A stretch of 45,795 nucleotides of DNA from Thermoplasmata archaeon. Its GTDB lineage: Archaea; Thermoplasmatota; Thermoplasmata; Lutacidiplasmatales; UBA184. A model generated the notes under the pieces. It was not told the origin of the DNA, made no database searches, and saw nothing but the letters and a program-made list of their open reading frames with translations. Shown here piece by piece: positions 1 through 45,795 of this stretch; position 1 is the stretch's first letter; each line of letters begins with the position of its first letter. The position numbers were made by a program, and so were the translations under genes. The DNA lies in contig JAKAVY010000004.1 of assembly GCA_021827405.1 (NCBI GenBank), positions 23,763-69,557 of the forward strand. The letters run 5' to 3'.

Positions 1-1536
1 GGAGGGAGCACGAGCCCCTCCCCCCCCACCCCCAACGAAGGGGCCCTCTCCGGGCCGAGCCCCCTGGTCCGGCCCCCCCCCCGCCCTCGCCATGTCCTGG
101 TGCTGGACATCTCCAAGAGCATGCTCGCCCCGCTGGAGGAGCCCTCTCCCGGCACGGCGGTCCGCCGGAAGATCGAGGTGGCCCGGGCCGCCACCTACCG
201 GATCTTCGAGGCGGTGCAGGCCCAGCGGGCCCTCTTCGGGCTGGTCACCTTCAGCAACAGCGCGAAGGTGGCCATCCCTCTGACGGAGATCCGTCCCGAG
301 ATCCGGCCCGCCCTGGACAACATGATCGCGCTCCTCCAGCCGGCAGGCCGGTCGGCGATCTGGGACGCCCTGGCGCTGGGCAGCGACCTGCTCCGGGTGC
401 CGGGAGGTGGGGTAGTGGGCAACCTGGTGCTCGTCACCGACGGATGGGACAACATGTCCCAGCGGTTCGTCGGCGGTCCTTCCTCTTCGGAAGCAACCCC
501 GGACCCCGGGAAGGCCGTCCCTGGGCCCCGCCAGGACGTGCTGGGCTACTTGCTGAACCCCCGGAGCCGTGTGGCCCTCCAGATCATCGGCATCGGGAGT
601 GGGACGGAGAAGGACAAGGGGGTGGACAGCCAGCGGATGGCCCAGTTCGCCCAGGCCTATGCCCAACGCGCGCAGTCCCTGGGCCTCCCGTGCACCGTGC
701 TCTACCAAGAGGTGATCACCAGCGAGGAGCTCTTCTCCCGGATGATCACCGCCTTCCTCGACGTCCCGTTCGAGGACCAGCGGAACCTGGAGGAGTTGCA
801 TCCGGACGACGTGGCCCAGGCGGCGGCCTCGGCGGCCCGGGGGCTCCGGGATGCGCGGCGAAGCTCGCCCATGGCCGTCGGGGGCCCGGGCGTCCCCCCC
901 CTCGTCCGCCCCCCGCACCCGGGTCTCCCCCTCGAGGTGGACGTTCTCGATGCGCAGGCCTCCCAGGGGGTGCTCAACCTGGAGGAACGCTATGGACCTC
1001 TGGGCCAGGTGGCGCAGGCCTTCCTGGAGAAGGACTACGCCCGGGCGGAGACCCTGCTCTACCAGAAGGGCGGGCTCATCGCGCCGGTCACCCGGTTCTA
1101 TTGGCAGGCCCGGGTGGCCTTCGCCCAGGGCAAGGCCGAGGAGGCGGCCCGCCATCTCGCCCAGGCCTGGGGGGAGGCGGAGATCCTGTCCGGTCCGGAG
1201 CGCACGCAGATCCTCCGGAGAGTGGCGCTCCTGCAGGCCAAGCTGACCCAGGACCGGGAGACCGAGGACCTGGTCGCCTTCTTCGACGCGGCCGAGACCC
1301 GGGCCCGGGCCCTCGGGCCGGAGAACCGCAAGCGCCTGGAGGAGCTCTTCGACCAGATCCTGGAGCTCCGGAGGACCTACGCTGGGGTCTCCGGGGGGGG
1401 TGCGGCCCAGCACGAGGCCCTGGTGGAGACCATCTTCGGGGAGCTCCAGGACGCCCGGTTGAGGAACAGCCCCCGGGACCCGACCCTGGAGGCCTTCTTC
1501 GACTTCGTGGAGATCGCGCTCGCCGAGATGCGCTGA
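1..1536 (+). CDS. von Willebrand factor A domain protein (5' partial)
   Basis: The reading frame is open to the left edge, so the true start lies outside the window or in the proline-rich stretch at its beginning; the GTG at 100 is inside the first vWA strand and cannot be the start. A vWA domain fills roughly bases 90-770, with a MIDAS-type DISKS motif near base 106 and the later acidic loop VTDGWDN near 430-453. The C-terminal part, about 250 residues, is alanine- and glutamate-rich and probably helical, perhaps a TPR-like scaffold. vWA domains bind partner proteins through a metal ion. The gene is followed after 27 bp by a GTPase-like gene and then a coiled-coil gene, which suggests one complex. 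The exact function is unknown. Confidence 0.85.
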   Translation, partial: GGSTSPSPPTPNEGALSGPSPLVRPPPRPRHVLVLDISKSMLAPLEEPSPGTAVRRKIEVARAATYRIFEAVQAQRALFGLVTFSNSAKVAIPLTEIRPEIRPALDNMIALLQPAGRSAIWDALALGSDLLRVPGGGVVGNLVLVTDGWDNMSQRFVGGPSSSEATPDPGKAVPGPRQDVLGYLLNPRSRVALQIIGIGSGTEKDKGVDSQRMAQFAQAYAQRAQSLGLPCTVLYQEVITSEELFSRMITAFLDVPFEDQRNLEELHPDDVAQAAASAARGLRDARRSSPMAVGGPGVPPLVRPPHPGLPLEVDVLDAQASQGVLNLEERYGPLGQVAQAFLEKDYARAETLLYQKGGLIAPVTRFYWQARVAFAQGKAEEAARHLAQAWGEAEILSGPERTQILRRVALLQAKLTQDRETEDLVAFFDAAETRARALGPENRKRLEELFDQILELRRTYAGVSGGGAAQHEALVETIFGELQDARLRNSPRDPTLEAFFDFVEIALAEMR

Positions 1537-1563
1537 GGGGCCCGAGCCGTTAAGGAGACCTCC

Positions 1564-2802
1564 ATGGTGGGGACTTCGAGAACCATGCCGAGCCCCTCCC
1601 CTTCCCGGACCCGCCGGACGACGAAGGCCCCGGGCACCCTGAAGGGCCCGACGCGGCCGTCCCGCAGCGCCCTTTCCGTCGGCCCGTCCCCCCCTCCCGC
1701 CGCTCCTCCGTCGAACGCGAAGATCGCCGTGGTGGGGATCCCGGCTTCGGGGAAGACCACCTACTTTCGCTATCTCTCCGGTCACTTCGGGCTCAACCTG
1801 CCCTTGGTCTTCGTCCCGTCCCGTCCGGCCAGCCCGCTCCCGCTCTTCGGCGACGTGGGGGAGGAGGTGGTCATGGAGGAGACCACCTACGAGACGGACC
1901 CCACGCACCCGGGCTCCGAACTGGAGTCCACCACCCGCCTCTACGTGAACCGTCCCATGGAAGACCCCCACCGGCTCTTCATCGAGCTGGCGGCCGGCAG
2001 GGAGGAGCAGGGGGTGCTCACCAAGTATCCTCTCCCGACGAAGTACAACCAGTTCGTGGACATGCGGCTGCGGTTCCGCTACGGGATGCCCGGGAATCTC
2101 ACCGGCGCCCGGCCCATGGTCCTGCAGACCGTGGACGAGGCCGGCGGGATCATCTCCGACTACTTCACCTACGACCGGCTCTGGCTCAGCGCGGCCCGGG
2201 AGGAGGTCTCGGTAGAGCGCTGCCGGGTGATCCCCCGGTTCGATTCCTGGAAGCCGGAGCGCCAGGAGCTGTGGCGCCGGGGGCTCACGCTGATGGGCCG
2301 GTTCACGTCCGATGCCGATGGGCTCATCCTCCTGTTGACCCCGCAGCCGGGCTCGCTGCGGGACAGCGCTCAACAGGTGAACCTGGCCCGGGGGGTGTTC
2401 CGGTACGCCCGGCAACGGGGGATCCCGGTGGTCGTCGCCATCTCCAAGGCCGACCTCTTGAAGGATTTCTACCTGGAGGTGGAGCAGGTGCTGACCCACC
2501 GCGGCTACCTTTCCCACTTCGACACCCGGAGGTTCCTGACGGAGCAGGACGGGAGCCGGCTGGGGAGCATCCTCGCGGCCCAGGAGGGTAGCGGCCTGAA
2601 CGTGGGGGAGGACGTGTTCCTGGTCTCCTCGGCCATCTCGACCGGGGAGGGGCGCCCGCTCCTCTACGGCGACGCCCAGGCGGAGGTGGACCTGAACCAG
2701 GGCCCCACGGCGGGGATCCCGGTGATGGTCAACACCACCTTGCCCCTGGCCCGGATCTGCGAGAAGGTCCTCCGAGGCCGCGGGGAGCTCCCGGGCCCAT
2801 GA
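1564..2802 (+). CDS. P-loop GTPase-like protein
   Basis: The product has 412 residues. After a disordered Ser/Pro-rich N-terminus of about 50 residues comes a P-loop, GIPASGKTT (58-66), then a G3-like DEAG (191-194) and a G4-like SKAD (294-297). These are the usual three landmarks of a TRAFAC-type GTPase, with SKAD replacing the common NKxD. The family resembles the GTPases found beside vWA and GAP1-like proteins in bacterial NTP-dependent systems, but I place it there only tentatively. The ATG at 1564 is preceded by AAGGAG at a suitable distance. The stop overlaps the next start as ATGA, so translation is probably coupled. No transmembrane segment is seen. Confidence 0.85.
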   Translation: MVGTSRTMPSPSPSRTRRTTKAPGTLKGPTRPSRSALSVGPSPPPAAPPSNAKIAVVGIPASGKTTYFRYLSGHFGLNLPLVFVPSRPASPLPLFGDVGEEVVMEETTYETDPTHPGSELESTTRLYVNRPMEDPHRLFIELAAGREEQGVLTKYPLPTKYNQFVDMRLRFRYGMPGNLTGARPMVLQTVDEAGGIISDYFTYDRLWLSAAREEVSVERCRVIPRFDSWKPERQELWRRGLTLMGRFTSDADGLILLLTPQPGSLRDSAQQVNLARGVFRYARQRGIPVVVAISKADLLKDFYLEVEQVLTHRGYLSHFDTRRFLTEQDGSRLGSILAAQEGSGLNVGEDVFLVSSAISTGEGRPLLYGDAQAEVDLNQGPTAGIPVMVNTTLPLARICEKVLRGRGELPGP

Positions 2803-4925
2803 CGAGCTCGCCCACGGCGGCCGGGCCCACCTCCCCCGGGCTCCCCGCGGGGTCGGGGACCCGCGAGCGGGGCCTGGTGGCCGTGGTCTGGTGCCGGCAG
2901 GTGGACAACGAGGCCGAGAGCCCGGGGTACACCACGCTCCCCAGCGAGTTCCCGTCCCGCAAGGAGGTCCTCGAACCGGTACGGCGGGTGGGGAACCTCG
3001 CCATCAACCTGACCGACACCCATGACTACTGGGACCCGGACCCCACCGGCAAGCTCGCCTTCTACCCCGGGATGTTCCTCTACCCGGCGGTCCACGGCCG
3101 GTACCTCTGCCTCGGGAGGATGTTCCTCTCCACCGAGGACCGTCCCCGGCTCGGGATGAAGACCCTGGTCCTGGAGACGCGGACGCTGGCCGCCCACGAG
3201 CCGTTGGGGGGGCAGTTGAAGCGCTGGTACCTCTCCATGGGGAACCCTCGCCGCCCGGAGACGGGCCTCCGAGGGGCCTCCCCCGAGTGGGTCGGACGGC
3301 TATCGACGGCCTTCACCTACCGGGGCTTCGACCCGGCCCGTCCGCTGGTGGCCCTGGTCTCCGAAGCATTCCCCGACGCGGTCTCCGCCCTCTGGGACCT
3401 CCTCGAACGGGTCCCGTCGAGCCTGGTGCTGCTCTCCGGGCTGATGGTCTTCCCCTATTTCCTCCCCGTCCAGCGGGTCCGCCTCGAGGAGTTCGCCGAG
3501 ACCTTCCCCCTCACCCTGGCCCTCCTGAGGATCCCCCGGAACGAGACCGGGGGGGACCGGCACCGTCGTCGGGTGGAGCTCTGGTCCGCCGCCCCCGTGC
3601 ATCTTCTCGATCTCACGGCTCCCGAGGCCCTCGCGGCAAAGGACCCGCCCTCCGCTTCTCCACCGGTGGCCTGGTGGATGGACCCTCAGCGCCATCAGGA
3701 ACGCGCCGGGGCCCTGGCCCAGGCCATGGACCGGGTCGAGCTTCCCCGGGTCCTGGACCTACCGGCAACGCCGGAGGGGGAGGGCGGGCGGGTCCGTCGC
3801 CGTCAAGTGGCCCGGATCGGGGAGGCCATGGAGGCGGTCTCCCGCGCCCTGGAGGGCCCCACGGGGCGGAAGGGCCGCCAGGACGTGGAGACCGCGGCCC
3901 GGGCGGCCGCCTACCTTTCCCCTGAGGCCGGGCCCGCCCCCGGAGTTCTTCCGAGCCCCCCCGGGACGGAGGTCCCTCGCCCGCCGCAGCCCACCCAGGC
4001 CATGCCGACCCCCTCCTCCCGGGTTTCCTCTGCCACGCCCACGGCCACGGCCTCTTCCGTCCCGCCCTCCCAGTCCAGGACCTCCGCCACGCATCCCGGG
4101 ACCGTCGCGGAGACCGGTACCCCGGGGCCGGGGGCCAGGGAGATGGCGGAGGGGAGCCCCGGGACGGACGAGGACGCGCGGATCGTGGACCGCCTCCTGG
4201 CGCTGGAGCGCCTGGCCGAGGAGTGGGAGGCGTTCCGTCGGGAGCTCCGGGCGGAGGCGGCCCTCTGGCTCTCCCCGGAAGCGATGGAGGCGCGGATCGC
4301 GGAGGCGCTATCCCGACGTCCCCCGGACCAAACGGCCGACGCCGCGGACCCGAATCTGCGGCCGGCGGTCCGGGAGATGGTCCGGGAGGAGCTTTCCCGT
4401 CTGTTGCCGGGGGCGGTGACCCCCCCCTCCAACCCCCCGGACCTGGAGGAGGAGCTCCGGGCCGCCCTCCAGGAGGAGCGGGTCCGTTACCGGCAGCTGC
4501 TGGCCGAGTCCTTAGGCGAGCTCCGGGAACGCACGGAGGCCACGGTGGAGTTCCAGAACAGCCTGCGTGGAGACCTGGAGGCGCTGGACGGGAAGTTCCG
4601 GGCGCTGACCACCAAGATGCTCCCGCTGCTCCGGCGGACCTGGGTCCGGTTGGCGGAGATGGAGCGGAAGAACCGGCACCGGGAGGGGCCGGAGGAGATG
4701 GGTCACCTCCGGGAGGAGCTCTGGCAGGAGCTCCACCGGGTGGAGACCGACCTGAACGTCCGTACCCGCGAGGTCCTCGACCGGCTGGAGGCGAACCTCC
4801 AGAGCCAGGGCCGGCTTTGGCTGAACCTCACCACACAGCTCTCCGGTCTTTCGGAAGAGCGCCGGGAGCTCCGCCGGGGGCTGGACGGGCCCCGGCCGGA
4901 CGCCGGGGACCCCCGGAAAGGGTAA
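2799..4925 (+). CDS. Large protein with N-terminal folded domain and C-terminal coiled coil
   Basis: The product has 708 residues. The first 270 or so look globular. The pattern of an early SPGYTTLPSEFP segment followed by a GRYLCLGRMFLS strand reminds me of the GTPase-associated protein 1 (GAP1) N-terminal domain, but this is a weak resemblance by eye. Residues of about 370-440 are a low-complexity Pro/Ser/Thr linker. From about 450 to the end the sequence is rich in Glu, Arg and Leu with heptad-like spacing, so a long coiled coil is likely. The start ATG overlaps the stop of the GTPase gene (ATGA), so the two are almost certainly an operon. Function is unknown; a regulator or scaffold for the GTPase is a reasonable inference. 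Confidence 0.8.
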   Translation: MTSSPTAAGPTSPGLPAGSGTRERGLVAVVWCRQVDNEAESPGYTTLPSEFPSRKEVLEPVRRVGNLAINLTDTHDYWDPDPTGKLAFYPGMFLYPAVHGRYLCLGRMFLSTEDRPRLGMKTLVLETRTLAAHEPLGGQLKRWYLSMGNPRRPETGLRGASPEWVGRLSTAFTYRGFDPARPLVALVSEAFPDAVSALWDLLERVPSSLVLLSGLMVFPYFLPVQRVRLEEFAETFPLTLALLRIPRNETGGDRHRRRVELWSAAPVHLLDLTAPEALAAKDPPSASPPVAWWMDPQRHQERAGALAQAMDRVELPRVLDLPATPEGEGGRVRRRQVARIGEAMEAVSRALEGPTGRKGRQDVETAARAAAYLSPEAGPAPGVLPSPPGTEVPRPPQPTQAMPTPSSRVSSATPTATASSVPPSQSRTSATHPGTVAETGTPGPGAREMAEGSPGTDEDARIVDRLLALERLAEEWEAFRRELRAEAALWLSPEAMEARIAEALSRRPPDQTADAADPNLRPAVREMVREELSRLLPGAVTPPSNPPDLEEELRAALQEERVRYRQLLAESLGELRERTEATVEFQNSLRGDLEALDGKFRALTTKMLPLLRRTWVRLAEMERKNRHREGPEEMGHLREELWQELHRVETDLNVRTREVLDRLEANLQSQGRLWLNLTTQLSGLSEERRELRRGLDGPRPDAGDPRKG

Positions 4926-5187
4926 GGGCACCGCGTCTTCCCGCTAACCCGGAACCTCTGCCAGGCCGCCGCCGCGGGCCGGAGACGGGGGTCAGGGTGG
5001 ACGGCAGGGGGAGGACCCTTCCCGAGGGGAGTCTCGCCGCGCCCCGTCCCGGGGGCACCGGAGAGGAGGGCGCCCCGGGTCGGTCCCGGGGAGGGGCCGG
5101 CTGCTGGGACGGGTCGCCCCGCGGCGGCCCGCGTCCCCCGGGGTCCGCGAAACCCTTTACCCTCCCCGGCCTCTGAGGAACGGTCCC

Positions 5188-5400
5188 GTGGGGGACCCGA
5201 AGGTCCGGATGCAAGCGATACCCGCACACAAGCATTGCAAGGTCTGCGGGGTCTCCATCCCTCCCGAGGACGTGACGTGCAGTCCCGAGTGCCAGGCCCG
5301 ATACCAGGCTAGCCAGAGGAGCCGGCGGCTCTGGGTCTGGGCGTTCTACGCCATTGCCATCCTGCTCATCGTCCTACTGACCTTTGAGAGCCATCTGTAG
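5188..5400 (+). CDS. Small zinc-ribbon protein with C-terminal membrane helix (DUF2116-like)
   Basis: The product has up to 70 residues. It carries a HCKVCG then CSPEC pair of Cys knuckles, as in the archaeal DUF2116 zinc-ribbon family, followed by one hydrophobic helix (about 48-66) at the C-terminus. It is therefore probably a tail-anchored membrane protein. The start is either this GTG, about 30 bp after a CTTTACC element that could be a TATA box, or the ATG at 5209, which gives the more typical short N-terminus. It lies 15 bp before the CoaD-DUF84 gene. The 262 bp upstream (4926-5187) are very GC-rich and show no other gene. Confidence 0.75.
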   Translation: MGDPKVRMQAIPAHKHCKVCGVSIPPEDVTCSPECQARYQASQRSRRLWVWAFYAIAILLIVLLTFESHL

Positions 5401-5415
5401 CCTAAGGATGGCAGG

Positions 5416-6456
5416 ATGGTTCGTCGTGTGCCCCGGGCGGTGCTGGGCGGGACGTTCGACCACCTGCACATCGGGCACCAGGCCCTTCTCTCCGCTGCGT
5501 TCTCCCTCGGGGAGGAGGTGGGGATCGGGATCACCACCGACGGCTTCCTCCGCCGGGAGAGCCGGAAGGCCTCCCAGGTGGAGCCCTTCGCCGAACGGGA
5601 AAGGCGTCTCCGGGAGCACCTCGGACGGGCGTTCCCCCATCGCCGGTTCCAGCTGATCCCTCTCACGGACCGTTGGGGGGCCCTCCTGGAGGGGCGGACC
5701 CGGATGCTGGTGGCGAGCCCGGAAACGCTCCCGGTCGGGGTCGAGGCGAACCGCCTTCGCCGCCGGAGGGGCCTTCCCCCCGTCACGCTGGTGGAAGTGG
5801 CCCCCGTCCTGGGCGAAGACCTCCTCCCGGTCTCCTCCACCCGGATCCGGGACGGGGTCGTGGACCCCGGGGGACACCGTCGCACTCCGCTTAAGGTCGG
5901 GGTCGGGTCCACCAACCCGGTCAAACGCAACGGCGTGCGGGAGGGGTTGCTGCGCGTCTTTCCCGGCCTAAACCTTTCCGTGCGGTCCGTCAACACCGGG
6001 GAGGGCAATCCCCAACCCTGGGGGCTCAGGGCCGGCTTCGAGGGCGCATCTCGGAGGGCGCGGGGGGCGCTTGGGGAGGGTGACTACGGCATCGGGGTGG
6101 AGGCCACGCTCGTCCCGGTCCCGGGCCCCAAGGGAACCCTGGACGTCCACGCGGTGGTGGTGGTCGACCGCTTTGGCCGGACGTTGGCGGCGACCTCGGG
6201 CGGTTACCTCCTCCCCGAGCGGGTCGACCGAGAGGTGGCCGGGGGTCCCACCCTGGAGGCCACCCTGGGGGGACTGGGGGCCCGGGGGCGGGTCGGTCGC
6301 CGGCCCGGGGGGGGCCTGGGCTATCTCACCCGGGGGGCCCTCACCCGGGAAGGGTACATCGCCGAGGGGGTCCACGGGGCGTTCGTCCCCCGTCTGGCGG
6401 CCCGGTCGGGCTCGCTGCCGCCGTTCCGGGTCCTGCCGAGGGAGGGGGCCTCGTAA
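5416..6456 (+). CDS. coaD: Phosphopantetheine adenylyltransferase fused to DUF84 NTPase domain
   Basis: The product has 346 residues and two domains. Residues 1-155 are an archaeal-type phosphopantetheine adenylyltransferase with the nucleotidyltransferase motif GTFDHLHIGH (12-21, HxGH at 18-21); it joins phosphopantetheine and ATP into dephospho-CoA. Residues of about 160-335 are a DUF84 domain, related to inosine/xanthosine triphosphatases, beginning VGVGSTNPVKRNGV and carrying a GIGVEATLV strand. The two are in one unbroken frame. The second domain could clean up non-canonical NTPs, but its substrate cannot be read from the sequence. An upstream ATG at 5408 is in another frame. Confidence 0.9.
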   Translation: MVRRVPRAVLGGTFDHLHIGHQALLSAAFSLGEEVGIGITTDGFLRRESRKASQVEPFAERERRLREHLGRAFPHRRFQLIPLTDRWGALLEGRTRMLVASPETLPVGVEANRLRRRRGLPPVTLVEVAPVLGEDLLPVSSTRIRDGVVDPGGHRRTPLKVGVGSTNPVKRNGVREGLLRVFPGLNLSVRSVNTGEGNPQPWGLRAGFEGASRRARGALGEGDYGIGVEATLVPVPGPKGTLDVHAVVVVDRFGRTLAATSGGYLLPERVDREVAGGPTLEATLGGLGARGRVGRRPGGGLGYLTRGALTREGYIAEGVHGAFVPRLAARSGSLPPFRVLPREGAS

Positions 6457-6497
6457 GGGTTATTCCCCCGCCGAAGGTAGGCCTCCCGGGGGAGACG

Positions 6498-6719
6498 GTG
6501 GAGAGCTACCTCAGGATCACTTTCTCCAGTGAGGGTAGCCCCCCTTCGGTGGTGGCCGGTCGCCTCCAGGCGCTGGGGTTCCGGCCTACCCAGGGCAACT
6601 ACGACTTCCGGTACGATTGGAACGGGTCCGCGACGCTGGACGAGATGATGGCCCTGGCGGACCGGCTCACCGAGACCCTGCGCGGCCACCGGGTGCTCTT
6701 CGAGATGGAGACGGTTTGA
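6498..6719 (+). CDS. Small conserved-looking hypothetical protein
   Basis: The product has 73 residues and starts with GTG. It appears to be a small alpha/beta protein, with alternating strands (YLRITFS, NYDFRYDWNG) and a long helix (TLDEMMALADRLTETLRG) ending in a strand VLFEMETV. I do not recognise a family. A GGTTATTCC element at 6457-6465 lies about 37 bp before the start and may be its TATA box, giving a very short leader. It sits between CoaD-DUF84 and the UDP-sugar operon; 82 bp separate it from galU. Confidence 0.65.
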   Translation: MESYLRITFSSEGSPPSVVAGRLQALGFRPTQGNYDFRYDWNGSATLDEMMALADRLTETLRGHRVLFEMETV

Positions 6720-6801
6720 GCCTGAACCTCCACAGAGCCGCCATGCCTCCCCGTTTCCTTCCCTCCCGAACACGCCCGGACCGAGGATCAGGGGGCTCTC
6801 G

Positions 6802-7653
6802 GTGAAGGTGGTGATCCCGGCCGCCGGCCTCGGGAGCCGCTTCCTCCCCGCCACCAAGAGCATGCCCAAGGAGATGCTCCCGGTGCTGGACAAGCCGGTG
6901 ATCCAGTACGTGGTGGAGGAGGCGGTGGCCTCGGGAGGGGACGACCTCACCATCGTGACAGGGCGGTCCAAGCGGGCGTTGGAGGACCACTTCGACCTCA
7001 ACCCGGAACTCGCGGCCTTCGCCGACCTTCCCGGGATGCGGGAACTGGAGTCTCTCAGCGACCGGACCACGTTGCACTTCGTCCGACAGAGGAGCCCCCG
7101 GGGGCTGGCGGACGCCCTCCTCTGCGCGGAGCGGCATGTGGGGGGAGAGACCTTCGGGGTCCTTCTGGGAGACACCATCAACGTCTGCGACCCCCCGCTG
7201 CTCCGCCAGTTGCTGGACCGTTGGCGAAGCCTCGGGTCGCAGGGAAGTGTGATCGCAGTGGAGCCGGTGGTCCCGGAGAAGGTCTCCGATTACGGGATCG
7301 TGGCCGGCCCGGAACGCTCCCCGGGTCTCTGGGAGGTGCGCACGTTGGTGGAGAAGCCGAGGCCGACGGAGGCCCCGGGGAACCTGGGGATCACGGGGGC
7401 CTACCTGTTGAGCCCGGGGATCTTTGCGGCCATCCGGGAGACCCCGCCCGGTCATCACGGCGAGGTCCAGCTCACCGACGCCCTCCGGGTGCTCTCGCTC
7501 CGGGAACCGGTCTACGCGGCCGCCTTCTCGGGCCACCGCTACGACATCGGGGACCGGGAGCTTTGGCTCAGGACGAACGTGGAGTTCGCGCTGGAGGACC
7601 CGGAGCTCGGTCCCCGGCTTCGGGACTGGCTGAAGGGAAGGGTGGGGGGATGA
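6802..7653 (+). CDS. galU: UTP--glucose-1-phosphate uridylyltransferase
   Basis: The product has 283 residues and starts with GTG (MKVVIPAAGLGSR). The N-terminal signature GLGSRFLPATKSMPKEMLPV is the classic GalU nucleotide-binding loop with the conserved Lys, and a VEKP segment follows later. The enzyme makes UDP-glucose from UTP and glucose-1-phosphate in the cytoplasm. Its length is usual for the family. The stop overlaps the epimerase start (ATGA), and UDP-glucose dehydrogenase comes next, so the operon converts glucose-1-phosphate to UDP-glucuronate and then to a pentose sugar. A related dTTP- or other NTP-specific enzyme is possible but less likely given these neighbours. Confidence 0.92.
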   Translation: MKVVIPAAGLGSRFLPATKSMPKEMLPVLDKPVIQYVVEEAVASGGDDLTIVTGRSKRALEDHFDLNPELAAFADLPGMRELESLSDRTTLHFVRQRSPRGLADALLCAERHVGGETFGVLLGDTINVCDPPLLRQLLDRWRSLGSQGSVIAVEPVVPEKVSDYGIVAGPERSPGLWEVRTLVEKPRPTEAPGNLGITGAYLLSPGIFAAIRETPPGHHGEVQLTDALRVLSLREPVYAAAFSGHRYDIGDRELWLRTNVEFALEDPELGPRLRDWLKGRVGG

Positions 7654-8603
7654 AGACCGCGCTGGTCACCGGGGCCGGGGGGTTCCTCGGCTCCCACCTG
7701 GTGGACCGTCTGCTCGCGGACGGGTACGAGGTCTGGGGGCTCGACAATTTCAGTACGGGCTCCCCGCGGAACCTCACCTTTGCCCGGACCCAGCGGAGGT
7801 TCCACCTGCTCCGGAGGGACCTGGCCTCCCCCGGGCCCCTGCCGAGGACCGGGGTGATCTATCACCTCGCGTCCCCCGCAAGCCCCCCCCGTTACCAGGC
7901 CGACCCGGTAGGGACCTTGAGGGTGAACTCCGCGGGGACCTTTTCGGTCCTCCAGCAGGCGATGCGCGGGGGCGCGCGCGTCGTCCTGGCCTCCACCTCC
8001 GAGGTCTACGGGGACCCGGAGGTCCACCCCCAGCCCGAGACGTACTGGGGGCACGTCAATCCCATCGGGCCCCGGTCCTGCTACGACGAGGGGAAGCGGT
8101 TCGCCGAGGCCCTCTCGGTGGCGTTCGCGAAGGCGGAGGGGGTGGACGTCCGCATCGCCCGGATCTTCAACACCTATGGGCCCCGGATGGCCCTGGACGA
8201 TGGCCGGGTGGTCTCCAACTTCATCGTCCAAGGGCTCCGGGGGGAGCCGTTGACCGTCCAGGGCCGGGGAGACCAGTCCCGGTCCTTCTGCTACGTCTCC
8301 GATCTGGTGGAGGGATTGCGCCGGATGGCGGACGCGCCCGAAGGACGGCTACCCGGACCGGTGAACCTGGGGAACCCCCGGGGCGAGCGGACCGTTACGG
8401 AACTGGCCCGGCTCATCGCGAGGCTCACGGGGGGGCGCTCGGAGATCCGTCACATCGTACGGGCCACCGACGATCCCGAGCGTCGGCGCCCGGACATCCG
8501 CCGGGCCCGCTCCTGGTTGGGGTGGGAGCCGCGGATCCCTCTCCCCCGGGGCCTCACGCTCACCATCCCGGAGTTCCGGGAGCGCTTGGGAGGGACCGGA
8601 TGA
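7650..8603 (+). CDS. NAD-dependent epimerase, UDP-glucuronate decarboxylase-like
   Basis: The product has 317 residues of the extended SDR type. It has the Rossmann motif TGAGGFLG (7-14), the strand HLASPASPP typical of UDP-xylose synthase, a STSEVYGDPEVHPQ segment and the YxxxK active site in CYDEGKR. These match UDP-glucuronate decarboxylase (UXS) better than a 4-epimerase. UXS decarboxylates UDP-glucuronate to UDP-xylose. Start and stop overlap galU and ugd by ATGA, which fixes both boundaries. The product would feed a glycan or protein glycosylation; no glycosyltransferase is present in the window. Confidence 0.88.
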   Translation: MKTALVTGAGGFLGSHLVDRLLADGYEVWGLDNFSTGSPRNLTFARTQRRFHLLRRDLASPGPLPRTGVIYHLASPASPPRYQADPVGTLRVNSAGTFSVLQQAMRGGARVVLASTSEVYGDPEVHPQPETYWGHVNPIGPRSCYDEGKRFAEALSVAFAKAEGVDVRIARIFNTYGPRMALDDGRVVSNFIVQGLRGEPLTVQGRGDQSRSFCYVSDLVEGLRRMADAPEGRLPGPVNLGNPRGERTVTELARLIARLTGGRSEIRHIVRATDDPERRRPDIRRARSWLGWEPRIPLPRGLTLTIPEFRERLGGTG

Positions 8604-10090
8604 GAGGGGGCCGCAGCGTTCGCCCCCGTCGGATTCTCCCCCCCGACCCTCCGGGGCAGGGCCGGGAAGAGGAGGCCCTGGGGATCGTCGGACTGGGCCA
8701 CGTGGGCCTGGCCACGGCAGTAGCCTTCGCTCAGCGGGGAAGGAGGGTGTGGGGGTTCGAGGCGGATCCCGAGCGGGCCAAGGCCCTCAAAGAGGGTCGG
8801 CCCTGGTTCGTGGAGGAGGGGTTACCGGAGGCCCTGCGGGGGGCGCTCCGTTCCGGCCGTCTTAACGTGACCACGGACCGAGGGGAGCTATTGGCCCACG
8901 CCCGGGTCACCTTCCTCTGCTTGCCGACCCCTAGCCGCCCGGACGGGAGCGTGGACACCACCCTCCTGGAGGAAGAGGCCTCGCGCTTGGGCACCGGGCT
9001 CCGAGAGGTGTCCTTCCCCCGGACCTTCGTGGTGAAGAGCACCGCCCCTCCGGGGACCGCCGCGCGGCTGGCCGCCCGGCTCGAATCGGCTGCCGGCCGC
9101 GCTCCCGGGACCGTGCCGGTCGCGGTGAACCCCGAGTTCCTCGCCGAGGGGAGCCTCCTGGCGGATGCGCTAGCCCCCTCCCGGATCGTCGTGGGCGCGG
9201 ACGACCCCGCCGTGGCGCGAATGGTGGTCTCGGCGTACCGGGGATTCCCCGGGGAGCGGGTGCTCGTGACCTGCGAGGAAGCGTCGCTGGTCAAGTACGC
9301 CTCCAACGCCCTGCTGGCGTTGAAGGTCTCCTTCGCGAACGAGCTCGCGTCGCTGGCCGAGCGCTCGGGCGCGGACATCTATCGGGTGATGCAGGCGGTG
9401 GGGCTCGACCCCCGGATCGGTCCCCACTTTCTCCGCGCCGGTCCGGGTTTCGGGGGAAGCTGCTTCACCAAGGACCTCCAGGGGCTCCAGGCCTTCGCCC
9501 GGGACCGGGGCCAGCGGCTCCTGTTGGTGGCGGGCACGCTCGAGGTGAACGCCCGTCAGGCCCGGCACGTGGTGGACCTCTTGGAGGAATCGCTGGGGTT
9601 GCTCGCCGGGCGGACGGTGGCGCTCCTCGGCCTTGCCTTCAAGGCCGGGACGGACGACGTGCGGGACTCCCGGGCCTATCCGATCCTGGGAGAGCTGTTG
9701 AAGCGGGGGGCGCGGGTGCGCCTGCAGGACCCGGTGGCCAATGAGAACTTCCGGCGGGAGCTCCCGACCATCCTCGCGCAACGGGGCGGGAACTCCGTCA
9801 CGTTCTGCCAGGACCTGGCCGAGGCCCTCTCCTCCGCCGAGGCGGCGGTGCTGCAGGTGGACTGGCCCGAATACCGGGACGCCCCCTCCGCGCTCTGGAC
9901 CCGCCTCGGGGCCCGGCTGGTCGTGGACGCCCGCCGGAGCGTGGACGAGGGGAGGCTGCGGGCGGCCGGGATACACTATCGCGCCCTGGGAAGGGACCCC
10001 GCCTTGGAGTCGGGCTCCCCGGCCCCAGCCCGCTCGCCCCGGCGGAAAGGGTCAAATCGTACCCCCCGTCCCTCCCCCCCCGAACCGTGA
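8600..10090 (+). CDS. UDP-glucose 6-dehydrogenase
   Basis: The product has 496 residues. After about 25 basic, probably disordered residues comes the NAD-binding motif GLGHVGLATAVAFA. The catalytic cysteine lies in GPGFGGSCFTKD, and the middle helix EASLVKYASNALLALKVSF is family-typical. It oxidises UDP-glucose twice to UDP-glucuronate, the substrate of the upstream UXS-like enzyme. The ATG overlaps the previous stop (ATGA). GDP-mannose dehydrogenase is an alternative, but the GalU and UXS neighbours favour UDP-glucose. The last 35 residues are a Pro/Ser-rich tail. Confidence 0.9.
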   Translation: MRGGRSVRPRRILPPDPPGQGREEEALGIVGLGHVGLATAVAFAQRGRRVWGFEADPERAKALKEGRPWFVEEGLPEALRGALRSGRLNVTTDRGELLAHARVTFLCLPTPSRPDGSVDTTLLEEEASRLGTGLREVSFPRTFVVKSTAPPGTAARLAARLESAAGRAPGTVPVAVNPEFLAEGSLLADALAPSRIVVGADDPAVARMVVSAYRGFPGERVLVTCEEASLVKYASNALLALKVSFANELASLAERSGADIYRVMQAVGLDPRIGPHFLRAGPGFGGSCFTKDLQGLQAFARDRGQRLLLVAGTLEVNARQARHVVDLLEESLGLLAGRTVALLGLAFKAGTDDVRDSRAYPILGELLKRGARVRLQDPVANENFRRELPTILAQRGGNSVTFCQDLAEALSSAEAAVLQVDWPEYRDAPSALWTRLGARLVVDARRSVDEGRLRAAGIHYRALGRDPALESGSPAPARSPRRKGSNRTPRPSPPEP

Positions 10091-10407
10091 CCGTCTATCC
10101 GGTAAGTCGGAAGGCCCTTCCGACGCTGACCCCCGCGGCCCTTCAGGCGTTGCTCACCGAGTCGTTCGGGTCGGCCCGGGCCGAGCCGGACGGGATGCAT
10201 GCCACCTTCGGGGCCCTCAAGGACCTCTCTGTGGCGGTCCGGGGGAAGGGGTTGGAGGTCCGGACGGTCATGGACCCGACCGTCCCGCCCGAGGTCCAGA
10301 GCGAGACCATCCAACGCTATAACCGGTTTCTGGAGCGGACGACGGGCTTCACCGCGAAGGAGCGGGCGAAGCGCCTGAAGGGCCAGGCCGGCCACCCCAG
10401 CCCCTGA
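10087..10407 (+). CDS. Small archaeal protein of unknown function (DUF5611-like)
   Basis: The product has 106 residues and begins at a GTG overlapping the ugd stop (GTGA). The segments VYPVSRKALPTLT, FGALKDLSV, TVMDP and ETIQRYNRFLERTTGFTAKER resemble a small family seen in Thermoplasmata-type archaea that I recall as DUF5611; the family name is from memory and should be verified. It has no membrane segment, signal or cysteine. It is probably the last gene of the UDP-sugar transcription unit, but nothing shows that it acts in that pathway. Confidence 0.75.
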   Translation: MTVYPVSRKALPTLTPAALQALLTESFGSARAEPDGMHATFGALKDLSVAVRGKGLEVRTVMDPTVPPEVQSETIQRYNRFLERTTGFTAKERAKRLKGQAGHPSP

Positions 10408-10426
10408 TGGGAGGAGGGAGGGGGCA

Positions 10427-12028
10427 ATGCAGGTGGTCCCGCCCGGCACCTCCTCGGGGGAGCTGGACAAGATCCGGTCCATCGTCACCCGCAGCTTCCC
10501 GGTCTACGAGACCCGGGTGAGCCCCCGCTCCGTGCTCTTCCTGGTGCAGGTGGACCGGGCCACCCTGGAGGGGAAGTTCGACACCCTCCGCCAGGAGCTC
10601 TGGGCCGAGAACTACATCGGGCAGATCCGCTTCCAGGACGGGGAGTACCTGCTGGAGGTGGTCCGCCGGCCCACCAACCGTCCGTGGCAGGGGCTCACGA
10701 ACCTCATCCTCCTCGCGGTCACCCTGGTGAGCACGGTCTTCGCGGGGGCCTTCCTGTGGACCGCCTATGTCGGCGGTTCGGGGCTGACGCTGGGCTCCTT
10801 CCTGTACGGGGGCGTGTTCTTCGCGGTCCCCCTGATGGCCATCCTGGGCTTCCACGAGCTCGCGCACTATCTGGTGGCCCGTCGGCGGAAGGTGGACGCC
10901 TCCCTTCCCTTCTTCATCCCCATGCCCCCTCCCTTCGTCATCTTCGGGACGTTCGGGGCCTTCATCTCGCTGCGGGAACCGATCCCGGACCGCAAGACGC
11001 TCATGGAGATCGGGGCGGCCGGGCCCCTGGCCGGGTTCGCCCTCGCGGTGCCGATCACCCTCTTGGGGTTGTTCCTCTCCCATTCCTCGGCCACCTTGCC
11101 GCTCAACAACTGCGGCCCGGTCTTCCTGGGGGTCCCTTACGGTGACCTGGTCATCGGGACCTCCCTCATCTACCAGGGGCTCAGCCTGTTCTTCCCGGTC
11201 GCCGTGAACCTGAACCCGCTGGCCATCGCCGGTTGGGTCGGCCTTTTGGTGACGGCCATGAACCTCCTGCCCGCCGGGCAGTTGGACGGCGGACACGTCT
11301 TCCGGGCCCTGCTCGGGACCCGCTCCTTCTACGTCTCCCTGGCGGCCGTGGGCCTCCTGTTGGTGGCGGGGCTCTTCTATCCGGGCTGGTGGATCTTCGC
11401 GCTCCTCATCCTCTTCCTGGGGGTCCGCCACCCTCCCCCCCTCAACGACATCAGCGGGCTCAAGCCCTCCCGGCAGCTGGTGGGGCTCCTGGCGGCCGGG
11501 ATCTTGGTGACCGGCTTCGTCTTGGTCCCGCTCTCCACCCCGAGCGGGAGTTTCGCCTTCCAGAACGCCCAGGTCCTCCCGGGCGCGCCCTCCGCCGGGA
11601 ACAACACCACCGTCCGGATCTCGTTCGACCTGGTGAACCGGGACGTGGTGGGACACGGTTTCACCCTCTCCACGAACCTGACGGTATACGTGAAGGACGC
11701 CTCCAACAATCTTGTCCAATTACGGGGGAGCGCCCTGGCCAACTATACCCGGAACCTCACCTGGTCCCTCCAGCTGGCGAACGGGACGTCCTTCGCGAGG
11801 TCCGGCACGGCGGCCTTCTCTCTCCCCGGGGCCGCCTATCTGAGCGTCCCGGCCACCGGGGGAGCGGGTTCCCGCCTCGCCCTGGTGCTCACGGTCTTCG
11901 ATCCGGAACCGTCCATGCTCTACGTGGGGATCACCGCGAACGAGCTCTGTCAGGGGGTCCTGGGTCTCTCCAGCGGAGGACCCCAGACCCTCGTGGTCGG
12001 TCCGGCCGGTCCGGTCACTTCCGCCTAG
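10427..12028 (+). CDS. Site-2 protease family membrane metalloprotease (M50)
   Basis: The product has 533 residues. A soluble N-terminal domain of about 85 residues comes first. Multiple membrane helices follow, with the zinc motif HELAH at 143-147 and the second metal/active-site motif NLLPAGQLDGGH at 279-290. Residues from about 380 to the end form a Ser/Thr/Asn-rich, beta-like domain probably outside the cell. Site-2 proteases cut membrane-bound regulators within the bilayer. The ATG follows a GGAGGAGGGAGG ribosome site. Archaeal members of this form are common, and their substrates are unknown. It is convergent with, and overlaps by 4 bp, the tRNA methyltransferase gene. Confidence 0.9.
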   Translation: MQVVPPGTSSGELDKIRSIVTRSFPVYETRVSPRSVLFLVQVDRATLEGKFDTLRQELWAENYIGQIRFQDGEYLLEVVRRPTNRPWQGLTNLILLAVTLVSTVFAGAFLWTAYVGGSGLTLGSFLYGGVFFAVPLMAILGFHELAHYLVARRRKVDASLPFFIPMPPPFVIFGTFGAFISLREPIPDRKTLMEIGAAGPLAGFALAVPITLLGLFLSHSSATLPLNNCGPVFLGVPYGDLVIGTSLIYQGLSLFFPVAVNLNPLAIAGWVGLLVTAMNLLPAGQLDGGHVFRALLGTRSFYVSLAAVGLLLVAGLFYPGWWIFALLILFLGVRHPPPLNDISGLKPSRQLVGLLAAGILVTGFVLVPLSTPSGSFAFQNAQVLPGAPSAGNNTTVRISFDLVNRDVVGHGFTLSTNLTVYVKDASNNLVQLRGSALANYTRNLTWSLQLANGTSFARSGTAAFSLPGAAYLSVPATGGAGSRLALVLTVFDPEPSMLYVGITANELCQGVLGLSSGGPQTLVVGPAGPVTSA

Positions 12029-13125
12029 GTTAGAGGGGGCTCGCCGTCAGCAGCGGCCCGGGTCCCCTCCCGGGAGGCATGGTCGGGCCCCGTTAAGCGG
12101 TAGACGTATCGGCTGAGGCTCCCGTGGACGCGCTCCGCCAGGCCCAGGGCCTCCCCCCGCCATCCGGTCGGTGGCGGGAGACCGGGGTCCGGGTGGGGGA
12201 GGAGCAGGACACCCGTCCCCTCCGCTCCCACGACTGCCGGGAGCACGGCATAAAGACGGGCGAGCAGTTCCGTTAAGCCCTCGCCTCCCGTGGAGGAGGC
12301 CCGTCCGTACGGGGGATCGGTGACCAGGGCCGAGACGCGAGGGAGGCCCTCCAGGAGGCCCGGGAGCTCCGAGACGTCGGCCACCCAAGCGGTCTCCGGG
12401 GAGATCCCGGCCGCGGCCAGGTTTTGGAGGGTCCCCCGGAGCATCTTCGCGCTCCGGTCGGAAACGACCACAGGGTGACCCAGGAGCCGTGCCTCCCGGG
12501 GGATGGCCCCGGTCCCGCAGAACGGGTCGAGCACGGTGCCTCCCAGCGGGGATTCGGACAGGTTCACCAGGGTTCGGGCCAACCGGGGAGACAAGGTCAC
12601 GGGCTGGCGGAAGGTCTGTTGGGATGGGCGTCGGGCGTGGAACCCCGTACGGTCCACGACCTCCACCTGCTCGAGCAAAAGATAGCTCGCCGGTCCCTGC
12701 GTCCCCGGGACCACGCGGAAGACCCGTTCGGGCTCGGTCAGGTCGATGCGGCCACCTCCGGTCCGATAGGCGTCTCCCCAGGCCCTAAGGCACGCCTCCC
12801 GCCGGTTCCCCTCCTCGTCCCGGGCTACCCGGAGCCGGGCCGTCGCCCCCTGGGAGCCCTCCCGCCCGAGCAGGCGAGCGATGTCGGCCGGTCCTCCCTC
12901 TCCCAGAGGGCGGTAGAGGGCCCGGGCGTGGGCGAGACGCCGGGCGAGCTCTCTTTGGGTGGTTTCGCTCGTTCCGGAGACGGGCACGAAGGGCTCGGGG
13001 AACGGCTCAGGGGCCAAGGCCCCTTCCCCAAGGCTCCGGAGGACGGACCGTAGTTCCTCCCGCGCGAGCCTGGGGTTCTCCCCGGAAAGCTCGACCCAGC
13101 AAAGGCTTGGGGCGGGGGTCCTCAC
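12025..13125 (-). CDS. tRNA (guanine10-N2)-methyltransferase, Trm-G10 type
   Basis: The product has 366 residues. The N-terminal part is THUMP-like and the C-terminal part is a Rossmann methyltransferase, with the SAM motif DPFCGTGA (200-207) and the catalytic TDPPYGRAS (269-277), the N/D-PPY motif of base N-methyltransferases. Archaeal Trm-G10 dimethylates G10 in tRNA. The GTG at 13125 overlaps the stop of the Mut7-C gene as GTGA, which sets the start; the longer open frame upstream is only a shadow. The 3' end overlaps the protease gene on the other strand by 4 bp. Confidence 0.88.
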   Translation of the reverse strand: MRTPAPSLCWVELSGENPRLAREELRSVLRSLGEGALAPEPFPEPFVPVSGTSETTQRELARRLAHARALYRPLGEGGPADIARLLGREGSQGATARLRVARDEEGNRREACLRAWGDAYRTGGGRIDLTEPERVFRVVPGTQGPASYLLLEQVEVVDRTGFHARRPSQQTFRQPVTLSPRLARTLVNLSESPLGGTVLDPFCGTGAIPREARLLGHPVVVSDRSAKMLRGTLQNLAAAGISPETAWVADVSELPGLLEGLPRVSALVTDPPYGRASSTGGEGLTELLARLYAVLPAVVGAEGTGVLLLPHPDPGLPPPTGWRGEALGLAERVHGSLSRYVYRLTGPDHASREGTRAAADGEPPLT

Positions 13126-13625
13126 GAGGACCCGCCCTCCCCGGGGGAGACCTCGTGTCCGAAGGCCCGGGCCAGGGTCAGTCGGATCTCCCGGGTGTGG
13201 CTGCCCTCCCAGTACGCCTGCCCGCAGGACCGGCAGATGTAGACCGGGTCCGGGCCGCCCCATCGGTCCTCCGGGACCCCCCGGGGGGGTCGGGGAGTGG
13301 ACCGGTCGGCCTCGTAAAGGGGGCCATTGCACAGCGAGCAGCGGAGGAACCGCACTCCCCGGTCGAGGTCCGGGACCTCTCGGCTCAGTTCCCTCAGTTG
13401 GCCTTCCACGGCCAAGCTCCTCAACAGGACGGCGCGTCGGGTGCGTTGCGCGAGGGTGCGGTCGCGGGTCAAGAGGAGCCGGTCGTCCTCCCGGGACCGG
13501 CGGACCAATTCTTCGTCCCGGACCCCCTGGCGGTACTCTACGTCGTACCCCAGGAAGCGGAGATAGCGGGCCAGGCGCCCCAGCATCTCGTCACAGAGGA
13601 ACCTCGGCTCCACCGGTAGGGACAC
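13122..13625 (-). CDS. Mut7-C RNase domain protein (DUF82)
   Basis: The product has 167 residues and starts with GTG. The N-terminal PIN-like half (FLCDEMLGRLARYLRFLGYD, then LLLTRD) carries the acidic residues of Mut7-C nucleases, and the C-terminal half has a zinc ribbon of two knuckles, CSLCNG and CRSCGQAYW. The family is predicted to cleave RNA. Overlap with the tRNA methyltransferase start (GTGA) indicates an operon and suggests RNA-processing work. It is divergent from glmM, with 95 bp between. Confidence 0.85.
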   Translation of the reverse strand: MSLPVEPRFLCDEMLGRLARYLRFLGYDVEYRQGVRDEELVRRSREDDRLLLTRDRTLAQRTRRAVLLRSLAVEGQLRELSREVPDLDRGVRFLRCSLCNGPLYEADRSTPRPPRGVPEDRWGGPDPVYICRSCGQAYWEGSHTREIRLTLARAFGHEVSPGEGGSS

Positions 13626-13720
13626 AGAGGAGAGAGGGCACCGCGGGAGAAGGGGTTTGTGGGGAGGAACCGGTCCGACGCCCGACGAAAGGTAATGAGC
13701 CCGCCTCCGTTCCGCCGTTC

Positions 13721-15103
13721 GTGGCCGTTCGGTTCGGGACGAATGGGATACGGGAGATCGTGGGGGAAGGGCTCACGGCCCGGGCGGTCGCCGAGGTCGC
13801 CGGGGCGTTCGCCCAGGTCCTGGGCACCCCGGGGCCGGCGGTGGTAGGGACCGACGGGAGGACCTCGAGCCCGGCGTTCGGCAGGGTGGCCGCGGGGGCC
13901 TTGTCGGCCTCGGGGGTGGAGGTCTTGGAGCTCGGGATCCTCCCGACCCCGGCCTTCCAGTACAGCGTGCCCCGGCTCGGGGCCCGCTACGCCCTGGTGG
14001 TGACCGCTTCCCACAACCCTCCGGAGTTCAACGGGATCAAGGGGATCGCGGGAGATGGGCTGGAGATCCCGCCGGAAGCCGAACGGGCGATCGAGCGGGC
14101 CGTCGCCGAGGGCGCCTTTCCCCGGGTGCCGTTCGACCGGGTCGGTACCCTCCGCCCCGATCCGGAGGCGGGTCCCCGGTACGTGAACGGGATCCTCGGC
14201 CAGGTGGACCGGGGACGGATCGCGGCCCGGAAGTTCCGGGTGGTGCTGGACTGCGGGAACGGGGCCTCAGCGGTGACGAGCCCCCCGCTGCTTAACCGCC
14301 TTTCCGTCCGCTACACCACCTTGAACGGGAACGTCGATGGGACCTTCCCGGGGCACCTCTCCGAGCCCACCGAGGCGAACCTGGTGGACCTGGTGCGGAC
14401 GGTGCCTGCCGTGGGCGCCGATTTCGGTGTGGCCCACGACGGGGACGCGGACCGGGCCATCTTCGTGGACGAGCAGGGGCGCTACGTCCCCGGAGAACGG
14501 ATGCTGGCGCTCCTGGCCCGGGAGGCCGTGCGTTCCGCCGGCGGCGGCCTGGTGGTGACCCCGGTGACCTCGTCCCTGGCCGTGGAGGAAGTGATCCGAC
14601 CCTGGGGGGGGAAGGTCCGGTATACCCGGGTCGGGTCGCCGGTCGTCTCCCGGGCCATGGCCGAGTCCCACGCGATCTTCGGGGGGGAGGAGAACGGGGG
14701 TTGCCTCTTCCCGGCCCATCAACTGGCCCGGGACGGAGCGATGACCCTGGCCAAGGTGTTGGAGCTTCTGGCGCGGGAGGGGCGTCCCCTCTCCGAGGTC
14801 CTTTCCGAGCTGCCGCCGTACGTGCTGGTGAAGCGGAAGATGCCCTGTCCGCTGGCGCTGCGCGACGTGGTGATCCGGGAGATCACCGAGGAGCTCCTCC
14901 ACGCGGCGGGGGGTGACACCCAGGTGCTCACCCTGGACGGCGTGAAGGTCACGACCCCGGCCGGTTGGTACCTCATCCGTCCCTCAGGGACCGAACCGCT
15001 CTACCGGGTCTTCGCCGAGGCGAAGGGGTCCCGGGAGGCGGAGTCGTTGGCCGATGCGGCCATGGCGGAGCTGAAGAAGGCCTTGGCCCGCCACGGGGCC
15101 TGA
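13721..15103 (+). CDS. glmM: Phosphoglucosamine mutase / phosphomannomutase family
   Basis: The product has 460 residues from the GTG at 13721 (MAVRFGTNGIRE). This start is chosen because the family begins with FGTxGIR; the much longer open frame upstream is antisense to the Mut7-C and methyltransferase genes. The phosphoserine loop is TASHNPPEFNG, the metal loop is DGDADR and the C-terminal phosphate-binding loop is RPSGTEPLYRV. It interconverts hexosamine or hexose 6- and 1-phosphates. The archaeal family is usually called GlmM, but mannose activity cannot be excluded. It could supply the sugar-nucleotide operon upstream. Confidence 0.88.
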   Translation: MAVRFGTNGIREIVGEGLTARAVAEVAGAFAQVLGTPGPAVVGTDGRTSSPAFGRVAAGALSASGVEVLELGILPTPAFQYSVPRLGARYALVVTASHNPPEFNGIKGIAGDGLEIPPEAERAIERAVAEGAFPRVPFDRVGTLRPDPEAGPRYVNGILGQVDRGRIAARKFRVVLDCGNGASAVTSPPLLNRLSVRYTTLNGNVDGTFPGHLSEPTEANLVDLVRTVPAVGADFGVAHDGDADRAIFVDEQGRYVPGERMLALLAREAVRSAGGGLVVTPVTSSLAVEEVIRPWGGKVRYTRVGSPVVSRAMAESHAIFGGEENGGCLFPAHQLARDGAMTLAKVLELLAREGRPLSEVLSELPPYVLVKRKMPCPLALRDVVIREITEELLHAAGGDTQVLTLDGVKVTTPAGWYLIRPSGTEPLYRVFAEAKGSREAESLADAAMAELKKALARHGA

Positions 15104-15118
15104 TCCCTCGAGCGAAGC

Positions 15119-15895
15119 TTACTGGACGGGGCCGGGGTCCAGGTGCCGGAAGCCCAGGGCGGCCAGGGCGAAGATCGCCAGCGCCAGGACCGCCAGGACC
15201 CCCAAGGCAACGAGGTCCGGCGTCCCCAGGTTCCCCACGAAGGCGTCGCGCACGGCGTTGACGGCGTAGGTCAGCGGGTTCCCGTAGACGAGGATGGCCA
15301 GGGCCCGGGGGGTCTTGGAGGTCACCGGATAGTACACGGTGGAGAGGAAGACGACGAAGTATTGCAGGACGGCCTGGACGGTGAAGTACTGGTTGGCGGA
15401 ACGCAACCGGCTCCCCACGGCGATGAGCAGCCCGGAGAAGAAGACGCTCCCTAGCGCGATGGTGGCTAGGACCACCAGGGTGCCCTCCAGGGAGAGCGCG
15501 GGCAGTCCCACGAAGGGGAGGGCGACCAAAAGCATGATGCCGGCGCCGGCGAGGGAGAAGATGAGGGTGGTCACCACCAGGCCGGCCAGGTACTCGCTGC
15601 GGAGGAAGGGGCCGGAGAAGATCTGCTCGACCATGGCCCAGCGGCGATCGAGCCAGAAGAGGTTGCCGGCGACCACTCCGCCTAAGACCATCTGGAACGC
15701 CACCATCCCGGGCACGAGGAAGGCCATGTAGTTCCCGCCCGTGGTGGCGTCCGAAGAGGAGATGAGGGGAGTGAACATGATGCCCAGGACCACCACCACG
15801 AACGCCGGTTGTCCGAAGCGGACCGCGATGGAGACCGGGTCCAGGTTGGAAACGAAGTTCCGCAGGACCAGACGGGCGAAGGGGGGAAGCCTCAC
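15119..15895 (-). CDS. ABC-2 type transporter permease
   Basis: The product has 258 residues and about six membrane helices, with the family-typical layout of a first helix pair, a GNLFWLDRRWAMVEQIFSGP cytoplasmic loop and a late NPLTYAVNAVRDAF segment. The GTG start overlaps the stop of the ATPase gene (GTGA). With the ATPase it forms an exporter of the ABC-2 class, which moves drugs, lipids or polysaccharides. The substrate cannot be told. Confidence 0.88.
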   Translation of the reverse strand: MRLPPFARLVLRNFVSNLDPVSIAVRFGQPAFVVVVLGIMFTPLISSSDATTGGNYMAFLVPGMVAFQMVLGGVVAGNLFWLDRRWAMVEQIFSGPFLRSEYLAGLVVTTLIFSLAGAGIMLLVALPFVGLPALSLEGTLVVLATIALGSVFFSGLLIAVGSRLRSANQYFTVQAVLQYFVVFLSTVYYPVTSKTPRALAILVYGNPLTYAVNAVRDAFVGNLGTPDLVALGVLAVLALAIFALAALGFRHLDPGPVQ

Positions 15896-16869
15896 GAGAC
15901 CGCTTTCCCCCCGGAGCTCTTCTGGACCACCCCGAGGAAGGCCTCCTCGAGGGTGACCTCCCGTACCGAGAGCCGGGCGAGGGGGCGCCCCCGGCTCTGG
16001 GCCCACATGGAGATCTGCGCGACCATGGCCTCCGGGTTCCGGGCGGTGAAGCTCACCTGGTCGGGCGCCTCCTCCAGGAGGGTGAGGGACTCCGCGCCGC
16101 GGTGAAGCAGCTCCATCAGGCCCGGGGCGTCCGTTCCCAGCGGCCCGGTGAACTCCACCGTCACCTGCCGGGCCCCTCCGTGCCGTTGCTTGAGGCCCTC
16201 GGGGGTGCCCTCAGTGATCACCGTCCCTTGTTCCATCACCGCGATCCGGTCGCAGAGGAGGTCGGCCTCGTGAAGGATGTGGGTGGTGAAGATGATCGCG
16301 AGCCCCTGCTGGGCGCGCTTCCTCAGGTACGCGAGGATCCGCTGCCGGGCCACGGCATCCAGGCCCGCCGTGGGCTCGTCCAGGAAGAGCAGTTCCATGT
16401 CGTGCATGAGCTCCCGGGCCACCTGGAACCTCCGTCGCTGCCCGCCGGAAAGGGCCCAAGGCTTGCGCTTCCGGGAGTCCTCGAGCTCGAAGAGGGTGAG
16501 CATCTCCTCGGCGCGGCTCTGGGCCGTCTCCCGGTCCACCCCCCAGAGCAGGGCGTACAGGGTGAGGTTCCGTTCCACGGTGACGTAGTCCAACGACTCG
16601 GCCTGGAGCACGACGCCCATGCGGGCCCTGAGGGCGCGGCCCCCCCGGGTCAGGTCGTACCCCAGGACCCGGGCCTTTCCCTCGGTGGGGGGGAGCAGGG
16701 TGGTGAGCACCCGTACGCACGTGGTCTTGCCGGCCCCGTTGCGCCCGAGGAGGCCCAGGACCTCCCCCCGGCGGAGGGTCAGGTTGAGGTGCCGGAAGGC
16801 GAATTTGCCCGGGTGGTAGGAATACCCTAGATCGGAGGTCTCCAGGATGAGTTCCGACGTGGGAGCCAA
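15892..16869 (-). CDS. ABC transporter ATP-binding protein
   Basis: The product has 325 residues from a TTG at 16869. It has Walker A GRNGAGKTT (42-50), the LSGGQ signature, Walker B LLFLDEPTAG and the switch His in TTHILHEADLL, followed by a C-terminal extension of about 100 residues as in DrrA/NatA-type exporters. The start is uncertain. CTTATCA near 16891-16897 lies about 25 bp before this TTG and would make it leaderless, while the GTG at 16905 is an alternative. It forms an exporter with the overlapping permease gene and is divergent from tyw1. Confidence 0.9.
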   Translation of the reverse strand: MAPTSELILETSDLGYSYHPGKFAFRHLNLTLRRGEVLGLLGRNGAGKTTCVRVLTTLLPPTEGKARVLGYDLTRGGRALRARMGVVLQAESLDYVTVERNLTLYALLWGVDRETAQSRAEEMLTLFELEDSRKRKPWALSGGQRRRFQVARELMHDMELLFLDEPTAGLDAVARQRILAYLRKRAQQGLAIIFTTHILHEADLLCDRIAVMEQGTVITEGTPEGLKQRHGGARQVTVEFTGPLGTDAPGLMELLHRGAESLTLLEEAPDQVSFTARNPEAMVAQISMWAQSRGRPLARLSVREVTLEEAFLGVVQKSSGGKAVS

Positions 16870-16981
16870 GGAGATGTCCTTCGTAGAGGGTGATAAGGGA
16901 GCCACTACCCTATTGAACCTTTCATGTCGCCGGGACCCATTCGGGGGCGCCTCGATCCTCCAGGCCGGTGCCGGGCGGGGA

Positions 16982-16990
16982 AGGCTATAT
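16982..16990 (+). promoter_or_regulatory. TATA box of tyw1
   Basis: The sequence GCTATATGG is a good archaeal TATA element. Its centre is about 28 bp before the GTG at 17015, so transcription would start almost at the start codon (leaderless). Confidence 0.55.
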
Positions 16991-17014
16991 GGCACCCGCC
17001 GGTTGGGCCCGGCC

Positions 17015-18049
17015 GTGGGAGACCAGGACCTGGCCCCGGCCCTCTTGGAAGACCAGGGCTACCAGCTGACGGGGAAGCACTCGGCCGTGAAGGTCTGCTA
17101 CTGGACGGCCAAGGCCTTGACCGAAGGGCGGCACTGCTACAAGGGACGCTTCTACGGCATCGAAAGCCACCGGTGCATGCAGATGAGCCCGTCGATCGAT
17201 GCCTGCAACCTCCACTGCCGGTTCTGCTGGCGTTACCAGGGCTGGGAGCACGAGGAGACGCTGGAGGAGTTCGACGAACCGGCCACGGTCCTGTCCCGCT
17301 CCTTGGAGGCGCAGCGTCGCCTGCTCAGCGGGTTCGGGGGGAACGACCGGGTGGACCCCGAGCGGTTCCGCGAGTCCCAGGTCCCGAGGCACGTGGCCAT
17401 CTCCCTCACCGGGGAGCCCACGCTCTACCCGAAGCTCAACGAGTTCCTGGCCCTCTGCCACGAACGGGGCATCACCACCTTCCTGGTGACGAACGGCACG
17501 AACCCGGACGCCCTCCGGCAGTTGGACCCTCTGCCCACCCAGTTGTACTGCTCCGTGACGGCTCCCAACCGGGAGGTCTTCCAGCGCCTCACCCTCCCGG
17601 CGCAAGAAGACGCCTGGGACCGGTTGACGGAGAGCCTGAGGCTCCTGCGGGACCTCAAGACCCGCCGGGTCATCCGCCACACCCTGGTGAAGGGCTGGAA
17701 CCTAGGCTGGGAGGAGGAGTATGCCCGCCTGGACCGGTTGGCGAACCCGGACTTCATCGAGCCGAAGGGGTATGTCTACATGGGGAGGTCCCGCCAGCGG
17801 CTCACCCGGGACCACGTGCCCACGCACGAGGAGGTGGGAAGCTTCGCGCACCGTCTGGCGGGACTGCTGGGCTACCCTCTGGTCGATGAGGCGCCGGATT
17901 CCAAGGTCTACCTGCTGGCCCGGGACCCCTCGCGTCGGTGGTTGCCCGGGCGGGAACCGGCGAGCCTTCCGGACCGGGTCAGGACGGTGGAGGGGGACCC
18001 GCTTCCGATGCTCACCCCGGCCCTGGTCGTTCCTGGCTCACCGGGTTGA
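17015..18049 (+). CDS. tRNA 4-demethylwyosine synthase (TYW1), radical SAM
   Basis: The product has 344 residues from a GTG. The radical-SAM motif CxxxCxxC is at C64, C68 and C71, and a second cluster is formed by C28, C41 and C54. The 13-residue spacing matches the extra [4Fe-4S] cysteines of archaeal TYW1. It condenses N1-methylguanosine-37 of tRNA-Phe with pyruvate to make the tricyclic wyosine base. Family segments CYWTAKALTEGRHCYKGRFYG, SLTGEPTLYP and VTNGTNP are present. The start is placed here because a TATA box lies about 28 bp upstream and because the open frame further upstream is antisense to the ABC gene promoter. Confidence 0.93.
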   Translation: MGDQDLAPALLEDQGYQLTGKHSAVKVCYWTAKALTEGRHCYKGRFYGIESHRCMQMSPSIDACNLHCRFCWRYQGWEHEETLEEFDEPATVLSRSLEAQRRLLSGFGGNDRVDPERFRESQVPRHVAISLTGEPTLYPKLNEFLALCHERGITTFLVTNGTNPDALRQLDPLPTQLYCSVTAPNREVFQRLTLPAQEDAWDRLTESLRLLRDLKTRRVIRHTLVKGWNLGWEEEYARLDRLANPDFIEPKGYVYMGRSRQRLTRDHVPTHEEVGSFAHRLAGLLGYPLVDEAPDSKVYLLARDPSRRWLPGREPASLPDRVRTVEGDPLPMLTPALVVPGSPG

Positions 18050-18056
18050 GGGCGGA

Positions 18057-18070
18057 CCCCCCCGGGGGGG
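18057..18070. repeat. Perfect C7G7 palindrome after tyw1
   Basis: Seven C followed by seven G begin 8 bp after the tyw1 stop. The 151 bp between the convergent tyw1 and phosphatase genes hold no other gene. It may form a tight hairpin in the 3' ends of both transcripts, but no T-run follows, so a terminator role is only a guess. Confidence 0.4.
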
Positions 18071-18200
18071 TTCTCCGGGCCGGGTGCCGAGGTCTCTGCG
18101 CCCGGCGACCGCAGAAAGCCCTTCCGGGGACCGCCACCCCCGGTCGGCGCGGGCGATCGGGCGGCCCCCTGTTCGGGATCCCCCGGGAGCCGACCCGGGT

Positions 18201-19091
18201 TCAGGGGAGTTCCCTCAGGTCCCGGACCACGAGCGGGCCTGCCCGGGCCTTCCAGGGGTCCGCCGGGATCTCGGCCATGAGGACCCCGCCCCGGCCGAAC
18301 GTCTGGAAGAGGTCGGACGAGTGGAGCGTCAGGAGCCGGTCCCCGAAGAGGTAGCGCCCGGAGTGGTCCGGGGCGTGGCCCTTGATCATGAAATCGCACC
18401 CCAGTTCCCGAAGCGAGGCATCAAACTCCTTCCGGGTGTACGGAAACCCCGCTCCCCGGTCCTGGTAGTCCACCTCCGGGTCGCTCCAGACCAGTCCTTC
18501 CAGCAGTACCAGGTCCTGCCGTTTCCACTGGGTCCAGTCCCCCCGGCCCGGGGGCGGGATGCCCCCGTGTGCCAGGAAGACCCCATGGGAGGTGCGGGCG
18601 GCCCAGGGGAGACGTTCGAGCAGGTCCATGAACCGCTGGTAGACCGTAAGGGAGTCCCCTCTCCCGACCGTCCGGCGGATCTCCCGAAGGAACGAAGGCC
18701 CCGGCACCGGGATCTGGCGGGCGCTCTCGTGGTTCCCCTGGAGCGCCACGACCTCCCCGGGCTCCCTGGAGGTCCAGGCCAAGAGGCAGGCGCTGACCCA
18801 CAGGGAGCCACCGGGGAGGGAAGGAGGATCCGGCTGGCTCCGGGTGCCCCGATCGATGTAGTCCCCCAGCGCCACGAGCCGGTGGGGGGGGTGGCGCTGC
18901 CGGGCATACCGGAGCGCCCGGGACAGCGCGACATAGTCCCCGTGGAGGTCCCCTACGACCTGGACCGGGCGGTCGGAAGGGATCCGGGCGACGAGGGGGG
19001 GCGGGTGGCGGCGGAGCGCCCGGTCCACCTGGGCCAGGAAGTCCAGAAGGAAGGAGACCGGTCGTCCCTCGAGGGCGAGGGGGTCCTGCAT
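18201..19091 (-). CDS. PPP-family metallophosphatase (Ser/Thr phosphatase-like)
   Basis: From the ATG at 19091 the product has 296 residues. It carries the three PPP metal motifs GDLHGD (47-52), GDYIDRG (76-82) and GNHE (119-122), then the later AHGG and IKGHAPDHSG histidine motifs. It should be a Mn/Fe-dependent phosphoprotein phosphatase in the cytoplasm. The frame stays open to 19475, so the N-terminus could be longer (TTG at 19259), but that part is Pro/Ala-rich and overlaps or abuts aprA. It lies downstream of aprA on the same strand and may be cotranscribed; no functional link to sulfur metabolism is evident. Confidence 0.85.
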   Translation of the reverse strand: MQDPLALEGRPVSFLLDFLAQVDRALRRHPPPLVARIPSDRPVQVVGDLHGDYVALSRALRYARQRHPPHRLVALGDYIDRGTRSQPDPPSLPGGSLWVSACLLAWTSREPGEVVALQGNHESARQIPVPGPSFLREIRRTVGRGDSLTVYQRFMDLLERLPWAARTSHGVFLAHGGIPPPGRGDWTQWKRQDLVLLEGLVWSDPEVDYQDRGAGFPYTRKEFDASLRELGCDFMIKGHAPDHSGRYLFGDRLLTLHSSDLFQTFGRGGVLMAEIPADPWKARAGPLVVRDLRELP

Positions 19092-19288
19092 CACCTCCTG
19101 GAGGAGGTCCGGCGACCGGGAGCCACCGGTCCGAGGCTCCCCCGGCTGGCGCGCCCCGGCCTTCTTCACAGGGCGGATGGGAGCGGGCGTCCGAGCCTCT
19201 CGCGAGGGCGCTGGCGCGGGGGCCGGGACCCCCGGTGGGGCCCGGGCCAGCCCGGCCAACGGGGAAGCGCGGGGGGATCGGCCCCGGC

Positions 19289-21127
19289 TCAGAACAGGGC
19301 CTGGTAAGGGCGGCTGAACACCTTCCATTCGCCGGACGCCGGCTCGTAGACCGAGTTGACGAAGCAGTGCCACTTCTCGTCGTCCACCTTGGGGAAGTCC
19401 GATCGATAGTAATACCCGGGCCAGCGGGTCTCTTGGCGGAACAGGGTGTGCCGCAGGACCGCCTCGGCTGTCCACAGGCGGTGTTGGAGCTCCCAGCTCC
19501 GTTGAAGCTGGTGGAGGTCCTTGGCCGCCACCTCCCCCAGGTCCGTCCGGAGCATGGCGAGGTGGTGGAGCCCTCGCTCCAACAGGTGCGCGTTGGTGAT
19601 GTAGTTCGCGCTGACCCCGCCCCCGTACTCATCCATGATCTTTTCCAGCCGGTAGAGGCCCTGGTCCGGGTAGAGGAGGTCCGGGCTCACGGTCCCGGCC
19701 GTGACCCCCCCGCGCCGGGACTGGTATCGGTCCAGGGGGGAGAAAAGCCGTTGACGCAGGTCCTCCACGGCTCCCTCCGAGACCAAGGGTTGCTCCGGGT
19801 GGTCTTGGATGTAGGCCACCGCCGCCTTGGCGGCCAGCCTCCCCTCCGTATAGGACCCACTGGAGAACTTGTGCGCGGACCCTCCCACCGTGTCCCCGGC
19901 GCCGAAGAGCCCCTCCACCGTGGTCATCCGGTTGTACTTCCACTGGTAGGCGCCGGGGGCCACGTCGGCCGGTCCACTGGTCCAGGCCCCGGCACAGACC
20001 GCGTGGGATCCCATCACGTACGGCTCCGAGAGGATGAGCTCGGAGGGCGTCTCCGTGGGTTCGATCCCCTGGGAGGCCCACGTGACCGCCTGGCCGATGG
20101 TCATGTTGAGGAAGTCCTCCCAACCGATGGAGACCTTCTCCGGGGTGTCCAGGACCCTCTCGGTGTGCAGCAAGATCGGCCCGTTCCCGGCGTTGATCTC
20201 CTGGAGCATGAGGTGGTTCCGGAGGCAGGTGGGCATGGGTTTGGCATCGGCGTACTTCCCCACCCGTTCCCGGAGCTCGGGGAGGCGGGTGGACTCGAAA
20301 TGCTCCCCGGCAGCGTTCGTCGCTACCGCCTTGAGGAGCAGGAACCAGGCCCCGACGGGGCCGTAGCCATCCTTGAACCGGGTGACCACCAACCGGTTCT
20401 CCATCTGGGTCATCTCCGCCCCCATCTGGATGAGCAGGGCGTAGGCCGACCCCGTGGCCCACGGGGGATACCAGGTCCGCCCGGCCCCCTCCCCGGCGGA
20501 GCGAGGGCGGTAGATGTGGGAGGCCCCGGCCGCCGCCACGATGACCGCCTTCGCTCGGAAGACCCAGAAGGAGCCATCGCGGACGTTGATCCCGACGGCG
20601 CCGGCGACCCGCTTGGGGTTCCGGGCGTCCGGGAGGAGATGGGTCACCATGATCCTCTCGTGCACCTCGCTGGCCGCCTTCCGGGTCGCCTCCGCGATGA
20701 GCGGTTTGTAGGACTCCCCGTGGATCATCACCTGCCATCGCCCTTCCCTGACGTAGCGCCCGGTCTGCGGGTCGGTGAAGATGGGCAGGCCCCACTCCTC
20801 GAACATGTGGACGGTGGAATCCACGTGACGCGCCACATCGTAGACCAAGTCCTCGCGCGAGAGTCCCATAAGGTCGTTGCGCACGTAGCGGACGAAGTCC
20901 TCCGGCTTGTTCTCGTCCCAGCGCATCCCCATGTAGCAGTTGATCGCGGAGAGACCCTGCGCCACGGCCCCGCTCCGTTCGATGGCGGCCTTTTCCGCGA
21001 CCACCACCTTGAGGTCCCGGCCCCAGTACCGGGCCTCGTAGGCCGCCCCGCAGCCCGCGAACCCTCCCCCCACGATCAGGAGGTCGCAGTCGACCCGTCG
21101 GGTCTGGCCCGGTCGCCCGTCCTCCAT
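19289..21127 (-). CDS. aprA: Adenylylsulfate (APS) reductase alpha subunit
   Basis: The product has 612 residues, normal for AprA. The FAD-binding motif LIVGGGFAGCGAAYEARYWG lies at the N-terminus. It is followed by family-specific AINCYMGMRWDE, GLPIFTDPQTGRY, a HIYRPRSAGEGAGRTWYPPWATGSAYAL region and the C-terminal helical domain with ETRWPGYYYRSDFP. AprA is the flavoprotein that interconverts sulfite plus AMP and APS. It starts 3 bp after aprB. In this setting of sHdr, SQR and TusA genes it probably runs in the oxidative direction. No sat (ATP sulfurylase), qmoABC or aprM is in the window, so both the next step and the electron partner are open. Confidence 0.95.
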   Translation of the reverse strand: MEDGRPGQTRRVDCDLLIVGGGFAGCGAAYEARYWGRDLKVVVAEKAAIERSGAVAQGLSAINCYMGMRWDENKPEDFVRYVRNDLMGLSREDLVYDVARHVDSTVHMFEEWGLPIFTDPQTGRYVREGRWQVMIHGESYKPLIAEATRKAASEVHERIMVTHLLPDARNPKRVAGAVGINVRDGSFWVFRAKAVIVAAAGASHIYRPRSAGEGAGRTWYPPWATGSAYALLIQMGAEMTQMENRLVVTRFKDGYGPVGAWFLLLKAVATNAAGEHFESTRLPELRERVGKYADAKPMPTCLRNHLMLQEINAGNGPILLHTERVLDTPEKVSIGWEDFLNMTIGQAVTWASQGIEPTETPSELILSEPYVMGSHAVCAGAWTSGPADVAPGAYQWKYNRMTTVEGLFGAGDTVGGSAHKFSSGSYTEGRLAAKAAVAYIQDHPEQPLVSEGAVEDLRQRLFSPLDRYQSRRGGVTAGTVSPDLLYPDQGLYRLEKIMDEYGGGVSANYITNAHLLERGLHHLAMLRTDLGEVAAKDLHQLQRSWELQHRLWTAEAVLRHTLFRQETRWPGYYYRSDFPKVDDEKWHCFVNSVYEPASGEWKVFSRPYQALF

Positions 21128-21130
21128 GGC

Positions 21131-21586
21131 TCAGGCCCCCCCGGCGGGGGGTCGCGGGAGGGTGGGGAGGGACTCCACGGCGAGATAGTCCGGCTCGAAG
21201 GATAGGAGCTCCGAGCGAAGGGCCTCCGGGGAGGGGGGTGGGCTCTCCTGCGGGGGACGGATGGAGCCCCAGGGGGTGGTCCGGATGGGGAACACGAACT
21301 GCTTCGTGGCCCCGCTGCGCATCACGATATTCCACTCGATGTGGTCCGCGGTGCGGGTGGGGACAACACGATGGTGCAGCGGGGCAAAGTCCGCGTAGCC
21401 CCGGACCTCGATGGCGGCCTCGGGACAGGCCTTCACGCAGGCAAAGCACTCCCAGCACATGGGGGGCTCGATGTTGTACGCCCGCCCCTGCTCCGGGTCG
21501 ATGTGCATGATGTCGCTCGGGCAGATCCGGACGCATTCCATACAGCCCTTACACTTGCTGGTCAGAACGTAGGTGGGCATGTTCAT
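21131..21586 (-). CDS. aprB: Adenylylsulfate reductase beta subunit
   Basis: From ATG 21586 the product has 151 residues. It has two [4Fe-4S] sites: C12, C15, C18, C22 and C44, C47, C50, C54 (CKGCMECVRICP and CWECFACVKACP). The C-terminal tail of about 60 residues is the part that wraps around AprA in known structures. It passes electrons between the AprA flavin and an outside partner. The longer open frame upstream (to 21787) overlaps fixX and has no family similarity. An operator-like palindrome and a possible TATA lie 75-98 bp upstream. Confidence 0.95.
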   Translation of the reverse strand: MNMPTYVLTSKCKGCMECVRICPSDIMHIDPEQGRAYNIEPPMCWECFACVKACPEAAIEVRGYADFAPLHHRVVPTRTADHIEWNIVMRSGATKQFVFPIRTTPWGSIRPPQESPPPSPEALRSELLSFEPDYLAVESLPTLPRPPAGGA

Positions 21587-21668
21587 CCTCAAGGCCCGCG
21601 CGCCCCCCGCGGCGGAAGACGCGCGATCCCTTGCCAGGGAGCCGCAACCCGGGGGGGATGAAAACCCT

Positions 21669-21684
21669 TTCGACATTTGTCCAA
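21669..21684. promoter_or_regulatory. Sulfur-regulon palindrome at aprBA
   Basis: TTCGACATTTGTCCAA matches the sHdr-operon site (TTGGACGTTTGTCCAA) at 14 of 16 positions. On the minus strand it overlaps a BRE-like CGAAA and lies immediately upstream of a TTTT-containing TATA-like element at 21661-21664. It sits between fixX and aprB, so aprBA may have its own regulated promoter. Confidence 0.55.
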
Positions 21685-21719
21685 TTTCTGCGGGGCCCCC
21701 CATCCCCGCAGGACCCGGT

Positions 21720-22028
21720 TCAACCGAAACGGAATTGGACACCGCGGGAGGCCGGAGGAAAGGCCCAGCGGAGGGCACCTTTCCCAAGCTGGGAGCAGGC
21801 CACTCGGCAGGCGCCCAGCTCCAGGCAGTTCTCGTAGTTGATCCGTAGATGGTCCGTCTCCCAGTGGTAGACCTCGGCCGGGCAGACCCGAATGCAGGGC
21901 TTGGCCTCGCACCCCAGGCAGATCCGGGGGTCTTGTAGAGTGAGATGGGGGGTCTTGTCGGTCTGGAAGGAGTCCGCGCCGAGCCGATCGGACAGAGGAA
22001 CCCGGCCCGCCACGGAGTCCTCCCTCAA
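21720..22028 (-). CDS. fixX: FixX-like ferredoxin
   Basis: The product has 102 residues. It follows the FixX plan: N-terminal SDRLGADSFQTDKTPHLTL, then CLGCEAKPCIRVCPAEVYH, then YENCLELGACRVAC, ending in GVQFRFG. FixX works with FixC to pass electrons from EtfAB to quinone. In the usual second motif (CLECGTC) the middle Cys is Leu here. The TTG start overlaps the stop of the DUF1059 gene as TTGA. Its place directly upstream of aprBA, about 14 kb from fixC, is unusual and suggests a link between AprAB and the Etf/FixC system. Confidence 0.82.
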   Translation of the reverse strand: MREDSVAGRVPLSDRLGADSFQTDKTPHLTLQDPRICLGCEAKPCIRVCPAEVYHWETDHLRINYENCLELGACRVACSQLGKGALRWAFPPASRGVQFRFG

Positions 22029-22204
22029 GCGGGGTGGACCGCCGAGCTGACCCGGGCTTCCAGATCGTGGGAGAGGTCCGGCAGGCTATGGGCGCAGCGC
22101 ACGTGGTCGCGCATCCGGCGCAAGATCTCCTCGGAGGAGGGGGCGCGGAGCGCCCACTCGCACTCGAACCCCACCGACCGGCACTCGAACCGCACGTCGG
22201 TCAT
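22025..22204 (-). CDS. DUF1059 family small protein
   Basis: This 59-residue gene runs from the ATG at 22204 to the TGA at 22025. The translation has the DUF1059 pattern: FECRSVGFECEWALRAPS, a helix SEEILRRMRDHVRCAH and a C-terminal amphipathic end. Cysteines occur in FEC, FEC and RC. The family is small, soluble and of unknown role. Its stop overlaps the fixX start, so it is the first gene of the DUF1059-fixX-aprBA unit, divergent from mrp. Confidence 0.75.
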   Translation of the reverse strand: MTDVRFECRSVGFECEWALRAPSSEEILRRMRDHVRCAHSLPDLSHDLEARVSSAVHPA

Positions 22205-22495
22205 CTTCTGTCCCCTTCGGCCCGGCTCCGGGGCCTAATGGGCACACGGGCGGGGCCACTTAAGCCCTCACCCTGCCGGCCTGTCTCCGGTGTCGGTGAT
22301 CCCAGACCGCCGGTGTGACCCTTCCGGATGGGGGAAGGGCCCGCCCGGTCGCCACCCCCCGTCCCGGCGGCGCTTCGTCGGGGTCACGAAAGGGATGCCC
22401 GCCTCTCCGTACCGGACGGCCGGCGCCCCCCGCGCGCAGGCGCCCCCCTCACCGGAGGGACCGGCCTTATAGCGCGGGCCTCCGTCCCTAGAAAT
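22205..22495. promoter_or_regulatory. Divergent promoter region, DUF1059-fixX-apr / mrp
   Basis: These 291 bp separate the two divergent units. For mrp, CCTTATAGC at 22462-22470 is a clear TATA box about 29 bp before the ATG at 22496, so mrp is probably leaderless. For the minus strand, GGGCTTAAGTGG near 22256-22267 and CATTAGG near 22234 are weak candidates. I see no copy of the sulfur-regulon palindrome here and no convincing gene. Confidence 0.5.
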
Positions 22496-23404
22496 ATGGG
22501 TCCGTCCGACCCTCTCGGGGACAGGCTTCGCGTCCTCCCTTCGGCCCCGGCACCGGTGGGAGACTCGGCCTTCTCGATCGGACCGCTGGACCGTAGCCGT
22601 GTCCGGGCGGTGCTGGCCGTGATCTCCGGGAAGGGAGGGGTCGGGAAGACCTTCGTGACGGCCCTTCTGGCCGCGGCGTTCCGGCGGGAAGGGTTCGAGG
22701 TGGGGGTCCTCGACGCCGATGTCACCGGCCCGTCCATTGCCCGGGTGCTCGGACTGAGCGAGGTCCCCAAGCTCACTGCGGACGGGCTCTCCATCGAGCC
22801 CCTGCGGACCCGGGGTGGCATCTACGTCATGTCCATGGCTTCGGTGACCGCGGCGAGCAAGGTGCCGTTGCTCTGGAGGGGCCCCATGGTGAACAGCGCG
22901 ATCCGGGGGCTGTACAAGGACACCCGATGGCCATCGTTGGACTACCTCTTGGTCGACCTCCCTCCGGGGACGAGCGACGCGCCCATGACGGTCTTCCAAT
23001 CGCTCTCCCCCGACGGGGTCGTCCTTGTCACCGCCCCCACCGGCCTCTCCGCGGAAGTGGTGGCAAAGGCGGCGCAGATGGCCCGGACGTTCCGCGCCCC
23101 GATCCTGGGACTCATCGAGAACATGGCGTACCTGGTTTGCCCTCATGGGGAGGAGGTCCAGGTCTTCGGGCCCTCGCGAGGGAACGAGTACTCCCAGGCG
23201 ATGGGGGTCCCCTATCTCGGCAGCCTTCCGCTCGCTACCGGGGTGCCGGCGCTGGCGGACGACGGCCGTCTCGAGGAGTACCAGAGCCCGGCCGGGGACC
23301 TTTTGGCCCGTCGGGTGCGGCTTTTGCTGGACCGGCTTTCCTCGGCGGCCCGCCCTTCTGCGCCTCCGGCCGGCGCCGCCGCGCCCTCGGCGCCCGGGGG
23401 GTAA
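22496..23404 (+). CDS. Mrp/NBP35-type Fe-S carrier ATPase
   Basis: The product has 302 residues. The deviant Walker A GKGGVGKT (45-52) and the segments VLDADVTGPS, LLVDLPPGTSD and ENMAYLVCPH are diagnostic of Mrp/NBP35 proteins, which carry and deliver [4Fe-4S] clusters. The usual CPxC cluster motif is CPHG (C215 to G218), leaving one cysteine in the whole protein, so cluster binding across a dimer is in doubt. The ATG is about 29 bp from a TATA box. As the first gene of the dsrEFH-like run it may serve maturation of the many Fe-S proteins of the sulfur island. Confidence 0.9.
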   Translation: MGPSDPLGDRLRVLPSAPAPVGDSAFSIGPLDRSRVRAVLAVISGKGGVGKTFVTALLAAAFRREGFEVGVLDADVTGPSIARVLGLSEVPKLTADGLSIEPLRTRGGIYVMSMASVTAASKVPLLWRGPMVNSAIRGLYKDTRWPSLDYLLVDLPPGTSDAPMTVFQSLSPDGVVLVTAPTGLSAEVVAKAAQMARTFRAPILGLIENMAYLVCPHGEEVQVFGPSRGNEYSQAMGVPYLGSLPLATGVPALADDGRLEEYQSPAGDLLARRVRLLLDRLSSAARPSAPPAGAAAPSAPGG

Positions 23405-23408
23405 GGGC

Positions 23409-23639
23409 ATGGCCATCGCTCCGGGGGCCCGGCCCGGCGTTCGCATCCTCAAGGCGCACGGAGATCCCTTCGAGGCCGAGATGGCCGAGGGGGGCGAGGC
23501 GCCCACCAACCCCGAGCACCTGGCGGTCCTCAACCGCCTCTTCTATGCCAGCACGGTCGACCTCGGCGGCTTGGTGGAGGTCCAGGGGACTCTCTATGTC
23601 TGCACGCGGTCGGGGTGGCGGCTCGCCCCGAGAGCTTGA
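23409..23639 (+). CDS. Small hypothetical protein in the dsrE operon
   Basis: The product has 76 residues from ATG 23409, only 4 bp after mrp. It has a helix (NPEHLAVLNRLFYAS) and C-terminal strands (GGLVEVQGTLYVCTRSGWRLAP) with one Cys. I do not recognise a family. It is probably a real gene because it fits tightly between mrp and dsrE, with 9 bp on its 3' side, and its composition matches its neighbours. Confidence 0.6.
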   Translation: MAIAPGARPGVRILKAHGDPFEAEMAEGGEAPTNPEHLAVLNRLFYASTVDLGGLVEVQGTLYVCTRSGWRLAPRA

Positions 23640-23648
23640 GGGGCCCGG

Positions 23649-24005
23649 ATGGGAGAGCTGGGGATCCTCGTGTTCCTGTCCCCCTTCCAGCACCGGGGTC
23701 CGGAGTCGGCCGCGCGCCTGGCCGAGGCGGCGGTGCGGGAGGGTCATCGGGTCAGCCTCTTCTTCCTCGGGGACGGTGTCTACAATACCAGTCGGGCTTT
23801 GGCGGAGGCGAACCCGGACTCCGTGGTCCGCCGCATGGCCGAGCTTCCCTCGGAGGTCCAGCGGATCAACTGTTCCACCTGCGCACGCGCCCGGGGGCTC
23901 TCTGAGGACAAGCTCACTTCCCACGTGCGGAACGGGACCTTGGAGGACCTCTCCGAACTGCTCCTGTCGGCCGATCGCTTCCTGACCTTTGCCCAGGAGG
24001 GATGA
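23649..24005 (+). CDS. DsrE-like sulfurtransferase subunit
   Basis: The product has 118 residues. The fold pattern GILVFLSPF...AARLAEAAVREGHRVSLFFLGDGVY followed by a Cys-containing loop INCSTCARARGL (C75, C78) is that of DsrE/TusD. The cysteine in that loop carries the persulfide in known members. The next two genes resemble DsrF and DsrH, so a DsrEFH-type complex is likely. Such a complex passes sulfane sulfur with TusA. Its stop overlaps the next start by 4 bp (ATGA). Confidence 0.8.
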   Translation: MGELGILVFLSPFQHRGPESAARLAEAAVREGHRVSLFFLGDGVYNTSRALAEANPDSVVRRMAELPSEVQRINCSTCARARGLSEDKLTSHVRNGTLEDLSELLLSADRFLTFAQEG

Positions 24006-24364
24006 TCGTGCCGGGCCTCGTCCTCTGGGTCCGTCACCCTCCTTACACCTCGGCCCACCTGACGGAAGCGATCCGGATCATGGCCATGACCACGGCCCTG
24101 GGAGTGCCCGTTCGTTGCCTGTTCACGGGGGAAGGGGTTCGGGCCCTCGTCCAGGGCCAGGAACCCTACCTCTTGGGCCCCCCTCTGGAACGGCTCCTCG
24201 TGGAGATCGTCACCCCCGAGAGCCCGGCGCTGGTGCATCAGGCCTCGCTGAAGCTCCGTGACCTCGGACCGGCACGCCTCACCTCGTCCCTCCCCTGGGT
24301 CCCCGCCGATGACCGGAGTGTGGCGGAGGCCCTGGTGTCCGCTGACCGGGTGGTCCCTCTATGA
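24002..24364 (+). CDS. DsrF/TusC-like protein
   Basis: The product has 120 residues. The segment RHPPYTSAHLTEAIRIMAM followed by PVRCLFTGEGVRALVQGQEP matches the TusC/DsrF pattern (aPyGs, then lF.gdGV..L..gQ.p). It should be the middle subunit of a DsrEFH-like heterohexamer. Its only Cys is in VRCLF, so it probably does not carry sulfur itself, as in known DsrF. It overlaps both neighbours by 4 bp (ATGA). Confidence 0.75.
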   Translation: MIVPGLVLWVRHPPYTSAHLTEAIRIMAMTTALGVPVRCLFTGEGVRALVQGQEPYLLGPPLERLLVEIVTPESPALVHQASLKLRDLGPARLTSSLPWVPADDRSVAEALVSADRVVPL

Positions 24365-24675
24365 CCCACGAACCCTCCCCCTCCCCTTGGCTCGTGGTCC
24401 GTCAGTCCCGCCTCTCCCGGGAAGATCGGGGGGTCCTCGAGGCCCTGCGCGCGCTGGCCGCTGAGCGGGGTGCCCGGCTCCTGGAGGTGCTGCTGGGGAA
24501 TGCCAGCTACGAGGTGGAAGGGGCCTCCCCCGGCCTGGGGGGGTTCGTCCTGCTCGAGGAGGACCACCGAGGTCGGGGATTGCTCGTCCCCCCGGGGGTG
24601 GACGCCCGGGTGGTCTCGGAGGCGGAGCTCGTCCACCAGCTCTTCGCAAGCCCGAAGGTGATCCAATTCCCATGA
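24361..24675 (+). CDS. DsrH/TusB-like protein
   Basis: The product has 104 residues. The second half (FVLLEEDHRGRGL, GVDARVVSEAELVHQLF) follows the DsrH/TusB pattern of an acidic turn, an RGL motif and a terminal helix. It has no cysteine, so it cannot carry a persulfide. Position after dsrE- and dsrF-like genes supports the call more than the sequence alone. It overlaps both neighbours by ATGA. Confidence 0.6.
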   Translation: MTHEPSPSPWLVVRQSRLSREDRGVLEALRALAAERGARLLEVLLGNASYEVEGASPGLGGFVLLEEDHRGRGLLVPPGVDARVVSEAELVHQLFASPKVIQFP

Positions 24676-25097
24676 CGCAGGGAGGCCGGGACGCCCCTTT
24701 CGTACCCTTGCCCATGCACGGGTCGGGGCCATCCCGAGGTCCTCCTCCCGCGGTCCGGCTGGTCTACGTGATCTATCGCCCCCCGGAGGCGCTCGAGTTC
24801 CCAGGGGTCCAGGGGATCCTTCCCGGTCCGATCTTCCATGCCGCCGGGATCCTGCTCCGGGAGGACGAGGAATACCTCGCCCTGGGAGAGGTCGCCTTTC
24901 CGGAGGAGAATCCCGAGTATGTCCAGCGGTTCGGCCGGGCGCTATTCCCGGCCTTCCGCCACATCCTGACCCTTCCCAAGTCGGCGCTTCTCGGACGTAA
25001 GGACTTCCCGCTCGGTGGACCCTCCCCCGGCGACGATCCCTCCGATTCGACGGAGGCGGGCTCGCCTCCGGAAAATTGGACGAGTGACAAGTCGTAA
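24672..25097 (+). CDS. Hypothetical protein of the dsrEFH-like operon
   Basis: The product has 141 residues and its ATG overlaps the dsrH-like stop. The core runs from about residue 27 to 115, beginning RLVYVIYRPPEALEFPGVQG; both ends are low complexity. It contains no cysteine. A later ATG at 24714 could also be the start. I do not recognise the family. Its tight linkage suggests a part in sulfur transfer, but nothing in the sequence proves this. Its last bases overlap the promoter elements of tusA. Confidence 0.6.
   Translation: MTQGGRDAPFVPLPMHGSGPSRGPPPAVRLVYVIYRPPEALEFPGVQGILPGPIFHAAGILLREDEEYLALGEVAFPEENPEYVQRFGRALFPAFRHILTLPKSALLGRKDFPLGGPSPGDDPSDSTEAGSPPENWTSDKS
25076..25091. promoter_or_regulatory. 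Weak sulfur-regulon palindrome before tusA
   Basis: TTGGACGAGTGACAAG matches the sHdr-operon site at 11 of 16 positions; the left half is perfect and the right half is poor. It lies directly upstream of the tusA promoter, in the same place as the apr site relative to its promoter. Alone it would not be convincing. Confidence 0.35.
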
Positions 25098-25102
25098 ATA
25101 CT
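25092..25102 (+). promoter_or_regulatory. Promoter of tusA-dsrE3
   Basis: TCGTAAATACT combines a BRE-like start with an AT-rich core. It lies about 40 bp before the ATG of tusA, so the leader would be roughly 15 nt. The same GTAAATAC core occurs on the minus strand near 42301-42309 before the other dsrE-tusA unit. Confidence 0.5.
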
Positions 25103-25138
25103 GGGCCGCCGTAGCATGGCACGCCCACGGAGAAGACG

Positions 25139-25375
25139 ATGACCCATCCTGCCCCTAAGGCCAACCTGGACGCTCGAGGGCTCTTTTGCCCCATGCCCAT
25201 CCTCAAAGCGAGCCAGCTGTTGGAGACCCTCGGCCGCGGGGAGGTCCTGGAGGTCTTGGCCGACGACCCGGCCGCTCCTTCGGACTTCGCGGCGTTCGCC
25301 AAGCGGACGGGGAACCCGCTGCTGGCGAGCGAGGAGAACAGCGGAACCTACCGATTCGTCTTGGAACACAAGTGA
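25139..25375 (+). CDS. tusA: TusA-family sulfur carrier protein
   Basis: The product has 78 residues, usual for TusA. The N-terminal motif LDARGLFCPMPILK contains the sulfur-carrying Cys (C17) in CPMP. TusA carries sulfane sulfur between DsrE proteins and the sHdr system. It is followed after 18 bp by dsrE3, the standard archaeal pairing. A second TusA lies at 41399-41671. Confidence 0.93.
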   Translation: MTHPAPKANLDARGLFCPMPILKASQLLETLGRGEVLEVLADDPAAPSDFAAFAKRTGNPLLASEENSGTYRFVLEHK

Positions 25376-25393
25376 GCAACGGAGAACCGAAAC

Positions 25394-25849
25394 ATGACCG
25401 CAGTGACCGGAGCCTCGAGGACCAACGAGACCGTCGAACAGGCCGCCAAGCAGGGGAAGCGCTCCCTCATCCTGGTGGTCTCCAAAGGAGGGGCAGACAT
25501 GGCCTATCCCTCGCTTATCCTGGCCACCACGGCCCGGGCCCTGGGGATGGACGCCCACATCTACTTCACCTTCTGGGGGATGCAGCTTTTGACGGCGGAG
25601 GGCCGCAAGCATGCCATGGACGTCTTCCCGGCCCCCCTTCAGCAGAAGGTGTCGGCGAAGTTCCCCTCCATCGAGCAGTTCATGCAGCAGGCCAAGGCGG
25701 CGGGGGTCCGGATCCACGCCTGCTCCCCCACGATGGACATGTTCGGCCTCACCAAGGAGAACCTGGTGGGTGAGGTGGACGACATCATCGGGGCCAGCAC
25801 GTACCTGGAGTTGGCCTCCCGCCCGGATGCCCTCACCCTCTTCATCTGA
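25394..25849 (+). CDS. DsrE3-type sulfurtransferase
   Basis: The product has 151 residues. It has the DsrE3 features IYFTFWGMQLL and the Cys loop HACSPTMDMFGLTKENLV with C110. In sulfur oxidisers DsrE3 proteins exchange persulfide sulfur with TusA. It is next to tusA and upstream of a lipoyl-binding protein gene. Two other genes of this superfamily, at 28744 and 41668, are clearly different in sequence. Confidence 0.88.
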   Translation: MTAVTGASRTNETVEQAAKQGKRSLILVVSKGGADMAYPSLILATTARALGMDAHIYFTFWGMQLLTAEGRKHAMDVFPAPLQQKVSAKFPSIEQFMQQAKAAGVRIHACSPTMDMFGLTKENLVGEVDDIIGASTYLELASRPDALTLFI

Positions 25850-26039
25850 GGCCTCCCACCGGATCCGTACCCCGGGACCGGTAACCCTGGAGTCCCCCGA
25901 TTTCCCCCCGGGGGGGGGAAGCCGTTGGGAGAGAGGTACCGGGCGAGCTTCGCGAGCGCAGCGACGGGGCCCCAAGCGACCGGCCCCGAGGGGCCGTTCT
26001 CCGGGCCTGGTGGCCTCGGGGACCCACGGCAGCCCGCGG
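25850..26039. other. Gap between dsrE3 and lbpA without a clear gene
   Basis: These 190 bp are GC-rich. They hold a TTTCCCCCC-GGGGGGGGGAA run at 25901-25920, 51 bp after the dsrE3 stop, which may fold as a hairpin. No open frame here looks like a protein. If lbpA starts at the later GTG (26247), the empty stretch would be about 400 bp. Confidence 0.5.
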
Positions 26040-26558
26040 GTGCGTCTCGACCCCGGCGGACGCGAACCCTCTTCCCTCAGGTCGCCAGGGGACGCGGCCC
26101 AAGGGGAAGGGGCGGACCCCCGGTCCGGGTCCCCGAGCGCCGGTAGCGGGAGGGAGAATTCTTGCCCGACGGACGTTCCCGGCCCCTCCTCCGAGCCGGT
26201 CTCGCTTCCGGGGGGTCTCTGGGTCCGTCAAGGGCCTGACGGAGGGGTGACCGTGGGCCTGACGAAGGAGGTCCGGGCCCAGGTGGGTCGGGTCACCCGC
26301 TTCCGCGGGCCGAGTCCCGGGACCTTCCATCGGCAGGGGGAGCCTCTGATCAGCCTGGAGTCGGAGAAGTGGGTCGGGCACTTCTCCAACCCTCTCGATG
26401 GGACGGTGACCGAGGTGAACGAGGCGTGGTACCGGGACCCGTCGGCGCTGGGGGCGTGTCCTTTGGAGGACGCCTGGTTCTATCGCCTCCTCCCGAAGGC
26501 GCCCCTCATTGGGACCGCGAGCCGCCCCCGGGCGGAAGGTGGTTCGCCAGAGGTGTGA
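26040..26558 (+). CDS. lbpA: Lipoyl-binding protein LbpA, copy 1 (GcvH-like)
   Basis: The secure part runs from about 26180. It reads GLWVRQGPDGGVTVGLTKEV, then LESEKWVGHFSNPLDGTVTEV, with the lipoyl lysine in SEKW (K110 if the GTG at 26040 is the start). The fold is that of GcvH. With lipoate ligase directly downstream and sHdr nearby it is a sulfur-oxidation LbpA rather than a glycine cleavage protein. The start is a problem: no ATG is in frame, GTG 26040 adds about 58 disordered residues, and GTG 26247 would cut into the domain. The stop overlaps the ligase start (GTGA). Confidence 0.78.
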   Translation: MRLDPGGREPSSLRSPGDAAQGEGADPRSGSPSAGSGRENSCPTDVPGPSSEPVSLPGGLWVRQGPDGGVTVGLTKEVRAQVGRVTRFRGPSPGTFHRQGEPLISLESEKWVGHFSNPLDGTVTEVNEAWYRDPSALGACPLEDAWFYRLLPKAPLIGTASRPRAEGGSPEV

Positions 26559-27592
26559 AGGGAGCCCCCTCGTCCGCGGGTCTCGCCTTGCCCGGGGCTC
26601 GGCCCCCCGGGCGGCTCTTGGACCTGGGGTCGTGCGAACCCTTTCGGGCGCAAGCCTTCGCGGAGAGCGTCGCGGTCGCCGTGGCGCGGCGGGAGGCGCC
26701 CGAGACCCTCATCCTCTGCCGGCCGGACCGCCCATACGTCTCCATCGGGTTCCATCAGGTCTCTTCGGAGGAGATCGAGGACGGCGAACTGAGGCGGAGG
26801 GGTCTCCCGCTGATCCGTCGGGTCACCGGGGGCGGCACCACCTTCCTGGACCCCAGCCAGGTCTTCTACCAACTGATCTACCGGGCGGAGCCGGGATCGG
26901 GCCTGAGCGGGGGGCCGGGGGACTTTGCGACCGCGCTGGCGGCTCCCCTGGCCCTGCTCGAACGGCTCGGGCTTTCGGCCCAGCTCCGCCCTCCGAGCGA
27001 CCTGGTGGTCGCCGGTCGCAAGCTTTCGGGCAACGCCGGAGGGACCTGGGAGGGGGCCCACCTCCTCGTGGGAGGGTTGCTCGGGACCGCGGACGTGGAG
27101 GCCATGGCCGCCATCCTTCGTTGTCCATCCCGGGACTTCCGGGATTTCGTACAGAAGGCGATGGGCGAGGCGTTGACCGGGCTCGACCATGAGCTTTCGC
27201 ACCCTCCCTCCCCCCGGGAGCTTTCGGAAAAGCTCCGATCGAGCTTCGAGGACTTTGGCCCGTGGAGGCTTACCCCCGGGGACCCTGAACGGACAGAGGA
27301 GGAGCGATTCCTTACCGAAGTCCTCCCCCGGCACCGGGACCCCTCCTGGGTCCACCTCCCGGCCCTCCCGCGGGCTCCCTCCGCGGTCCAGCGGGCCGTT
27401 CGGGTGGCCGGGGGGCGCTTCTGCCTGGTCGTGGAGGGCCCCGGGAGGACAGAGTACTTTGTCCTGGCCAACGGCAACGAGATCGAGTCCGCCTACCGGA
27501 TCGGACCGGCAGGTCCCGAGGCGCCGTTGCTCGCGAGCCACGGGACCTGGGAAGACCTCCGGCAGAAGGTCCGGTCTTGGGGAGGGGCCTAG
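26555..27592 (+). CDS. Lipoate-protein ligase (sLpl-type), copy 1
   Basis: The product has 345 residues from the GTG that overlaps the lbpA stop. It has the LplA/LplB family motif RRVTGGGTTFLD (88-99) and the lipoyl-AMP binding lysine in AGRKLSG (K156), then a C-terminal accessory domain of about 90 residues. It should attach lipoate to the neighbouring LbpA. Its stop TAG shares the palindrome CTAG (27589-27592) with the stop of the convergent second ligase. Confidence 0.88.
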   Translation: MKGAPSSAGLALPGARPPGRLLDLGSCEPFRAQAFAESVAVAVARREAPETLILCRPDRPYVSIGFHQVSSEEIEDGELRRRGLPLIRRVTGGGTTFLDPSQVFYQLIYRAEPGSGLSGGPGDFATALAAPLALLERLGLSAQLRPPSDLVVAGRKLSGNAGGTWEGAHLLVGGLLGTADVEAMAAILRCPSRDFRDFVQKAMGEALTGLDHELSHPPSPRELSEKLRSSFEDFGPWRLTPGDPERTEEERFLTEVLPRHRDPSWVHLPALPRAPSAVQRAVRVAGGRFCLVVEGPGRTEYFVLANGNEIESAYRIGPAGPEAPLLASHGTWEDLRQKVRSWGGA

Positions 27593-28719
27593 GAGGGGCC
27601 GGGGGGAGCGGACCCGGGGCCGGCTTCCACGATTGTGGAAACCAGATCTGCCCGGGAGATCCCGATGAATCGCACCTGGTAGTTGTGTTCCCACTGGGAA
27701 ACCACGGTGTCGAGCGCGGCGGCCTCCAGCGGGGCCCCTTGGAGGGCCTGCTCCAGCTCTCCCAGATGACCGGTGAATGGCTGGGTGAAGAAGTCGCCGG
27801 AGATCTCCACCTCCTCGATCCGGCCCTCCCGGGAGAGAAGGGTGATCCGGAGAAGCTTCCCGGCCTTGCGGTCGACCCGGCGCAGGGAGACCCCATGGGC
27901 GATCTTCACCGACCGGGCACCCTCCGCGCTCTCGCCGCGGAACCCCGGGTGCGAGGCGTCCTTCTGGAAGGTCCAGGCGTCCTCCGAGCGTTCCCGCAGG
28001 AGCCGGTCGAGCCGATCCTGTTCCTCCCCGGACAGGGTCCCGGAGACCAGAGGGCTCCCCAGGTGCCGCTCCAGTTCCTCCTGGAGAAGCCGGCACACGA
28101 GTTCCCGGGAGGGGACCTGACCGGTCTCCTTCCGGAGGCTGGTCAACCACTCCTCCATCCCCTCGGAGAGCTTTCCCCGGAACTTCTCATCGGGGACCCG
28201 GAGGGCCCGGCTCATGGCCGGCAGGTCCAGGTCGAGGAGGATATCCCCGACGAGCACCCAGCAGCCGTCCAACAGGAGAGCTCCGTTGGCGCTGATCTTG
28301 CGCCCCCGGATCGCGAGGTCGTTCACCCCGGCGCGCTCCGCGGTGAGTCCTAACCGCTGGAGCGTCGAGCGCACCGGTCGGAGGTAGCGTTCGTAGAAGG
28401 ACTCCACCCCTCCCTGGGTCCCGGGAGCCCCGGCGGGGACGAGGAGCATGTAATCCTGTTCCCAGGGCCCGTCCAGGATGGCGCCCCCTCCCACCACCCG
28501 TCGGACCACCGGGATGCCTTTTTCCCGGCAGTGGCCCAGGTCGATCTCTCGCTCGGCCTCCTGATGGAACCCCACGTTCGCGAAGGGCGCGCGGGGGTAG
28601 AGCACCACCGCGGTAGGGGGAGAGGCGAGCGAGCCTATCGAGGGAGCGAGGGCCACGAAGAGGTTCACCATGGTCGGCCCGTCGACCGGCCCCAGGTCGA
28701 GCCAGCGCCAATCTCCCAT
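27589..28719 (-). CDS. Lipoate-protein ligase (sLpl-type), copy 2
   Basis: The product has 376 residues from ATG. The motif RRVVGGGAILD (73-83) and the lysine in RGRKISANG (K141) mark a lipoate ligase, with a C-terminal accessory domain after about residue 240. It is only distantly similar to copy 1. It is the last gene of the sHdr operon, 24 bp after dsrE, so its natural partner should be the LbpA of the same operon. The window has no lipoyl synthase gene, so lipoate may be assembled elsewhere. Confidence 0.88.
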   Translation of the reverse strand: MGDWRWLDLGPVDGPTMVNLFVALAPSIGSLASPPTAVVLYPRAPFANVGFHQEAEREIDLGHCREKGIPVVRRVVGGGAILDGPWEQDYMLLVPAGAPGTQGGVESFYERYLRPVRSTLQRLGLTAERAGVNDLAIRGRKISANGALLLDGCWVLVGDILLDLDLPAMSRALRVPDEKFRGKLSEGMEEWLTSLRKETGQVPSRELVCRLLQEELERHLGSPLVSGTLSGEEQDRLDRLLRERSEDAWTFQKDASHPGFRGESAEGARSVKIAHGVSLRRVDRKAGKLLRITLLSREGRIEEVEISGDFFTQPFTGHLGELEQALQGAPLEAAALDTVVSQWEHNYQVRFIGISRADLVSTIVEAGPGSAPPGPS

Positions 28720-28743
28720 GGGTCTCGAAGGGCTCTCCCGCGA

Positions 28744-29154
28744 TCAGAAGGAGATGACGGAGTCCGCGTCCAGGGCCAGATCGGCCAAGGTGGCGGAGCC
28801 GACGAGTTGTACCCCCTCCAGGAGGTCCCCCTCGGAGATCTCGCAGAGGTCCCGGCAACTCTCGGCGCAGGCGAGGAACTTCACCCCGTTCTCCCGGGCC
28901 ATATCGATGAACATCTTGAGGTTCCCGCCCTTCTTCAACGGGACCTTCTCCGCGGCGCCCTTGCGCAAGAGCTCCGGAGCGTGCATGAGGAAGTACATGG
29001 TGGTGTCGATCTCCATGGCCGCCATCAGGGCGGCCGTGTAGAACGGAGCGTACGTCTTGTCCGGGTCTTCCGGCCCCGAGGTCATGATCATGAGGATCTT
29101 CTTCCCTTCCGGGTCCGGAGGAGCGGGGGTCGCCTCGGGCATCGGTGCTCTCAT
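28744..29154 (-). CDS. DsrE-family protein of the sHdr operon
   Basis: The product has 136 residues. It has the DsrE fold pattern KKILMIMTSGPEDPDKTYAP and MYFLMHAPELL, and a Cys loop LACAESCRDLCE with C96, C100 and C104. Three cysteines in this loop is more than most DsrE proteins have. The ATG overlaps the lbpA stop (ATGA). It is probably a sulfur donor or acceptor dedicated to sHdr and LbpA. Confidence 0.83.
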   Translation of the reverse strand: MRAPMPEATPAPPDPEGKKILMIMTSGPEDPDKTYAPFYTAALMAAMEIDTTMYFLMHAPELLRKGAAEKVPLKKGGNLKMFIDMARENGVKFLACAESCRDLCEISEGDLLEGVQLVGSATLADLALDADSVISF

Positions 29155-29600
29155 CCCTGGCAGCGGACGCAGTGGATCTTGTCCCGCTCCAGGATCTCCC
29201 GGAACTTGGCCAGGGCGGCCTCTCCCCGAAGGAGGTCATTCACCTCGGCCGGCTGGGAGAACTTCAGTCGGGCGATCCACCCCTTCCCGTACGGGTCGGT
29301 GTTCAGGAGGCCCGGGTCCTTCTCCACCTCGGGGTTGGCTTCGCTCACCACCCCCGAGAGCGGGGACATCACCGGCCCGGCCCATTTCCCGCTCTCCACG
29401 GTGGCGAGGGGCTTGCCCCGTTCCCGGGAGGTCCCCGCCGCCTTGATGCGGACGTGCAGGATCTTCCCGGCCCGGGTCTGGGCCGGGTCCGTGAGCCCCA
29501 CCCGGACGGTATCCCCCTCCACCTGGACCCAGGTCATCTGGGTGCGCTCCACGAAATAGAGCAACCCGTCCGGGAACTCGCAGCCTCCGAGGATGGTCAT
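29151..29600 (-). CDS. lbpA: Lipoyl-binding protein LbpA, copy 2 (sHdr operon)
   Basis: The product has 149 residues. The GcvH-like fold shows TWVQVEGDTVRVGLTDPAQ, the lipoyl lysine in ESGKW (K72) and GVVSEANPEV. A C-terminal CVRC (C144, C147) is an extra that could be redox active or bind metal. In sHdr systems lipoylated LbpA carries sulfur for the complex. The gene directly follows hdrB2 and is followed by dsrE and a lipoate ligase, the typical setting. Confidence 0.9.
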   Translation of the reverse strand: MTILGGCEFPDGLLYFVERTQMTWVQVEGDTVRVGLTDPAQTRAGKILHVRIKAAGTSRERGKPLATVESGKWAGPVMSPLSGVVSEANPEVEKDPGLLNTDPYGKGWIARLKFSQPAEVNDLLRGEAALAKFREILERDKIHCVRCQG

Positions 29601-29613
29601 GATCGTCTCCCCT

Positions 29614-30543
29614 TCAGGGGAACCCCTTCCCCTTTAAGAACAGGTCGGGGCGCGAGAAGTTGTCCTTCAACCTCGCCTCTCGGAGGCTCGCCCCCAGGGC
29701 CACCGCCATGAGCTGGGTGAAGTACGCCACGGGAAGGATCGCCTCCGGTCCGTAGGTCTGGCGGATCCGGTCCAGGTTGTTCTCGATGTTGATCTGCCCG
29801 AGCGGGCAGATGGTGGCCACCAGATCGGCGCCGGCCCGTTTCGCCTCGTTCATCACGGACGCGCTGAAGGCCACCGAGACGTCGAGGTCGCTCAGAGCGT
29901 GGCCCCCTCCGCAGCAGATGGTCTTCGCACTGTAGTCCGATAGCACCGTGGCTCCGCAGGCCCTCAACAAGGCATCCAGGAACGCCGGATGCTCCGGGTC
30001 GTCGGTCCCTGGGGTGAGGCCGACCCCGGTGTATCGTTTGGGCCGACTGTAGAGGCAGCCGTAGTACGGGGCGACCGTGAGCCCGGCCAGGGGGCGTCGG
30101 ACCCGGGCGCGGACCCGGTCCGGCCCGGCGCGGTTGTGGATGAACTCGAGGACATGCTGGACCGAGGCTTCCCCGTCATAGGCGGGGCTACCCCCAGCGC
30201 TCAAATGTTCGTTGATCCGGCCCCGGGTAGCCTCCTCGGAGACGGCATCGTTCGCCCGGGTCAACGAGTAGACGCATCCGTTGCAGGCGGCAACGACCTG
30301 ATGACGGCCCATCCCCCGGGCCAGGGCCAGGTTCCGGGCTGGGAGGACCACGGAGACGTCCTGACTGAGGTTCTTCACCTCGGTGGCCCCGCAGCAGTTG
30401 TAATCCACGATCCGGTCCATGGAGAGCTCCAGTCGTCGGAGCACCCACTGGCAGGAGACCTCGTAGGCCTTGCCCAGGCCGTCCAGGGAGCAGCCGGGAT
30501 AGTAGGCCGGCACCTCGTCCGGTCGGCCCCGGGAGACGTTCAC
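29614..30543 (-). CDS. hdrB2: sHdrB2, CCG-domain subunit
   Basis: From the GTG overlapping the hdrC2 stop (GTGA) the product has 309 residues. The first CCG site is complete: C18, C50-C51, C87, C90. The second has C163, C210-C211 and C246, but the last cysteine is Gly (CPLG instead of CPLC). CCG sites hold noncubane [4Fe-4S] clusters in HdrB of methanogens. In sHdr this subunit belongs to the presumed active site for sulfur attached to LbpA. The open frame extends further upstream but overlaps hdrC2. Confidence 0.9.
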   Translation of the reverse strand: MNVSRGRPDEVPAYYPGCSLDGLGKAYEVSCQWVLRRLELSMDRIVDYNCCGATEVKNLSQDVSVVLPARNLALARGMGRHQVVAACNGCVYSLTRANDAVSEEATRGRINEHLSAGGSPAYDGEASVQHVLEFIHNRAGPDRVRARVRRPLAGLTVAPYYGCLYSRPKRYTGVGLTPGTDDPEHPAFLDALLRACGATVLSDYSAKTICCGGGHALSDLDVSVAFSASVMNEAKRAGADLVATICPLGQINIENNLDRIRQTYGPEAILPVAYFTQLMAVALGASLREARLKDNFSRPDLFLKGKGFP

Positions 30544-31265
30544 GGTCCGCTCCCGGGCGGGGGACCTCGCGCGGTCTCCCGCCGACGACGCAGATCCTCG
30601 GTCATGAGACGAGTGAGCACGGGTCGCATCTTTCCCCATCCCCGGGTCCGATGGGCGAAGGGGCCGGTGTGGAGCCGCCCGCTCAGGAGCATCGATAAGC
30701 CCAGGCGGAAGAGCTCCCGGCCGGGGGTCTTGCGGCCTTCCAGCCGTTCGTACGTTTGGAAGAGAGCCGCCTCGTCGAGGACCCCGCGCCGGAGGAGATT
30801 TTCCGTGTACGCGCGGTCGAAGCGGTCCGCGGGGCTTTCCTTCGCCATCCCCGTGACCTCAAGATAGCTACCGATGCTGTGCACCACCTCCTCCACCTTG
30901 ACGCCCTTGGGGCACCGTTCCACGCACTTGTTGCAGGACACACAGCGCCAGATGGTCTCCGCGTACTTCCGGAGCTCGGCCTCATACCCGATCTGGGCGA
31001 GGTAGATGAAATACCGGGGGTTGAACTCCTCAAGCCCGAAATCGGTGTGCATGCAGCAGCCGGCCGTACAGGTCCCGCATTGCCAGCATCGGGAGATGGT
31101 CTCCCCCTGGGGTTGGGAGCGGACCCACTCGAGGACCTTGAGGTCCAGGTCGGTATGGACCCGAGAACGCAGGAAGGTGTTCCAATCGCCCGAGACGTCG
31201 ATCCCGTCCAGCTCGAGCTGCTCGGTCCGTTGGACCTCCACCAGGGAGGGTTCAACGATGGGCAT
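30540..31265 (-). CDS. hdrC2: sHdrC2, two [4Fe-4S] ferredoxin-like subunit
   Basis: The product has 241 residues. Two four-cysteine sites are visible: C60, C63, C66, C70 (CWQCGTCTAGC) and C108, C111, C114, C118 (CVSCNKCVERCPKG). The rest is helical. As HdrC it should wire electrons between the CCG subunit hdrB2 and flavoprotein hdrA. The ATG overlaps the 3' end of the hyp gene by 14 bp. Confidence 0.92.
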   Translation of the reverse strand: MPIVEPSLVEVQRTEQLELDGIDVSGDWNTFLRSRVHTDLDLKVLEWVRSQPQGETISRCWQCGTCTAGCCMHTDFGLEEFNPRYFIYLAQIGYEAELRKYAETIWRCVSCNKCVERCPKGVKVEEVVHSIGSYLEVTGMAKESPADRFDRAYTENLLRRGVLDEAALFQTYERLEGRKTPGRELFRLGLSMLLSGRLHTGPFAHRTRGWGKMRPVLTRLMTEDLRRRRETARGPPPGSGP

Positions 31266-31989
31266 CAGACCTCCGGCCCCGGATGCCGAGGAGGAGCGTC
31301 GCCAGTCCCAGGTTGCCGGGAAGCAGCGTCTCGATCCCTCCCCCCTGGAAGGTCTCCGAGGCCGCGTGGGCGATCCGTCCGGCGTAGGTCAGCGAGAAGA
31401 GAAGGTCGACCGCCGCGAAGGTCCGGGACGGGAATCCCAGGGCGCTCAGCTGGAGTCGGATCGCGCCCGTCCAGGCCTGGGCTTCCTCGTAGGACCGGGG
31501 CGGGGAGCGGGCAAATTCGTTCAGGACCCCGGTCCCCTGGGTCGGGTTGAAGACCCAGCGAGGGAGCAGGGGGATCCGATCCGGGGCGGCCGAGTGGAGG
31601 AGGTCCGCCATCGCATCGAGGCAAACCCCGGGGGGCGCCCCCCGGAGACGGGTGGAAAGCTCCGGCAGGTCCCGGGCCCCGTGGCGCCCGGCCCGCGCCT
31701 CTTGGAGGGTCCTCCCGACCTCGACCCAACGGGTCTCCCGAAGCAAGGCGGATTGGTAGGGCCGGGCCGAGAGCACCCCGGCCAGCCAGGGCTCCCAAGA
31801 GCCCGGGAGGTCCGTAGGGGAGGTATCCGGGAGAGCAGAGACCGCCTTGAACCGTTCCTCCACCCGGACCTCCAACTGGTCCAAGGCGCCCTTGCCTGCG
31901 GGAAGCACCCACTGCTGGAAGGCCCGGGTGACCCTACGGGGGTCCACGCCATCGGGCGCGATGGAGGCTTCCTCCTCAACGGCGAGCAT
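31252..31989 (-). CDS. sHdr-associated hypothetical protein (Hyp)
   Basis: The product has 245 residues. It lies between hdrA and hdrC2, exactly where known sHdr operons keep a conserved gene of unknown function. It is soluble, with helical stretches (RAFQQWVLPAGKGALDQL, EEAQAWTGAIRLQLSALGF) and one Cys. The start overlaps the hdrA stop by 14 bp and its end overlaps hdrC2 by 14 bp. I recognise it by position rather than by motif. Confidence 0.78.
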   Translation of the reverse strand: MLAVEEEASIAPDGVDPRRVTRAFQQWVLPAGKGALDQLEVRVEERFKAVSALPDTSPTDLPGSWEPWLAGVLSARPYQSALLRETRWVEVGRTLQEARAGRHGARDLPELSTRLRGAPPGVCLDAMADLLHSAAPDRIPLLPRWVFNPTQGTGVLNEFARSPPRSYEEAQAWTGAIRLQLSALGFPSRTFAAVDLLFSLTYAGRIAHAASETFQGGGIETLLPGNLGLATLLLGIRGRRSDAHR

Positions 31990-33013
31990 GTTGGTACGCC
32001 CGGAGGGCAGCCCCCATCCCCTCCGTCACGGAATCGGGGATCGCCTTCGGCCCGGTGGCCGCCCCGGCAAGGTAAAGGCCCGGGACACCGGAGTCCACCG
32101 GGTTGATGTCGGAGATCTTCGGGGTGATGAAGCCCTCCGGCCCCACGGGAAGGTGGAAGAGCTCGGCCATCCTTTTGGTCCCCTGTCCGGGTTCCATCCC
32201 GCTCGCCAGGACGACCATGTCGAAGGGGACCTCGGTGGGGCGGCTCAGCAGGGTGTCCTCCCCGGTGGCGAGCAGCCGTTTCCCCCCCTCGGCCAGGGTT
32301 ATCTGGCCGATCCGGCCACGGATGAACTTCACCCCGTACTGCTGCATGGACTTCCAGTAGAGGTCCTCCCAGAGCCCGTAGGTGCGGATGTCCATGTAGT
32401 AGACGAAGGCCTCCATCTCCGGATGCTTCTGCCGGATCTCCACGGCCTGCTTGATGCTGACCACGCACCCCATCCGGCAGCACCACGGGTTTCCGACCTG
32501 GAGGTCGCGGGAGCCCACGCAGAGGACCCAGGCGATCCGTTTCGGGGGCTTCCCGTCGGAGGGTCGAAGGACCTTGTCGTCGTGGATCATCCCCTCGAGC
32601 TCCTTGAAGTCCAGGACGTCGGGATAGCGCCCGTAACCGTACTCGAACTTTCGGCGGGAATCGAAGTGGTCAAAGCCGGTGGCGAGGATCACGGCCGAGA
32701 CCTCCCGTCCCTCCGGTCCCTTCCCCCCCTGGAGGGTGACGCGGAACCCGGGAGGGGCGGGGTCCACCGCGGTGACGGAGGTCCCCAATCGGACCTCCAC
32801 CCGGGGATTCCCCTCCACTTTCCCGAGGAGGTCCCCCAGCACTTCCTCCGCGGGCTTGAGGTCGGGGGCGAGGAGCGAGTAGTGCCAGCGCTTGGGGTTC
32901 CCGCCCAAGTAGCCCTCCTTCTCCACCAGCAGTGCCTCGGCCCCCAGGGACGCGAGCTCGGCAGCCGCGCTGAGCCCGGCAGGGCCCCCGCCGACCACGA
33001 GCACCGGGTTCAC
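31976..33013 (-). CDS. hdrA: sHdrA, FAD-containing subunit
   Basis: The product has 345 residues, the short form typical of sHdrA (methanogen HdrA is about twice as long). The FAD motif VLVVGGGPAGLSAA is at the N-terminus. An iron-sulfur site is suggested by C165, C178, C179 and C183 (CVGSRDLQVGNPWCCRMGC), and a second dinucleotide motif LYLAGAATGP is near the end. It is the electron hub of the complex. The GTG start overlaps the hdrB1 stop (GTGA). Confidence 0.93.
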   Translation of the reverse strand: MNPVLVVGGGPAGLSAAAELASLGAEALLVEKEGYLGGNPKRWHYSLLAPDLKPAEEVLGDLLGKVEGNPRVEVRLGTSVTAVDPAPPGFRVTLQGGKGPEGREVSAVILATGFDHFDSRRKFEYGYGRYPDVLDFKELEGMIHDDKVLRPSDGKPPKRIAWVLCVGSRDLQVGNPWCCRMGCVVSIKQAVEIRQKHPEMEAFVYYMDIRTYGLWEDLYWKSMQQYGVKFIRGRIGQITLAEGGKRLLATGEDTLLSRPTEVPFDMVVLASGMEPGQGTKRMAELFHLPVGPEGFITPKISDINPVDSGVPGLYLAGAATGPKAIPDSVTEGMGAALRAYQHARR

Positions 33014-34311
33014 GAAGAGACCCTCCCGTTACCGGGGGAGACGGAGGCCGAAGCTACGCTCGGCTCCTCCACGGGAAGGACCTGTCCCTTGTTGATGGCA
33101 AAGTACTGCTCGATCTCCGCCCGGGGGGCGTGCAGGAGTTCGGGGGCGGTCCCGTTCTTGAGCGCCTTGAGGTACTCCATGAACTCGTTCTTGGCGCTTC
33201 GCCAGTCGATCCCCATCTTCTCCAGGAGATGGTCCACCGGGGAGGCGTGCCAGTGCACTTGGGCGATCTTGTACGGATGGGCCCCCATGGCGAGCGCGGC
33301 GAACTGGACGTCGGCGAGCACCGGAAGCAGGTAGGACTGTCCGTGGGCCTTCCCGATCCACTGGCTCTTGTCCAGGGTGGTGACGCATCCTGTGTCGCTG
33401 GTGATGGCCACGTCGGCGTGGGCTTCCTCGACCATGGGGCGGATCTTCCGCAGGTTGGCGAAGGACCGGCTGAACTCTCGTTCGCTCAGGATGTGCCTGA
33501 AGCCGAACCCGCAGCAGTCGTACCAGGTGGAGTAGTCGGCCACCCGGGCCCCCAGGCTCAGGAGGATCCCGGTAGGGACCGCTGGGCGCTGCCCGCCATA
33601 GACCGCCTCGTCGTAGACCGCATCCTCGGGGACCATCTTGTAGTAATGACAGGGCTCGTGCACCGTGGCCACCACCGCGCTCACGTCGAAGCGGCGTCGG
33701 GCCACGATCTCCGGGGCCATGGCCTGGACCCACTCCGAGTAATGGACGATCTCCTCGGGTAGCACCAGGTCCCGCCCCATCCCGCGGAGCACCTCGCGGA
33801 CCTTGTGGCGCACCTCCGCGTTCTCCACAAGGAGCTTCCGCATCTCCTTGTAGTCCCCGAAACTGGTCCCGCAGTGGACCAAAGGGAAGTGGTCCGTCTC
33901 ATAGGCGCGGTGGAAGTTCCTCGCGGCCACCGCCGCCAGCGCCACGGGGTTCGAGGTGGCCGTGCCGTGGTAGTTCCATGCGGTGCAGGAGGTCTGGTGC
34001 GGCTCGTTGAGATAACGTCGGCCAGTCTGGTTCATGACCCAGAGGAGGGAAGAGGGATACCCGGGGATGTTCCCGCACTGGCCGCACGATTTGTGGTGCC
34101 AGAGCCGGTCCGTGGGGATCTTCTTATTCCAGCCGAAGAGGGTCTGCATCTGCACGGGCCGGTTCTCCGGACGGATCCGGTGGATGAGGAGCTCTCCCTT
34201 CTCCTCCAGCCGGAGCATCTCCTCCCGGACGTCGGTCACCTTCTTGCCGGTCCCGCGTTGCCGTTGCGTCCGTTCCTCAAGGACCTTCTTGATCTCTGCG
34301 GCGTTGAGCAT
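33010..34311 (-). CDS. hdrB1: sHdrB1, CCG-domain subunit
   Basis: The product has 433 residues. The N-terminal half has a changed cysteine set (C76, C79, C109, C147). The second half has a CCG-like set C221, C266-C267 and C309 (DTGC), without the usual Cys three residues further on. This degenerate pattern differs from methanogen HdrB and fits the sHdrB1 type. The ATG lies 11 bp after hdrC1. Confidence 0.9.
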   Translation of the reverse strand: MLNAAEIKKVLEERTQRQRGTGKKVTDVREEMLRLEEKGELLIHRIRPENRPVQMQTLFGWNKKIPTDRLWHHKSCGQCGNIPGYPSSLLWVMNQTGRRYLNEPHQTSCTAWNYHGTATSNPVALAAVAARNFHRAYETDHFPLVHCGTSFGDYKEMRKLLVENAEVRHKVREVLRGMGRDLVLPEEIVHYSEWVQAMAPEIVARRRFDVSAVVATVHEPCHYYKMVPEDAVYDEAVYGGQRPAVPTGILLSLGARVADYSTWYDCCGFGFRHILSEREFSRSFANLRKIRPMVEEAHADVAITSDTGCVTTLDKSQWIGKAHGQSYLLPVLADVQFAALAMGAHPYKIAQVHWHASPVDHLLEKMGIDWRSAKNEFMEYLKALKNGTAPELLHAPRAEIEQYFAINKGQVLPVEEPSVASASVSPGNGRVSS

Positions 34312-34322
34312 GGCCGTCCCTC

Positions 34323-35087
34323 CTAGCCCTCGAAGCTGGCCACCGGCCCCTTCATGGTGATGAGCTCGTCCCGGTACTTCTCCCGGGCCTCCCGGAACTC
34401 CTCCCGGCGCTCCTCGATGATGTCGACCAGCATCTCGGTAAGGTCCGGGTCGAGCCCCCGGAGCATGTCCAGGACACCGGTCTCCTCGTAGATCCGGAAG
34501 AGCTCGAGGGAGGTCTGGACAGAGACCTCCCAGGAGGAGCGGGTGGTCTGCAGTACGTCGAGGGGGATCGCCTTGCGCATCACCTCGGGAGAGACCCCCC
34601 AGACCTGGTCAGACCCCGTGGCGAACGGCCCCCAGTCCCTAAAGAAGTCCGGTTGGATCATATCGGCGGAGACCTGGGTGCCCACCGTCATGAGGAGCGT
34701 CAAGGACCGCCCGAACGGGGCGAGGGTCTTGCGGGTGGCCTCCAACCCATGCCGTACCGAGAGCTCTCGCATGACGCTGATGATGCCGGCGATGTCGTTC
34801 CCGAAGCGGCAGCGCATGTTGCAAGTGTAACACTGGCAGCAGGACCAGATCTTCTCCTGGAGGGCGTCCCAGAGCGTGGTGGCATCCCCGGTGGCCGCGA
34901 TCTGCAGCATCTCTCGCGGGGAGAAATCGTAGAAGCGGGCCGCCGGGCAGCCCGTGGTGCACTCGCCGCAGTTCAGGCAGCCGAGGACGTACTCGTGGTA
35001 CCGGGGGTCCTGATGGAACTCCTCGTACAACGTCTGGGAAAGCCCCCGGTCCGCGGGGCTCATGCGGCGACGTCCGGTGAGTTCCAT
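34323..35087 (-). CDS. hdrC1: sHdrC1, iron-sulfur subunit
   Basis: From ATG 35087 the product has 254 residues. It has C37, C40, C43, C47 (CLNCGECTTGCP) and a second, shifted set C83/C84, C86, C89, C93 (CCQCYTCNMRC). It opens the sHdr operon. An alternative TTG at 35177 would add 30 residues and fits the promoter better (about 36 bp after a CTTATCA box), but the family N-terminus favours the ATG. The stop lies 11 bp before hdrB1. Confidence 0.9.
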   Translation of the reverse strand: MELTGRRRMSPADRGLSQTLYEEFHQDPRYHEYVLGCLNCGECTTGCPAARFYDFSPREMLQIAATGDATTLWDALQEKIWSCCQCYTCNMRCRFGNDIAGIISVMRELSVRHGLEATRKTLAPFGRSLTLLMTVGTQVSADMIQPDFFRDWGPFATGSDQVWGVSPEVMRKAIPLDVLQTTRSSWEVSVQTSLELFRIYEETGVLDMLRGLDPDLTEMLVDIIEERREEFREAREKYRDELITMKGPVASFEG

Positions 35088-35171
35088 CGACGGAGGCTGG
35101 GCGGCTTCCTCCTCGGTGAGCGATAGGCTCCGGTGCGGGAGATGGGCCACCACGCTCAAGGTCGTCCTCGG

Positions 35172-35197
35172 GTCCAAGAACTTGGACGTTTGTCCAA
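35172..35197. promoter_or_regulatory. Sulfur-regulon operator of the sHdr operon, overlapping double palindrome
   Basis: TTGGACGTTTGTCCAA (35182-35197) is an inverted repeat with perfect 6-bp arms around GTTT. It shares its left arm with a second perfect inverted repeat at 35172-35187, 7-bp arms (GTCCAAG/CTTGGAC) around AA. Three half-sites are thus arrayed in 26 bp. A GGCTTATCA box at 35210-35218 puts the expected transcription start at about 35187, inside the site, so a bound protein would block transcription. Confidence 0.65.
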
Positions 35198-35208
35198 AGG
35201 GAGGCCCC

Positions 35209-35223
35209 CTGATAAGCCTTTAC
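35209..35223 (-). promoter_or_regulatory. Promoter of the sHdr operon
   Basis: On the minus strand GTAAAGGCTTATCAG contains a BRE-like GTAAA and a TATA-like CTTATCA. The same CTTATCA box is seen before the ABC ATPase gene. It lies between the regulator gene (ending 35333) and hdrC1. Confidence 0.5.
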
Positions 35224-35332
35224 ACGGCACGAGGCTCGGTGGGGATGTCTCGGCGGGGACCGAGGGGTTCCGCCCCGGGTCCCAGGCCGGGCGCAGAGGG
35301 CCCCGGGTCATCCGAGATCCCCTCCAAAGATC

Positions 35333-35962
35333 TCAGGCCAGCCCGCTGGCGTGGGGGGCCCGCATCGGCAGGGAGGGTTCCCCCAGCGGGTGGTTCGGGC
35401 GCTCCTTATGGACCCGTTGGATGGCCAGCGGCCGCACCCCCTCGATGAAAGGATGGCGGCGCAGCGAGGCGACCAACGCCTGGGAGGCCCCGGGGGAGGG
35501 CGTGGAGGCCAAGGCCAGGAGCTCTTGACCGCCGGCCAGTTCGAACACGTAGCAGACCTGGGGTTCCTCGGCCACGGCCTCGGCCACCCGCTTCAGTTCC
35601 ACCGGGGGACGGCGGCGCGGCCGCACGAAGAGCATGACACAACTGGGGGAGCGGCCGATCTCCGTCAGTCGCTGCACGCTGACCAGGGGCACGAACCCCT
35701 GCAGGACCCGAAGACGGACCAGGTGACGGACCCGGGTGCTCACGGTGGTCACGCTCGCCCCGAGCTTCCGCGCGACCTGCCGGAGGGAGGCCCGGCCGTC
35801 CTGCTGGAGGATGGCCAGGATCGCCGCATCCAGATTGTCCAGGGCAGGACGAGAGGTGCCGGCGGGTCGACCTCGCCGGACCAGGGAACGGGGCTCGTCG
35901 CGCCGCCGTCGGGCCCTCCGTCTCGCCCCAGCGGGGCCCCCCGACCCGGGCTTGCCGGTCAT
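35333..35962 (-). CDS. Lrp/AsnC-family transcriptional regulator
   Basis: The product has 209 residues. A basic, disordered N-terminus of about 40 residues precedes the Lrp-type winged HTH (LDNLDAAILAILQQDGRASL, QVARKLGASVTTVSTRVRHL). An effector-binding RAM-like domain follows, then a basic tail. The ATG overlaps the stop of the zinc-ribbon gene (ATGA). It is transcribed toward the sHdr operon, 245 bp before hdrC1, and is the best candidate for the protein that binds the shared palindrome. Bacterial sHdr operons are known to use an ArsR-type repressor instead; here none is seen. Confidence 0.87.
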   Translation of the reverse strand: MTGKPGSGGPAGARRRARRRRDEPRSLVRRGRPAGTSRPALDNLDAAILAILQQDGRASLRQVARKLGASVTTVSTRVRHLVRLRVLQGFVPLVSVQRLTEIGRSPSCVMLFVRPRRRPPVELKRVAEAVAEEPQVCYVFELAGGQELLALASTPSPGASQALVASLRRHPFIEGVRPLAIQRVHKERPNHPLGEPSLPMRAPHASGLA

Positions 35963-36258
35963 GGGGGGGGCCCCTGGGCATCCTCAAACGAGGCGAGCAG
36001 CCCTCGACCCTCCCGGTACTCCCGGAAGACGGGCTCGGCGGGCTCCCGGGGATCATGGATCTCCTCCTCTTGGTGGCCGCAGAGCCGACAGGCGTACAGG
36101 GCCACCATCTCCGAGTCGGCGATGACCCGGAAGCCGATCCCGTGACATTTCGGGCAGGCTCGGTCCTCCCGGGACCCCCGCCGCAGCACCTTCTCGTTCA
36201 TCATCCGGTCGAACTCCTGGGGGGAGAGCACGGGGGGGTCCTCGTCCGGCGCCACCAC
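35959..36258 (-). CDS. Zinc-ribbon protein preceding the regulator
   Basis: The product has 99 residues from GTG. Two knuckles, CPKCHG and CRLCGH, form a zinc ribbon (IGFRVIADSEMVALYACRLCG between). The family is unknown to me. A GATATGG box at about 36283-36289 is some 25 bp from the GTG, so it is probably leaderless. It overlaps the Lrp-type gene, and could be a partner or sensor of that regulator; this is inference only. Confidence 0.75.
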   Translation of the reverse strand: MVAPDEDPPVLSPQEFDRMMNEKVLRRGSREDRACPKCHGIGFRVIADSEMVALYACRLCGHQEEEIHDPREPAEPVFREYREGRGLLASFEDAQGPPP

Positions 36259-36291
36259 GCCCGTGGGGAATTCCGCATCGCCATATCATCC

Positions 36292-36310
36292 CTTGGATGG
36301 GGTGCCCAAG
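36292..36310. promoter_or_regulatory. Possible operator between the regulator unit and fixC
   Basis: CTTGG at 36292 and CCAAG at 36306 form a 5-bp inverted repeat around 9 bp. It resembles the TTGG-N8-CCAA frame of the sulfur sites but has one extra base and a different centre. It lies just upstream of the TATA box of the zinc-ribbon/Lrp unit, where autoregulation could act. Confidence 0.25.
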
Positions 36311-36330
36311 CCCCCCCCGCCATCCCAAAT

Positions 36331-36340
36331 CCAAAATAGG
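36331..36340 (+). promoter_or_regulatory. TATA box of fixC
   Basis: CCAAAATAGG has its centre 25 bp before the GTG of fixC at 36361, which predicts a leaderless transcript. Confidence 0.55.
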
Positions 36341-36360
36341 GCACCGGCCTCGCCGCCCCC

Positions 36361-37650
36361 GTGGAGCAGTTCGATGTGCTGGTCATCGGGGCGGGTCTTG
36401 CGGGGTGCGCGGCCGCTTACGAGGCGGCCCGGGCCGGCTCCCAGGTGGTCCTTGCCGAGAGGGGCAGCCGCCCGGGGACGAAGACGGTCTCCGGTGGCCT
36501 GCTGTACACCCACGGCCTGCGGGAGATGTTCCCCGATTTCTGGAAGGAGGAGCCCTGCCCGGTGGAGCGGGCCATCACCCGGAACGTGGTCTCGTTCCTG
36601 ACCCCGACCCAGGCCGCCTCCCTGGACTTTTTTGACGCCGCTTTCGGGGCCCCCCCCTTCAACGCCTTCAGTGTCCTTCGGAGCCGTCTGGACCCGTGGC
36701 TTGCGGCCAAGGCGGAGGCCGCCGGGGCCACTCCGGTCTACGGGGCCAAGGTGGACGCCCTGCTGAAGGAGAAGGACCGGGTCATCGGGATCCGCTCCGG
36801 GACCGATGAGCTCGGGGCCACGGTCGTCATCGACGCAGAGGGGGCCAACGCCTGGACATCCCGTCAGGGGGGACAGCAGCCCGAGGCCGACCCGGGAACG
36901 GTGGGCGTCGGAGTGAAACAGGTGATCGGTCTGCCTTCCGGCGAGATCGAGCGGCGCTTCCAGCTCCGGGGGATGGAGGGGACCCAGCTGACCACCGTGG
37001 GCCTCCCCGCCGGCGTGGAGGGAGGGGCCTTCCTCTACACCAACCGGGACACCCTCTCCCTGGGCATGATCCTGAACATGCGCTCCCTGGTGGAACATGG
37101 GATCCAATTCTCAGAGGCGTTGGAGGAGTTCAAGCAGCATCCCTGGATCCAGCGGTTCCTCGAAGGGGGCAACCTCCTCGAGTACAGTGGATGCTTCGTC
37201 ACCGAGGGGGGGCTGGGCCAGCTTCCCCCGCTCTACGGCCCGGGCTATCTGCTCGCCGGGGCGGCCGCCGGCCTCTTTCTCAACACGGGCTTCACGCTCC
37301 GGGGGATGGACTTCGCGCTGGAGTCCGGCCGGATCGCCGGGCGGGTGGCCGCCGAGGCCGTCCGGGCCAAGGACCCCTCGTCCTCATTCCTCGCCCGGTA
37401 CGCCCAGCAGCTGGAGCAGAGCTTCGTGCTCCGGCAGCTGCGCACGTACCGGGACTATCCCACGACGTTCGCCAACCCCCGCCTCTACGGCCTCTACCCG
37501 GAGATCCTCACCTCCCTGCTGCACCGGGCGTACTTCATCGACGGGTCGGACCGCGAGCACCTCCGGCAGTTGCTCAAGGAGAGCCATCGGGGGAAGGCCT
37601 CCCTCCTGACCCTGGGCCGGGACCTCTGGAAGGCGATGCGGACCCTCTGA
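36361..37650 (+). CDS. fixC: FixC-like electron transfer flavoprotein:quinone oxidoreductase
   Basis: The product has 429 residues from GTG, the usual FixC length. The N-terminal FAD motif is VLVIGAGLAGCAAAYEAARAG. Family segments include TVSGGLLYTHGL, VGVGVKQVIGLP, the middle region with QLPPLYGPGYLLAGAAAGL and a late RTYRDYPTTFANPRLY. FixC takes electrons from EtfAB and with FixX reduces quinone. etfA ends 8 bp away on the other strand. Its small partner FixX is encoded in the apr operon. Confidence 0.9.
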   Translation: MEQFDVLVIGAGLAGCAAAYEAARAGSQVVLAERGSRPGTKTVSGGLLYTHGLREMFPDFWKEEPCPVERAITRNVVSFLTPTQAASLDFFDAAFGAPPFNAFSVLRSRLDPWLAAKAEAAGATPVYGAKVDALLKEKDRVIGIRSGTDELGATVVIDAEGANAWTSRQGGQQPEADPGTVGVGVKQVIGLPSGEIERRFQLRGMEGTQLTTVGLPAGVEGGAFLYTNRDTLSLGMILNMRSLVEHGIQFSEALEEFKQHPWIQRFLEGGNLLEYSGCFVTEGGLGQLPPLYGPGYLLAGAAAGLFLNTGFTLRGMDFALESGRIAGRVAAEAVRAKDPSSSFLARYAQQLEQSFVLRQLRTYRDYPTTFANPRLYGLYPEILTSLLHRAYFIDGSDREHLRQLLKESHRGKASLLTLGRDLWKAMRTL

Positions 37651-37658
37651 ACCCGGGC

Positions 37659-38618
37659 CTACCCGGGGACCCCGAGGGCGCGGAGGAGTGCCGGGACCAA
37701 GCTGTAGAGATCGGCGGTGATCCGGTAGTCCGCCTGGCCCAGGATGGGGGCGTTGGGGTCTTGGTTCACGGCCACCACGATCCGGGAACCGCGCATGCCC
37801 ACCAGGTGTTGCACCGCCCCCGACACCCCCAGCGCCACGTAGAGCTTCGGCTTCACCCGGTGGCCGGTGAGCCCGATCCAGTGGTCGTCGCTGAACCATC
37901 CCGCCTCCGCCGCGAGGGGGCGGGTGCACCCCACCGACGCGTTCAGCGCCCGGGCCAGGGCCTCCACCATCGGGATGTCCTCGCGCTTCTTGAGCCCGCG
38001 GCCCACGGTGACGATGCGTTCCGCGGTCTCCAGGTGGACCCCCCCACCTCCCTTGGGGCGTTGCTCGCGCCGCTCCACCCGGGAAGGAGGGAAAGCCCCG
38101 GTGACCTCGCGGATCTGAAGGGGGTAGGAGGCGGCCGCGGGGGGCCCCTGCCCGGTCGTGAGGGCGAAGATGGCAGCCCCCCCCGGGAACTGTTCGACGG
38201 AGACCGCGTTCCCGCTGAGGGCTTCGCGTTCCAGGACCCAGGCCTCCCCGTCCCTTCTCAGCTCGTTGACGCCGGTGGCCACCGGCCAGTCCAAGAGACC
38301 GGCCAGGCGGCCGACGACCTGCTTCCCGCGTTTGGTGGAGGCGAGGAGCACCAGACGGGGTTTCGCCTCCCGGACCACTATGGCCAGGGCCTCCGCCAAC
38401 ACCCCCGCTTCGGGGAAGGCCGGGGCCTCGGCGGCCAGGCGGTAGACCTCCTGCGCTCCTGCGGCCGCGTAGCGCTGGGGAAGGTCCGCAGGCAAAGCCC
38501 CCAGGACCGCGGCCGCGACCGGGGCACCCTCGGAGAGCTTCTGATGATGGGTCCAGCGCAGCAGTTCCTCCGCAAGCTCGGGCTCCTCCGAGTAGCAAAG
38601 CACGGGGCCCGTGTTCAT
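37659..38618 (-). CDS. etfA: Electron transfer flavoprotein alpha subunit
   Basis: The product has 319 residues from the ATG overlapping the etfB stop (ATGA). The C-terminal FAD domain is clear: IVTVGRGL, WIGLTGHRVKPKLYVALGVSGAVQH, and IVVAVNQDPNAPILGQADY. The N-terminal domain pairs with EtfB. The frame is open further upstream but there overlaps etfB. EtfAB may collect electrons from the sHdr flavin or another dehydrogenase. Confidence 0.93.
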   Translation of the reverse strand: MNTGPVLCYSEEPELAEELLRWTHHQKLSEGAPVAAAVLGALPADLPQRYAAAGAQEVYRLAAEAPAFPEAGVLAEALAIVVREAKPRLVLLASTKRGKQVVGRLAGLLDWPVATGVNELRRDGEAWVLEREALSGNAVSVEQFPGGAAIFALTTGQGPPAAASYPLQIREVTGAFPPSRVERREQRPKGGGGVHLETAERIVTVGRGLKKREDIPMVEALARALNASVGCTRPLAAEAGWFSDDHWIGLTGHRVKPKLYVALGVSGAVQHLVGMRGSRIVVAVNQDPNAPILGQADYRITADLYSLVPALLRALGVPG

Positions 38619-39406
38619 GGCCAGACCCCCTCGTCCCGGAGCCGGGAAAGGAGTTCCCGGGCCAGTTCGTCCGGACTGTTGCCGGTGAGGGGGACCTGCT
38701 TGCGCGCTACCTGCGGGACGGCCACCCGCAGGGTCGTCTGGACCGGGGCCAGAGAAGAGGCCGGTAGGTTCACCTCGGCGGGCCCGACCTGCCGGATGGT
38801 CTTCTTGGACGCCTTCAGGTTGGACATGAAGGTCGGGACGCGAGGGGTATTGATCTCCTGCCCCACCGTGACCACCACAGGGAACCGGGCCGAGAGGACC
38901 TCCACCTCCCGTTCCAGGTCCCGTTCGGCCACCACCCCCTCGGGCTCCACCGTGAGCTTCCGGACGTAGGCCAGGTCGGCCACGCCGAGCTCCGAGGCGA
39001 CCCGGGCCCCCACGACCCCCCCAAAGTGGTCTGTGCTCCCCTCCCCCAAGAGCAAGAGGTCGAAGCCCCCGAGGGTCCGGCAAGTGGCCGCCAGGGCGCG
39101 GGCCACGGCCCGGGTATCGAAGCGGGGCACGGCCGGGTCGGTGAAAAGGACGGCCTCGTCGGCCCCCAGGGCCAGGGCCTCCCTGAGCGCCTCCCGGGCG
39201 CTGGGCGGTCCCACGGAGACCGCGGTGACGGTCCCCCCGGACCTCTCTCGGACGCGGACGGCCTCCTCCACGGCGTTACGGTCGAAATCGCTGGTCTTGC
39301 GGGGAGCCCCCTCCAGGGCGACGACCCCGGTCGCGGGGTCCGCCCGGGTGAGGCCGACGTCGACACCGTGCTTCACGGCCACCCAGATCCGAAGGTTGGG
39401 GCTCAT
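38615..39406 (-). CDS. etfB: Electron transfer flavoprotein beta subunit
   Basis: The product has 263 residues from ATG 39406 (MSPNLRIWVAVKHGVDVG). The AMP-binding region TDPAVPRFDTRAVARALAA and GSTDHFGGVVGARVASELG are typical, as is the DLEREVEVLSARFPVVVTVG strand. An upstream TTG at 39421 is in frame, but the ATG agrees better with the family. A TATA box and a sulfur-regulon palindrome are upstream. Confidence 0.93.
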   Translation of the reverse strand: MSPNLRIWVAVKHGVDVGLTRADPATGVVALEGAPRKTSDFDRNAVEEAVRVRERSGGTVTAVSVGPPSAREALREALALGADEAVLFTDPAVPRFDTRAVARALAATCRTLGGFDLLLLGEGSTDHFGGVVGARVASELGVADLAYVRKLTVEPEGVVAERDLEREVEVLSARFPVVVTVGQEINTPRVPTFMSNLKASKKTIRQVGPAEVNLPASSLAPVQTTLRVAVPQVARKQVPLTGNSPDELARELLSRLRDEGVWP

Positions 39407-39431
39407 CGTGCCTCTCCCCAAGGCGCGTGGG

Positions 39432-39446
39432 CCTTATGCTTTTTGA
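39432..39446 (-). promoter_or_regulatory. Promoter of etfBA
   Basis: On the minus strand, ATCAAAAAGCATAAG is the only AT-rich stretch close to etfB. The CATAA core is about 30 bp before the ATG, giving a leader of only a few nucleotides. Confidence 0.5.
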
Positions 39447-39457
39447 TGGGCCCGGCC

Positions 39458-39473
39458 CTGGACGTTTGACCAA
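39458..39473. promoter_or_regulatory. Sulfur-regulon palindrome before etfBA
   Basis: CTGGACGTTTGACCAA matches the sHdr-operon site at 14 of 16 positions. It lies 12 bp upstream of the promoter, further out than in the sHdr case, so it could also act as an activator site. Confidence 0.55.
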
Positions 39474-39565
39474 ATTATGGGCGGGGCGCGCAGGATCCCC
39501 CGAGCCCACGGCCCACCCGGACGGGAGGGCCGCCCAGGGATGGTGGGCGTCCCCCCTGGGATAGC

Positions 39566-40225
39566 TCAGCGCGCTCGGACGGGCCCGGGCGGGTTCCCTA
39601 CCGTACGGCCCACCCGCTTGAGCAAAAGGAGGGTGAGGCGGAGCCCGCGTTGGATCTCCGGCTCGGAAAGGGCCCTTCCCAAGCTCATCACCCCGGTCAC
39701 GTGGGGGATGCGCTCCAGTTCCTGGCGGGTGCGTTCTCCGTCGGAAAGGCTCCCCACCTCCCCCATCAGCGCTTGGACCGACCCTGCGTTGCGGTGATAG
39801 GCCTCGAAGAGCGGCTCCAGTTCTTCCCACGGCGGGAGGTTCTGCACGAAGCGCATGGCGCCGAGGAGCGAGCTGCCCGCCTCCTCCACCATCTTGTCAG
39901 AGATGGCCTGGGTGACCCCGACGAGACCCTCCACGAGACCGGTGAGCGTCTCCAAAGCCCCGGTGTCCTTCCATTCGCCCACCTTCTCCAAGAGGAAGAC
40001 CAGCCCTTCCCGGGCCTTCTCGTTCTGAGCGATGGAGTCCAGGAGCGACAGGCTCGCCACCAGACCGGACCCGGAGGCCTGGACCATCCGGTCCGTGAGA
40101 GCATCGGTGAGCCCCACCGCCCCTTCGGCCAGTCCGAGGAGGGTCTCTAAGGTCCCGTCTGCCTGCCAGCGGTTCAGCCGTTCCGTCAGCGCCTTAAGCC
40201 CGGCCTCGGGCGATGGTTCCGGCAT
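39566..40225 (-). CDS. DUF1641 protein with internal repeat
   Basis: The product has 219 residues. It belongs to the DUF1641 type, which is often found beside SQR-like flavoproteins in sulfur-oxidising archaea. Two repeats of about 50 residues are seen near 20-75 and 85-135: GTLETLLGLAEGAVGLTDAL and GALETLTGLVEGLVGVTQAI at their starts. It is amphipathic and helical, without a clear membrane helix, and may help tether SQR. It starts 7 bp after sqr. Confidence 0.85.
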   Translation of the reverse strand: MPEPSPEAGLKALTERLNRWQADGTLETLLGLAEGAVGLTDALTDRMVQASGSGLVASLSLLDSIAQNEKAREGLVFLLEKVGEWKDTGALETLTGLVEGLVGVTQAISDKMVEEAGSSLLGAMRFVQNLPPWEELEPLFEAYHRNAGSVQALMGEVGSLSDGERTRQELERIPHVTGVMSLGRALSEPEIQRGLRLTLLLLKRVGRTVGNPPGPVRAR

Positions 40226-40232
40226 GACTTCC

Positions 40233-41378
40233 TCAGAACATGGCCCGGGCGGTCATGTCCCAGTAGACCCGGTTGTAGACCATCTTGTTCCAGTAGTGGG
40301 CGAAGGACGGGGCGGGAGGGTGCGGCGGATGGAGGTAGTCGAACTTGATGTAGGTCGCCTGGGCGAGCCCGGTCATGATCCAGCAGTACACCCGGCCCTC
40401 GTAGCGCGCGGACGGGGGCACCCCCCGGACCTCGGCGGCGATGGCCTGAGCCACGGTCTCCGCCTCGTAGTCGGCCGTGGAGCCCGCCTTCGAGATGGCG
40501 ATGTTGGTGGCGTCTCCCAGCACGTAGATGCCGCTCTGCCCCTCGGCCTTGAGGGTGAACTTGTCCGTGGGCACCCAGTTCCCCTTGTCCCCCAGCCCGG
40601 AAGCGCCCAGGAGGTCCGCTCCGCGATGCGGGGGGATCCCGACCAGGAGGTCGTAGTCCAGGGTGTCCCCCTCGACCCCCTGAAGCTTCTTCGCGGCCGC
40701 GTCGATCTTCTGCACGTTGAACGGGGTGTGCGTCTGGATCCCCCGTTCGGTCATGAGCCTCTGCATCACCGGGGCCACGGTCTCGATCCCGAAGACCCGG
40801 GGGATGGGGTAGGTGTAATGGATCTCGCTCTTCTCGCGCAGTCCGCGCGCCCGTAGGTAGTCGTCCAGCATGAACGTCACCTCCAGCGGCGCGACGGGGC
40901 ATTTGTAAGGCATCCCGGCCACCGTCACCACGATCTTCCCTCCGCTGAACTGGCGGAGGGCATCGCGGAGGCGAAGCGCGTTGTCTAGATCGTAGAAGGA
41001 GTGGCTCCCCTCGGCGAAGCCCGGAGAGAGCTCCGGGTGCAGCACGGAGCCGGTGGAGATCACTAGCAGGTCATAGGGGACCTCCTGCCCTCCCTTGAGC
41101 CGGAGCTTCTTCCCCGCCGGGTCGATCTTCTCCACCTCCGCCTTCACCAGCCGGATGGAGCGGTGGAGCAGCCGGGCCTCGTCCTGCCGGGTCTCTTCCG
41201 CCCGCATCTTGTCGAACACCACCATGAGGTAGCCGGGCTGGTAGGCATGGATGCCGTCCCGGTCCACCACCTCCAGTTGGACCTGACCCTGCTCGATCTC
41301 CCGGGCCAGCAGCCGCTGGATCCGGTTGGCCACCGTGGTTCCGCCGATCCCGCCTCCTAGCACGACGATTCTCTTCAT
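40233..41378 (-). CDS. sqr: Sulfide:quinone oxidoreductase-family flavoprotein
   Basis: The product has 381 residues from ATG 41378. FAD motif VVLGGGIGGTTVANRI is at the N-terminus, and STG and LGDATNI motifs follow. Two cysteines are placed like the catalytic pair of SQR: C160 in KCPVAP and C332 in YCWIMTG. The aromatic C-terminus (HYWNKMVYNRVYWDM) could bind the membrane. SQR oxidises sulfide to sulfane sulfur and reduces quinone. GGAGG 8 bp upstream supports this start over the in-frame ATG at 41402. Confidence 0.88.
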   Translation of the reverse strand: MKRIVVLGGGIGGTTVANRIQRLLAREIEQGQVQLEVVDRDGIHAYQPGYLMVVFDKMRAEETRQDEARLLHRSIRLVKAEVEKIDPAGKKLRLKGGQEVPYDLLVISTGSVLHPELSPGFAEGSHSFYDLDNALRLRDALRQFSGGKIVVTVAGMPYKCPVAPLEVTFMLDDYLRARGLREKSEIHYTYPIPRVFGIETVAPVMQRLMTERGIQTHTPFNVQKIDAAAKKLQGVEGDTLDYDLLVGIPPHRGADLLGASGLGDKGNWVPTDKFTLKAEGQSGIYVLGDATNIAISKAGSTADYEAETVAQAIAAEVRGVPPSARYEGRVYCWIMTGLAQATYIKFDYLHPPHPPAPSFAHYWNKMVYNRVYWDMTARAMF

Positions 41379-41398
41379 CTTGGGTTCCTCCTTTGCTT

Positions 41399-41671
41399 TC
41401 AATGCGTCTTTCGAACGAGGTATCGGTCAAACTCCGATCCCTCCTCGACCTTCACGAGCTCGTGGCCGGCCTTCTTGACCCACAGCGGGATATCCTGCCG
41501 CGAGCCCTGGTCCGACGAGAGCACCTCGATCTCCGCCCCCGCGTCCTCCTGTTGGATGGCCCCGATGAGCTCCATGAGAGGTCCCGGGCACCATGCCCCA
41601 CGGGCATCCACCCGTCGGGGCGGGGTGGGAGGGGAGGCTAGCGTAGCGGGGCTCGGCTCGGGGTCGGTCAT
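41399..41671 (-). CDS. tusA: TusA-family sulfur carrier protein, copy 2
   Basis: The product has 90 residues. After a Pro-rich N-terminus of about 20 residues comes VDARGAWCPGPLMELIGAI with the carrier Cys (C28) in CPGP. The ATG overlaps the dsrE stop (ATGA), and sqr follows after 20 bp. It probably receives sulfur derived from SQR. Confidence 0.92.
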   Translation of the reverse strand: MTDPEPSPATLASPPTPPRRVDARGAWCPGPLMELIGAIQQEDAGAEIEVLSSDQGSRQDIPLWVKKAGHELVKVEEGSEFDRYLVRKTH

Positions 41672-42102
41672 ACGAAGTAGGTGGCCTCTGCCCCCCGGGT
41701 GCGGTCGACGAAGGATGTGATGCCCAGTACCTCATCCACGAGAGGGTCCAGGTCCGTCCGGCGCAGGCCCAGGACCTCCATCGACTGCGAACAAGCGAAG
41801 ACCTTCACGTTCCCCAACGACTTTGCGGTCCTGAGGACCTGGCGCCAGGTGGGGACCTTCCGGTCCTGGAGGGTCTTTTCCAACCGCTCCGCAGCGGCCC
41901 CGTGCCCGGCTTCCACCGGTGGATGGGCTTCGGACCCGGAGGCGCGAAGGGCGTCGAGCCCCCAGTAGCTCGCGAAGATGGTGACCTCGTATCCGAGGGC
42001 CGCGGCGCCGCTGACCAAGGTGGAGGCGGTGAGCAGCCTTTCGGCTGTCCCCGAGGCGAGAAGCAAGGCCATCTTCGGGGGTGGGTCGGAGGGATCCCCC
42101 AT
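41668..42102 (-). CDS. DsrE-family sulfurtransferase paired with tusA copy 2
   Basis: From ATG 42102 the product has 144 residues. It shows MALLLASGTAERLLTASTLV, VTIFASYWGLDAL and the Cys loop VFACSQSMEVLGL with C104, all DsrE-like. An in-frame ATG at 42255 would add 51 residues rich in Gly and Pro and is less likely to be coding. The gene leads the dsrE-tusA-sqr-DUF1641 unit. Confidence 0.87.
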   Translation of the reverse strand: MGDPSDPPPKMALLLASGTAERLLTASTLVSGAAALGYEVTIFASYWGLDALRASGSEAHPPVEAGHGAAAERLEKTLQDRKVPTWRQVLRTAKSLGNVKVFACSQSMEVLGLRRTDLDPLVDEVLGITSFVDRTRGAEATYFV

Positions 42103-42223
42103 CGGGCTCACGCTCCGGAGACCCGCGACGGGAGACCGGTCACGAGCCCGTGGGCCGCCTGCGCTCCCCGGTCCCCCAGCGGGATCTCCCGGGAGTGGGT
42201 TCGACCCGCGGGGCCCTTGGGGG

Positions 42224-42239
42224 GTGGACAACCGTTCAA
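42224..42239. promoter_or_regulatory. Sulfur-regulon palindrome before dsrE-tusA-sqr
   Basis: On the minus strand TTGAACGGTTGTCCAC matches the sHdr-operon site at 13 of 16 positions. A BRE-like CGAAA abuts it on the upstream side. If translation begins at 42255 the site would be inside the gene; if at 42102 it is in the promoter or leader. Confidence 0.45.
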
Positions 42240-42300
42240 TTTCGCAGGCGACCATGAGAGACCCAAGCGTTCCTGACCTTGACAGGGCGACGGGTTCCGC

Positions 42301-42309
42301 GTATTTACC
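42301..42309 (-). promoter_or_regulatory. Possible TATA box of dsrE-tusA-sqr
   Basis: On the minus strand the stretch GGTAAATAC is the same core as in the tusA-dsrE3 promoter. It is about 50 bp before the ATG at 42255 and about 200 bp before that at 42102. Confidence 0.35.
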
Positions 42310-42464
42310 GCTTCGTCTGGCTCCTTCTGCCTCGGGAGTACCGGGGACCTCCGGCTCCATCGAGGGTCGGCCGGCGCGAGGGTCCGTCGAGACCGTACTC
42401 GGACGCCGGGGACGGGCCCAGGCCAAGAGCCGTGGGGGCCCGAGGCCCGTCTCGGGAAGGGCCC

Positions 42465-43580
42465 TCAGCCCGATCGGCGGCGTCCCGGAGGGGTGCGGAC
42501 CCACGCCCGGAGGCGGTCCAGATTCTCCAGGGAGGAGAGGACCAGGGCATAGCCCCCGGGGGTGAGCCGGAGGTCCGCCGGCGGGTTCATCTGCACCTTG
42601 AACTCGTCCCCGGACCCTTCGTCCCCTTTCGCTCGCGGCAGCGCCACCCCGATGAGCAGGGTCCCCGTGCCCTCCTGGAGCCTCCGGCTCGCCTCGGAGA
42701 ACACCAGCCCGGTGAGGGGGTTCTTGTCGTCCAAGAGGTACTCGTCGATGGTCGACCCGTAGGCCGTGGTGGTGACGTCATCGATGGCCTTCGCCACCTC
42801 CGGCTGCACCGCCGCGGCCGAGACCATCCGGCCCCCCAGGTCCGAGGGGCTGATCACGTAGGTCACCCCCGCGGCCCGCAAGGTCTCCCGAAGCTGTTCT
42901 CTCAGGACCGCCACCACGATCCGCAGATGGGGGGCGAGTTCCTTGAGGATGAGGGCGGTGAGGACGTTCCGCGCGTCGTCGTCGCTGGCCACGATCGCTT
43001 CCCGGGCCGCGTTCACGTTCAACAGGTCGAGGGACCCTCGTTCGGAGTAGTCCCCGAACGCCACGAAGACATCCTCGTCCCGGGAGAGCCGACCCCGGAG
43101 CTTGGGGTCCTTGCGGCTGACCCTCAGGAAGTTCGAGACGAAGGTCCGGATCTCGGACAAGGACTCCTGGCGGCGGGTCATGACCGCGACCCGGCGGCCG
43201 GCCAGCATGAGTTCTTGGAGGGCGGCGAGAGAGACCGGCGTCCAGCCCAGGATGAGGGTGTGGTCCGAGAACTTGGTCCCGTCCAGACCTAGGGCCTCTT
43301 CCTCGCGGGCTTTGAGCGCCAAGGTGTTGATGCTGGAGATGACGTACCCTAAGATACCGATTGTGGACGCGGCCAGGATGATCGCAAAGACCTTGGACAG
43401 GTCGTTGGTGGGCACCACGTCACCATATCCCACCGTGGACATGGTGATGACCCCCCAGTAGACCCCGGTAAAGACACTCACCTTCTGGGTCAGGATGAAC
43501 CCGGCGACCGAGAAGCTGTACACCCCCGCGATGAGGGCGAGAGGACGCCAGACGTAATGGAGGACCCGGGTGATCCGCAC
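42465..43580 (-). CDS. K+ channel with RCK/TrkA-N domain
   Basis: The product has 371 residues from GTG. One membrane helix precedes a pore loop with filter TVGYGDVVP, and a second helix follows (2TM architecture). Then comes a TrkA-N-type Rossmann domain (HTLILGWTPVSLAALQELM, VASDDDARNVL) and a C-terminal RCK part. This is the MthK-like plan of ligand-gated potassium channels. GWTPVS is a changed form of the usual GxGxxG motif, so the ligand may not be NAD. The gene is 42 bp after secG. Confidence 0.9.
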   Translation of the reverse strand: MRITRVLHYVWRPLALIAGVYSFSVAGFILTQKVSVFTGVYWGVITMSTVGYGDVVPTNDLSKVFAIILAASTIGILGYVISSINTLALKAREEEALGLDGTKFSDHTLILGWTPVSLAALQELMLAGRRVAVMTRRQESLSEIRTFVSNFLRVSRKDPKLRGRLSRDEDVFVAFGDYSERGSLDLLNVNAAREAIVASDDDARNVLTALILKELAPHLRIVVAVLREQLRETLRAAGVTYVISPSDLGGRMVSAAAVQPEVAKAIDDVTTTAYGSTIDEYLLDDKNPLTGLVFSEASRRLQEGTGTLLIGVALPRAKGDEGSGDEFKVQMNPPADLRLTPGGYALVLSSLENLDRLRAWVRTPPGRRRSG

Positions 43581-43622
43581 GGTTCCCGAGGAATCCCCCG
43601 TAGCCCGTGGGAGATGGAGGGC

Positions 43623-43787
43623 CTAGATGAACCTCCAGGAGAGGATCTCCACGAGGACCGCGGAGGCGATCCCCATGGCGAGCACCGCCTCGGGAGGTAT
43701 CTTCAGGGCCTTGGTCTCCTCCATGTCGTAGTACTGGATGAGACCCGCGGCGGATTGGAATCCACTGCGGCGATCGCGGTCGGCCAT
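43623..43787 (-). CDS. Preprotein translocase Sec61-beta subunit
   Basis: The ATG at 43787 and TAG at 43623 give 54 residues. The sequence GFQSAAGLIQYYDMEETKAL followed by KIPPEAVLAMGIASAVLVEIL is the archaeal Sec61-beta signature: a short cytosolic head and one C-terminal membrane helix. It is part of the SecYEG/Sec61 channel. This gene is strong evidence for an archaeal source. Confidence 0.92.
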   Translation of the reverse strand: MADRDRRSGFQSAAGLIQYYDMEETKALKIPPEAVLAMGIASAVLVEILSWRFI

Positions 43788-43811
43788 CGGAGCGGTGTAC
43801 CGGCTGGGGTC

Positions 43812-43824
43812 TCAAAACCCTTTC
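43812..43824 (-). promoter_or_regulatory. Promoter of the Sec61-beta gene
   Basis: On the minus strand CGAAAGGGTTTTG has a BRE-like CGAAA and a TTTT core about 28 bp before the ATG, again predicting a leaderless transcript. It overlaps the argH stop codon. The same CGAAAGGGTTTT string occurs before aprB (21661-21672). Confidence 0.45.
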
Positions 43825-45332
43825 GTCGCCCGGGGCGGCCCCCGACCCCCCCCGGTCAACCTCCGGACGAGGGCCTCCCAATGGCGCCGGGCGGCCGCGA
43901 GCTCCCGGGATTGCCCTGCGAGGTCCCGCTGGAGACGCCGTCGGTCCCGGAGGACCTCCTTCCAGGCGCTCCCCCCCCGGGTCCGCCTGAGCTCGGGCTC
44001 GTCCTGGGGGGTCGGGGCCTTCCACGGGGCTTTGCCTAGCTCGGGGAACGCCCGGAAGAGCCGTTCGGGCGTGAGGTAGACCCGGACCGGGGATCCGGAG
44101 GGGACCTCGGCCAGGAGCCGGGCCACCCGGCCGTGGGCCTCCCGGAACGGGACTCCCTGAAGGACCAGCGCATCCACGAGCTCCACGCTGAACGTGGGCT
44201 CGCCCTCCCCCCCGTCCAAGGGACCGGGAACGAACTGGGCCGAGCGGATCATGGGCGCCAGGACCCGGCAGCTCGCGCGTCCCCGTCCCACTCCCTCCAG
44301 GAGGAGCGGCTTGACCCGTTGGAGGTCCCGGTTGTAGGCGAGGGGGAGGCCCTTGAGGACCGTGAGATAAGCCACCAGGAGCCCGAGGAGCGGCCCCGCC
44401 TCCGCCCGGACCAGCTCCGCCAGGTCCGGGTTCCGCTTGTGAGGCATCAGGCTGGAGGTGGTCACGAAGCCGTCGTCGAGCACCACCCTCCCGAACTGGG
44501 GGGTGGACCCGAGGACCAGTTCCTCCGCCAGCGCGGAGAGGTGAATGGCGAGCAGGGCTACCCCGAAGAGCGCCTCCGCCCCAGCGTCGCGGTCCGACGT
44601 GGCCTCCACGCTGTTGGGATGCGGGGCTCGGAATCCCATCAACCGGGTCGTGTAGGCACGGTCGAGAGGGAGGGAGCTCCCGGCCACGGCCCCCGATCCG
44701 AGGGGGGAGTATCGAGCGACCCGGGACCGGAGCCGGGCCAGATGGGAGGCGTCGGCGAGGAGATGACTGGCGTGGGCCTGAAGGAGCTGAGCCCGATGCA
44801 CCCGTTGGGCCCCCTGGAGATGCGTCATGGCCGGCAGGGTCTCCTTGCCGTGGGGGGAGGCGGCCTGTTCGAGAAGGGCCGAGACAACGGCCAACACGTC
44901 TCCCTGGAGCCCGGCGAGCGCATCCCTCAGGTAGAGGGCCAGGTCCGTGGCCACCTGGTCGTTGCGGCTGCGTCCGGTGTGAAGCTTCTCCCCCACGGGC
45001 CCCAGGCGGCGGGTCAGGGCCGCCTCCACGTTCATGTGCACGTCCTCGAAGGCCGGGTCCAAACGAAAGCGCCCCTTGCGGGCCTCCTGTAAGATCTGTC
45101 GGAGGCCCCGGGCCAGTCGGCTCCCTTCGGACGGGGTCAGAAGGCCGGCCCGGACGAGCCCGGAGGCGTGGGCCAGGCTCCCCAGGAGGTCGTAGACCAG
45201 AAGGTCCGCGTCTTCCACAAGGGAGGAGCCGTAGGCCACGGCCTCAGGGTGGGGTGGCCGGCGAAACCGCGCGCGGAGCAGCGGTCTCCTCTCCTTCCCC
45301 GGAAGGGGCCCCGGACGCCCGTCGCTGCGCAT
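43812..45332 (-). CDS. argH: Argininosuccinate lyase
   Basis: The product has 506 residues from ATG 45332. Family motifs are HTGRSRNDQVATDL, the signature GSSLPLDRAYTTRL region and SSLMPHKRNPD with the catalytic serine. It cleaves argininosuccinate to arginine and fumarate. The start is placed inside the end of argG (89 bp overlap) because the family N-terminus needs the RARFRRPPHPEAVAYGSSL part; a GTG at 45239 would avoid the overlap but lose it. The C-terminal 70 residues are basic and longer than usual. Confidence 0.9.
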   Translation of the reverse strand: MRSDGRPGPLPGKERRPLLRARFRRPPHPEAVAYGSSLVEDADLLVYDLLGSLAHASGLVRAGLLTPSEGSRLARGLRQILQEARKGRFRLDPAFEDVHMNVEAALTRRLGPVGEKLHTGRSRNDQVATDLALYLRDALAGLQGDVLAVVSALLEQAASPHGKETLPAMTHLQGAQRVHRAQLLQAHASHLLADASHLARLRSRVARYSPLGSGAVAGSSLPLDRAYTTRLMGFRAPHPNSVEATSDRDAGAEALFGVALLAIHLSALAEELVLGSTPQFGRVVLDDGFVTTSSLMPHKRNPDLAELVRAEAGPLLGLLVAYLTVLKGLPLAYNRDLQRVKPLLLEGVGRGRASCRVLAPMIRSAQFVPGPLDGGEGEPTFSVELVDALVLQGVPFREAHGRVARLLAEVPSGSPVRVYLTPERLFRAFPELGKAPWKAPTPQDEPELRRTRGGSAWKEVLRDRRRLQRDLAGQSRELAAARRHWEALVRRLTGGGRGPPRATKGF

Positions 45333-45795
45333 AGGCCAGCTTGGGGGCAAGGCCGAACAGGTGGATGAAGCCCTCGGAAGCGTCCTGGCGGAACGTGGAG
45401 CCCCGTCCGTACGTGGCGAGCTCGTGGGAGAGGAGGGAGTAGGGGGAAGAGCGCCCCACCACCCGGGCCGACCCCTGGAAGAGGCGCACCCGCACCTCGC
45501 CGGTGACGGTCCCCTGGGTGTCCTCCACGAAGGCGGAGAGCGCCTCCCGGAGCGGGGAGTACCACAGACCATCGTAGACCACCTCCGAGTAGCGGCGCTC
45601 CACCAGCGACTTGAAGGAGAGGACGTCCCGCGACAGGACGAGGGACTCCAGGGACTGGTGCGCGGCCACCAGCACCAGGGCGGCGGGGCATTCGTAGGTC
45701 TCCCGGGACTTGATACCGACCACCCGGTCCTCCACGTGGTCGATCCGACCGACCCCGTGGGCGCCGGCCCGCCGGTTGAGCTCCTGGATGAGATC
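45244..45795 (-). CDS. argG: Argininosuccinate synthase (partial, cut by right edge)
   Basis: The frame is open to the window end, so only the C-terminal 183 residues are seen. GAHGVGRIDHVEDRVVGIKS and RETYECPAALVLVAAH are typical of ArgG. It joins citrulline and aspartate with ATP. The last 20 residues are a low-complexity tail that overlaps the argH start region. With argH it forms the last two steps of arginine synthesis. Confidence 0.93.
   Translation of the reverse strand, partial: DLIQELNRRAGAHGVGRIDHVEDRVVGIKSRETYECPAALVLVAAHQSLESLVLSRDVLSFKSLVERRYSEVVYDGLWYSPLREALSAFVEDTQGTVTGEVRVRLFQGSARVVGRSSPYSLLSHELATYGRGSTFRQDASEGFIHLFGLAPKLAYAQRRASGAPSGEGEETAAPRAVSPATPP

Follow-up and report, generated by a model that had tools for sequence, protein, structure and literature searches.

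The sHdr system cannot work without LbpA, a lipoate-binding protein that receives its modification from a ligase linked to the sHdr cluster (PMC6067878, PMC10332631). Some sulfur oxidizers have two LbpAs, the reason for which was called unexplained in the founding paper, and a single ligase served both there: the two LbpAs of Thioalkalivibrio, LbpA1 and LbpA2, are substrates of the same LplA, and activity across species was also reported (PMC6067878). As the bacteria studied so far have one ligase for two carriers, a lineage with two ligases bears on why two carriers are kept, and the literature searched does not mention an sHdr cluster that has two ligases. Here we describe such a case in a stretch of 45,795 nucleotides from a Thermoplasmata archaeon (contig JAKAVY010000004.1), called the window, which was compared within a set of 80 sHdr loci (labelled L0xx), while its source genome was searched with individual queries. 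From here on LbpA1 and LbpA2 are local labels and not the LbpA1/LbpA2 groups of Cao 2018. The locus resembles the sHdr-LbpA system with sLpl(AB) of Hyphomicrobium denitrificans and Thioalkalivibrio sp. K90mix (Cao 2018, PMC6067878; Tanabe 2023, PMC10332631) in its sHdr core, the Lys-Trp site of the LbpAs, the DsrE and TusA relays and the cluster-linked ligase, and two LbpAs per cluster are known there too. It differs in having two ligases instead of one, encoded by convergent genes with overlapping stops, in a short LbpA1 that lacks the C-terminal cysteine, and in the presence of LipA in a family in which LipS1/LipS2 were not found.

The sHdr core lies on the minus strand (29614..35177) and was recognized by Pfam domains (CCG, Fer4, Pyr_redox), an NCBIfam match for HdrA and synteny across loci; it comprises HdrC2 (34323-35177), HdrB2 (33010-34311), HdrA (31976-33013), Hyp (31252-31989), HdrC1 (30540-31265) and HdrB1 (29614-30639). 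In type II systems sHdrC2 and sHdrB2 are fused as B3 whereas they are separate in type I (PMC11582611), and HdrC2 and HdrB2 are separate ORFs here, as in type I. An Lrp/AsnC-type regulator (35333..35962, minus strand) precedes the operon and is conserved with it. Behind HdrB1 the same strand encodes LbpA2, a DsrE protein and LplA2 in this order, so that this second pair, whose two members are separated by the DsrE gene, stands at the end of an sHdr sulfur-oxidation cluster that is complete and type I-like. The host group of uncultured Thermoplasmata appears to consist of sulfur oxidizers.

Sulfur-oxidizing sHdr systems have LbpAs with two conserved cysteines, one N-terminal and one C-terminal, some archaeal LbpAs excepted (PMC6067878). 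Both are present in LbpA2 (29151..29600, minus strand; PF01597, E 1.8e-36), in the N-terminal GGC and the C-terminal HCVRC. The neighbouring DsrE-family sulfurtransferase (28744..29154, minus strand; PF02635, E 6e-16; 3mc3, E 2e-34) reaches 82-94% in the family, and few proteins of the cluster are more conserved. LplA2 (27589..28719, minus strand, 376 aa; PF21948, E 1.8e-28) has the motifs RRVVGGGAI and GRKISANG and a C-terminal LplB-like domain (PF10437, E 7.4e-7).

The first pair is encoded on the plus strand behind a set of sulfur-relay genes (22457..25849) for an Mrp/NUBPL ATPase, DsrE-, DsrF- and DsrH-like proteins, a protein of unknown type, TusA (25139-25375) and a DsrE3A/DsrE2-like protein (25394-25849); a gap of up to ~300 bp after DsrE3A tempers the description of this gene set as an operon. 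LbpA1 (26040..26558; PF01597, E 3.7e-17, and alignment) has an uncertain start. The GTG at 26040 was the start chosen in the first-pass annotation, but the conserved core begins at ~26208, before which the sister genome is only weakly similar and differs by a large indel, and comparison with this genome revealed no conserved start codon. LbpA1, which was modelled as an H-protein, has no C-terminal helix; the C-terminal cysteine is absent in 12/12 LbpA1 proteins, and the N-terminal one, kept in nine of 12 relatives, is missing in that of the window. The lipoyl lysine is nevertheless intact in all 12, and between two congeneric genomes dN/dS was 0.27 for LbpA1 and 0.30 for LplA1, so that pair 1 is, judging from these sequences, under purifying selection; these ratios together with the intact lysines argue against a pseudogene or decay of the pair.

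The stop codon of LbpA1 overlaps the start of LplA1 (26555..27592, plus strand, 345 aa; PF21948, E 1.1e-25), which contains the motifs RRVTGGGTTF and GRKLSGN. Its AlphaFold2 model (pLDDT 89.9) has a catalytic and a C-terminal accessory domain, the second one seen by the model only, and its best Foldseek match is the archaeal LplA 3r07 (E 1.7e-19), LplA1 being therefore predicted to be a full two-domain ligase. The catalytic lysine is found in 12/12 LplA1 and in all LplA2 proteins, and both ligases combine it with the RRxxGGG motif that characterizes lipoate:protein ligases of the Lpl(AB) type. The two ligase genes meet tail to tail, sharing their stop codons in the 4-base palindrome CTAG (27589..27592, on neither strand in particular). 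This tail-to-tail arrangement occurs in 12 loci, with the exact 4-base stop overlap in seven of them, a repetition far beyond chance. The first-pass annotation had described two converging gene sets, each ending in a lipoate ligase and containing its own GcvH-like LbpA, and both the coordinates and the domains bear this out, as Pfam finds two GCV_H-domain and two LplA/B catalytic-domain proteins in convergent orientation. The lysine contexts that it gave are likewise confirmed, as ESEKW in LbpA1 and ESGKW in LbpA2.

Pair 1 is an add-on to the sHdr cluster, whose two genes occur together in one Thermoplasmata family. LbpA1 and LplA1 are adjacent in 13 of the 15 covered relatives and absent in one, and they are neighbours in all 13 loci with a complete region and either gene present; L061 has no LplA1 anywhere in the genome and no LbpA1 at the locus. 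A block encoding DUF1641, a sulfide:quinone-oxidoreductase-like (SQR) flavoprotein, TusA and a DsrE2-like protein directly precedes LbpA1-LplA1 in most relatives and is located elsewhere in the genome of the window (39566..42504, minus strand). Elsewhere in the Thermoplasmata, Ca. Sysuiplasma and its relatives (L072-L078) share LbpA2-DsrE-LplA2 behind HdrB1, followed by Mrp and DsrE, but have neither LbpA1 nor LplA1 in the compared stretches. The Sulfobacillus-type (group III) clusters L081-L084 also have two LbpAs on opposite strands near one sHdr cluster with DsrE and TusA nearby, whereas the compared stretches yielded a single ligase and both LbpAs are full-length with an N-terminal cysteine.

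With regard to the source of lipoyl sulfur, LipS1/LipS2 were found in none of the 25 family genomes and LipA in 23 of them, the family appearing to have one lipoyl synthase. As LipS1/LipS2 were not found, one LipA is the most likely source of the lipoyl sulfur. The suggestion that the two pairs use different sulfur donors finds no direct backing and none in the genomic context: DsrE is constantly found beside LbpA2, while DsrE3A directly adjoins LbpA1 only in the genus of the window and in L056. As this neighbourhood is not conserved in most relatives, the idea that DsrE3A specifically supplies LbpA1 was discarded. The co-occurrence with LipS1/LipS2 that goes with sLpl(AB) is replaced here by LipA, and so we regard both ligases as like sLpl(AB) in their working without filing them under the sLpl(AB)-LipS1/S2 pathway. 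The family thus provides sHdr-linked ligases together with LipA and without detected LipS1/LipS2.

The gene order, its conservation, the intact lysines, the clades described below and the failure to find LipS1/S2 are all read from sequence; which carrier each ligase prefers, what LbpA1 does and that LipA is the partner are inferences. The reading that we favour, with moderate confidence, is one sHdr-LbpA system with two lipoyl carriers, each served by its own ligase, LbpA1 probably being accessory and LipA completing the octanoyl groups. The substrate of LplA2 would be LbpA2, onto which it would load octanoate or lipoate; as the core carrier, LbpA2 would hand sulfane sulfur delivered by DsrE to the Hdr-like complex. 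LplA1 would likewise load LbpA1, a short and fast-evolving carrier, probably accessory, that may take sulfur or electrons from the upstream SQR/TusA/DsrE2/DUF1641 branch, and the cell's LipA, not LipS1/LipS2, would complete the octanoyl groups. The missing cysteines, C-terminal in all LbpA1 proteins and N-terminal in that of the window, speak against this reading. It is a rather speculative extension that LbpA1-LplA1 forms an orthogonal lipoylation module, with LbpA1 acting upstream of the Hdr complex as lipoyl acceptor for SQR/TusA/DsrE2 sulfur; if true, sulfur oxidation would depend on lipoyl groups at two distinct steps, and a ligase would tell two LbpAs apart in one cell.

Each ligase is likely dedicated to its neighbouring LbpA, as the genes of LbpA1 and LplA1 overlap and occur together. 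As for the two dedicated lipoylation pairs of the first-pass annotation, two separate modules, conserved in the family and under purifying selection, were indeed found, but a strict one-to-one relation does not follow. The co-evolution check that it proposed, run as a mirror-tree comparison, gave significant cognate correlations (LbpA1-LplA1, partial r 0.45, p 0.008) which are not clearly above all cross pairs, since those of LplA1 with LbpA2 (0.49) and with LplA2 (0.74) are as high, and in L071 both LbpAs are accompanied by LplA1 alone. Moreover, one Thioalkalivibrio LplA serves both LbpAs, TkLplA modifying both TkLbpAs (PMC6067878), so that the presence of two ligases does not by itself imply two specificities. 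It is conceivable, though we consider it improbable, that either ligase lipoylates either LbpA and that the second one is kept for dosage or for different acids (lipoate vs octanoate), as the significant cross correlations and the LbpA2 kept without LplA2 in L071 would allow. However, LbpA1 and LplA1 are always adjacent, the strong divergence of LbpA1 would favour a co-adapted ligase, and the L071 LbpA2 is itself unusually diverged in a genome that has another, stronger LplA-family protein. A lineage that has one ligase per LbpA, and in which some members naturally lack a ligase or a whole pair, allows a direct test of separate carrier jobs. That LplA1 would instead be a LipM- or LipL-like relay of lipoyl or octanoyl groups between carriers, and not an ATP-dependent ligase, is very unlikely: relay enzymes have the same fold and several carriers are found in one genome, but the ligase lysine is invariant, no cysteine is invariant across the 12 LplA1 proteins, and the modelled C-terminal accessory domain is as in ligases.

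Nor does a role in glycine cleavage suit LbpA1 well. The first-pass annotation would have given up its reading if an LbpA grouped with GcvH and gcvPT genes were present elsewhere; gcvPA, gcvPB and gcvT are present, located apart from both LbpAs, but neither LbpA falls in the GcvH group. The split between LbpA and GcvH (95/97) leaves both carriers on the LbpA side, where LbpA1 branches with the LbpAs (97/90), although the AU test is compatible with LbpA1 joining GcvH (p 0.20). Canonical GcvH, served by LipM or LplA in B. subtilis and E. coli, has the same H-protein fold and lipoyl lysine, yet the Lys-Trp (KW) site of the LbpAs is found in 0/30 GcvHs; this site, the tree position and the lack of linkage to gcvP/gcvT do not support a GcvH identity for either LbpA. 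In the family GcvH adjoins ahcY, away from the sHdr cluster, and both genomes with sHdr in the genus of the window yielded neither gcvH nor this neighbour, which together with the gcvP and gcvT genes and the fast evolution of LbpA1 could suggest that LbpA1 replaces the glycine-cleavage H protein or is a decaying copy, and no sulfur-oxidation carrier. We give this little credence, as four sHdr-bearing relatives have a true GcvH in addition to LbpA1, and the dN/dS of LbpA1 and its intact partner ligase do not fit decay.

Finally, the trees bear on the origin of the two pairs. LplA1 and LplA2 form a clade each, and a single within-family clade joining them was rejected (p-AU 0.003), which speaks against a recent within-family duplication of the ligases, in agreement with the first-pass annotation; the short LbpAs gave no such clear answer. 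Both ligases belong to a 100/99 clade with Bacillota and some proteobacterial ligases, that is, they group with sHdr-linked ligases. It is possible, although we hold it at somewhat less than even, that pair 1 was gained horizontally with the SQR block from an unsampled lineage instead of arising from an old Thermoplasmata duplication, and this would be compatible with the two-carrier system that we favour. No donor was found among the 80 sHdr loci and a deep common clade of LplA1 with the Thermoplasmata sHdr ligases was not rejected (p 0.46), both of which argue against such a gain, but the long stems (3.0 for LplA1 and 1.4 for LbpA1) and the placement outside the Thermoplasmata LplA2 clade are in its favour.

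In the window, the sHdr cluster is complete and runs on the minus strand (35177 to 27589) in the order HdrC2, HdrB2, HdrA, a hypothetical gene, HdrC1, HdrB1, LbpA2, DsrE and LplA2. HdrC2 and HdrB2 are separate genes, and in being unfused they resemble those of type I sHdr systems (PMC11582611). The genome is archaeal (1.8 Mb, 71 contigs), and those of its relatives that bear a name are metagenome bins of Thermoplasmata. The plus strand carries Mrp, DsrE/F/H-like genes, TusA and a DsrE3A/DsrE2-like gene, then LbpA1 (26040..26558) and LplA1 (26555..27592), and the convergent LplA1 and LplA2 genes have their overlapping stop codons in a common CTAG (27589-27592). The labels LbpA1 and LbpA2 are local to this analysis and do not refer to the groups that Cao et al. 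defined. Near the sHdr cluster, as in many related loci, are AprA, AprB and another ferredoxin-like gene (19289-22028), which suggests that sulfite could be oxidized to sulfate via APS.

The facing ligases are present in six genomes of the family. In our sample (80 sHdr loci fetched by HdrB2 plus loci taken from relatives), the region was covered in fifteen loci belonging to the family or its near relatives (HdrB2 identity 77-87%), and LbpA1 adjoined LplA1 in 13 of them. The ligases were directly face-to-face in 12 loci, and the exact four-base overlap of their stop codons in seven of these makes it probable that the convergent transcripts run into each other or end in a common terminator region. 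DUF1641 directly precedes pair 1 in 9/13 loci, with an SQR-like flavoprotein ahead of it in eight; in the window's genome this block is located away from pair 1 (39.5-42.5 kb), and its flavoprotein matches solved structures of sulfide:quinone oxidoreductases. Among the other arrangements, locus L060 has pair 1 and LplA2 on one contig, ∼17 kb apart, and locus L064 is interrupted by a contig end. In the relative L061, LplA1 was not found genome-wide nor LbpA1 at the locus. Another relative, L071, lacks LplA2 between DsrE and LplA1 (13321-17193) and in a search of its whole genome; its LbpA2 is the most diverged, with an altered C-terminal CxxC (CTRGST). The sHdr loci of other Thermoplasmata groups (L072-L078, including Ca. 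Sysuiplasma) carry LbpA2-DsrE-LplA2 only, so pair 2 forms the core, to which pair 1 is an addition.

The LbpA1 model has the H-protein fold (pLDDT 86, closest structure 3klr), and the lipoyl lysine is kept in all LbpA1 proteins, followed by Trp in 11 of 12, a residue found there in 0/30 GcvH sequences. N- and C-terminal cysteines are a described trait of LbpA (PMC6067878). Both are present in LbpA2; the C-terminal helix and its Cys are absent from 12/12 LbpA1, nine of which retain the N-terminal Cys, although the window's LbpA1 does not. The LplA1 model (pLDDT 90) is that of a ligase with two domains, closest to the archaeal LplA 3r07, and the catalytic lysine and RRxxGGG are invariant. When the window was compared with its sister genome, dN/dS was 0.27 for LbpA1 and 0.30 for LplA1 versus 0.12 for LbpA2 and 0.18 for LplA2, values indicating that pair 1 is evolving faster, yet under purifying selection.

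In the ligase tree, to be read with caution because the LplA1 stem is long, LplA1 and LplA2 form separate clades and other Thermoplasmata ligases group with LplA2 (100/99). A single family-level LplA1+LplA2 clade was rejected (p-AU 0.003), and so the proposal of the first-pass annotation that the pairs are not a recent duplication holds for the ligases; a deeper clade that also includes the other Thermoplasmata ligases was not rejected (p-AU 0.46). The LbpA tree separates LbpA from GcvH (95/97) and places LbpA1 as a clade on the LbpA side, although with this short alignment the AU test rejected neither LbpA1 with LbpA2 (p 0.24) nor LbpA1 with GcvH (p 0.20). This placement bears on whether one carrier might instead belong to glycine cleavage, an unlikely reading that the presence of gcvP and gcvT in both sHdr-bearing genomes of the genus (the window's and G001) would favour. 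GcvPA, GcvPB and GcvT occur in the family, as does a true GcvH adjoining ahcY, and four sHdr-bearing relatives have GcvH alongside both LbpAs. The searches recovered neither gcvH nor ahcY from either sHdr-bearing genome of the genus, reflecting either loss or a shared assembly gap; their congener G002 has both genes, and neither ligase was found in it. As pair 1 coexists with GcvH in other genomes, the missing gcvH does not explain it.

It had also been proposed that the pairs use different sulfur donors. If lipoyl sulfur is meant, our data argue against it. Bacterial sLpl(AB) is nearly always tied to LipS1/S2 (PMC10332631). By homology search LipS1 and LipS2 were found in 0/25 family genomes and LipA in 23/25, making LipA the most likely ligase partner in the family and, if so, a lipoyl-sulfur source that both pairs would have in common. 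The queries, LipS1/S2-like radical SAM proteins from an alphaproteobacterial sHdr locus named by motif and position, did retrieve homologues from other families of the class. The sulfane donors to the completed LbpA carriers may still differ between the pairs.

Published work shows that sHdr requires LbpA as a sulfur carrier, that cluster-linked ligases lipoylate it and that two LbpAs can be served by one ligase (PMC6067878). In mirror-tree analysis (partial correlations given HdrB1), each carrier had its higher value with the cognate ligase (LbpA1-LplA1 0.45, p 0.008; LbpA2-LplA2 0.58), but the cross values (LbpA1-LplA2 0.28, p 0.054; LplA1-LbpA2 0.49) show that discrimination is not clean. 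We infer that LplA2 would serve LbpA2 at the Hdr complex and LplA1 would serve LbpA1 on the SQR side. That both modules are functional and mainly dedicated is, in our judgement, rather likely: of the two dedicated pairs first envisaged, separate, conserved modules with intact active sites are borne out, whereas one-to-one service stays at the level of this model.

The sole other ligase-family member found in the window's genome is a weak LplA/LipM-like protein (35.7 bits; contig C44:48130, locus L055:9957-10685); the further, stronger LplA-family protein of most relatives checked was not found in it. The same genome encodes a third GcvH-like protein (contig C25:20249-20548; locus L037:1-624, minus strand), in which Arg replaces the lipoyl Lys (ESVRFTGP) and LbpA-like N- and C-terminal cysteines are retained; a rhodanese-like gene adjoins it, and many family genomes give GcvH-like matches of similarly weak score. 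In two alphaproteobacterial sHdr loci (L110:1530-3245; L113:1547-3232, minus strand), a second LplA-like protein without the usual GRK(V/I)S lysine motif adjoins a LipS2-like gene and has a long Cys-rich C-terminal part in one frame.
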